A stretch of 28,674 nucleotides of DNA from positions 1-28,674 of IMG/VR virus record IMGVR_UViG_3300017963_000643; one strand, written 5' to 3'. The DNA is from a virus. This document shows, piece after piece, positions 1 to 28,674 of the stretch; positions within the stretch are counted from its first letter, which is position 1; each line of letters starts with the position of its first letter. The notes beneath the pieces are model-generated. The model was not told the DNA's origin. It was given only the letters and a program-made list of their open reading frames with translations, and made no database searches. The translations under genes were made by a program, and so were the position numbers.

Positions 1-2239
1 CGATCCCCGAGTACGCGTAGTGGTCGTTGTCGCCGTCGTCCCGCACCCAGAAGTACACCCGGCCGGAATTGGTAAACTGCAAAGACACCCGGTTCCTAGT
101 CGCACTCGCAGTCCCGGTGTTGCCGCTGATGCTGAACGCGAACATGTCCGCCAAGCCGATGTCCCCGCTGTCGGTATAGTGGCACTTGACCCGCAGTCTG
201 AACGAAAGCTTGTCCGGCTCGCCGGAGTCCCCGATATCGTACGGCAGCACGCAACTGCCCTGGTCGTCGCAGATCTCCATGGTCAGGTTGTCGGCCGCCC
301 TGGTGACCTGCCCGGTGGTGGTGTCGATGGGACTGGTGGGGAACAAGCCGGTCTCCACCTGCACGTTCCAAAACCAAGTGTTCACCGTACTGGCATCGCC
401 GGCAAACGTGTCGTCCCCGTCGTCCTCCGCAGACTGGATCCTGATGGCATTCGATCCCGCCGACGCGGTGTAGCTAATCCAAACCCTATACCAGTCACCA
501 CACACCGGCTCGATCCCTCCGCCGGTGCTCAACGTCCCAACCCTGCCCTCGGCCACGTTGAAGTACCCGTCTTCGCCGCTGGTGCTGTCGTGGATCCTCA
601 CCCAGTCGAAGTCCCCAGCCGCCGCGTACACGGATATCGTGTAGTAGGTGGCCGACATCGACACCGACTGCTCGACATAATGGGCCAGGTTGTTGGCGTC
701 CGCCACCAAACCGTCCGCAATGGACGTTCCCTTGGGGTCGGCCTTCCCGTCGGACGTGATGCTGGTCAGGTTGGTGGAAGTCCACGTAGTCCCCAAGGCG
801 CTGGCCTGCAGCACCCGATTGGTTGCCGAGTTCTCGATCAGGATTCCACCCGCACCGACCCGAGGAACCCGAGCGGCCACGTCTTGCAACTTGCTGCTGA
901 TCGCTTGGGCGCAACCCGCCTGGAAAAAATTCACCGCGATGGTGGCCCGAACAAACGCCCAAGCCGAATACACAGATCCGTGTCCCGAACCCATGCCCCA
1001 AACCCGCTCCCTCTGATCAGCAAGCTGATCGCTGTCCAAAGCTTGGGCAGTCAATTTCATCAAAGCAATGTCCCCGTCCCAATAGCTGTTCGGCGTGTTG
1101 TATGCACCGACGTACATAGTGCGCGACCCATCGATCCCGAACGTGGACACGTCCACACCGGTGCCCGCGTTCCCGTTCACGTACACGGTCGCGGTGTCGC
1201 TGTCCCTGACGATCTGCACCAGGTGCCAATACCCGGCCGCCAGGTTGGTGTTCAGCGGGGTGGCCGAACTTCCAGACTTGCTGTACCTGGCCCGGATCTG
1301 GGCGCTGGTCTCGTACACCCACAGCCCGTCGTTGTCCTCCAAGCTGTGGCAGAAGATCGTGTCGGTGCTCGTGTCGTCGCTGTAGACATACATGGTCAGC
1401 GAGTGATCCCCGTCAAACACGTTCATGCTGGCGTGGTGAGCCACGCTGTAATACTCAGAGCTGGCGTTGACGAAACTCCTGGCCGGCAGCCGGTTGCCCC
1501 AGTACTCCAACCCGGCGAACGCCTCGCCAGGGCTGTTGGTAGGCGCCAGGTCGTGGGCCGGCTTGGTCACACTCTGGTCCGCCGGGTTGCGAAACGCACC
1601 CATGTTCTGCCGGTAGCGGTCGTTCTCCACCACCTGGGCCCCATAGAAGTACGCCTGCCCGGTAGCGGTCCCGCTCTCCCCCGGGTACAACAGCAAACCG
1701 ATGGCCCCGACTCCGGTCCCCTCCCCGCTCACGCTCACACGCTGCCAGTTACCGGTGGCCGCGACGGTCTCCGTGTCCACCGCGCCCACCCCGTTCTCGT
1801 TCAGGACCACCGTCACGTTGTGCGCAGTGTCCACCCGCACCCAGACGGACCCGGTATGGGTGTTGGCGGTGGTGCTCGCGGAATACAAATGCCGGTGGTC
1901 GGTGTTGGCCCCTCCGGTGTTGTCCAGCAAGTCGGCATCTACCGTGCCGTCCACCGGGTTAGCCCACTGGTCGGCAGTCACCGCGCAAGTGCCGCTCTGG
2001 GTCCAGTCGTCGAACTCGGTGCGGTCCGTCAACAGGTTCTCCCCGCTCCAGTCGATCAGGTTGCCGGACGTATCCACCGTGCCGTCGTAGCAGAAAACCA
2101 TCAACGGATCGTCCTGCAGGCACTCGTATCGCGCGCTCTCGAAACTCGCCTGCAAACCGGCCGCCTTGACGCCGGTGCATGCCAGGACCAGCCCCAGCAC
2201 CATGACAGCGGCATAAAATGCCAGGTCGCGCCAGCGCAT
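1..2239 (-). CDS. LamG/carbohydrate-binding fibre-like protein with signal peptide (3' end cut by window edge)
   Basis: About 746 codons are open from ATG 2239 to the left edge with no stop, so the C-terminus lies outside the window. Residues 1-27 (MRWRDLAFYAAVMVLG then VLACTGVKAA) look like a Sec signal peptide with an AxA-type site near residue 26. A beta-rich region resembling carbohydrate-binding modules follows (about 55-200). A LamG/concanavalin-like domain spans about 265-390 (cores SLTMYVYSDD and YWHLVQIVRDSDTATVYVNG), and a second CBM-like region about 465-625 ends in VQVETG. Similar domain mixes occur in phage fibre and receptor-binding proteins; an adhesive or glycan-binding role is my inference. 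The start overlaps the upstream stop as TGATG, so translation is probably coupled. A signal peptide is odd for a virion protein assembled in the cytoplasm. Confidence 0.8.
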   Translation of the reverse strand, partial: MRWRDLAFYAAVMVLGLVLACTGVKAAGLQASFESARYECLQDDPLMVFCYDGTVDTSGNLIDWSGENLLTDRTEFDDWTQSGTCAVTADQWANPVDGTVDADLLDNTGGANTDHRHLYSASTTANTHTGSVWVRVDTAHNVTVVLNENGVGAVDTETVAATGNWQRVSVSGEGTGVGAIGLLLYPGESGTATGQAYFYGAQVVENDRYRQNMGAFRNPADQSVTKPAHDLAPTNSPGEAFAGLEYWGNRLPARSFVNASSEYYSVAHHASMNVFDGDHSLTMYVYSDDTSTDTIFCHSLEDNDGLWVYETSAQIRARYSKSGSSATPLNTNLAAGYWHLVQIVRDSDTATVYVNGNAGTGVDVSTFGIDGSRTMYVGAYNTPNSYWDGDIALMKLTAQALDSDQLADQRERVWGMGSGHGSVYSAWAFVRATIAVNFFQAGCAQAISSKLQDVAARVPRVGAGGILIENSATNRVLQASALGTTWTSTNLTSITSDGKADPKGTSIADGLVADANNLAHYVEQSVSMSATYYTISVYAAAGDFDWVRIHDSTSGEDGYFNVAEGRVGTLSTGGGIEPVCGDWYRVWISYTASAGSNAIRIQSAEDDGDDTFAGDASTVNTWFWNVQVETGLFPTSPIDTTTGQVTRAADNLTMEICDDQGSCVLPYDIGDSGEPDKLSFRLRVKCHYTDSGDIGLADMFAFSISGNTGTASATRNRVSLQFTNSGRVYFWVRDDGDNDHYAYSGI

Positions 2240-2970
2240 CAGCGGATCCTCCCCCCGGACAGGGACTTGAACTTCTTCCGGGGCTGAAGCTCCCCCTCGA
2301 CGACGTTCTTGTAATTCAGGTGCCGCCGGCCCGCCCACCCATGAGGCATCACGATCCTGTCCTTCTTCCGGTCCACCCTGGGATCGCACACGCTCACTAG
2401 GGCGCCCTCGACCACCGCCCGCAACACCCGGCACTTCCACTTGGGCACCTCTGCTTCGAGCGGGAAGAACTCCGCCATGCTGGACGCCACGTACTCCCTG
2501 CAATCGGCGGCCGTCACACAGGCAGCCCCCTGCAGCATCACGTTCCACATCAACCTGCCCTCGTGCTCGCTGCCGTCTATGGACACCGGGCAGCTCACCT
2601 GGCCGAACGCGTACGCCAGCTCCAACACAGCCGGTACCGGCCTTCTGCAGGGAGAGTTCTTGACGGTCACCGGCACTGCGTCCAGAATCACATTGCACAC
2701 CGCATCCCGGGGTACCGTAGGAACGTTCACCGCATCCCCGATAGGCGACGGCAGCACCGGGGCGTCCGTTGCCGGCTTGCCGCCCACAATGCGAACGTAG
2801 TGCCCCGCCGGCGTATTGAACAATTGATCGGCGGTCTCCGCGGGAGACGGTTCGATCGCATCCGCCGGATCGGCCTCGATCAAGTCCTGGGCGCTGGAGG
2901 TATACGCGCACAAGACAGCCACCGCCAAGTAGACGACCACAATGCCTAAAATCTCGAAGATTGTTTTCAT
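2239..2970 (-). CDS. Exported Cys-rich protein of unknown function
   Basis: 243 residues; I do not recognise the family. Residues 1-28 (MKTIFEILGIVVVYLAVAVL, then CAYTSSAQ) form a signal peptide or N-terminal membrane anchor, with a possible cleavage site after SSA. Beyond it lie seven cysteines (C92, C108, C127, C151, C157, C180, C195), which fits an oxidising compartment and disulfides. A Pro/Ala/Glu-rich linker (about 30-55) follows the signal region and the C-terminus is basic. The gene follows the 222-residue membrane-anchored protein after a 36-nt gap, and its TGA shares a base with the ATG of the fibre-like gene, so the two are probably made together. Partner, chaperone or surface factor for the fibre-like protein are all possible. 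Confidence 0.72.
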   Translation of the reverse strand: MKTIFEILGIVVVYLAVAVLCAYTSSAQDLIEADPADAIEPSPAETADQLFNTPAGHYVRIVGGKPATDAPVLPSPIGDAVNVPTVPRDAVCNVILDAVPVTVKNSPCRRPVPAVLELAYAFGQVSCPVSIDGSEHEGRLMWNVMLQGAACVTAADCREYVASSMAEFFPLEAEVPKWKCRVLRAVVEGALVSVCDPRVDRKKDRIVMPHGWAGRRHLNYKNVVEGELQPRKKFKSLSGGRIR

Positions 2971-3006
2971 TTGTATTTGCCTTTCCGCTTCAGACTTCCG
3001 CCGACG

Positions 3007-3675
3007 TTAGTTTTTGTCCGTGTGCTCGTACCAATCGATCTCAAGCACCGCCCTGATGTCATTGGTGCCGGATGTCAAGTTCACCTGGTACTTGGTGTTC
3101 TGCAGCAATACAAACTCGCTGTCTCCACGCCTCTCCGCACCCACCTTGTTCCTGCCACCACCGAACTCATACTGCAACAAAACAGTGGCCCCGGTGCCCA
3201 CAGTTGCCCCCTGGGTCAACTCCCCCGGGTTGGTGTCGTCGGTGCTGATCAGCGTCGACGCGTTGGCGCTGTTCCTGTTGTGGTTATACGGAGTCAGATT
3301 GCTGCCGCCGGACACTCCACCAGTCGGCGCCTCCTGAAGCTCGAACGTCGCCTCCCCGGTGGTGCTCACATAGAACAACATGTGCGCCCACTTGGTCGTG
3401 TTGGGGGTGGTGAACGATATCCTCAAAGGGTTGTCGTCCAGATCGCTGGTGGACAGGTGGGCGGTGTACGACGAACCCCCGTGCACCTCGGTGTGCTCGT
3501 ACTCGATCACCTTTATGGCTTCTGTACTATCGTCTATCCGCATCGGCTTGGGAGTGCCGTCCGAAATCAGCCCTAGCACGGTGACAGACGACTGCTGCGC
3601 CGCCGCCATAAGCACGATCACCGCCGCGATTAAGATCACCCCGCGCGCTACAAACTTTAGCGTGTCCTTGATCAT
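3007..3675 (-). CDS. Membrane-anchored member of a phage structural-protein family (C-terminal WYEHTD)
   Basis: 222 residues from ATG 3675, chosen because TTAGGAGCC lies just upstream; the frame extends further 5' but that part overlaps the preceding gene. Residues 9-26 are hydrophobic (VARGVILIAAVIVLMAAA), a membrane anchor or signal peptide. The rest matches a beta-rich family I recognise from many tailed phages: an EYEHTEVHGGSSY segment (58-70), the TPYNHNRNSANAS stretch (128-140), a hydrophilic loop, and a closing beta strand ending in EIDWYEHTDKN (212-222). Family members are usually annotated as hypothetical virion proteins; their exact role is unknown to me. An N-terminal membrane segment is unusual for the family and parallels its three neighbours. 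The SD overlaps the TAG stop of the preceding gene. Confidence 0.75.
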   Translation of the reverse strand: MIKDTLKFVARGVILIAAVIVLMAAAQQSSVTVLGLISDGTPKPMRIDDSTEAIKVIEYEHTEVHGGSSYTAHLSTSDLDDNPLRISFTTPNTTKWAHMLFYVSTTGEATFELQEAPTGGVSGGSNLTPYNHNRNSANASTLISTDDTNPGELTQGATVGTGATVLLQYEFGGGRNKVGAERRGDSEFVLLQNTKYQVNLTSGTNDIRAVLEIDWYEHTDKN

Positions 3676-3686
3676 GACCGAGGCTC

Positions 3687-5006
3687 CTAATTCTTGTTGC
3701 CCACGATCTTGCAGTCGGCCGTGGTGTCGTCCCCACCGCCGGTAGCCGCGACCACCCGCACGTACGGGTACGCCACGGCAGACGCCTCGTAGCACACCCC
3801 CACCTGCCCGCTAGTCAGCGCATCGCAAGCAGTCGAAGTCAGACTGGTCCAGGTGGTCTCGTCGTAGCTCACCTGCACATCCACATCGCTGAACGCGTCT
3901 CCGCTTCCACCGCCCGCATTCTTGACCATCACGGTCCAATTGGGCAGGTCCAGCACGTAAGTGCTCGCACACACCACGTCAGTGCCGGCATCGTCCACCG
4001 CAGTGCCGGTGGTGGCCGCCGGATCGTAAACGGCCACCTCCTCCTTCTTGACCTTCTGCCAGCCGTTGCCGCTATCGTAGCTGTTGTGCCAGGTCTCGAT
4101 CCCGACCTGCAGGCCGCCGTTGGCGGTAGACCTGGCCATGTCCAGGGTCGCCCCGTTGCTCAGGTACATCACGCCGGTGGTGAACAAACCGTTCTGGGTG
4201 AACGCCAGTCCGTCCGCCTGGGTGGTCACCACGTCCGCCGGCGACCAGGTGGAACCGTCCCACCCGTAGACCAAGCCGAAATTGTAAGCCGCGTCAACCG
4301 TGGCCGCCAGGGTGCCTCCGTCACCAGTCTCTCCCTGCAATCTCGACCAAGAAGCATCATCCGTCTGGTACACGTGTCCGAAAGCCGCCCGTCTGGGAGC
4401 CTCCGAGGTGGTGGCCACTGCGTCACTGTCCAGCGCGTCCCCGGTGTCCCTGCTCCAATCGCCGTTGGTCTCGTCGTAGAAGAAGTTGAACGACCTCGAG
4501 TCCGGGGCGTACGTGGTGGCCGCAATATTGTCCGCGTTCAGCTGACCCCCCGCGTACCTCCGGTGGGTGGTACCGTCCCAGTAGTACCCGACCGATATGG
4601 TCTCCAGCGCGAAGTCCGCGGTCATGGTCAGGGTGGCAGCTGGGATGTCCAGGTGGACTCCCTCCCACCGGTTGGTGCTGGTATCCAGGCCTAACACTGG
4701 GGACCACGTCAGCAGTCCATTGGGTATGGCCCCGATCCCTCCTCCGTACACCGTGGCGCTGTTGATCACGTCGCCAAGCAGAAGGCTATCACCGTCCAGC
4801 AGCCGGAAGTACATGGGGGTGGCGGGTCCGACGCCTGCGTTCATCTGGGCGCACGTGCGCCACCTGGACCCGGCCACGGTAGGGGCAGTCTCGCTGTCGC
4901 TGCACATAACAGGGTAGCCGATGTGCTGGTTCTGCGCGCTTGCGGGTGCTGCTACGAAAAGCATTGCCGCCAGGAACGCGGCGATCAGAATCGTCAGTCT
5001 CCTCAT
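3687..5006 (-). CDS. Exported repeat protein, probable phage appendage or surface protein
   Basis: 439 residues. Residues 1-24 are a textbook Sec signal peptide (RR at 2-3, hydrophobic core, APASA with cleavage before Q25). The middle carries four related short repeats about 35 residues apart: GYYWDGTTHRRY (140-151), FFYDETNGDWSR (175-187), HVYQTDDASWSR (211-222) and VYGWDGSTWS (246-255). This aromatic-Asp-Gly-Trp pattern is common in phage fibre-like and other structural proteins. The C-terminal part (about 345-439) is beta-rich with SYDETTWTSL and YPYVRVVAATGG, as in virion decoration domains. GAGGAGG precedes the ATG. Function is inferred: a displayed beta protein, perhaps glycan-binding. 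It begins the run of four genes with signal peptides or anchors. Confidence 0.75.
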   Translation of the reverse strand: MRRLTILIAAFLAAMLFVAAPASAQNQHIGYPVMCSDSETAPTVAGSRWRTCAQMNAGVGPATPMYFRLLDGDSLLLGDVINSATVYGGGIGAIPNGLLTWSPVLGLDTSTNRWEGVHLDIPAATLTMTADFALETISVGYYWDGTTHRRYAGGQLNADNIAATTYAPDSRSFNFFYDETNGDWSRDTGDALDSDAVATTSEAPRRAAFGHVYQTDDASWSRLQGETGDGGTLAATVDAAYNFGLVYGWDGSTWSPADVVTTQADGLAFTQNGLFTTGVMYLSNGATLDMARSTANGGLQVGIETWHNSYDSGNGWQKVKKEEVAVYDPAATTGTAVDDAGTDVVCASTYVLDLPNWTVMVKNAGGGSGDAFSDVDVQVSYDETTWTSLTSTACDALTSGQVGVCYEASAVAYPYVRVVAATGGGDDTTADCKIVGNKN

Positions 5007-5048
5007 TGTCTCCGTCCTCCTCGTTCCCGGCGGCCTGCCGGGCAGGTT

Positions 5049-5747
5049 CTAGTCCTCGAATATGCCCTGTGCCTCCTTGGCCTTGCGAGTCTCTTCTTTG
5101 ATCCAGTCCAGCCGCTCCTGGGCCTTGGCCATCACAACTTGCCGGTCCTCCATCAGCCTGGGTCTGGCGCACACGCTCTGGGTGTTCTGGTAGTCGATAG
5201 GTCCCTGGTGCTGCCGCCTGTACCCCAGCCGGGTCAGGTCCTCGGTGTCCATGATCACACCGTGGCGGGTCAGCTGCTCGATCCTGGCAGGATTGCTCAG
5301 CTTGTTGATCTCACCTACCACCTGCTCCACGGTCAGCAGGTACTTCCGGTCGTGGTTGCTGCCCTTGGCTGGACTCCACATGTCCTCGGGGTCGTCCGGA
5401 TCATGCAGCTTCTCGTCCTTACCGGCGGTCTGGGGCGCCGGCACCCGCTCAACAAACTTGGGGTGGTCCCCCCAGGTGTTGCGATTGGGCTTGGTCAGGT
5501 TCCGCCACTGGGAGCCCCGCAGGATACCCATAGGGGGCACCACGTGCAAATGGTCGTGGTACGGAATCTTGACCTGCTGCACCTGGGGGCTGAAGTTGAC
5601 GAACTCCGGCACGTTCCCGTCGTCGTCCTTGTGTGGATAGCTGTAGTCCACCCGGGGCGGGAGCTGCACATGGATCGTATCCTGCCCGTCGGGGGTCGGA
5701 ACCGCCATGGTCTCTCCCCTCACATCCCTTGCCTGTTTTCTCGCCAT
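5049..5747 (-). CDS. Hypothetical phage protein, probably virion-associated
   Basis: 232 residues with a strong SD (AGGAGG) before ATG 5747. I do not recognise the family. The N-terminal half is hydrophilic, rich in His, Pro and Asp (for example YHDHLHVVPPMGI and DPDDPEDMW). The second half has a helical stretch with LTVEQVVGEINKL and ends in a charged amphipathic helix (KAQERLDWIKEETRKAKEAQ). There is no signal peptide, unlike the next four genes. It is the first gene after the major capsid terminator, and a copy of the three-fold palindrome lies about 25 nt upstream of its start. A head-completion or connector role would fit the position, but nothing in the sequence proves it. Confidence 0.65.
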   Translation of the reverse strand: MARKQARDVRGETMAVPTPDGQDTIHVQLPPRVDYSYPHKDDDGNVPEFVNFSPQVQQVKIPYHDHLHVVPPMGILRGSQWRNLTKPNRNTWGDHPKFVERVPAPQTAGKDEKLHDPDDPEDMWSPAKGSNHDRKYLLTVEQVVGEINKLSNPARIEQLTRHGVIMDTEDLTRLGYRRQHQGPIDYQNTQSVCARPRLMEDRQVVMAKAQERLDWIKEETRKAKEAQGIFED

Positions 5748-5771
5748 CTGCCTGTCCTCCTGTCGTTCGTT

Positions 5772-5788
5772 ATTAAACAGTGTTTAAC
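5772..5788. promoter_or_regulatory. Palindrome copy 1 (GTTAAACASTGTTTAAC family)
   Basis: Plus strand reads ATTAAACAGTGTTTAAC, a dyad of 7-bp arms around a 3-bp centre, one base off the other two copies (11647-11663 and 17237-17253). It sits between the capsid terminator and the start of the 232-residue gene, where an operator, promoter element or RNA stem-loop would be expected. I see no convincing -35/-10 pair. Confidence 0.5.
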
Positions 5789-5823
5789 ACCGTGCATCTC
5801 ATACTATCGGCCCTCTTGCAACT

Positions 5824-5863
5824 AAAAATACGGGGGCCGAACCCTTGTGGACTCGGCCCCCGT
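5824..5863 (-). terminator. Rho-independent terminator after the major capsid gene
   Basis: An 11-bp perfect GC-rich stem (5830-5840 pairing with 5853-5863, core GGGGGCCGA/TCGGCCCCC) with a 12-nt loop is followed on the minus strand by ATTTTTAG. It begins 27 nt after the capsid stop codon and reads only leftward, with no U-tract on the plus side. It would end or reduce transcription from the head module before the signal-peptide gene cluster. Confidence 0.88.
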
Positions 5864-5890
5864 CTCAGTTACTCCCTCCGTCTCCTCCGC

Positions 5891-7117
5891 CTACGCGGTC
5901 ACCGTCACCGTCGCGTAGAAGTTGCCGTTCTTGCAGTAGGTGGCGTACCGCGACATGATGGCCTTGGCCGGACACAGGGTCCGATCCCAGATGGTGGGGG
6001 ACGCCCACAACGGGATGTACGGCGCGTACACGTACCCGGTGTACAGCCAGTTGTCGCTCTTGTGGCCAACAATGGCCTGGTCAGTGGTGAAGAACGGATC
6101 GTGGTAGACCTTGTACTGCTCCGCCAGCACCCCGAACAGGTTGGGGCCAGTCTTGATGTTGGCGAACCCGGCGGTGGTGTCCAGCTGACGGAAGCTGTTG
6201 AGCTTGCGCAGCCGGTTGGCAAAGCTGGCCCCGCACAGGATGAAGTTCCCGTGCTCGTAGACGCGGGTGAAGATCTGGTTGTCGGCATCGCAAATCGCGT
6301 CGAAGATGCTCTCGTTGAACTGCCGCGGGGTCGCGTTGGCCCACCCCGACGCCGCGAGCGGTTGGGTGCTGGACCAGTTGGTGTTGGTGGTGGCACACGC
6401 CACCACGCCATTGATCAGAACCCGGTTGATCTCGCGCTCGATCTGCATGCCGAGCATCCGGGTCATCTCACCCTCCAGGTTCAACCCGTACTGCGAGTTG
6501 AGGTCCTGCTGGGCCTCGGGGGACCACTGGGCCATCAGCTTCTTGGTCACGGCGGTCAGGGTGGCCGCGGTGAGCTCCAGGCACAGGTGGTTCGGCTCCT
6601 GGCACTCGCCAGGGCTATCCGAGTAGTCCGGATCCTCGTTGGGGTAGATGCTGGTGCCCGAGCTGTAGGTCTCACCCGAGCTGCAGTAGGTGAAGTCCAA
6701 GGTGTGAGCCCGGCCGGTGGGGCCCTTCATGGGCTGGACGCTGACGATCTCGTTGGCGAACAACCGGGGCCAGATCAGCCGGATCAAGGGCAGCGCCCAG
6801 GTGGTGAAGGTGGCGATGTTGGCGGTGGTGGTCTGCTCCATCCAGCTGTTGGCCACCGCGTACGCCTCGCGGGTGAAGTTGTCCATCAAGAACTCGGTCT
6901 GCCACTTGATGCGCTCCAGGTCGCCCTCACTGATCACACCGCCGGCGATGAGCTGCTTCAGCTTCTTGTCCTCGGCCAGACCAAGGCCCTCGTCCTCGTT
7001 GAAGTACGGAGCCCACCGGTCGGAACGCTGCTTGTTCTCCACCATCCAGGGGGCTACGTGCTCGCTCAGCATGTTCTCAGCCTGCATGCTGGCCAACTGC
7101 TCGTTCAAATGTTCCAT
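5891..7117 (-). CDS. Major capsid protein, T4 gp23-like
   Basis: 408 residues with a strong SD (AAAAGGAGAG before ATG). Forms the icosahedral head shell. Gp23-type signatures are visible: a hydrophobic strand and turn at 109-135 (LPLIRLIWPRLFANEIVSVQ then PMKGPTG), then the spine-helix region at 192-235 (KKLMAQWSPEAQQDL, then YGLNLEGEM and IEREINRVLI), and a C-terminal region with YEHGNFILCG. T4 gp23 is longer (521 residues) and loses its first 65 residues to the gp21 protease after an I/LxE site. Here I62-S63-E64 stands at nearly the same place, so similar maturation is likely. The protein has eight cysteines. It follows the protease-scaffold gene and is closed by a terminator, as expected for a very highly expressed gene. 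Confidence 0.9.
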   Translation of the reverse strand: MEHLNEQLASMQAENMLSEHVAPWMVENKQRSDRWAPYFNEDEGLGLAEDKKLKQLIAGGVISEGDLERIKWQTEFLMDNFTREAYAVANSWMEQTTTANIATFTTWALPLIRLIWPRLFANEIVSVQPMKGPTGRAHTLDFTYCSSGETYSSGTSIYPNEDPDYSDSPGECQEPNHLCLELTAATLTAVTKKLMAQWSPEAQQDLNSQYGLNLEGEMTRMLGMQIEREINRVLINGVVACATTNTNWSSTQPLAASGWANATPRQFNESIFDAICDADNQIFTRVYEHGNFILCGASFANRLRKLNSFRQLDTTAGFANIKTGPNLFGVLAEQYKVYHDPFFTTDQAIVGHKSDNWLYTGYVYAPYIPLWASPTIWDRTLCPAKAIMSRYATYCKNGNFYATVTVTA

Positions 7118-7238
7118 CTCTCCTTTTCTCCTTGCCCCGTGGGCATGGAATGTCTGACATGTTGCACGGTCACCGCGCCTTCCGATCCTGTTGCCAAAAG
7201 GGTTGAACGCCCGCCCCTCAACGGGCGCGCCTGGCCGT
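7118..7238 (-). promoter_or_regulatory. Intergenic leader before the major capsid gene
   Basis: 121 nt, one of the few real gaps in the head module. On the minus strand it has a possible small hairpin (CGCCCG and CGGGCG arms near 7210-7230), an 11-bp palindrome ATGTCTGACAT at 7150-7160, and the capsid SD. A capsid-specific promoter or processing site is plausible, but I cannot identify a clear -35/-10 pair. Confidence 0.3.
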
Positions 7239-8612
7239 CTAAGAGACCAGGTTCTTGGTCAGGGTGACAGACCTGTTCTGCTGCTTCTTGCCCTTGTCCT
7301 GCTCGTCCAGATCTCCGGTGTTACCACCGGTGGGCTTTCCCTTCTCCAGCAGCTGCTCTCCACCCAAGGAGATGATGTGGGCCTTCTCTTCCTCGATCAC
7401 CTCGTTGACGGTCTTCTCCAGGTCCTCGGCCTCGGTGAGGTCCTTGTCCTTCAGCCGCAGGCGCACCCGGCCAGCCAGGTGCTCGGCACAATTCTCCAGG
7501 AGCTGATCCACCTGCTCCTCGACCGACTCCTTGGTCTCGGCGTCCTTCTTCTCCTGCTCCTGCTTGTCGACCTTGGCCTTCAGCTCGGAGTTCTCCTTCT
7601 CCACCTTCTCCAGGCGCTGGACCAGGTCGGAGATCACCTTGTCGGCCTCCTCCTTGGTCTCGGCCTTGGGGGCCGGCGCCGCCATCTTCACACCGCAGGC
7701 GGGACAGAACTTGCTGTTCTTGGGAACCACACCCTCGCACTCGGGGCACTTGGCCTCTTCCAGCTCCTCCTCCTCGTCCAGCTCCTCCTCTTCCGCGGAA
7801 AGCCGCTCGCGCATCTTATCTGCGAACGCGTCGCTCTCCATGTACTTGGAGACCATCTCGGGCAGGTTCTTCTCGAACTCTGCCTGGGCCTCGCTCTTGG
7901 CGGTCTCGACGGCCTTTTCAACCACCGCCTTGACCGCGTCACTCTCCAGAACACCCTTCATCAGGGCCTCGTTCTTGAGTACGTCGTCCAACTTGATTTC
8001 CATCTCCTCCTCCTCTGGGTTTTCGTCCTCGTTGTAGTCGGCGACGTGAGCATCGCCGATTGCAGGGCCGTTCACGCTGTCGTAGGTCTGCAGGCTGGCG
8101 TCGTCGTTCACCTCATCGAACTCCCGGCCGTCCCAGTCCTTGTTCAGAGACCAGTCGGGATGCTGATCGTTCATCCTCTTGGCCGTGACCTCGCCACGCG
8201 CCCTGGAGCTGAAGCCGATCTGTGCACCCGCCCGAATCTGGACCGCCAGGTCCTCGCCCGCCTGGGTTCCCATGACATCGATCCTGCCCATCACCTCGCC
8301 TTGCTCGTTTATCTCCAGTCCACGGACGATAAACGCGTTCTGGCGAATCGAAGGACCTCCCCTTGTGGGAGAAGGGTGGTCCGTCTCACCTATCATACCC
8401 CCGGTCTCCAGCAGACCGGACTTGGTCACCCGAGCGATCTCCTTCTGGTACCACTTGCGGGTGTACAACCGGCCGTTGCTGGTGATCCTGCCTGCATGGG
8501 CGAACTTGCCGCGGGCCTGCATAATCACGCCCTTGGGAAGCTGGACACCCTCTTGCAGGTCCTTCTCGACAATCCACAGGCTCTGGTCCTGCTGCTCGGT
8601 CAGGAACTTCAT
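7239..8612 (-). CDS. Prohead protease (gp21-like, S77) fused to acidic scaffold with zinc ribbon
   Basis: 457 residues from ATG 8612, which forms TGATG with the preceding stop and has GGAGGAGACG upstream; a GTG one codon earlier is the alternative. The N-terminal domain (about 1-190) is a gp21-type serine protease: GETDHPS holds the catalytic His (H79) and GFSSRARG the Ser (S135 or S136). The remainder is a long, highly charged, mostly helical region typical of a gp22-like core/scaffold, rich in Glu and Lys with coiled-coil stretches (about 320-365). A four-Cys zinc ribbon (CPEC at 289-292, CPAC at 303-306) interrupts it. The protease cleaves scaffold and capsid during head maturation. In T4 the protease and scaffold are separate genes; the fusion and the ribbon are notable here. 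Confidence 0.85.
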   Translation of the reverse strand: MKFLTEQQDQSLWIVEKDLQEGVQLPKGVIMQARGKFAHAGRITSNGRLYTRKWYQKEIARVTKSGLLETGGMIGETDHPSPTRGGPSIRQNAFIVRGLEINEQGEVMGRIDVMGTQAGEDLAVQIRAGAQIGFSSRARGEVTAKRMNDQHPDWSLNKDWDGREFDEVNDDASLQTYDSVNGPAIGDAHVADYNEDENPEEEEMEIKLDDVLKNEALMKGVLESDAVKAVVEKAVETAKSEAQAEFEKNLPEMVSKYMESDAFADKMRERLSAEEEELDEEEELEEAKCPECEGVVPKNSKFCPACGVKMAAPAPKAETKEEADKVISDLVQRLEKVEKENSELKAKVDKQEQEKKDAETKESVEEQVDQLLENCAEHLAGRVRLRLKDKDLTEAEDLEKTVNEVIEEEKAHIISLGGEQLLEKGKPTGGNTGDLDEQDKGKKQQNRSVTLTKNLVS

Positions 8613-9133
8613 CACGTCTCCTCCCTCTTGAACCTGATGTTCTTGCCAAGCTTCTGGCCCAGCGCCTTGAGCACCGCCTTCTGGTCGGTCTTGTTCAGCA
8701 CGTCGAACAGGCCGCCCAGGGCAGCGTCGATGGCCTTCTTGTCCTTACCGCTGTTGCGGCGACCGGCCTCTATGATCTGCCGGACTATCCTGTCGCGGTT
8801 GCGCTTCTCCGCGAACTCTGCCCTGACTCGCGCCATGACTCGCTCCTTATGGTCCTTCTTGTAGAACTTACTCCGGACGGAAACACCGTGGTCCTTCAGG
8901 TGGATGTTCTTCTTGGCGATCCACTCAGAGCCAGCCCTCTCGTACATGAGCTTGAACGCGGCCAGCGCATGCTCCACCGCGTCCCTCTTCTCGAACCCCG
9001 CGTCGTCCATCAGGTCCTCGACCAACCCGACCAGAACCTTGGCCTGGTGCAGCTTCAACTTGCACCCGTCCACCTCCACCGGGGCTCCCCAGTTCTTGAT
9101 AGACTCCAGACTGAACCAAGACATTTTGCTCAT
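8612..9133 (-). CDS. Hypothetical head-region protein
   Basis: 173 residues from ATG 9133, which overlaps the upstream stop as ATGA; the frame is open further 5' only within the neighbour. Not recognised. The N-terminus (MSKMSWFSLESIKNWG) leads into a predicted helical bundle with EVDGCKLKLHQAKVLVGLVE and AVEHALAAFKLMYERAGSEW, then a strongly basic middle (KKDHKERVMARVRAEFAEKR) and a C-terminal helix. The stop overlaps the protease-scaffold start, so production is tied to head assembly. A core or internal head protein, or a completion factor, is possible. The 29-bp repeated motif (9141-9169) ends 7 nt upstream of its start. Confidence 0.65.
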   Translation of the reverse strand: MSKMSWFSLESIKNWGAPVEVDGCKLKLHQAKVLVGLVEDLMDDAGFEKRDAVEHALAAFKLMYERAGSEWIAKKNIHLKDHGVSVRSKFYKKDHKERVMARVRAEFAEKRNRDRIVRQIIEAGRRNSGKDKKAIDAALGGLFDVLNKTDQKAVLKALGQKLGKNIRFKREET

Positions 9134-9405
9134 TTCAAAAGGTCCCCGCCGCTCTCTACCAGATGTTCGCGGCCGTAGTACGGAGTGGCCGCCAACCGGG
9201 TGTTCCCGAACCACGTCACCGACCCGTTGGCAGCATCATCGGCCCGGTTCCTGGCCTCACTCCAGCTGAAGCAATCCGGGCCCACCTTCCTCCACGGGCG
9301 CCTGGTCACGTCATACACCCGCCACACCTTCATACCGCTCACGGTGAACGGGCCCTCGATCCTGACCAGGGTTCCCTCCCTGGGCTGTGGAACGTCCGGG
9401 ATCAT
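9130..9405 (-). CDS. Small hypothetical head-region protein ending in EHLVESGGDLLK
   Basis: 91 residues from ATG 9405 (ATGA overlap with the preceding stop). Not recognised. It starts with a beta-like region (GTLVRIEGPFTVSGMKVWRV) and a WSEARNRADDA helix. The C-terminal YYGREHLVESGGDLLK is encoded by one copy of the 29-bp motif that recurs at 17620-17648 and 18268-18296. Its stop is shared with the start of the 173-residue gene. The beginning resembles a small barrel (EGTLVRIEG), so a small adaptor is possible, but that is inference. Confidence 0.6.
   Translation of the reverse strand: MIPDVPQPREGTLVRIEGPFTVSGMKVWRVYDVTRRPWRKVGPDCFSWSEARNRADDAANGSVTWFGNTRLAATPYYGREHLVESGGDLLK
9141..9169 (-). 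repeat. 29-bp repeated motif, copy 1
   Basis: Minus strand: CGAACATCTGGTAGAG, then AGCGGCGGGGACC. Twenty-one of 29 positions are identical in all three copies, and 25 of 29 match copy 2. Here it is coding, for EHLVESGGD in the 91-residue protein. Confidence 0.6.
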
Positions 9406-9581
9406 GCCTTCCCCAGCAACGCGCGGACACCCTCCACGATGGACTCCTTGATGCCCTTCATGCGCTTGTAGATCCCCATCACGTACTTCCAGTCCTTGGC
9501 CCTGTTGCGCTTCTTGGCCACCGCCTTGGCCTTTCGCCACAGACGCTCGTCCCTGGGTGTCTTGACAACGTTGACAGGCAT
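9402..9581 (-). CDS. Small conserved-type phage protein
   Basis: 59 residues starting MPVNVVKTPRDERLWRKAKA at ATG 9581 (TGATG overlap with the upstream stop). It fits a pattern I know from many phages, in which a short basic protein has ERLWRKAKA, then a YVMGIYKRM-type stretch; the function of these proteins is unknown to me. It is strongly basic and predicted helical. Both ends are coupled to neighbours by overlaps, so it belongs to the head operon. Nucleic-acid contact inside or around the head is one guess. Confidence 0.65.
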   Translation of the reverse strand: MPVNVVKTPRDERLWRKAKAVAKKRNRAKDWKYVMGIYKRMKGIKESIVEGVRALLGKA

Positions 9582-9958
9582 CACTTCATCCTCTGCCTGG
9601 GAATTCCCAACAGGCCCCGCTTCTTCAGGAAGCCCCTCAGCTCCTTGCCCTTGCGCCCCTTCCTGCCGGGGCCCGGCTGCAGGGCCCGCTCCACGAACAG
9701 GTCCACTGCCTCCTCCACCGCCTGTCCCAAACGCATCTTGGCCTTCTTGCGGCCCTTCTGGCTGTACGGAGGATGACCGCCGAACTGGCTCATGCTTCCA
9801 TTGGTGGTGTCCTCGTACCCCACCGGCACACTGATGCCGCTCCTGGTGAAGGCCAGGGGAGTCTTCTTGCGCTTCTTCTTTTTCTTGCGCTTCTTGAACG
9901 CGCTCCCGGCGAACTGGGCCACCGCACCCGTCGTGGTCTGCTCATTCCTGTCCGACAT
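9581..9958 (-). CDS. Lys-rich basic protein of unknown function
   Basis: 125 residues. Near the N-terminus a run of basic residues (KKRKKKKKRKK, about 22-32) precedes a Gly/Ser-rich stretch (GYEDTTNGSMSQFGG). A second basic region (KGRKKAKMRLG) and a helix (AVEEAVDLFVERAL) come next, then a basic tail. The net charge is very positive. Such proteins often bind DNA or are packaged in heads; I cannot choose between these. The start lies inside the 3' end of the preceding gene (17-nt overlap). The two AxAQFAG/SMSQFGG-like segments suggest a small internal repeat. Confidence 0.6.
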   Translation of the reverse strand: MSDRNEQTTTGAVAQFAGSAFKKRKKKKKRKKTPLAFTRSGISVPVGYEDTTNGSMSQFGGHPPYSQKGRKKAKMRLGQAVEEAVDLFVERALQPGPGRKGRKGKELRGFLKKRGLLGIPRQRMK

Positions 9959-10211
9959 TGGCTTCCTCCTCCCTGAGAATTGTTACCGCCTTGCTCAAGA
10001 ACGACTTGATGTTGAACGTGGTGGTCTGCTTCAGCGGGGTGGCCGTGTCGCTCACTGTGATCTTGCCATTGCGCCAGTCCACCCCGGTCACCAGGAACGT
10101 GGTCCCGTCCCGGTCCACGTGCTTGCCCTTCAGCTTGTGCAGCTTGCCCACCTGGGCCGCATACACCTTGCCCTTGATCCTCTTCAACAGCCTGGCAGCC
10201 AGGTTATCCAC
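9942..10211 (-). CDS. Small hypothetical protein (GTG start)
   Basis: 89 residues from GTG 10211, overlapping the TAA of the rmlB-like gene in GTGGATAA and preceded by GGGGGAGG. It begins (M)DNLAARLLKRIKGKVYAAQV, basic and helical, followed by a beta-rich part with GKHVDRDGTTFLVTGVDW and GKITVSDTATPL that looks like a small barrel. It ends in a helix (FLSKAVTILREEE). Not recognised. Coupled on both sides within the head module. Confidence 0.6.
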   Translation of the reverse strand: MDNLAARLLKRIKGKVYAAQVGKLHKLKGKHVDRDGTTFLVTGVDWRNGKITVSDTATPLKQTTTFNIKSFLSKAVTILREEEANVGQE

Positions 10212-11208
10212 GCTGACCCTCCCCCGGCACGATCTGCCAGTCGTCCGGAACCACCTTGTCCTCCCACCACCACCGGTTGTCCCTGTACCACTCCACCGTG
10301 GAGGTGAGCCCAGTACCGAACCTGATCTCCGGCCTCCAGCCCAGCTTGGCGATCTTGCCGCAGTCGATGGCGTACCGGCGGTCGTTCCCAGGACGGTCGC
10401 CCACCCGGTCGAAGTGCCCAGCCGGCAGGCCCAGCTGATCATTGACCAGGTCCACCACGTCCTCGTTACTCAGCCCGTACCCGGTGCCGATGTTGTACAC
10501 CTCACAACCCCCGTCCAGCATCACCTTCTCGATGGCCCGGGTGTTGTCGTCCACGTGGATCCACTCCCGCACGTTCCTCCCGTCCCCGTGCAAGGGGAAC
10601 CTCCTGCCCTCCATGCCGTAGGTGATGGCCTTGGGGATCAGCTTCTCGGGGTACTGGTACGGGCCGTAGTTGTTGCTGCTGCGCGTGATGGCAACGTCCA
10701 CCCCGTAGGTGCGACGGTACGCCATGCACATCAGGTCCCCGCTCATCTTGGCGGCCGCGTACGTGTTGCTGGGACTGGGTGGGTCGTCCTCCCTGCACGG
10801 TCGTACCCCCCGGGGAATGTCCCCGTACACCTCGTCGGTGCTAACGTACACCATCCGGCAGCCCCTGCGCCTGGCGGCCTCCAGGACGTTGAACGTACCG
10901 GCCACGTTGGTGCTTATGAACGGACCACCGTCCACGATGCTGTGGTCCACATGGGACTCGGCAGCACAGTGGACTATTACATCGGGCTTGAACCTATCCA
11001 CCGCGTCCAGCACCGCCAGACCGCTGGCCACATCCAACCGGCAGAACTGGTACCTGGACATGTTGTGGGCCCACACCTCGTTCAGGTTACGCCTGTCCGC
11101 CGCGTAGGTCATCAGGTCCACACCCACCACGTGGTAGTCCTGGGAGAGCAGCCGCCTGGTAAGAGCGGACCCGATGAAGCCCAGGTTGCCTGTCACCATC
11201 ACCCGCAC
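10204..11208 (-). CDS. dTDP-glucose 4,6-dehydratase family (RmlB-like)
   Basis: 334 residues from GTG 11208 (AAGGAG at a good distance); the frame is open further 5' but that part lies inside the neighbour. An extended short-chain dehydrogenase: NAD-binding VTGNLGFIGS (G7, G10, G13), YVSTDEVYG with T124-D125-E126, and YAAAK with Y150 and K154. The RmlB hallmark SSNNYGPYQYPEKLIP lies at 177-192. In this family these residues convert dTDP-glucose to the 4-keto-6-deoxy sugar used for rhamnose and related glycans; close relatives use other nucleotide sugars, so the exact substrate is uncertain. It is slightly short compared with the usual 340-360 residues but keeps all key motifs. Embedded by tight coupling among head genes, with no other sugar gene in view. 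A role in altering host surface glycan or decorating virion proteins is inference. Confidence 0.9.
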   Translation of the reverse strand: MRVMVTGNLGFIGSALTRRLLSQDYHVVGVDLMTYAADRRNLNEVWAHNMSRYQFCRLDVASGLAVLDAVDRFKPDVIVHCAAESHVDHSIVDGGPFISTNVAGTFNVLEAARRRGCRMVYVSTDEVYGDIPRGVRPCREDDPPSPSNTYAAAKMSGDLMCMAYRRTYGVDVAITRSSNNYGPYQYPEKLIPKAITYGMEGRRFPLHGDGRNVREWIHVDDNTRAIEKVMLDGGCEVYNIGTGYGLSNEDVVDLVNDQLGLPAGHFDRVGDRPGNDRRYAIDCGKIAKLGWRPEIRFGTGLTSTVEWYRDNRWWWEDKVVPDDWQIVPGEGQRG

Positions 11209-11212
11209 AGGG

Positions 11213-11632
11213 CTACTCCTTCTTCTTGCGCTTCTTGTGGACCAGGCTCTTACACTTCTCGTTGACGGTGTCCGCAATGATCCCGTCGACCGTGGCGGAC
11301 TCCAGCTTCAGCACCTCGTCCTTCAAGGCCTGCCTGATTACCCGCTGCACGTAGCCCACGCTGAAGCCGCCCTTGACGCTGTTCATGGCCTCCAACACCC
11401 GGTCATCGGAACTCGTCCAAGACAGGTCGGCCATCATATCGTCGTAGATCCTGCTGGCCACTACCTTCAGCTTCTTGGGGTTCACAGAGATCTGGGCGGC
11501 ATCACCCACCAGGCTCCCGGGGTCACCCTCCTCCACAGCGTCCTTTATCCGCCACCTGGCCCTGGCCCGAATCTTGGCCTCCAGCATCCCCTTCAACTGG
11601 TCACTGCTCAGCTTCTTCGTCTTTTTGGCCAT
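11213..11632 (-). CDS. Basic hypothetical head-region protein
   Basis: 139 residues with SD AAGGAGAG and ATG 11632. Not recognised. Both ends are Lys-rich (MAKKTKKLSSDQLKGMLEAK and HKKRKKKE). The middle is helical, with KLKVVASRIYDDMMADLSW and GYVQRVIRQALKDEVLKLES. One copy of the palindrome lies about 15 nt upstream of the start, between this gene and the 87-residue gene, so a new transcript or regulatory point may begin here. It is followed, 4 nt after its stop, by the GTG of the rmlB-like gene. Confidence 0.6.
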   Translation of the reverse strand: MAKKTKKLSSDQLKGMLEAKIRARARWRIKDAVEEGDPGSLVGDAAQISVNPKKLKVVASRIYDDMMADLSWTSSDDRVLEAMNSVKGGFSVGYVQRVIRQALKDEVLKLESATVDGIIADTVNEKCKSLVHKKRKKKE

Positions 11633-11646
11633 CGTAGTCTCTCCTT

Positions 11647-11663
11647 GTTAAACACTGTTTAAC
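11647..11663. promoter_or_regulatory. Palindrome copy 2 (GTTAAACACTGTTTAAC)
   Basis: Perfect 17-bp dyad in the 38-nt gap between two genes, 14 nt upstream of ATG 11632, next to the SD. It is identical to copy 3 and its flanks are similar on the 5' side (GAGAT before the arm on the minus strand). An operator or a translational hairpin could both work here. Confidence 0.55.
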
Positions 11664-11670
11664 ATCTCTA

Positions 11671-11934
11671 TCATTTGCCCGCTTCCAGCGGCATCTGCCA
11701 CTCCAGGCCACTCCAGGTAAGCTGTCGCTTATCCAGGTCCTCCTCCAAGGTCTCCCTCACCTGGTCCACGTCCCTCTTGTCCCCCCGGATCCAGACTCCC
11801 ATATCGGCACTCACCTCGTCGTCCAGCGGAGCCACCCGGACTGGGCTGCCAACGCTGGCCACCAGGGCCGCCACCAGGAGTTCGCTGGTCTCGGCCAGCC
11901 CCTCCGCCACGTAGTTCCAGGTTACCTGTGCCAT
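11671..11934 (-). CDS. Small hypothetical protein
   Basis: 87 residues from ATG 11934 (TGATG overlap). It begins MAQVTWNYVAEGLAETSELL and continues with VAALVASVGSPVRVAPLDDE, a beta-alpha pattern, and ends with a DVDQVRETLEEDLDKR helix and TWSGLEWQMPLEAGK. Not recognised. GC content is back to about 62 % here, unlike the 64-residue gene just upstream, so the low-GC cassette ends at or near this start. Confidence 0.6.
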   Translation of the reverse strand: MAQVTWNYVAEGLAETSELLVAALVASVGSPVRVAPLDDEVSADMGVWIRGDKRDVDQVRETLEEDLDKRQLTWSGLEWQMPLEAGK

Positions 11935-12128
11935 CACTTCTTCTCCTTCAGTAACTTCGTCACCGCTAGGTTAACCTTGTTTCTGTCTTCCGGTGACATC
12001 TGCAACATCAACAACGCCTCTGCATTGCCAAAATTCAACTCACCCGCCTTGACCGCCTTCCTGGCAACCCGGATCGCTGCGTCGGGATCGTCCCGCTTCA
12101 ATTTCAAAAGGTCATCCGCGTAACTCAT
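11934..12128 (-). CDS. 64-residue acidic/basic helical protein, possible partner of the MuF-peptidase
   Basis: Starts at ATG 12128 in an ATGA overlap with the MuF-metallopeptidase stop, with GGAGGGGC as SD. All predicted helix (DDLLKLKRDDPDAAIRVARK and NAEALLMLQMSPEDRNKV), no Cys, ending in KKLLKEKK-type basic residues. A 60-nt sample is 52 % GC, close to the peptidase half of the preceding gene and well below the flanks, so the two look co-inherited. A small gene directly behind a polymorphic effector domain is the usual place for an immunity or chaperone protein. That role is inference; I recognise no family. Confidence 0.6.
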   Translation of the reverse strand: MSYADDLLKLKRDDPDAAIRVARKAVKAGELNFGNAEALLMLQMSPEDRNKVNLAVTKLLKEKK

Positions 12129-14140
12129 GTCGCCCCTCCGTAGTAAATCTTCTTCGATCCGCCACTCTCGACAACCCACTCACTGAATACGTCGTCCAGT
12201 TCCTTCTTGAACTTCTTGTGAAGGTCGGCTGCTGCCTTTTTAGAAAGTCCCTTCGTGTACGAGGCAGGTAATTCAACCTCGTCCACGAACGACTTGACCA
12301 ACCGTTCCCATTTCCAGATCTCTTTACCGGGACCCATCTGCTTCTGGAACGCGTCGGTAATCACACTCATCACCTCCACGAATTCTTTGTGCTTCACCCT
12401 GACACTGAAGATCATAGGTGGTAGCCCCCCACCCTCTACTGAACCATGGATCTTCAAACCCGCCTTCTTCAATGCTATCCCCACCCTGTTCGCAATACGA
12501 TCTATATAGTCACCGTACGACGTGAATTGAGCCATCACATCGGCATTGATGTTGTACGTCTTCTTGATCAGTCTCATGCTTATCAAATCAGTTGCTGCTT
12601 CCTCCATTACGACACCCAACTCCTGATACCCCCAACCAAACCCACGGTTATATGAATGCACAGTCTCATGTACCAACGTATGCATCGAACTGATTGAATC
12701 CCGTGCACGGTCGCCTTGCAAAAACTTAGATGCTTCTTTCGCAGTGCCAGGATACATCTTGATCGTATCCGTCGCCGGCTCATATTGTGCAACGGCAGAA
12801 TGCTTCGTCCCCGTCTTGATATTTCTGGACACCCCCTTGTTGAACTCGTCCACAAAAATAGTCGAGCGTTCATTGGACATGCCAGTACCCTCGAACAACC
12901 GATCCAACTGCTCACGAAGTTCCGCCTGTTCCGCAGCCGACAGTTCCGACTTGCTCATCTTGTCCAACAACTCGGCGGTTCGTTTGTCGTCTAAGACTGC
13001 CGCCTTGTTCGTTTTCCTGGCCTTCCGCTTCAGCGCCTTCCCGGACAGCACCTCCCCGGTGGCCCGCTCGTACTCGCCCAACATGGACACCAGTTGCTTC
13101 CTCTCCACCATACCCAAGCTCTTTCCGTCTATCCCGTGCCGCATCAGATCCCTGACCGCCCGCCGGCCCACGTGCCTGCCTTCCAGCACATCGTCCACGC
13201 TCCAGATCGGCACGTCGTAGATCCCCTCCTTGGTAAGGAACTCGTTCAACTCGGCATTAGCCGCCTTTCTGGCCCGGATAGCCCCCTTGAGCTTTTCCCC
13301 GTCCGCCGTGGCTATCACCCGGCGGTTGGTGTTGATCTTCATGCGCAGGTCCTGGATGTACTTCTGCTCGTCCTCGGTGGGCAGGCGCATGCCTTTAGGG
13401 GGCGCCGGTCGCCGAAGCATCTCCACCAGACTCTGGTCCTTCTTCATGTCCAAGTCCCGCAGCTCCTGCACCTGCTGCTTGGACAGCTTGCCGGGCTGCA
13501 CGATCAGGCTGCACTCGCAGTTGCTCAGACACCTGGTGGCACCCGCCCTGGGAGTGGTCGGCAGGTCGGCCTTGGTATACGGGCTGTTGGAGGCCAGCAC
13601 CAGGCAGTCAGGGCAGTGCTCCGCGTGGCCCAGCTTCCACACGAACTGGCTGTCCATCGGAGCCGCCTCTACCCGAGCGTGGTCCCCTATCCCCTGCAGG
13701 GTCTGGGAATACATACCCACCCGCTGCTGCCTGGGCATCCGCAGGGTGTCGTTGTCGATATCGGTGCCGAACGCCCGGGCGTACTTCATCTCCTCGGCGG
13801 TGGCCCTCTTCAGGTACTCCAGGTCTCCCTCGTCCAGAGGGCGGCCCAGGTTGGCCTTGTACACCTGGGTGAAGTTGGTCTGGATGGCGTCCTGCATCCT
13901 GGTGTCGTAGGTGGCCAGGTTGATCTTGCCCGACTGCAGGTCCCCGGTGATCCCATCCAGCTGCTTGAAGTACCTGCCCTGCAGAGCGCTGGTATCCGCG
14001 GCCTCCATCCGGTAGGCTCGAACACCGGCCTGGTCGTCCACCCGAGCAATGGCCCGATCCACGGAGGCCAACAGTGCCGCCAGCTCCATGTCCGTCATAG
14101 CCTCCAGGGACTCCCTGGTTATATCTTGGGCTGCCCCCAT
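12125..14140 (-). CDS. MuF-type minor head protein fused to a C-terminal HExxH metallopeptidase
   Basis: 671 residues; SD GAAGAGGAGAGG. The N-terminal half is a phage head morphogenesis (Mu gpF/SPP1 gp7-like) domain with the typical GHAEHCPDC motif (H175, C176, C179) and CLSNCECSL (C204, C208, C210) about 172-212. MuF proteins bind near the portal and are packaged in the head. The C-terminal part from about residue 375 is different: it carries LVHETVHSYN with H491, E492 and H495, and MEEAATDL with E513/E514 as a likely third ligand, the pattern of a zinc metallopeptidase. GC falls from about 67-72 % to about 47-52 % at the same junction (near 13015), so the peptidase domain is probably a later acquisition. 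MuF proteins with swapped C-terminal toxin domains are known; the target here is unknown. Confidence 0.88.
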   Translation of the reverse strand: MGAAQDITRESLEAMTDMELAALLASVDRAIARVDDQAGVRAYRMEAADTSALQGRYFKQLDGITGDLQSGKINLATYDTRMQDAIQTNFTQVYKANLGRPLDEGDLEYLKRATAEEMKYARAFGTDIDNDTLRMPRQQRVGMYSQTLQGIGDHARVEAAPMDSQFVWKLGHAEHCPDCLVLASNSPYTKADLPTTPRAGATRCLSNCECSLIVQPGKLSKQQVQELRDLDMKKDQSLVEMLRRPAPPKGMRLPTEDEQKYIQDLRMKINTNRRVIATADGEKLKGAIRARKAANAELNEFLTKEGIYDVPIWSVDDVLEGRHVGRRAVRDLMRHGIDGKSLGMVERKQLVSMLGEYERATGEVLSGKALKRKARKTNKAAVLDDKRTAELLDKMSKSELSAAEQAELREQLDRLFEGTGMSNERSTIFVDEFNKGVSRNIKTGTKHSAVAQYEPATDTIKMYPGTAKEASKFLQGDRARDSISSMHTLVHETVHSYNRGFGWGYQELGVVMEEAATDLISMRLIKKTYNINADVMAQFTSYGDYIDRIANRVGIALKKAGLKIHGSVEGGGLPPMIFSVRVKHKEFVEVMSVITDAFQKQMGPGKEIWKWERLVKSFVDEVELPASYTKGLSKKAAADLHKKFKKELDDVFSEWVVESGGSKKIYYGGAT

Positions 14141-14394
14141 CCTCTCCTCTTCCAGACCCGGACGAACTCCACCCGGACCGCGCGCGCGTTGCCGCTATTG
14201 GCGTCTATCATCAGCACCGACGGGATCGCCATCAGGCAGGACCTGTCAGTCTCGTGCATCAGCCCGCAGGTGAACACCCCGTCCTCCTTGTCCCCTGCCA
14301 CCACCGGGCTGGAACCCCGCCGCTCGCAGTGCAGGTCACACTCGCTGCACACCACCGGCGTGTGCTGGTTGTCGATCCTCTGTTCCTCACTCAT
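14119..14394 (-). CDS. Small Cys-containing protein in the head module
   Basis: 91 residues from ATG 14394 (ATGA overlap; GGGAGGC upstream). It begins MSEEQRIDNQHTPVVCSECD and has CSECDLHCERRG early, then FTCGLMHETDRSC, so one or two zinc sites are likely. The C-terminal half (LMIDANSGNARAVRVEFVRV) is beta-like. Not recognised. Its stop lies 22 nt inside the MuF gene. It may be a small adaptor or regulator for its neighbours, but nothing is certain. Confidence 0.62.
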   Translation of the reverse strand: MSEEQRIDNQHTPVVCSECDLHCERRGSSPVVAGDKEDGVFTCGLMHETDRSCLMAIPSVLMIDANSGNARAVRVEFVRVWKRRGWGQPKI

Positions 14395-15002
14395 CGCTGC
14401 CTCCCGATTGTCTTCCCGCTGCCGTACCGCTTCAGCTTCAGGTCGGTGGACCAGTAGGCCCATCCAAGACTGATCCTATCGTCCAGCACGTCCCTGACCA
14501 CGTCCTCCAGGGTGTCGAACGGCCCAAACATGGCACCGTTCGCCCAGTTGCTCATGTGCATCCACCGGCTGCGGCTGCTGCCCTCCTGGAACACCCGGAG
14601 CACGCACACGTTGTGGCCCCCTATCCCGTCACGGCCAATCCACGGTACCGACAGCAGGCCCACCTCCACCACGTCGTCAACCGCCCCGCTGTCACTCATG
14701 TTCTTTATGGCCTGGGCGGCCACCAGGCTGATATCATCGCAGTCGCCCGCCTTCCTACCGGCCTGGTGCCTGGTGTACGTGGCCACCGGATGGCTAATCG
14801 CATCCCACAACATCAGCCATGTGTCCCGACGCCAGCGCATGGCACCCACCATCTCCTTGACCTGGTCCATGGAACTGAACGGGGGAAGGCGCTTGTCCAG
14901 GTGCCTGTGTTCCGCCAGGAACCGGTACACCCTGCTCCAGAAGGGGTACAGGCAGCCCCTCAGGGCCAGCCAGGTAAGCGCACGCATTACGGTCTTCTTC
15001 AC
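14391..15002 (-). CDS. Transglutaminase-like cysteine protein
   Basis: 203 residues from GTG 15002, five bases from the portal stop, with GGGGTGA ahead. The core fits the bacterial transglutaminase-like cysteine protease fold: AGDCDDISLVAAQAI with C88 as candidate nucleophile, GGHNVCVLRV with H130, and HMSNW where the third residue is N152 rather than the usual Asp. The fold is shared by proteases, cross-linking enzymes and inactive relatives, so activity is open. Its place between portal and MuF suggests a virion or head-assembly role, for example cross-linking or processing; this is inference. Confidence 0.72.
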   Translation of the reverse strand: MKKTVMRALTWLALRGCLYPFWSRVYRFLAEHRHLDKRLPPFSSMDQVKEMVGAMRWRRDTWLMLWDAISHPVATYTRHQAGRKAGDCDDISLVAAQAIKNMSDSGAVDDVVEVGLLSVPWIGRDGIGGHNVCVLRVFQEGSSRSRWMHMSNWANGAMFGPFDTLEDVVRDVLDDRISLGWAYWSTDLKLKRYGSGKTIGRQR

Positions 15003-15006
15003 CGGC

Positions 15007-16686
15007 TCACCCCGCGTCGCGGTACGGCTTGTTGAGCCGCTCGCTCTGAACCACCATGATCATGTCCCTGATGTTGCTCAGCTCGTTGGCCAGCTCCATG
15101 TCCCGAAGCGCGTGCTCCCTGGTGAACGGCTGACCCCCTGGTAGTTGAGGGGCAACCTGGGCAGGCTCGGGTTCGGCCCGGATAGCCACAAGGATCTCCT
15201 CGATCTCGTCCTCCGGGATCTTGATGATGTTCTGCAACAGCCACCTGGTGGGCATCCGCAGGGCCGTCTTGGCCTGCCCTGCGATCTGCCACTTCAAGGC
15301 CTCCACCGTCATCTTCATCTGCTCATCCACGAAGCTGATGGGCGGATAGATCACCTCGTACAGGCCCTTGACCGGGGGGATTGCCATCATGGTCAATTGG
15401 AAGTCGTACACGCTCCGCTGGAACGCGGCCATCTCCCGCTGGATCTTCCTGAGCATCCGGGCGAACTCGATGTCCTGCCAGGACAAGGTGGCCTTGGCGT
15501 TCACGTCCCGTTCCACCCCCAAGTAGCTCTTGGGCACCCCGGTGGCCATGAAGATCTTGTTCTGGAAGTGCTCCACGTCCCGCAATTCCCCCAGGACCCC
15601 GGAGGCGGACAGGCGCTCCACCTTTGCCCCCTGCCCTTCAGGAGGCACGGTTATGTAGAAGTCGTTACCATCGGGAAGAGGCCTGGACCGGCTGTCGATC
15701 TGTCCGGTGCTGCTGTCCATCACATTGCGGCGCTTCAGGTTCCTCTTGGCCTCCAGGATCAGGTTCTTGAGCTTGGCAGGAGAGGCGTTCCTGGGGGCCG
15801 GAATGCTGAACACCAGGTGGTCATCCGCCCGGTTGACTCGAGTCATCAGGACCCCGTCCTCCATAGTGCGCAGGTACCTCCACGGCTTCCTGGCGTTGAA
15901 GTAGAAGGACCGCCCATACTGGCACCCCCGTTTGTGGTTGTGCCGCAGGTGCCGCACCTGCCAGAACTTGAAGTGGATCTCCTGGTGGCTCCCTTCCCGC
16001 TTCATGGTGAACGCCTCTTCCGCCTTGAGCCGACCGAACTCGTCCTCGTTGCGGTACATGTGCTTTTGATTGAGCCACTTGAGCCTGGTGATCAGGAACC
16101 GGTTGTCGACCACCACCTCCTCGAAGTCGTCCCCATAATGCAGCATGCCGTCGCAGATCCCGGGGATCTCGTTCTGCATGTTGGTCCGCTCGTCCACCCC
16201 TTCCAGAGCCGCCAGCACCCTGGGCACCTTACTGGCCAGCTTGTAGCTCTCCTCGTCTCCGTCCCGGCTGCTGAACACGTTGGACACCGTCACTTCCCGG
16301 GCCCTGGCCAGCTCCACACACTCGGCATCGATGTACTCGTAGTCCTGGTACCTGGCCATCCGGGTGTTGTCGATCTTCAGCTGGTCGTAGTACTCATCGC
16401 TGCGGATTCCGCCCTGGCTGCTGCCGGTGGCCCCGCCGACCTCCGAGGTACCCTCGTCGTCCGCCTGGTCGGTAACGTGTCTGCTCATCGGCCGGACGAA
16501 GGAGGCGATCCTCTGGATCAGGTTCTGCTTCCTGCGAATATCCCGGTCACTCAGCATCTCCCGCAGGTCCTCCATTCGGACCAGCGCCCGCTCCTCCTCG
16601 CTCCGGGTCTCGGGATTCACGTAGGTGTCCACCGGGTACTTCTGCCGGACTTCCCTCTCGGTAACAACGGGGCGCTTCTTGGCCAT
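15007..16686 (-). CDS. Portal protein, T4 gp20-like
   Basis: 559 residues, SD AAAGGAGCG. Forms the dodecameric ring at one head vertex that DNA passes through and on which the prohead nucleates. Matches gp20-type portals: GRSFYFNARKPWRYL (259-272), DDHLVFSIPAP (288-298), a NLILEAKRNLKRRNVMD helix with STGQI (308-330), the DFYITVPPEGQGAKVERL stretch (342-359) and GELRDVEHFQNKIFMATGVP (366-385). T4 gp20 itself is about 524 residues. The C-terminal 60 residues include a Pro/Gln-rich linker (PEPAQVAPQLPGG). Together with the gp21-like protease and gp23-like capsid it shows a T4-type head, and it opens the head module. Confidence 0.9.
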   Translation of the reverse strand: MAKKRPVVTEREVRQKYPVDTYVNPETRSEEERALVRMEDLREMLSDRDIRRKQNLIQRIASFVRPMSRHVTDQADDEGTSEVGGATGSSQGGIRSDEYYDQLKIDNTRMARYQDYEYIDAECVELARAREVTVSNVFSSRDGDEESYKLASKVPRVLAALEGVDERTNMQNEIPGICDGMLHYGDDFEEVVVDNRFLITRLKWLNQKHMYRNEDEFGRLKAEEAFTMKREGSHQEIHFKFWQVRHLRHNHKRGCQYGRSFYFNARKPWRYLRTMEDGVLMTRVNRADDHLVFSIPAPRNASPAKLKNLILEAKRNLKRRNVMDSSTGQIDSRSRPLPDGNDFYITVPPEGQGAKVERLSASGVLGELRDVEHFQNKIFMATGVPKSYLGVERDVNAKATLSWQDIEFARMLRKIQREMAAFQRSVYDFQLTMMAIPPVKGLYEVIYPPISFVDEQMKMTVEALKWQIAGQAKTALRMPTRWLLQNIIKIPEDEIEEILVAIRAEPEPAQVAPQLPGGQPFTREHALRDMELANELSNIRDMIMVVQSERLNKPYRDAG

Positions 16687-16701
16687 GTCGGTTCGCTCCT
16701 T

Positions 16702-17301
16702 TTATGGGCTGATTATGCTTCCGCCTGGCTGCCCTGGTGCGGCCGGCTGTCCTAATCCCGCTCCCTGGGGCCTGACGCTACTCATCACCATGTGCCGGGT
16801 GACCGCCAGGATGTTGGCAGTGATCACGTTGAGCCACGCGTTGTGGAAGATGTACTCCAGCTGAGTGCCCCCGGGTAGTTCCTTCTTTTCGTCCAGCATG
16901 CGGCTACTCATGGACCCGTCCGGGTACACCGACAGCACGATCTCATACTTGGGCACCTGCCGGGCAGCGACCGCCTTCTTCTCCTTGGCGGCCAGCTTGC
17001 GGCGGTTCCTGTGGCTCCGCTCCAGCAGGTTCCACGACCCCTTGCAGCACTGGCCGAACTTGTTGCCGCTGCCGCACCCGCACTTGCTGTTGTTGGTAAG
17101 ACCGCCATAGATCCGCCGGAAGTTCTTGTAGTCGTTCTCGTGGATCACCTCGGTGCTCAGGGTCTCCAGCAGCCTGCCCAGGCTGCCGTCCTGGGCCCCA
17201 TGACAATTCACGATCTCGTGCCCGTGCAGCTTGTCTGTTAAACACTGTTTAACATCTCCCTCTTGGTTCTGGTCTGCCTGGACCGTCTCCTGTTCGTTCA
17301 T
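16702..17301 (-). CDS. SEC-C motif zinc protein
   Basis: 199 residues from ATG 17301, which is preceded by GGAGGAGCAGAG and overlaps the upstream stop as ATGA. Residues 74-86 (CGCGSGNKFGQCC) are a classical SEC-C zinc motif like the one at the SecA C-terminus, here with C74, C76, C85, C86. A basic helix (ERSHRNRRKLAAKEKK) follows, then a beta part with YEIVLSVYPDGS and a C-terminal Pro/Gly-rich tail (GAGLGQPAAPGQPGG). SEC-C proteins bind zinc and often protein or RNA partners; the partner is unknown. It sits directly ahead of the portal. The codons for DVKQCLTD contain the third copy of the palindrome, which is therefore inside a gene. Confidence 0.78.
   Translation of the reverse strand: MNEQETVQADQNQEGDVKQCLTDKLHGHEIVNCHGAQDGSLGRLLETLSTEVIHENDYKNFRRIYGGLTNNSKCGCGSGNKFGQCCKGSWNLLERSHRNRRKLAAKEKKAVAARQVPKYEIVLSVYPDGSMSSRMLDEKKELPGGTQLEYIFHNAWLNVITANILAVTRHMVMSSVRPQGAGLGQPAAPGQPGGSIISP
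17237..17253. promoter_or_regulatory. Palindrome copy 3, inside the SEC-C gene
   Basis: GTTAAACACTGTTTAAC, identical to copy 2, falls in codons 16-21 of the SEC-C gene and is read in frame. It is about 50 nt inside the gene. Keeping an exact 17-bp dyad within coding sequence suggests selection on the DNA or RNA rather than only on the protein. Confidence 0.5.
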
Positions 17302-17507
17302 CTCTGCTCCTCCGTCAATAAAGGGGGTTGGTCGGACCTGCAAGACTGCTCGTCCGATTTGCAGGATTGCCGCAGTAGCTTGGTGCACTTACGACCGTCC
17401 CAAAAAACACAAGGACCCGGGGCCTGGTCGGCGTCCGGGTATACCATTCCGTCCCTAGCCCACGACCGGGCCTCGGGACACCACCTTGCTCCATTGGGCC
17501 TGCTCAT
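17298..17507 (-). CDS. Small Cys-rich protein ahead of the SEC-C gene
   Basis: 69 residues; SD GGAGGAATC, ATG 17507, stop overlapping the SEC-C start. Cysteines at C10, C33, C41, C49 and C56 in a hydrophilic chain (MSRPNGARWCPEARSWARDG at the start; CVFWDGRKCTKLLRQSC later) suggest metal binding or disulfides. Not recognised. Probably co-translated with the SEC-C protein. Confidence 0.6.
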   Translation of the reverse strand: MSRPNGARWCPEARSWARDGMVYPDADQAPGPCVFWDGRKCTKLLRQSCKSDEQSCRSDQPPLLTEEQR

Positions 17508-17716
17508 TCCGATTCCTCCGGTAAATTGCGAAGCCAGGAGCGGCTAGAGGGGTTGGACCGCTCCTGGCTGCGCGACAACAGGAGTCGGCATGGCCAGGCA
17601 GTAACCATGCGGCTCACTAGGTCTGCGCCACTCTCTACCCGATGTTCGATGTCACTTCTTGCGCAGTAGGTGGGCCCGGTGTTTGAGCCCGTTGCACGTG
17701 AATTCCACCGTGTCAA
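17504..17716 (-). CDS. Uncertain small frame between methyltransferase and Cys-rich gene
   Basis: A 70-codon frame whose stop overlaps the next ATG as ATGA, the local habit. Its middle SDIEHRVESGADLV matches the C-terminus of the 91-residue protein at 9130 (EHLVESGGDLL), with several differences at silent positions. Against it: the first 65 nt overlap the methyltransferase in another frame, no good SD precedes the ATG, and two hairpins lie within it. A shorter start at GTG 17617 or ATG 17608 is possible. It may be a decayed remnant. Confidence 0.35.
   Translation of the reverse strand: MTRWNSRATGSNTGPTYCARSDIEHRVESGADLVSRMVTAWPCRLLLSRSQERSNPSSRSWLRNLPEESE
17532..17569 (-). other. Strong hairpin downstream of the methyltransferase
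   Basis: A 12-bp perfect stem (AGCCAGGAGCGG with CCGCTCCTGGCT) and a 14-nt loop. On the minus strand the stem is followed by TCGCAATTTACC, so there is no U-tract and it is not a standard terminator. A second small stem (GCATGG/CCATGC, about 17588-17610) lies next to it. Could be an RNA processing or stability element. Confidence 0.55.
17620..17648 (-). repeat. 29-bp repeated motif, copy 2
   Basis: Minus strand: CGAACATCGGGTAGAG, then AGTGGCGCAGACC. It lies just after the methyltransferase stop and 11 nt upstream of an ATG (17608). 25 of 29 positions equal copy 1. Confidence 0.6.
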
Positions 17717-18233
17717 CTCGCTCCAGTAGGTCCCCCTCCAGGCGGCTTATCCACGGGTCGGTCACACAACCCTCGCTCACGAACGAGGTGACCACCAGAC
17801 CGCCCTTCTTTAGCAGCCGGTCCACCGTAACCATGAACTGGTCCCACCTGGAATCGAAGTAGGGAAGCACCGCGGTCAAGACCAGGCAGTCGAACTTCCT
17901 GGTCCTCAACTGCAGGAAGTCCACTTGGCGGAACTCCAGCATCTCATCCAGGTCGCTGTAAGCCACCTTGGCCCGGGCAATGGCGGTCTGAGAAACGTCG
18001 ATCCCCACAGTGTGCTCGGCAGCGTCGCTAAGCACGTGAGTCAGGTAGCCCTCACCACATCCCACGTCGAGCAGGCGCCTGGCCAGCCCGAACTTGGTAT
18101 GGCGGGATACCAGAGCGGTGTACTGCTCTGCTCTGGCCACATGATCGTCCGTCTGGTACTTGAAGGGATCGGGGCCGGACTGGAAGAACTCCTCCATGGC
18201 CTCCGGGGAATGGTTCTTTGGCAGGTTGCCCAT
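17652..18233 (-). CDS. Class I SAM-dependent methyltransferase (NodS-like)
   Basis: 193 residues. The N-terminus has FFQSGPDPFKYQTDDHVARA as in NodS-like methyltransferases, then motif I LLDVGCGEGYL (54-64) with D56, G58, G60 and G62, the acidic ribose-binding D79 in VGIDVS, and VDFLQL and CLVLTAVLPYF for motifs near the active site. It should transfer a methyl group from S-adenosylmethionine; substrate unknown (small molecule, sugar or protein). NodS methylates a chitooligosaccharide, but similarity at this level does not fix the substrate. SD AAGGAGG partly lies in a hairpin (18244-18269), which suggests translational control. It is a single gene between the accessory run and the SEC-C/portal genes. 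Confidence 0.82.
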   Translation of the reverse strand: MGNLPKNHSPEAMEEFFQSGPDPFKYQTDDHVARAEQYTALVSRHTKFGLARRLLDVGCGEGYLTHVLSDAAEHTVGIDVSQTAIARAKVAYSDLDEMLEFRQVDFLQLRTRKFDCLVLTAVLPYFDSRWDQFMVTVDRLLKKGGLVVTSFVSEGCVTDPWISRLEGDLLERVDTVEFTCNGLKHRAHLLRKK

Positions 18234-18243
18234 CGAGCGCCTC

Positions 18244-18269
18244 CTTGCAGGTTCGTTTGTACCTGCAAG
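18244..18269 (-). promoter_or_regulatory. Hairpin that can mask the methyltransferase SD
   Basis: Perfect 9-bp stem (CTTGCAGGT with ACCTGCAAG, 8-nt loop). Its 3' arm ends in AAG, the first three bases of the SD AAGGAGG, 11 nt before ATG 18233. Folding would reduce ribosome access. The 5' arm touches the end of motif copy 3. Confidence 0.55.
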
Positions 18270-18296
18270 TCAGCGCCGTGCTCTACCTCATGTTCG
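18268..18296 (-). repeat. 29-bp repeated motif, copy 3
   Basis: Minus strand: CGAACATGAGGTAGAG, then CACGGCGCTGACT. It lies in the gap upstream of the methyltransferase. It could encode EHEVEHGAD in one frame, but that frame has an upstream stop and no start codon. Confidence 0.55.
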
Positions 18297-18334
18297 TTAT
18301 ATACTCCGTCTTGTACGTGCCATTGGTTCTCCCT

Positions 18335-18493
18335 TTAGGCAGTCTTTTCACTAGGCCGGCCCTGAAGGTCATTATTAAGGAGGCGCGCGATCTGATATTC
18401 CCTACAGACACAAATTCCAGTGGGCTCTTCATACCACCACGCATTTTGCTTGGGCAGCCGGTGTGGCTTGGTTTTTAGGTGTTTATTAGCCAT
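18335..18493 (-). CDS. 52-residue protein (WWYEEPTGICVCRE)
   Basis: A short gene, easily missed. ATG 18493 comes 3 nt after the preceding stop, with an excellent SD (AAAGGAGAC). It reads MANKHLKTKPHRLPKQNAWW at the start, then YEEPTGICVCREYQIARLLN. The NAWWYEEPTGICVC pattern resembles small phage proteins of unknown function I have seen before. The two Cys (C28, C30) may bind metal. It ends the low-GC accessory run; 98 nt of non-coding sequence that holds the motif and hairpin follow before the methyltransferase SD. Confidence 0.7.
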   Translation of the reverse strand: MANKHLKTKPHRLPKQNAWWYEEPTGICVCREYQIARLLNNDLQGRPSEKTA

Positions 18494-18496
18494 TAC

Positions 18497-19027
18497 TTAG
18501 TCTCCTTTGGTCTTTCTCCTGAGTTTGCGCTTTCTGTATGGCAACTGGTCTTGCACCTCTCGCAAGACAGACATTGCGTCTTGCAGCTTTCTCTTGTCGG
18601 AGGGGTCAAGCCCCCAGTTTTCAGCCAATCGCCAAAGCGTTGTTCGGGCCTGTATCGCCTGAACCTGAGTGGGGGGCGTGTTGCTCATGTCTATTTCTCC
18701 TTCGGTGGGCATGGGCTCGCATTGTGTACAGAATTGGTTTCTTCCTGTGGGGGTTGGGGTTTGTCTGGCACCATGCCGATCCCGTTTTTCCTCAATGGTC
18801 ATCGCAGGAGCCCCGCAACTGCAACATGCATCTCCATCGTACCAACAGTCACAATGTCTTCCGTCTCTGCGCTCCTGGCATGCTTCGCCTGGAAGAACTT
18901 CGCAAACAGAATCTAATGCCTCTTTGATGTACTGCGGATTGAATCCTTCTGCGTTTATGACTACCCAGAGGCACTGTCTGGCCTTGTCTAGCGCTTTCCT
19001 CTGTTTCTCACAGTTTTCACAACTCAT
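18497..19027 (-). CDS. Cys-rich protein, probable zinc binder, with an internal start
   Basis: 176 residues from ATG 19027 (ATGA overlap). N-terminal MSCENCEKQRKALDKARQCL is a CxxC plus helix. A Cys cluster (CDCWYDGDACCSCG) is followed by CTQC, so two zinc sites are likely in the first 105 residues. The last 63 residues start at an internal ATG (18688) with its own strong SD (AAGGAG, 8 nt away) and form a basic helical protein ending in KRKLRRKTKGD. That segment may also be made alone, or the frame may be a fusion of two genes. Lower GC than the head genes (40 % in the 60 nt around its stop). Function unknown. Confidence 0.65.
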   Translation of the reverse strand: MSCENCEKQRKALDKARQCLWVVINAEGFNPQYIKEALDSVCEVLPGEACQERRDGRHCDCWYDGDACCSCGAPAMTIEEKRDRHGARQTPTPTGRNQFCTQCEPMPTEGEIDMSNTPPTQVQAIQARTTLWRLAENWGLDPSDKRKLQDAMSVLREVQDQLPYRKRKLRRKTKGD

Positions 19028-20088
19028 TTGCTTTCTCCCTCTGGCTTCTGGCATTCGGGGCAATCAAAATCCGCATCACTCAGGGGAACCTTGTGGTGAC
19101 ACCAATTGACCTTACCCGTACCCCCGCATGTCTTGCATGGGGGTTGGTCTTGGGGTTGGTCTTGGGGTTGGTCTTGGGGCTGGAGGGCTTGCTTGGCCTG
19201 GGGCAGCACCGTATCCACCAAGCTCCACCATTGCGCTTCAAGGTTGGCACCCCTCTTGATGTATTCCTCGCGCTTCATAATCTCAGCTATCAAACTAATC
19301 AATGCCTCCCGGGTCTTGCAGTTCATGACCCCTCCCCGTTTACCCTCAAGTTTTTCGCAACTGTGACATGCCTCCAGCACCTTACGGTATCTGTCTAGTT
19401 GAAACTTCATTCTCCGTACATCGTCATAGCTCGCAGAGTACCCGTAGTCTCCCGGCTTGATTTCGTCTCCCGAATACCCCAGGGCCGCTACCCCACATCC
19501 CGCAAGCCTGACACGCTCTTGCTCTAGCTCTTTCTCAGTGGAGTGGAGTTTGGCTTCTGCTGTGTACTTTGCCGCGAGTGCGTTCAATCTCTGCTCGTTC
19601 GTTTCCTTCCATATTCTGGTGTCCATCACCTTGGCCTCACCAGCCATCACCCTGTTGAGCAAGGCCAACTCTGCCAGGTCCTCTTTCGCCTGCGGTAAAT
19701 GCTCGGCCAGCTTATCCAGGTTCGGTGTTTCCCTTGTGACCTCCAACTCCCCCTGTAGCCTTTCTACCTCTGCCTTGAGTCCCTCGATGGTTTCCTTGAC
19801 AGGCCGCGCCCCATTCCAGTCGGCCTTCCCGGTGCCAGATGCCTGCAAGCACTCGTTGACAGTCGCTCGCTGCGACCGGGCTTCTGTGGCATGCGTTTGC
19901 GCCTCCAGCTTGAGTCGATCAACCAGCGCCCCTAGCCTTTCTACCTCTGCTAATAGGGCGGGGATGTCGGTGCGAGCGTGGGCTATGAATTCGGCATCCG
20001 CAATATCTGTCGCCTCTTCCCACCACCACGGTCCCGGCGTTGCCGCTTCCGCCCTTGCTCGGATCTCTTCTATTTCTTGGGGGGTCAT
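19024..20088 (-). CDS. Ea22-like coiled-coil protein with C-terminal zinc motif
   Basis: 354 residues from ATG 20088, one nt after the neighbour's stop. It begins MTPQEIEEIRARAEAATPGP and has WWWEEATDIADAEFIAHART and ALLAEVERL, the pattern of Ea22-like/hypothetical proteins common in phages. A long coiled coil follows (about 60-290), with paired cysteines in CHSCEKLEG. The C-terminus has a four-fold QPQD-type repeat (QPQDQPQDQPQDQP), then CKTCGGTGKVNW and CPEC, a DnaJ-type zinc finger pattern. Role unknown; such proteins are usually early or accessory. The SD is weak, so it may depend on coupling to the upstream gene. Confidence 0.68.
   Translation of the reverse strand: MTPQEIEEIRARAEAATPGPWWWEEATDIADAEFIAHARTDIPALLAEVERLGALVDRLKLEAQTHATEARSQRATVNECLQASGTGKADWNGARPVKETIEGLKAEVERLQGELEVTRETPNLDKLAEHLPQAKEDLAELALLNRVMAGEAKVMDTRIWKETNEQRLNALAAKYTAEAKLHSTEKELEQERVRLAGCGVAALGYSGDEIKPGDYGYSASYDDVRRMKFQLDRYRKVLEACHSCEKLEGKRGGVMNCKTREALISLIAEIMKREEYIKRGANLEAQWWSLVDTVLPQAKQALQPQDQPQDQPQDQPPCKTCGGTGKVNWCHHKVPLSDADFDCPECQKPEGESK
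19142..19177. repeat. Three tandem 12-bp repeats (GGTTGGTCTTGG)
   Basis: Three perfect copies in a row encode the QDQP units in the Ea22-like protein. Copy number could vary by slippage. Confidence 0.85.
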
Positions 20089-20089
20089 T

Positions 20090-20341
20090 TCAATATTCCC
20101 TTTTGGCAATTCTGGCGAATATGTGCCCATTTGCTGCCATCTCATCTTTGCAGTCATCACACCAGCACAAGGGGCAGTCGTCACACATCGGAACAAACTC
20201 CGCCATCAACGTATCGTTCCACCAGAAGCCGCAATCATGTTCTGTGCCTGCGTCTGTTTCTGTCACTTTTAGATGTCTGCAGGTCTGGGCCGGTTTGTCT
20301 CCACAACGGCCACACATTCGTACCGATTTTTTGGGGGTCAT
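20090..20341 (-). CDS. Small Cys-rich zinc-type protein
   Basis: 83 residues; SD GGGAGGAATC, ATGA overlap with the upstream stop. It starts MTPKKSVRMCGRCGDKPAQT and has CGRC, TCRHL, then CDDCPLCWCDDC near the C-terminus, enough for two zinc sites. WWNDTLMAEFVPMCDDC suits a compact metal-bound fold. Not recognised. One of many Cys-rich small genes in the accessory run. Confidence 0.65.
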   Translation of the reverse strand: MTPKKSVRMCGRCGDKPAQTCRHLKVTETDAGTEHDCGFWWNDTLMAEFVPMCDDCPLCWCDDCKDEMAANGHIFARIAKREY

Positions 20342-20617
20342 GATTCCTCCCTGGGTAGGGCTTGGGCTAGCTGGCAGTCAGGAGTGTGCTTCCCCCCTCG
20401 CTCAAGAAACCCGCACGCTGGGCATTTCCCATAATCACGTTCCACAGTAAGTGCTGTCATGTCTGTACCACCCCAGCCACCAGCCCACTCCACCTCTTCC
20501 AACGCATCCCATGCAGACAAGAGGGCGTCGCAAATATCGGGAAAATTCGTTCTGTCGTGACCCCACCCCTTGAGATCTACCCTTGCGGGCTTTTACCTCT
20601 TTCCTTGTTAGCTTCAT
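20338..20617 (-). pseudogene. Small CPAC protein split by an apparent frameshift
   Basis: The start at ATG 20617 (ATGA overlap) reads MKLTRKEVKARKGRSQGVGS, typical of a phage helical start. But the protein-like continuation is in another frame: RVDLKGWGHDRTNFPDICDA, then LLSAWDALEEVEW, and a zinc-type KCPACGFLERGGKHTPDC up to the stop at 20338. That frame has a stop upstream and no ATG or GTG in its first part, so a one-base shift near 20580-20600 joins the two. Either it is a real frameshift (mutation or programmed), an assembly error, or the second frame begins at ATG 20460. If joined, the product would be about 92 residues. Confidence 0.5.
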
Positions 20618-20835
20618 GATATCTTCTCTGGATGCAGGTAGGAATCTCGCTCAAACTCACTCACCACCCATTCATATATTTTGACCGCCATGGCTTCGGC
20701 TCTTGCCAGTGTGGTCGAATCCGGCAGAATCGCCCAGAGCAGGTTATTGATCTGCTGCTTGGTGTCCTCCTGTATTTTGGTCTGCATGTCCTGCTCAAGA
20801 AATTCATCAAACGTCTGGTTACTGTCTGCCTTCAT
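20614..20835 (-). CDS. Small protein, paralog of the gene at 21360
   Basis: 73 residues from ATG 20835 (GGAGGAATC; ATGA overlap). The core INNLLWAILPDSTTLARAEA, then KIYEWVVSEFE, matches INELVWVCLPATTTLGRAER and EIYDVLRNEYE in the 68-residue gene at 21360..21566, so the two arose by duplication. All helical; no Cys, unlike the paralog. Function unknown. Confidence 0.65.
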   Translation of the reverse strand: MKADSNQTFDEFLEQDMQTKIQEDTKQQINNLLWAILPDSTTLARAEAMAVKIYEWVVSEFERDSYLHPEKIS

Positions 20836-21359
20836 GATTCCTCCGGGTACTTCTTGCCGGTTCCTTGGCAGGTTGGGCATGGCCTGAAAATATATTCCGA
20901 CTTCCCGCCCGAGCTACAGGTCGCCCAACCGTAGCCATCCTCTTTGTGCAAGCAATCCTTCTTGGCAAAGAGTTCACAGCGAGGCACCCCGGTTTGGGGA
21001 TCCTCGTAGCATGGGTGTCGATGCTCAGATTTTATTCCATCGCCGCCCACACCACAGCATATGGAGCAGGGCACCTCCCCCTTGACCCTTGCGAGTTCTG
21101 ATCGGAGCTTGTCTATTTCGTTGTTGCGAATCTCCAGTGCATCCCATAACTCCTTGACGGCAACCTCTTGTTGGCTTGCATATATTCCAGATGCAAATTT
21201 CTGATAATCCATTTCTCTATACGCATCCCTCAGTACCCGGAAGGCTCTGCGCTCTTTGCACTCCAGGCTAGATGCCGGTCTTGACTCAAACCAACGCGTT
21301 TTGCACCTGCGTTCACTCCGATCCCACCACGGGCAATCACCGCATGTCTTGGTTGCCAT
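20832..21359 (-). CDS. Cys-rich multi-zinc protein between the two paralogs
   Basis: 175 residues starting directly after the neighbour's TAG. It begins MATKTCGDCPWWDRSERRCK, a metal-binding start seen in many phage proteins. The middle is a coiled coil (NNEIDKLRSELARVKGE). Then come CSICCGVGGDG, HPCYED, RCELFAKKDC and PCPTCQGTGKKYP, the last a DnaJ-like CxxCxGxG zinc finger. Several zinc ions are expected. Role unknown; RNA, DNA or protein contact are all possible. Confidence 0.68.
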   Translation of the reverse strand: MATKTCGDCPWWDRSERRCKTRWFESRPASSLECKERRAFRVLRDAYREMDYQKFASGIYASQQEVAVKELWDALEIRNNEIDKLRSELARVKGEVPCSICCGVGGDGIKSEHRHPCYEDPQTGVPRCELFAKKDCLHKEDGYGWATCSSGGKSEYIFRPCPTCQGTGKKYPEES

Positions 21360-21566
21360 CTAGTCCTCGCTGTCTGCATTCTGTGATTCGTATTCATTAC
21401 GAAGCACATCGTAGATTTCACACGCGATTCTTTCTGCCCGGCCAAGCGTAGTAGTGGCTGGTAGACACACCCAAACAAGCTCGTTGATCTTCTCTTTGGT
21501 GTAGTCTGGCATGTTGTAATGACAGTCTGTGCTCTGTAGCATTTGAACATCTCTTGAATCTTTCAT
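21360..21566 (-). CDS. Small protein, paralog of the gene at 20614
   Basis: 68 residues; SD AGGAGGGTTGAGGG. It reads MKDSRDVQMLQSTDCHYNMP at the start, then KINELVWVCLPATTTLGRAE and a Glu/Asp-rich tail. It shares the IN-x-L-x-W-x-x-LP-x-x-TTL-x-RAE pattern with the gene at 20614. It is the first gene after the terminase, 40 nt away, and starts the lower-GC accessory run. Confidence 0.65.
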   Translation of the reverse strand: MKDSRDVQMLQSTDCHYNMPDYTKEKINELVWVCLPATTTLGRAERIACEIYDVLRNEYESQNADSED

Positions 21567-21606
21567 CCCTCAACCCTCCTGAAAAGAGATCACCCACACC
21601 CAGGGG

Positions 21607-23742
21607 CTACCCATTCCTTTCCTCCTCTTCCTTCTTCATGATCTCATACAGCCTCTCCAGATTGCCGGACTTCAGCAACTCTCCCTTCCTGTACTCCCTC
21701 TCGCCTTTGCTCTCCTCGGGATCCCCGCGACCGGACGCGAACTGCCCGGTCTCCAGGGACTGCTGCGCGTAGGTCTCCGCCAAGAACACCGCCCGTGCGA
21801 GCGCGTCACTGGCGTCCTTCCCGTAGGGGCCCTTTATAATCTTCTCCACCGGCTGGCCGTTCCTGACCGTGCCGTCGTTGAACCTCTGCAGTCCGGCCAG
21901 CTGTTCCTCCATCGGGGGGTAAGGGTACGCACTGATCCTACGCTCGGTGTACGCCCTCTTGGTCCACTCGTACGGAACCACGCTGGTGTCCGTGCTCACG
22001 ATCTCCCAGTCGAACCCCATCTTCTCCAAGGGCTGCGACAGGCTCACCCGCTCGAATGTGTCGAAGCCCACACGGTCGACGGAGAACCCCATGTCCCGGA
22101 ACACATTGACCAGATCCAACAGCGCGTCGTACGGGACCTCCCCTCCTGGGGGCGGACGGATCAGCAGGGCCAGGTCCACCCACAGCCTGGGCACCAACTC
22201 CCTGACAGCCTCCTTATTCTCATCCACCGCCGCTATCTTACCCATGCGCAACCGCTCCACGAACCCGTCCACCCCCACCACGCAGAACCCGGAGGCCGCC
22301 CCGCTGATGCTCGTGTCTATCCCGATGTACCTGGGCATATCCGGTTTGCGGATCGGCCTCCACTCTCCCTCCGGCTCCTTGGGATCCACCGGCCTGGCCA
22401 GCCTGTCCTTTATCAGGAACACACCGTCGTGGAAGTCGGTGGTCTCCTCGGTGTAAGGGTGCAGACAAACCTCCCGCGGAACCATAGGCGGGTTCGCAGT
22501 GCGATGACAGTCCACTATCACCGACTTGTCGTCGAACAGCATGTTGGTCCCCTCGGTAGGCAGGCCGATCACCTGCCGTATAAACATCAGGGTGTCCGCA
22601 GTCGCCTTGTCTACCCACATACCACCGGCCCGGGGACACTCCACCACCCGCTGAATCTCCTGTGGATCCGCCCCTGACGCCTCCATTAGGCGACCGTTCT
22701 TGGCGATCTCCTCGGCCACCTGCCGGTCCTCTATAACCTGGGCGGACTGAGTCCTGGTGGGAAGCACCACCCAAAACACGTCGTCCATGTCGTACTCGTC
22801 CAGCTTAGTCTCCCACTCACTGTGCGCGTACACCTTGGCCCGACATCTGCCGGTATCCACGTCGGGGATGGTGAGCCCCTTCTTCTCCACCTCCGTCGCC
22901 CGCTTCTCGGTGAAGCTATTGGGGACGGTCTCCCGACACAGCACCACCACCTTGCACGGGAGCGGCATTATACCCCCTTCATCCTTGACCAGGTACCTGG
23001 TCATCATCCTGGTGGTCGCGCTGTCATACACAGTCTGCGCCTCGTCGTACCTCACCTGGCCCGGATCGGAGCGTTTGCTCTTGTCCACCACGTCGTACAG
23101 GTTGGCCTCGTCCAGAACCACAAAAATCAGGTTTTCGGACTCCGCCGCCGTCTTGCTGGCTCCCGCAAACCTGACGAACACGTTCTTGGGCAGCCGTATC
23201 TCGTTGACCAGCCGAACAGGGTCCTCCATCGGGAAGTCCTGCTGGTTCATGAAGTACGGCGCAGACATCATCATCTGCTTCAGCTCACGGAAGTACGCCG
23301 CCTTGGCCTTTTCCTTGGTTACATTCAAGGACATGTACAGAATCTGCGCGGTGGTGGCCATCTTGCGAAACGCCTTCTGGGGAGTCCCGTAGCAGCCGAT
23401 CAGGTGGATGCTGTACATCTCGACTGCGGCCGTAAGATACGTTTTTCCCCAACCAATGCTACCGCGCAGTATCAACTCGAATACCCGCTGCTCGTACACC
23501 TCGCAGAAGTGATCCTTTATCAGGTCGTATGCGTCATCGGCCAGGTGACCACAGAAGTACGGGTTGTCGATCCACTCACGAGGAGACAGGGGCGTCCGGT
23601 CCTCCCTGGCGCGTTCCTCCGCCTCCCTCTGCTGCTGAACAGTGGCCAGCTTGACGGACCGATGCCGGTCCTCCCGAATCTTCAACAGGTTCAGGTGGTC
23701 GTCTTCACCAATCACCTTCCGGAACGCTTCCCAGTCAGCCAC
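21607..23742 (-). CDS. Terminase large subunit
   Basis: 711 residues from GTG 23742. It is the packaging motor: an ATPase that pumps DNA through the portal and a nuclease that cuts the concatemer. The Walker A is GSIGWGKT (94-101, K100 and T101) and the Walker B is FVVLDEAN (D211, E212). The C-terminal RNase H-like nuclease shows IGIDTSISG (D476), GFDTFE (D561) and GKDASDALA (D643 or D646). A region of about 190 residues between the domains (about 275-465) is longer than in small terminases. The N-terminus is charged and helical. No obvious small terminase is next to it; the 57-residue membrane gene just upstream overlaps its start by 8 nt. It is followed by accessory genes rather than the portal, which is less usual. 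Confidence 0.9.
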   Translation of the reverse strand: MADWEAFRKVIGEDDHLNLLKIREDRHRSVKLATVQQQREAEERAREDRTPLSPREWIDNPYFCGHLADDAYDLIKDHFCEVYEQRVFELILRGSIGWGKTYLTAAVEMYSIHLIGCYGTPQKAFRKMATTAQILYMSLNVTKEKAKAAYFRELKQMMMSAPYFMNQQDFPMEDPVRLVNEIRLPKNVFVRFAGASKTAAESENLIFVVLDEANLYDVVDKSKRSDPGQVRYDEAQTVYDSATTRMMTRYLVKDEGGIMPLPCKVVVLCRETVPNSFTEKRATEVEKKGLTIPDVDTGRCRAKVYAHSEWETKLDEYDMDDVFWVVLPTRTQSAQVIEDRQVAEEIAKNGRLMEASGADPQEIQRVVECPRAGGMWVDKATADTLMFIRQVIGLPTEGTNMLFDDKSVIVDCHRTANPPMVPREVCLHPYTEETTDFHDGVFLIKDRLARPVDPKEPEGEWRPIRKPDMPRYIGIDTSISGAASGFCVVGVDGFVERLRMGKIAAVDENKEAVRELVPRLWVDLALLIRPPPGGEVPYDALLDLVNVFRDMGFSVDRVGFDTFERVSLSQPLEKMGFDWEIVSTDTSVVPYEWTKRAYTERRISAYPYPPMEEQLAGLQRFNDGTVRNGQPVEKIIKGPYGKDASDALARAVFLAETYAQQSLETGQFASGRGDPEESKGEREYRKGELLKSGNLERLYEIMKKEEEERNG

Positions 23743-23908
23743 TCGTTCTACCCCCGTGTTTTCCGAATGTCCATCCTATCACCCACCCAGTCGTCCCTCC
23801 CAATAACGGCCAAGTCCACGACGGTAAGCCCACATAGTATCCGAACACCACGATGCCAAAACCTGCCAACAGTCCGACACCAACAGCCCATATAAAAAAT
23901 CTGATCAC
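23735..23908 (-). CDS. 57-residue protein with two membrane helices (GTG start)
   Basis: From GTG 23908 with SD GAAGGAG. (M)IRFFIWAVGVGLLAGFGIVV and WPLLGGTTGWVIGW are two hydrophobic segments, so an inner-membrane protein is likely. Not recognised. Phage two-helix proteins near packaging or lysis genes can be holins or unrelated; with no lysis enzyme nearby I do not call it a holin. Confidence 0.55.
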   Translation of the reverse strand: MIRFFIWAVGVGLLAGFGIVVFGYYVGLPSWTWPLLGGTTGWVIGWTFGKHGGRTSG

Positions 23909-23927
23909 TCGATCTCCTTCAGGTACT
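23909..23927. repeat. 19-bp duplicated start/stop junction, copy 1
   Basis: TCGATCTCCTTCAGGTACT, identical to 24135-24153. It contains the SD for the gene at 23735. Confidence 0.7.
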
Positions 23928-24134
23928 CGTAGGGATCGACCTTCCACTCCTCAATCGGCACCACTCACCACAGCACTTGCACCGGACCCAGGCCGGCCGG
24001 TGAGACATGGTCACGTCCTTGCGCTCGTGTTTGCCAGGGGGTTTGTCGTTGCACAGATGACAGACCTTGTCGCCCTTGTTGCCTTGGAACGTCATCCGAC
24101 AGTAGATGCAGTTGCATCGATACTTGCTGCTCAT
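23919..24134 (-). CDS. Small double zinc-ribbon protein
   Basis: 71 residues; SD GAAGGAG, ATGA overlap. Cys at 7, 9, 12 (CNCIYC), then VCHLC, and in the second half CKCCGEWC, so two zinc sites are likely. It starts MSSKYRCNCIYCRMTFQGNK. Its 3' end runs into one copy of the duplicated 19-bp junction, so its last residues may have been set by that duplication. Function unknown. Confidence 0.62.
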   Translation of the reverse strand: MSSKYRCNCIYCRMTFQGNKGDKVCHLCNDKPPGKHERKDVTMSHRPAWVRCKCCGEWCRLRSGRSIPTST

Positions 24135-24364
24135 TCGATCTCCTTCAGGTACTTCTCGACCAGCGCCAAGATGTCCTCCATCATTTCGTGCTTCGACTCG
24201 GGCGGTGTGTAGAAATACCGCTCCAGGACACTCCGGACCCGCCGCAGCATCCTGACGTGCTCCATCGACCTCGACACCTCGGCCTTGTGCATGACCTTCA
24301 GTGCGTCCCGCTCCTCAATACATTCGGGCATGACGCACTTGATCCCACTGTGCTTGACCGTCAT
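24131..24364 (-). CDS. Small helical protein
   Basis: 77 residues from ATG 24364, which forms TGATG with the upstream stop; an ATG 15 nt further up is the alternative. It starts MTVKHSGIKCVMPECIEERD, with Cys 10 and Cys 15, then two helices (VRMLRRVRSVLERYF and HEMMEDILALVEKYLKEI). Not recognised. Confidence 0.55.
   Translation of the reverse strand: MTVKHSGIKCVMPECIEERDALKVMHKAEVSRSMEHVRMLRRVRSVLERYFYTPPESKHEMMEDILALVEKYLKEIE
24135..24153. repeat. 19-bp duplicated start/stop junction, copy 2
   Basis: TCGATCTCCTTCAGGTACT, identical to 23909-23927. Here it encodes the end of the 77-residue protein (KYLKEIE) and provides the SD for the zinc-ribbon gene. Confidence 0.7.
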
Positions 24365-24462
24365 CAGTTCACCAGCCATTGGATCAGGAAGCCCAGACCC
24401 GCGAACGCTGCGGCGATGCCGACGACGAGCCAGAAGGTCCTCCAGTTCTTGACGACGCTCAT
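24364..24462 (-). CDS. 32-residue single-helix membrane protein
   Basis: ATG 24462, GGGGAAGAG as a modest SD. MSVVKNWRTFWLVVGIAAAF, then AGLGFLIQWLVN: basic N-terminus and one membrane helix. Its stop is coupled to the next start as TGATG. Tiny membrane proteins are common in phage accessory regions; function unknown. Confidence 0.5.
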   Translation of the reverse strand: MSVVKNWRTFWLVVGIAAAFAGLGFLIQWLVN

Positions 24463-24464
24463 GG

Positions 24465-24575
24465 CTACCACTCTTCCCCGAATATGGCCGACTCTACTAT
24501 CCACATCGGTAACATTCCACCACCTCCCATCTGGTAAAACGCCACACAAATCGGCATCTGCTTTTCGCCACTCAT
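24465..24575 (-). CDS. 36-residue small protein
   Basis: ATG 24575 overlaps the preceding TGA as ATGA. MSGEKQMPICVAFYQMGGGG, then MLPMWIVESAIFGEEW. The end EEW-TAG-cc-ATGA matches the DWEW-TAG-cc-ATGA junction at 26689. Tiny and without a known family, so only the coupling supports it. Confidence 0.45.
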   Translation of the reverse strand: MSGEKQMPICVAFYQMGGGGMLPMWIVESAIFGEEW

Positions 24576-24778
24576 GTCTTCAGAACCAAGCCCATCTCGT
24601 TCTTGATGCCCCGGCCGTTGCAGGTCAGCTCGATGGCGACTATCCGCTGCGGCCTCTCGGTAAGGCTGGTCGTGATCACGTCGCCCACGATCAGGTGCGG
24701 GTTGCGGTCCCGGTCGGCCACGTACACATCACCCCTGCCACTGACCCTCACATGATATTTGCAGATGACGTGATTCAC
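24572..24778 (-). CDS. Small beta-rich protein (GTG start)
   Basis: 68 residues from GTG 24778, overlapping the upstream TGA as GTGA. (M)NHVICKYHVRVSGRGDVYVA, then HLIVGDVITTSL and QRIVAIELTCNGRG: a small beta barrel is likely. Not recognised. Confidence 0.55.
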   Translation of the reverse strand: MNHVICKYHVRVSGRGDVYVADRDRNPHLIVGDVITTSLTERPQRIVAIELTCNGRGIKNEMGLVLKT

Positions 24779-25032
24779 TTCACCGGGCTCTCCAGCGCCC
24801 GCCTGGCCACCGCGCCCCGGTCCCTCTGTATCTTGCCGGTGACCAGCTCCTCCGTCAGCAGGTTGATCGTGATCTGGTAGTCTGCCGGGTCGGTGTAGAA
24901 CGTCAACGCAGTCCTCAGACGGACCACCTCACACGTCCAACACAACCCATTCGGGATATTCCCTACACCGGGGATCACCGCCCGGTTGTGGTCGTTCAAC
25001 TCGCAGCCGCACACTTCACATTCGGTTCCCAT
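24775..25032 (-). CDS. Small zinc-type protein
   Basis: 85 residues; SD GGGAGGATG. MGTECEVCGCELNDHNRAVI begins with CEVCGC, and GLCWTCEVVRLR supplies the second CxxC, so one zinc is likely. The rest is helical. It overlaps the preceding gene by 17 nt. Function unknown. Confidence 0.6.
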   Translation of the reverse strand: MGTECEVCGCELNDHNRAVIPGVGNIPNGLCWTCEVVRLRTALTFYTDPADYQITINLLTEELVTGKIQRDRGAVARRALESPVK

Positions 25033-25222
25033 GAGAACATCCTCCCAACGTGGTACAGAACTGACAATCCTTGCAAGCCAACTTCAAGATTTCCTGCTTG
25101 CAGTCCAGCCCGTGATACTCCTTCAGGTCGGCAATCGCTTCATCGGTAGTCGTCGCGCACACCTTGCCACCAGCACTGACCAATTCGTGCGTGTGACCCT
25201 TGCGCCTCCACTGCCTTTCCAT
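25016..25222 (-). CDS. Small Cys protein, paralog of the gene at 26032
   Basis: 68 residues from ATG 25222 (SD GAGGAGG; TGATG overlap). MERQWRRKGHTHELVSAGGK, then VCATTTDEAIADLKEY and LACKDCQFC. It shares W-x-R, ELVS, G-x-VCA, DEA, D and Y, and AC-x-x-C with the 81-residue protein at 26032..26277, so the pair is homologous. One zinc site is likely. Function unknown. Confidence 0.62.
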   Translation of the reverse strand: MERQWRRKGHTHELVSAGGKVCATTTDEAIADLKEYHGLDCKQEILKLACKDCQFCTTLGGCSHGNRM

Positions 25223-25401
25223 CAATCCTCCTCAGCCAGCACAATCTTGATGCCTTCCCGGATTCCGTTGATGGTCTGTCGCCGGATACTCGGTTCTCTT
25301 ACTGTGCACAAGTCACCCAGCTTCTCGTTCACCTTCTCCAGCACGCCCTCCAGCCGCTCGACCCTCGGGTGCTTCTCCTCCACGTCGGACACCTCGAACA
25401 T
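25222..25401 (-). CDS. 59-residue helical protein
   Basis: ATG 25401 with SD GGAGGCACC; stop overlapping the next ATG. MFEVSDVEEKHPRVERLEGV, then LEKVNEKLGDLC and IREGIKIVLAEED: two charged helices. Nearly all third codon positions in the first half are G or C, which marks this frame as real where it overlaps the end of the preceding frame by 89 nt. Confidence 0.62.
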   Translation of the reverse strand: MFEVSDVEEKHPRVERLEGVLEKVNEKLGDLCTVREPSIRRQTINGIREGIKIVLAEED

Positions 25402-25654
25402 GATGGTGCCTCCATGGCAACTTCACCGTGTACACGCGCTCGCAATACAACTCGACCGTCCGTAGGTCGTGCGTTATGGTTTGAACCCCATACCGGACGC
25501 CGAGGACCTTATAGTGACGCTGCTCGTTCCTCTTCATCAGCGTCACCACCTCGCCTATCCGTGGAACCACGTCGGTCTCGAACCGCTCCACCTCCTCCGC
25601 CTCGCCCCACCGCCCGGACTCCTCGCTCTCCTCATAAATGGTCACGTTCACCAT
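25313..25654 (-). CDS. Small hypothetical protein with a doubtful C-terminus
   Basis: Up to 113 residues from ATG 25654. The first 80 residues look real: MVNVTIYEESEESGRWGEAE, then RIGEVVTLMKRNEQRHYKVL and DLRTVELYCERVYTVKLPW. The last 30 (Gly/Arg/Ala-rich) are the shadow of the next gene and may only be read because no stop intervenes. Start is coupled as TGATG. Function unknown. Confidence 0.55.
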   Translation of the reverse strand: MVNVTIYEESEESGRWGEAEEVERFETDVVPRIGEVVTLMKRNEQRHYKVLGVRYGVQTITHDLRTVELYCERVYTVKLPWRHHHVRGVRRGGEAPEGRAAGGRAGEGEREAG

Positions 25655-25754
25655 CAGTCCCTCCTGCTGGCCCGCTCGGCCAGCCCGAACACGATCACCA
25701 CAGCGCCGCGCCTCCCAGGATGTTCAACAGCAGCTTCCACTCGTCGGCGGTCAT
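25654..25754 (-). pseudogene. Short single-helix membrane protein with a one-base shift
   Basis: From ATG 25754 (ATGA overlap) the frame reads MTADEWKLLLNILGGAALW and stops. One base back, the second frame reads AVVIVFGLAERASRRD and stops exactly at the next start (TGATG). Joined, they give a 33-residue membrane protein with a coherent hydrophobic helix. So one base seems missing near 25705, or two mini-frames exist, or a -1 shift occurs. No classical slippery sequence is visible. Confidence 0.45.
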
Positions 25755-26035
25755 CGTCTGAACCACCTGCGCCACCACGGCAGGCGTCTGAACCTCCACT
25801 CGGCCGGAATCACCTCGCAGAACAACCAACCGCCCAGCGACGACGGAGGCAACGGCCTCAACCCCAACCCGTCCAGCACGACGCCCTCAAGCTCTGCCGC
25901 GACGCTCACCGCCAGGAGCATCACCAGGTCCTCGCTGATCCAAGTCTCCAGCGATGCCTCCTCGACCGTCCACTTGGCGACGAGCCTGCGCCGGGTGGAT
26001 GCTATCTGCCCGACCTTCACGTTCAGGGCGGTCAT
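25751..26035 (-). CDS. Small hypothetical protein
   Basis: 94 residues, ATGA overlap with the preceding stop. MTALNVKVGQIASTRRRLVA, then a helix with LETWISEDLVMLLAVSVAAE and a C-terminus rich in Trp and Arg (RFRRLPWWRRWFRR). The ending may contact membrane or nucleic acid. Not recognised. Confidence 0.55.
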   Translation of the reverse strand: MTALNVKVGQIASTRRRLVAKWTVEEASLETWISEDLVMLLAVSVAAELEGVVLDGLGLRPLPPSSLGGWLFCEVIPAEWRFRRLPWWRRWFRR

Positions 26036-26277
26036 CGCCGCATCACCCGGTCAGTGCAGCCGTCCCGGCCGAACGGATTCTTAAAATTGTACCGACACCG
26101 ACGACAGGCCTTCTTCTCGACGTGCTCCTTGGCCTGCTCCGCCACACCCTCGTACTTCCGCGAGTCCATCACCGCCTCGTCCGCTACCCAAGCGCACACC
26201 CTTCCCACCCGACTGACCAGCTCCCACTGGTTCTTGTCGTCGTTGCGCTTCCACTTCTTCTCGAATTCGGCGGTCAT
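26032..26277 (-). CDS. Small Cys protein, paralog of the gene at 25016
   Basis: 81 residues from ATG 26277 (ATGA overlap; the frame is open further up inside the neighbour). MTAEFEKKWKRNDDKNQWEL, VSRVGRVCAWVADEA, then ACRRCRYNF and a final Cys. Homologous to the 68-residue protein at 25016 by the shared ELVS, VCA, DEA and AC-x-x-C positions. One zinc is likely. Confidence 0.6.
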   Translation of the reverse strand: MTAEFEKKWKRNDDKNQWELVSRVGRVCAWVADEAVMDSRKYEGVAEQAKEHVEKKACRRCRYNFKNPFGRDGCTDRVMRR

Positions 26278-26462
26278 CTCAGTCTCGTCACGGTTATCTG
26301 AATGAGCGGACACCACTCAGGGAACTCGTCGTCGGTCACGATGCTTCTCATGTCCAACCCAGGATAGCTGCACTCGTCATGATAGACCACATCGTCGTAA
26401 TGCCTGAACGGGCAGTCCATGCACCGCTTGACAATAACCTGGGGTGTTGCTTCCTCGTTCAT
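26274..26462 (-). CDS. Small phage protein with CMDCPF/WCPL motifs
   Basis: 62 residues. MNEEATPQVIVKRCMDCPFR, ECSYPGLDM, then FPEWCPLIQITV. The CxxCPF...C...P...WCPL layout recurs in small phage proteins I know, of unknown function; four Cys should bind one zinc. ATGA overlap on both sides. Confidence 0.68.
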   Translation of the reverse strand: MNEEATPQVIVKRCMDCPFRHYDDVVYHDECSYPGLDMRSIVTDDEFPEWCPLIQITVTRLR

Positions 26463-26689
26463 CTCTCCATCCTGGCGATCAGGTCTTCCATCTTCACGAT
26501 CAGCCGCATCTGGTCGGTGGACAGCACCCTGACCTCGGCGTCCACGTTCGTGAGGTCGGCGTTCTTCAGGTCCGCAGCCCTCAACGTTGGATTGCCGGTC
26601 TCGATGTAGCAGATCCGCATGTACAACCCCAACACCATCAACTCCACCTCACTCCTGGTGAACAGAAGCTCAACGGTCCGGTCAGTCAT
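26459..26689 (-). CDS. Small hypothetical protein
   Basis: 76 residues from ATG 26689, two nt after the TAG of the 518-residue gene. MTDRTVELLFTRSEVELMVL, then GLYMRICYIETGNPTLRAAD and a helix ending DLIARMER. Mostly helical. Not recognised. The frame is open further up only because it lies opposite the biased codons of the neighbour. Confidence 0.55.
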   Translation of the reverse strand: MTDRTVELLFTRSEVELMVLGLYMRICYIETGNPTLRAADLKNADLTNVDAEVRVLSTDQMRLIVKMEDLIARMER

Positions 26690-26691
26690 GG

Positions 26692-28248
26692 CTACCACTC
26701 CCAGTCGTCGCCGGGGATCTTCCGCACCACCTTGCCCAGCCGCCTGGGCTTGTTCGTGGCCCTCGGCAGGAACGTCCCGTCCTTGTAGCCGTGGTCGCCG
26801 GCCCTGTCTCCAGGCAGTAGTGGTGCCGTGTACTCGTAGTCTATCTTCTCGGCAGTGGGCGACACCACCTCCGTGTCCTCCAACGGCCAACGATCATGCT
26901 TGCCCGTCCGGACGCACACCTGGACCTCGTCGTCGTGGATGAACACCACCCGGCCCATCCTGCCGGTCCTCCGGTGCCTGACCCGGTCGGTGTCGTACTT
27001 CTGCATCAGGTGCGTCAACCGGTCGTGGTGGTTCTCCTGGTCTTCAATGTCGTCGGTCACCACGATCAGGTCCGTCAGCGCCGACGCGACAGGACGCCCG
27101 TCGCCCTCCCACACCACCTCAGCGCCACGGACCTCGGTCTCGTGCCGTTGCAAGCGCCTCAGCTTCTTGATCACACCGACCCCAAACTCCGAGTACCTCT
27201 TGTGCCGCACCTTCGCACCCACCGGGTACAACAGGCCCTCCTTCTTCTGTTCGGCATGCCTCAGCCGCTTCAACGCAGACCATCCCTCAGACCCGTCCGG
27301 CCATCGCACCCTGGCGCTCGGCTTCTGCAGGTAGGTACCCAACTTGATCACCTTGCCCACTCCCAACTCTGCACCGCAGTGCACCACCTTGTCTCCTACT
27401 TCGATCTCAGGTTCCATGCCTACCTCCTGTTCCGGCAACGCTAGGTCGCCAATCATTTTCGGTTCGCCCACCTCGGCCGTGTACTCGCCCACCACGTGCC
27501 TGCAATTGAAGCCTCCCGGTTTCTTTGGCGGCTCCGGGAACTTCGGAACGCGAGCGGCGACTATCGGCAACGCCCACGTCTCGAAGAAGCTGGCCAGCGG
27601 CGATGGCCCGTAATCACCGTTCGTCTTGTTCACGTGCCGCTCCTTGAACTTCTCGAACTGCTCGACCTGCGCCTCGGTCGGGATCGTGTGCGGTGACGGC
27701 GACAACGGCAACTGCCATTTGCCCATACCTGACAGCGGCAGCGCCCACTTCTTGAAGTGCTCGATCAGCTGGTCGTCGTTGTCGATGATAGCTTTCTGGA
27801 TCTCCTTCGCGATCGCGGCCGCCACCTTGTGCTCCTCCACAAGGGTCTTCACCGGCTCGATCTTGACCTCGCCGTCCTTGACCACCACTGCCTTCTCGTC
27901 CGGGCGCTCCGCCAGGTCCGCCTTGTTCATCCGCTCGATCTCGGCCATCGTCAGCGCGTTGGCCAGCATGGTCTTCCCGTACCGGGAGCCTGCGGTCAAC
28001 AGCGGGCGCAACTCCGCCAGCGGACTCACACCGTACACTTCCTCCGGCGTGAGCGGCACCTTGAACGGCTCGATCTGCGGCTCGATGCACGCCACGTCCT
28101 CCACCGACCACCGGTCGTGGTAGAACCGCCGCTCCCCGTCCTGCTCGATCACCCTGACCTTCAGCCAGTCGGCCTCGAACGACTGCACCAATGCCCGCCT
28201 GCTGTCCCAATGCACCACCGTCTTACCCACCATGTCCTTGCTCTTCAT
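26692..28248 (-). CDS. 518-residue protein with four SH3-like repeats
   Basis: From ATG 28248 with GGAGG six nt upstream. Four related barrel-like segments: MVGKTVVHWDSRRALVQSFE (about 6-53), EVGDKVVHCGAELGVGKVIK (about 283-328), PVGAKVRHKRYSEFGVGVIK (about 342-396) and DTDRVRHRRTGRMGRVVFIH (about 419-462). Each has G/D-x-V-x-H and a G-x-V strand, as in SH3, Tudor or KOW-like domains. Between the first and second lie two F-x-x-WALP[LI] repeats (about 166-171 and 223-228) and a string AGSRYGKT (86-93) that fits the P-loop pattern by itself. I do not recognise the whole protein and see no Walker B. RNA, DNA or protein binding through the repeats is inference. Confidence 0.72.
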   Translation of the reverse strand: MKSKDMVGKTVVHWDSRRALVQSFEADWLKVRVIEQDGERRFYHDRWSVEDVACIEPQIEPFKVPLTPEEVYGVSPLAELRPLLTAGSRYGKTMLANALTMAEIERMNKADLAERPDEKAVVVKDGEVKIEPVKTLVEEHKVAAAIAKEIQKAIIDNDDQLIEHFKKWALPLSGMGKWQLPLSPSPHTIPTEAQVEQFEKFKERHVNKTNGDYGPSPLASFFETWALPIVAARVPKFPEPPKKPGGFNCRHVVGEYTAEVGEPKMIGDLALPEQEVGMEPEIEVGDKVVHCGAELGVGKVIKLGTYLQKPSARVRWPDGSEGWSALKRLRHAEQKKEGLLYPVGAKVRHKRYSEFGVGVIKKLRRLQRHETEVRGAEVVWEGDGRPVASALTDLIVVTDDIEDQENHHDRLTHLMQKYDTDRVRHRRTGRMGRVVFIHDDEVQVCVRTGKHDRWPLEDTEVVSPTAEKIDYEYTAPLLPGDRAGDHGYKDGTFLPRATNKPRRLGKVVRKIPGDDWEW

Positions 28249-28263
28249 GATCAACCTCCAGGC

Positions 28264-28473
28264 TCAGTATAGTGCAATCTTCTGGTTTATAAAACAGGTT
28301 TTTATAATGGACCGTCTATCGCCACGGACGGTCCGACGTGGGCGGCCGCCTGGACGGAGGTAGGTGCCCATCGACCGCTGCGGGTGTTTTGGGAGAAGCG
28401 AAAGACGGGTCAGCGCCTCCCACCGAATGATCTCACCTGGTCCCAAGCCCAAGTACTCCCGCCAGGTCGCCAC
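28264..28473 (-). CDS. Doubtful frame in the right-end gap
   Basis: A GTG-initiated 69-codon frame beginning (M)ATWREYLGLGPGEIIRWEAL, in phase with the gene cut by the right edge and separated from it only by the TGA at 28504. No SD precedes the GTG. It may be the remainder of that gene after a stop mutation, or simply open sequence; its end runs through the inverted repeat and putative promoter, which argues against coding there. Confidence 0.25.
   Translation of the reverse strand: MATWREYLGLGPGEIIRWEALTRLSLLPKHPQRSMGTYLRPGGRPRRTVRGDRRSIIKTCFINQKIALY
28266..28307 (-). promoter_or_regulatory. Possible promoter with overlapping AT-rich inverted repeat
   Basis: On the minus strand TATACT (28271-28266) is a fair -10 about 20 nt upstream of ATG 28248. 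Its -35 is poor (TTTTAT at 17-bp spacing). The inverted repeat TTATAAAA-n5-TTTTATAA (28287-28307) covers the -35 area, where a repressor or activator could bind. This is the longest real gap in the right half and the natural start of a transcript for the 518-residue gene. Confidence 0.4.
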
Positions 28474-28503
28474 CGCCCGCTGGGCGAATCCTGGTCTTTC
28501 CAG

Positions 28504-28674
28504 TCAAGGTGCTCTGCGCAACTGGTCAGTCAACCACTCCTTGGTCATGCGTCGGCACCCATTGTCGTCACAGTACCACGGCCCTGCCGTCGCGGGGCGT
28601 TCCCAAAAATGATCGTTGTTCAGGCGCTCCTTGAGCCACTTGATCCGCTCGTCTATCCGCAGGACGTGCTGCTC
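28504..28674 (-). CDS. 3' end of a gene cut by the right edge
   Basis: 56 codons are open from the edge to TGA 28504. They read EQHVLRIDERIKWLKERLNN, then DHFWERPATAGPWYCDDNGC and RRMTKEWLTDQLRRAP. It has a charged helix, two Cys in a YCDDNGC turn and a further helix. Not recognised. The start lies outside the window. Confidence 0.6.
   Translation of the reverse strand, partial: EQHVLRIDERIKWLKERLNNDHFWERPATAGPWYCDDNGCRRMTKEWLTDQLRRAP

Follow-up and report, generated by a model that had tools for sequence, protein, structure and literature searches.

The stretch of DNA analysed here, referred to as the window, is the 28,674-base IMG/VR virus fragment IMGVR_UViG_3300017963_000643. It belongs to an uncultured T4-like (gp23) phage and encodes homologues of the Gp23 capsid protein, the Gp20 portal protein and the Gp21 protease, all of which score above the Pfam cutoffs (PF07068, PF07230 and PF03420). 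The window genes discussed below are all encoded on the minus strand. The gene for the major capsid protein of the Gp23 family (5891..7117; PF07068, E 5.3e-54) is followed by P0005 (5049..5747), an unsignalled protein without assigned function that is syntenic in two related contigs, L003 and L010. Next comes a run of four tightly packed genes with good ribosome-binding sites at all four starts. P0004 (3687..5006; 439 aa) is a putatively exported protein with an N-terminal cysteine motif and a beta-rich C-terminal domain. P0003 (3007..3675; 222 aa) belongs to the phrog_5335 family, and its predicted all-beta domain is preceded by a signal or anchor. P0002 (2239..2970; 243 aa) is cysteine-rich, putatively exported and of no known family. 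P0001 (1..2239), the start of which overlaps the P0002 stop, runs off the window and comprises at least 746 aa with a signal peptide, a LamG domain and a GTA head-spike-fibre domain. A previous sequence-only reading had described these genes as a signalled run behind the capsid gene. The run of four is indeed present, but it does not follow the capsid gene directly, since the unsignalled gene at 5747-5049 intervenes.

The same virus is represented in metagenome 3300017971 by a 71.5-kb contig (L002/G001) with a 100% identical capsid protein. This contig extends the opposite way and stops just past the capsid gene, before the signalled cassette. It encodes a tape measure protein and large adjoining genes in tail-tip position, about 45 kb from the cassette, none of which carries a signal. 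Thus, the window virus has an ordinary, unsignalled tail module, to which the cassette is an addition.

Predicted export signals of the four proteins

In all four proteins, the n-region is basic and leads into a hydrophobic core, whose best 12-residue Kyte-Doolittle mean is 2.8-3.4; a plausible cleavage site for signal peptidase follows. The predicted signal peptide of P0004 (4935..5006) would be cleaved at ASA/Q25, and the corresponding sites in its orthologues read VVA/APYP and ADA/KVGYP. In P0003, the hydrophobic signal or anchor (3598..3675) is retained in the relatives P0011 and P0019 and has a possible site at AAA/Q27; as this site is weak, the N-terminus could be an uncleaved anchor. 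The rule-based scan assigned a signal peptide to P0002 (2890..2970; SSA/Q28), and seven cysteines lie past it. The signal peptide of P0001 (2162..2239; MRWRDLAFYAAVMVLGLVLACTGVKA/AGLQASF, cleavage at VKA/A27) aligns with the sites of the orthologues P0017 and P0030, both of which are signalled, the three sites being VKA/AGLQASF, CMA/GGLNASF and VYA/SGLHASF. These results bear out the earlier claims of signals or anchors starting at 2239, 2970, 3675 and 5006, of AxA-type sites including ASA before Q25, and of one product with seven cysteines after its signal.

Among the 42 minus-strand genes of the window, the rule-based scan flagged five, namely these four and one small membrane protein, and the probability of four adjacent flagged genes arising by chance is about 3e-4. 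Composition-preserving shuffles of the N-termini led to about 1 of 42 genes being flagged by chance; the signal pattern alone is therefore only moderately strong, and the shuffles are a weak test. The decisive evidence, for which we accept the signals as real, is their conservation across other phages. The n-, h- and c-regions expected for Sec and signal peptidase I are kept in the orthologues, more weakly so for P0003, and sequence comparison thereby confirmed that the predicted Sec-type signals of P0001 to P0004 are real and conserved.

We also considered two other explanations of these N-termini. P0001 might be a lipoprotein, since LVLA-C21 fits a classical lipobox, yet this context is not kept in P0017 and P0030, unlike the signal-peptidase I site. 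An artefact of wrongly called starts is ruled out by the good ribosome-binding sites together with the retention of the signals in relatives.

The cassette in other phages

The same gene families recur in similar order in five further contigs, whose capsid genes range from related to quite different. The sequence-only reading had suggested searching metagenomic phages for the cluster, and this search revealed a signal in every cassette gene, about 26 over six contigs (one signal in L053 was assigned by visual inspection), of which two contigs share one metagenome and lineage and two, L003 and L013, share three genes of recent common origin. Gene calls in the relatives were made within this analysis. 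Nearly all of these genes show the basic n-region, the core and the AxA site across unrelated folds, and the proteins are mostly only 25-40% identical between contigs. In L003 (capsid protein 64% identical), four signalled genes lie past the capsid gene, including a P0003 relative (33% identity, E 8e-14), a LamG protein and a P0004 relative with a short match over the mature N-terminus (E 7e-7). The third T4-like contig, L010/L016 (capsid protein 60% identical), has five signalled genes in a row, in the order P0004-like, beta-helix-like, P0002-like, P0001-like and an 862-residue protein. L017 and L053, which have another head type, carry five and four signalled genes, and the podovirus-like contig L013 carries four. 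The P0002 orthologues P0016 and P0029 (30-40% identity) are signalled as well, the P0004 orthologues are P0014 (40%) and P0010, and the sites of the 862-residue family read ATA/QQEYGQ and SKA/DSYGAA.

Small one-helix membrane proteins, holin-like or other, flank the cassette in three contigs (L003 12012-12491, L010 9951-10169 and L017 12061-12519); the gene precedes the cassette in L003 and L010 and follows it in L017. A holin link as a defining part of the cassette was dismissed, as the window has no such gene beside it.

Relatives outside the cassette lack the signals. Around gp23 of six cultured T4-like phages, 180 genes (at least 150 residues) gave two rule hits, which were not adjacent and both fell in one unsignalled tail-sheath-stabiliser family, so that credible signal proteins numbered zero of 180. 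Likewise, all 12 same-domain relatives outside the cassette are without a signal: six share parts of P0001, five belong to the P0003 family and the last to the 862-residue family. The unsignalled P0003-family members (Vibrio phages 172P1 and Artemius, MEP301, L011 and L012) start directly at the shared domain, and the signal therefore looks like an addition. They sit in structural gene blocks, in L012 right behind a capsid-like gene.

The cassette occurs in three head lineages. In L017, the terminase, portal and head protein are of a different kind and baseplate genes are present, and L013 has yet another terminase and head protein. Moreover, the otherwise mostly unrelated G002 (L003) and G003 (L013) have 1.7 kb of the cassette in common, with 84% DNA identity. 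Taken together, the shared piece and the three head lineages indicate that the cassette moves horizontally, and its spread over these lineages fits a host-directed role. Within the 1.7-kb piece, the three shared genes have kept their signals almost intact, and the P0003-family gene differs mainly at synonymous codons. The LamG gene (L003 14352-15701, L013 6976-7710) has 62 non-synonymous versus 50 synonymous differing codons, which hints at diversifying selection on the ligand-binding part of the predicted LamG protein. Amino acid change in LamG beside static signals is what a variable ligand of LamG would lead one to expect. In two scans, the P0001 and P0026 families had no match among 84,980 bacterial and archaeal genomes, which thus pointed to no host or prophage carrier.

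Domains and possible role of the signalled proteins

P0001 contains a LamG (concanavalin A-like) domain (1022..1456, residues 262-406; PF13385, E 2.6e-11) and a GTA head spike fibre domain (293..841, residues 467-649; NF048003) that also corresponds to the phrog_5939 tail protein. The NF048003 scores of P0001, P0017 and P0030 (148.7, 164.5 and 143.8 bits) greatly exceed the curated cutoff (36 bits), and the P0001 family profile retrieved the RcGTA head spike fibre from the PDB (6tb9, E 4.2e-31). This fibre (Rcc01080) thus shares its domain with all three proteins; like P0001, it is encoded by a late gene near the capsid gene and carries a capsule-binding module. P0001 differs in having a Sec signal at the N-terminus, where the RcGTA fibre binds the capsid base, in its added LamG domain and doubled length, and in its place among signalled proteins. 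The phrog_5939 tail proteins (RcapMu58 and others) match the P0001 domain over about 230 residues, but none of six relatives is signalled. P0003 matches phrog_5335 (E 1.3e-7, positions 15-184 of 191), a family without assigned function whose members have the full domain but start at it without a signal. The earlier remark that one product belongs to a structural family normally devoid of such a segment thus applies to the families of both P0001 and P0003.

For the remaining proteins the comparisons yielded less. P0002 had no match in Pfam, PHROGs, NCBIfam or PADLOC, its family profile found no hit in the PDB, and its predicted structure (pLDDT 48) was unusable. The prediction for P0003 (mean pLDDT 50) was all-beta with only non-specific jelly-roll matches and pointed to no function. 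P0004 has no known-family match, and its C-terminal domain recurs in P0027 (E 4e-19). P0015 and P0028 are beta-helix-like with a weak likeness to NosD-type repeats. No catalytic motif was recognised in the cassette proteins.

Tailed phages are assumed to produce their spikes and fibres in the cytoplasm and to mount them there. In the open-access literature searched, we found no tailed phage whose spike- or fibre-like proteins form a Sec-signalled cassette, and no precedent for exported virion proteins of tailed phages. The domains of the cassette are known, and their predicted export appears to be new. A survey of DGR target proteins found the phage ones to be without the signal peptides present on bacterial ones (PMC6199706). 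That unrelated spike- and fibre-like proteins all have export signals in a transferable cassette suggests that selection has repeatedly favoured sending them out.

Comparison of the sequences demonstrates the signals and their conservation, the mobility of the cassette and the presence of spike and lectin domains. As to the role, we tentatively regard it as most likely that a mobile late cassette begins with these four genes and encodes spike- or fibre-like, probably glycan-binding proteins that are exported via Sec and would mask receptors. Late in infection, these proteins would reach the periplasm via the Sec machinery, or be freed at lysis, and would then bind host surface polysaccharide. 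As free spike-like lectins they could occupy capsule or LPS on the infected cell, its neighbours or debris and thereby keep competing phages, or the progeny of the phage itself, from adsorbing there, while the conventional unsignalled tail-tip proteins encoded elsewhere would do the adsorption. Glycan binding, already proposed in the sequence-only reading, is plausible from the LamG and spike-fibre domains. Capsular polysaccharide is the ligand of the RcGTA spike fibre, whose residues 2-10 attach it to the capsid base (PMC10218006); in P0001 the signal sits at this anchoring N-terminal end. According to earlier work cited there, gene transfer to cells is blocked when RcGTA tail fibre is added, presumably through blockage of a receptor (PMC10218006), and free fibre proteins can therefore act as receptor maskers. 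Two points weigh against the masking reading: it does not explain how the outer membrane would be crossed before lysis, and P0001 and P0003 have relatives outside the cassette that are, or are presumed to be, structural proteins. No conserved lipobox, autotransporter or other secretion feature was found in the cassette.

Some known phage proteins act at the cell surface. T5 Llp, phi80 Cor and TP-J34 Ltp are phage-encoded, exported superinfection-exclusion proteins acting at the envelope; in each case this is one small protein, a lipoprotein or an anchored one, that is usually expressed early or from a prophage, whereas here four or five large fibre-like proteins are encoded in a late operon. 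The PADLOC library gave no match, which does not speak against superinfection exclusion as a candidate role. PblA and PblB of Streptococcus phage SM1, a Gram-positive prophage, are phage tail-type proteins on the bacterial surface. To our knowledge they are without Sec signals, in contrast to the cassette proteins.

The structural kinship of P0001 and P0003 leads to a different explanation, according to which the proteins are virion decorations that fold in the periplasm, possibly with disulfides, and join capsids or tails once lysis mixes the compartments. The head-spike domain of P0001, the location in a late head operon near the capsid gene, the P0003 relatives in structural gene blocks, and the cysteine content of P0002 and P0026/P0031 (2.4-3.4%, partly conserved) speak for it. 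However, the signal takes the place of the N-terminal residues that attach the RcGTA fibre to its base (PMC10218006), and no base protein was identified here to which the mature end might bind. Furthermore, cassette proteins contain 1.7% cysteine versus 1.6% in other proteins of the window virus, with enrichment only in G005, and as most of these genomes show no elevated cysteine content the general disulfide argument is weakened. We consider virion decoration rather unlikely, and know of no tailed phage that decorates its virions after export. A broader version, in which several head lineages would complete their particles, or add to them, outside the cytoplasm and Sec-exported, oxidised spikes would coat virions or host surfaces at lysis, seems unlikely; such two-compartment assembly, if true, would be undescribed for tailed phages. 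Assembly at the membrane, another idea of the sequence-only reading, found no support, as the head genes are ordinary T4-like or other tailed-phage genes and the tail genes are unsignalled.

Weak cleavage sites in P0003 and some relatives, the beta-helix-like, weakly NosD-like P0015 and P0028 and the LamG domains would also agree with display on the surface or in a matrix, where partly anchored adhesins or polysaccharide-degrading beta-helix proteins would affect aggregation, biofilm or capsule release. Most members, however, have good cleavage sites, and neither a catalytic motif nor an outer-membrane anchor was recognised, which leaves surface display slightly less likely still. It is most improbable that the hydrophobic N-termini are segments for virion assembly or oligomerisation and not Sec signals. 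Some tail proteins do start hydrophobic (Sc-Yong805-1), but nearly all of the roughly 26 genes combine n-region, core and AxA site, the cleavage position is conserved, and same-domain relatives have no such N-termini. The choice between virion parts added after lysis and free lectins controlling adsorption has thus become a testable question, and whichever answer proves right will matter for phage competition and for the annotation of metagenomic structural genes.

Further genes of the late head region

Three other minus-strand genes of the window deserve mention. The Gp21-type prohead protease (7239-8615) is extended at its C-terminus by a long segment containing a zinc-ribbon-like CxxC...CxxC motif, which matches PF12773 at E 9e-5, below the cutoff. 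Unusual for a T4-like protease, this motif is also found in the protease relative of L003 (8623-9981, the G002 counterpart). By the portal region, a 671-residue protein (12125-14140) matches phrog_24776 in its N-terminal part; its C-terminal part carries an HExxH motif (HTLVHETVHSYNRGFGWGYQ), a possible metallopeptidase domain in a head-associated protein. Finally, a gene for an NDP-sugar 4,6-dehydratase/epimerase (10204-11205) lies inside the late head region and is also present in the L003 relative (33072-34028 of G002); it could be tied to sugar modification of the virion or of the host surface.

Follow-up and report, generated by a model that had tools for sequence, protein, structure and literature searches.

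The terminase large subunit gene (terL) and the portal gene of one uncultured phage are separated by a run of small genes that differ in composition from the genes around them. This raises the question of whether the run was added to an existing gene order or retained from an ancestor, and of what its products might do. The DNA analyzed is a stretch of 28,674 nt (the window), which we compared with the rest of an overlapping contig and with related phages.

A low-GC block of closely spaced genes after terL

A first-pass annotation had described positions 18290-21600 as a lower-GC block, based on two 60-nt samples, and this description holds: the samples (18481-18540 and 19261-19320) have GC fractions of 0.40 and 0.467, and the block, which lies on the minus strand, has the lowest GC of any 3.3 kb in the window or the remainder of the overlapping contig. 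Its GC fraction is 0.529, compared to about 0.61 in the surrounding genes (0.605 in terL, 0.619 in the portal gene) and 0.602 in the whole window. When 3,311-nt stretches were scanned on a 50-nt grid, none of 508 in the window had GC as low as the block, nor had any of 775 in L006-L008, three pieces, each scanned by itself, that make up the remainder of that contig. GC3 was 0.49-0.63 in the eight block genes versus 0.67-0.88 from terL and a methyltransferase gene to the next head genes (terL, 0.82; portal, 0.88). The methyltransferase gene, with a GC3 of 0.80, lies outside the low-GC block.

The block had been placed between terminase and portal. The interval is right, but the portal gene does not adjoin the block, being separated from it by three genes: the methyltransferase gene, a 69-aa gene and the gene of a SEC-C protein. 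The features flanking the block, including those of the slot that separates terL from the capsid operon, are as follows.

21607..23742, minus strand: terL, terminase large subunit, upstream border of the slot (phrog_9, E 6e-9; phrog_2, E 7e-7)
18237..18276, minus strand: stem-loop that takes in the methyltransferase Shine-Dalgarno region (-29.5 kcal/mol over 63 nt; z -4.6)
17652..18233, minus strand: class I SAM-dependent methyltransferase (PF08241, E 5e-16)
17528..17573, minus strand: stem-loop at the slot's distal end, very stable (-38.8 kcal/mol over 71 nt; z -6.6)
17298..17507, minus strand: 69-aa gene before the SEC-C gene, with a weak counterpart in relative L015
16702..17301, minus strand: SEC-C-motif protein adjoining the portal, in both nearest relatives (E 7e-14 and 8e-10)
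15007..16686, minus strand: portal protein (PF07230, Portal_T4, E 6e-33)

The SEC-C-type NCBIfam matches of the SEC-C protein were all under the cut-off.

The eight block genes occupy 18335-21566 on the minus strand and, judged by their spacing, are translationally coupled: the stop-to-start distances are, in order, 0, -4, -4, -4, 1, -4 and 3 nt. Outside this chain the spacing is wider: terL is followed by 40 nt, and the methyltransferase gene is flanked by 101 and 144 nt. Just upstream of terL in the same phage, nine of ten ORFs picked had a GC3 of 0.66-0.87, above that of the block; the ORF abutting terL had 0.47. GC3 was also lowered in a small-gene cluster of L015 (0.57-0.73 in 16 of 20 picked ORFs).

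Genes of the block

The block comprises a paralog pair, four Cys-rich proteins, a gene with a disrupted frame and a short basic protein.

21360..21566, minus strand: 68-aa protein, first block gene, paralog 1, predicted two-helix (paralog of 20614-20835)
20832..21359, minus strand: 175-aa Cys-rich protein with a CxxCPWW start and a CxxCxGTG end; relative in L015
20614..20835, minus strand: 73-aa protein, paralog 2 (paralog of 21360-21566)
20338..20617, minus strand: probably a frame-disrupted gene, with the N-terminus and the protein-like remainder in different frames
20090..20341, minus strand: 83-aa Cys-rich protein; ORF with Shine-Dalgarno and 4-nt overlap with the previous stop
19024..20088, minus strand: 354-aa protein that has QDQP repeats, an N-terminal part of Ea22 type and a Cys-rich tail (PHROG matches)
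18497..19027, minus strand: 176-aa Cys-rich protein with an internal ATG with Shine-Dalgarno at 18688; ORF with a weak phage match
18335..18493, minus strand: 52-aa basic protein, last block gene; ORF with Shine-Dalgarno, 3 nt after the previous stop

Much of this content had been recognized in the first-pass annotation. The paralogs are 42.6% identical over 47 aa (E 3e-9), and the translations place Cys-rich small proteins at 20832-21359, 20338-20592, 20090-20341 and 18497-19027, in addition to the tail of 19024-20088. A structure model of the 68-aa protein (mean pLDDT 77.9) has helices at residues 21-34 and 41-66. The suspicion of a frameshifted gene also agrees with the reading frames. The ATG at 20617 opens MKLTRKEV, and the protein-like remainder (20592-20338), which is Cys-rich with a Zn-ribbon-like end, runs in the +1 frame, where no start codon is available before a TTG at 20520, which lacks a Shine-Dalgarno. 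Two overlapping contigs, which may share reads, agree at the disruption (17,065 nt aligned with one mismatch and without gaps; 20,939 nt with neither). From its frames, the gene is probably disrupted; it may instead use the late internal start. No relative by which to weigh programmed +1 frameshifting of 20617-20338 was found in the phages collection, where the open part (84-aa query) had no match at E 1.

The designation of 19024-20088 as Ea22-like is weak. The 354-aa protein has a weak N-terminal resemblance at the level of PHROGs (phrog_722, E 1e-14; phrog_1667, E 6e-9), and phrog_1667 and phrog_4029 are matched both by it and, weakly, by lambda Ea22 (PMC10834534). Unlike lambda Ea22, which matches PF13935 at 1e-28, it had no PF13935 match at E 1.

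In the phages collection, no match was found at E 1 for the 83-aa protein or for the 175-aa and 88-aa queries, nor at E 1e-3 for the 354-aa protein. The 176-aa query gave a single weak match and nothing else: its residues 58-83 resemble a portion of the product of a 52-aa gene in phage Tunturi_4, with 69% identity across 26 aa (E 1e-3). The 52-aa basic protein had no Pfam, PHROG or NCBIfam match at E 1, and the 175-aa CPWW protein had no Pfam family at the cut-off.

The content after terL differs between lineages

The nearest relatives of this phage are two lineages, L014/L015 and L094/L095, whose terL is 39-43% identical to the one described here; portal identity is 44% to L015 and 48-49% to L095. 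By terL, the nearest cultured relatives are the Vibrio SIO-2-like phages, at about 27% identity. Scans of genome contigs for hosts gave no relative.

In all three lineages the capsid operon is collinear from the SEC-C gene on, and the content after terL differs. The gap between terL and portal is 4,920 nt in this phage, 1,273 nt in L014/L015 and 1,395 nt in L094/L095. Judged from sequence, the slot of L015 holds a lipoprotein-like gene together with the counterpart of the 69-aa gene, and that of L095 encodes a protein of membrane type and contains one small ORF besides. The counterpart of the 69-aa gene was matched at E 4e-6, 3e-3 and 1e-3 in separate searches and is backed also by its same place beside the SEC-C gene; phmmer matches of about E 1e-4 carry no weight, as out-of-frame ORFs gave the same strength in the comparison of relatives. 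The methyltransferase is missing from the slots of both relatives and matched nothing in the L015 and L095 contigs; in the phages collection it matches three records at 28-30%. The idea of a variable interval is thus upheld: both nearest relatives hold other, smaller content beside collinear capsid genes, and the same block was looked for in these two and not found. Extra genes amid collinear core genes are seen relative to two lineages, whether by gain here or by loss there, and a high-turnover locus of ~1-5 kb between two conserved genes is seen in the comparison of three lineages with differing content.

Members of the block families are found elsewhere in relatives. In L015, two families are represented upstream of terL, by two paralog-family ORFs, related to the 68-aa protein, and one relative of the 175-aa gene (L015 4228-4701, 31% identity). 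A 221-kb phage contig carries a further member of the paralog family, away from packaging genes. Conversely, relatives of the slot gene of L015 are found upstream of terL both in L095 (E 9e-12) and in this phage (E 1.5e-9). In the 55.8-kb contig of L095 there was no match to the paralog-family, 176-aa, 354-aa or methyltransferase proteins. This uncultured phage group is an example of gene families that lie on either side of terL in different lineages.

It had also been suggested that terminase and portal are adjacent in many phages. We compared 72 dereplicated terL lineages, drawn from the best 80 of 340 relatives plus other loci. A portal was detected in 46, and in 26 of these 46 the gap was ≤60 nt. 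The 26 lineages without a detected portal, which were left out of the gap count, include 19 with 8.6-10.0 kb after terL and seven with <6.5 kb. Among these 26, the annotated portal lies 8.7 kb after terL in SIO-2 and 8.4 kb in Vibrio phage 1.215.A, the compared stretch covering just its first 109 and 354 nt, respectively. The suggestion is thus partly borne out, and adjacency need not be ancestral because SIO-2-like phages have 8.4-8.7 kb between the two genes. In RcTiptonus, also among the 26, the annotated portal lies 2.1 kb after terL and was missed by the portal model used.

A stem-loop before the capsid operon

The stem-loop at 17528-17573 has positional counterparts in L015 and L095, where they are the strongest of the local stem-loops. 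Among 50-nt windows ranked by stability, it is first of 5,725 here, and its equivalents are first of 4,374 in L015 and second of 4,405 in L095; the distance to the presumed next start codon is 20, 29 and 23 nt, respectively. It outranks a hairpin at 5820-5869 by 0.1 kcal/mol. It has no clear U-tract, and in each of the three lineages the choice of a start further upstream would place it within a mechanically called ORF. For the stem-loop at 18237-18276, none of 200 shuffles was as stable. Promoter-like signals were not in excess (2 found, 3.4 expected; the host promoter type may differ), nor were terminator-like signals (9 found, 8.8 expected), in a scan that listed neither stem-loop.

From its position, the distal stem-loop may act as a terminator or processing site. 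If it closes the slot, the block genes would most likely be transcribed with terL, apart from the capsid transcript. In three lineages a stem-loop stands between a recipient slot and the capsid operon. Should it prove to bound transcripts, features of this kind could be of use in predicting where new genes are tolerated by phages.

Origin and possible roles of the block

In our view the block is probably a moron-type cassette of accessory genes, occupying a variable slot that runs from terL to the capsid operon. The eight small, coupled, lower-GC genes would have been added whole or piecemeal into this slot, which ends at the strong stem-loop directly preceding the SEC-C-portal operon's first gene, and their origin would be horizontal. 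Several observations count against a cassette. The slot is resolved in only three lineages, which would fit gain here as well as loss elsewhere; low GC3 occurs also in the L015 small genes and in the ORF abutting terL; and there is no excess of promoter- or terminator-like signals, no clear U-tract, and no repeat or mobility gene at the ends. The block might instead descend from a long, filled slot in the common ancestor that was lost separately in L015 and L095, its low GC3 reflecting weak selection on codon use in small genes of low expression. The relatives of three block genes kept by L015, though upstream of terL, and the lowered GC3 of its small genes fit such a history. The long gaps of SIO-2-like phages, together with the overlap of stem-loop and ORF, strengthen it and weaken the cassette explanation. 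We nevertheless regard ancestral retention as unlikely, given the short gap in over half of the lineages with a detected portal, the families without a match in the L095 contig, and the higher GC3 of nine of the ten ORFs just upstream of terL.

Defense, anti-defense or host-takeover genes had been proposed, and an island of small genes inhibiting host restriction, CRISPR or competing phages would suit a variable slot, as in the P2-like phage locus that holds defense genes (PMC9122126). The Tunturi_4 gene matched by the 176-aa protein also neighbors one annotated 'superinfection immunity protein'. However, the eight block genes had no PADLOC match at E 0.01 (the query for the disrupted gene being its open part, 20338-20592) and no Pfam or NCBIfam match at curated cut-offs. 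PADLOC matched only the flanks, namely the SEC-C protein (E 4e-4 or weaker) and the methyltransferase (E 1e-16, model mad2). With PHROGs likewise unsupportive, defense or anti-restriction content is not supported, and an island of this kind appears quite improbable. A role in helping terminase or portal would account for the location of the block, which neighbors terL and portal on the same strand, but it is highly improbable: the genes are missing from the slot in both nearest relatives, and their families lie away from packaging genes in L015 and in the stretch of the 221-kb contig. Under the cassette explanation that we prefer, the products (two-helix, zinc-ribbon-like and coiled-coil-like) might, with low certainty, be factors for host interaction or regulation that the phage can dispense with. 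Neither the two-helix pair nor the CPWW protein reaches a Pfam or NCBIfam cut-off or has a PADLOC match.

As a more tentative extension, possible but doubtful, the clade may keep a dedicated exchange slot, open at the terL side and closed by the position-conserved stem-loop, which would shield the capsid operon from read-through. Small genes would swap across terL with head assembly undisturbed, and the second stem-loop would keep the methyltransferase silent in read-through transcripts.

Insertion by a mobile element was rejected: no transposase, integrase or HNH match was found in the block, and no tRNA or Rfam RNA was found in its support. No exact repeat was seen at the two block ends among 20 of the 22 repeat families, and no mobility gene marks them. 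The 13-nt gene junction GGAGGAATCATGA, present in two exact copies versus 0.07 expected, was discarded as an exchange site, as both copies are a Shine-Dalgarno plus 4-nt overlap. An imperfect 22-nt repeat shared by the methyltransferase start and 20859-20880 was judged to be chance.

Comparison with known phage loci

In Bacillus phage SPP1, gp2 is terL and gp6 the portal protein. Morons ORFs 3-5 lie between gp2 and gp6, and moron genes mostly encode proteins of <100 aa (PMC6316719). As in SPP1, unconserved genes between terL and portal break the usual late gene order (PMC6316719), and by this analogy the block would be of a kind already known. Unlike SPP1, this phage has eight coupled genes plus a methyltransferase, a GC3 drop, a distal stem-loop and family members elsewhere in a relative.

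P2-like phages have the old/tin variable hotspot between gpA and portal gpQ, beside cos, which resembles the slot as a ~1-5 kb high-turnover locus between conserved genes and beside the portal (PMC9122126). It differs in that no defense gene was recognized in this block. Shigella phage SfIV carries a moron between Q and the lysis genes, with an IS1 transposase (PMC3851460). Unlike that moron, this block has no recognized transposase; like it, the block has GC below that of the rest of the phage (PMC3851460).

A low-GC block of small genes lies between terL and the portal

The genes around the block are on the minus strand, and the core genes on its two sides are as follows.

21607-23742, minus strand: terL (terminase large subunit), with matches to phrog_9 and phrog_2 and ~27% identity to Vibrio SIO-2-like phages
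15007-16686, minus strand: portal, with a Portal_T4 match (E 6e-33)

The window, a virus record of 28,674 bases, overlaps contig IMGVR_UViG_3300017971_007887 (71,522 bases), with 1 mismatch in 17,065 nt aligned through L002 and 0 in 20,939 nt through L003. From these alignments, window positions 5748-28674 correspond to contig bases 1-22,927.

The block (18290-21600), whose first gene starts 40 nt after terL, contains eight genes that encode, in order from terL, proteins of 68, 175 and 73 aa, a frame-disrupted product, and proteins of 83, 354, 176 and 52 aa. Successive stop-to-start distances are 0, -4, -4, -4, 1, -4 and 3 nt. Past the block, a 101-nt interval containing a stem-loop leads to a methyltransferase gene; another 144 nt, containing a second stem-loop, separate this gene from a 69-aa gene, which is followed by a SEC-C gene and the portal gene.

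The GC content of the block (0.529) was the minimum among stretches of equal length; no grid position was equally low, either among the 508 in the window or among the 775 in the three separately scanned pieces (L006-L008) that make up the contig's other 48.6 kb. The shift in GC at third codon positions (GC3) was sharp, from 0.49-0.63 in the eight block genes to 0.82 in terL, 0.80 in the methyltransferase gene, 0.67 in the 69-aa gene, 0.82 in the SEC-C gene, 0.88 in portal and 0.81-0.87 in the head genes after portal. Two nearby sequences were exceptions: a head protein's C-terminal part (12125-13030, GC3 0.62) and an ORF abutting terL upstream (23735-23947, GC3 0.47). Lowered GC3 is partly a general trait of such small genes: in a small-gene cluster of a relative (L015), 16 of 20 mechanically picked ORFs had values of 0.57-0.73. 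Of 10 ORFs picked directly upstream of this phage's terL, 9 were at 0.66-0.87, above the block.

The terL-portal interval is unusually long among detected pairs

Close-protein scans of viral contigs with the terL, portal and 354-aa proteins as queries found the overlapping contig alone, and alignment scans identified two relative lineages, L014/L015 (terL 42-43%) and L094/L095 (terL 39%). For a wider comparison, we took the best 80 of 340 relatives from one scan, together with other loci; 95 terL-bearing loci were dereplicated at 95% terL identity to 72 lineages. Portal was detected in 46 of these 72, this phage counted. The gap was ≤60 nt in 26 of the 46, 61-500 nt in nine, 501-1,500 nt in six and 1,501-3,000 nt in four; this phage, at 4,920 nt, was the sole lineage above 3,000 nt. 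It also had the greatest drop in gap GC among the 18 lineages with gaps >200 nt (0.55 vs 0.61 and 0.62 in the flanks), followed by L094 (0.45 vs 0.50 and 0.48).

Among the 26 lineages without a detected portal, seven have <6.5 kb of sequence after terL and 19 have 8.6-10.0 kb. The annotated portal is far from terL in SIO-2 (8.7 kb) and 1.215.A (8.4 kb), and that of RcTiptonus, annotated 2.1 kb from terL, was missed by the portal model; in the other lineages of the 8.6-10.0 kb group, portal is either distant or missed by the model. The gap of 4,920 nt is therefore the largest only among detected pairs. Because of these 26 lineages, some with a distant annotated portal, we conclude that terL-portal adjacency is common and not the rule.

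The block occupies a variable slot

The SEC-C gene, portal and the following head genes are collinear in the window, L015 and L095. The slot preceding the SEC-C gene is not collinear across the three: in L015 it contains a gene of lipoprotein-like type and another that is weakly similar to the 69-aa gene (E 4e-6 in one search, 3e-3 in another), and in L095 a small ORF along with a membrane-type protein. The block and the methyltransferase gene are absent from both slots, and the 354-aa, 176-aa and methyltransferase proteins had no match anywhere in the L015 (61.8 kb) or L095 (55.8 kb) contigs.

Upstream of terL, L015 has two members of the family of the 68-aa and 73-aa paralogs and one of the 175-aa family. 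Both L095 (E 9e-12) and this phage (E 1.5e-9, at L006 2267-2686) have relatives of the L015 slot gene upstream of terL. Thus, the same families flank terL on either side, depending on the lineage. The paralog family has its fifth member on a 221-kb contig, whose compared 16-kb stretch (GC 0.41) had no other match to 18 window proteins. A second pair of small paralogs lies upstream of terL in the window (25016-25231 and 26032-26316, E 4e-10).

Our preferred reading is that the block is an accessory cassette of the moron type, sitting in a variable slot; with three lineages to compare, either gain here or loss in the relatives could account for the difference. This is a known kind of element, of which the block is a new example. 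ORFs 3-5 of SPP1 are morons (PMC6316719) and stand in the corresponding place, and P2-like phages have a comparable variable locus, a hotspot of ~1-5 kb beside portal (PMC9122126).

Products of the block genes

The 68-aa and 73-aa proteins form a paralogous pair (42.6% over 47 aa), and the 68-aa protein is predicted to form two helices (mean pLDDT 77.9, from a four-sequence alignment). By eye, zinc-ribbon-like Cys pairs are present in the 175-, 83- and 176-aa proteins and the frame-disrupted gene, none of which had a match at curated cut-offs in Pfam or NCBIfam. In its N-terminal part, the 354-aa protein has matches to phrog_722, phrog_1667 and phrog_4029. A lambda Ea22 control matched phrog_250 best and phrog_1667 and phrog_4029 weakly, so the last two are common to both proteins; unlike the control, the 354-aa protein did not match PF13935 in Pfam. 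It also carries QDQP repeats from a 12-nt tandem repeat (3.7 copies, 19140-19183).

In Tunturiibacter phage Tunturi_4, half of a 52-aa gene matches residues 58-83 of the 176-aa protein (69% over 26 aa, E 1e-3), and the gene for the 176-aa protein has an internal start with a Shine-Dalgarno sequence at 18688. On this thin evidence, the 176-aa ORF may be small genes fused into one. Given the class of gene, and since no block product had a recognised structural, enzymatic or defence match, we tentatively suggest that the products may be small, dispensable host-interaction or regulatory factors.

A stem-loop at a conserved place before the portal operon

The stem-loop at 17528-17573 ranked first of 5,725 on the coding strand by stability as a 50-nt single hairpin, outranking one at 5820-5869 by 0.1 kcal/mol. 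Over 71 nt it gave -38.8 kcal/mol (z -6.6, 0 of 200 shuffles as stable). The matching place ranked first of 4,374 windows in L015 (z -3.9) and second of 4,405 in L095 (z -4.9); in both relatives, one shuffle in 300 was equally stable. The sequence after the stem-loop is AATTTACC in the window, TCCTTTTT in L015 and ACTATTTT in L095, and the stem-loop ends 20, 29 and 23 nt, respectively, upstream of the presumed next start codon, chosen by Shine-Dalgarno sequence and in L015 also by similarity; with more upstream starts, all three stem-loops sit within a mechanical ORF. In 16 further relatives with gaps >300 nt, the strongest hairpin was in the gap for three (L056, L047 and L011), within open frames. 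We see the pattern in this clade only, and there in three lineages.

A terminator consensus scan found no excess (9 vs 8.8 expected) and listed neither the window stem-loop at 17528-17573 nor that at 18237-18276. The latter includes the methyltransferase gene's Shine-Dalgarno region and could block translation in read-through transcripts. The near-perfect intergenic stem-loop at 5820-5869 (-31.9 kcal/mol, ranking second on the coding strand) is followed by a T-rich tail and is a probable terminator.

Other genes

The 671-aa head protein (12125-14140) has a GC3 of 0.87 in its N-terminal part, and the alignment with its L015 and L095 homologs stops near residue 370, leaving the C-terminal part uncovered. 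That part had no Pfam match and holds an HExxH motif (HETVH); it resembles an added domain, possibly a metalloprotease. A nucleotide-sugar dehydratase/epimerase gene lies amid the capsid genes (10204-11277; GDP_Man_Dehyd, E 2e-63); it is shared with L015 (17209-18165) and had no match in the L095 stretch compared. The portal gene of L095 (13475-16297) has an intein-like insert inside a conserved portal stretch, with an Intein_splicing match (E 1e-8) whose score of 35.5 is just below the cut-off of 35.8 and a weak HNH match (HNH_3, E 6e-3). A basic leader, MARK[KRQ]A, begins many different proteins of this phage, in L006 (several genes), in L007 and at window position 5747, with eight exact starts and three near variants in the window and L006-L008.
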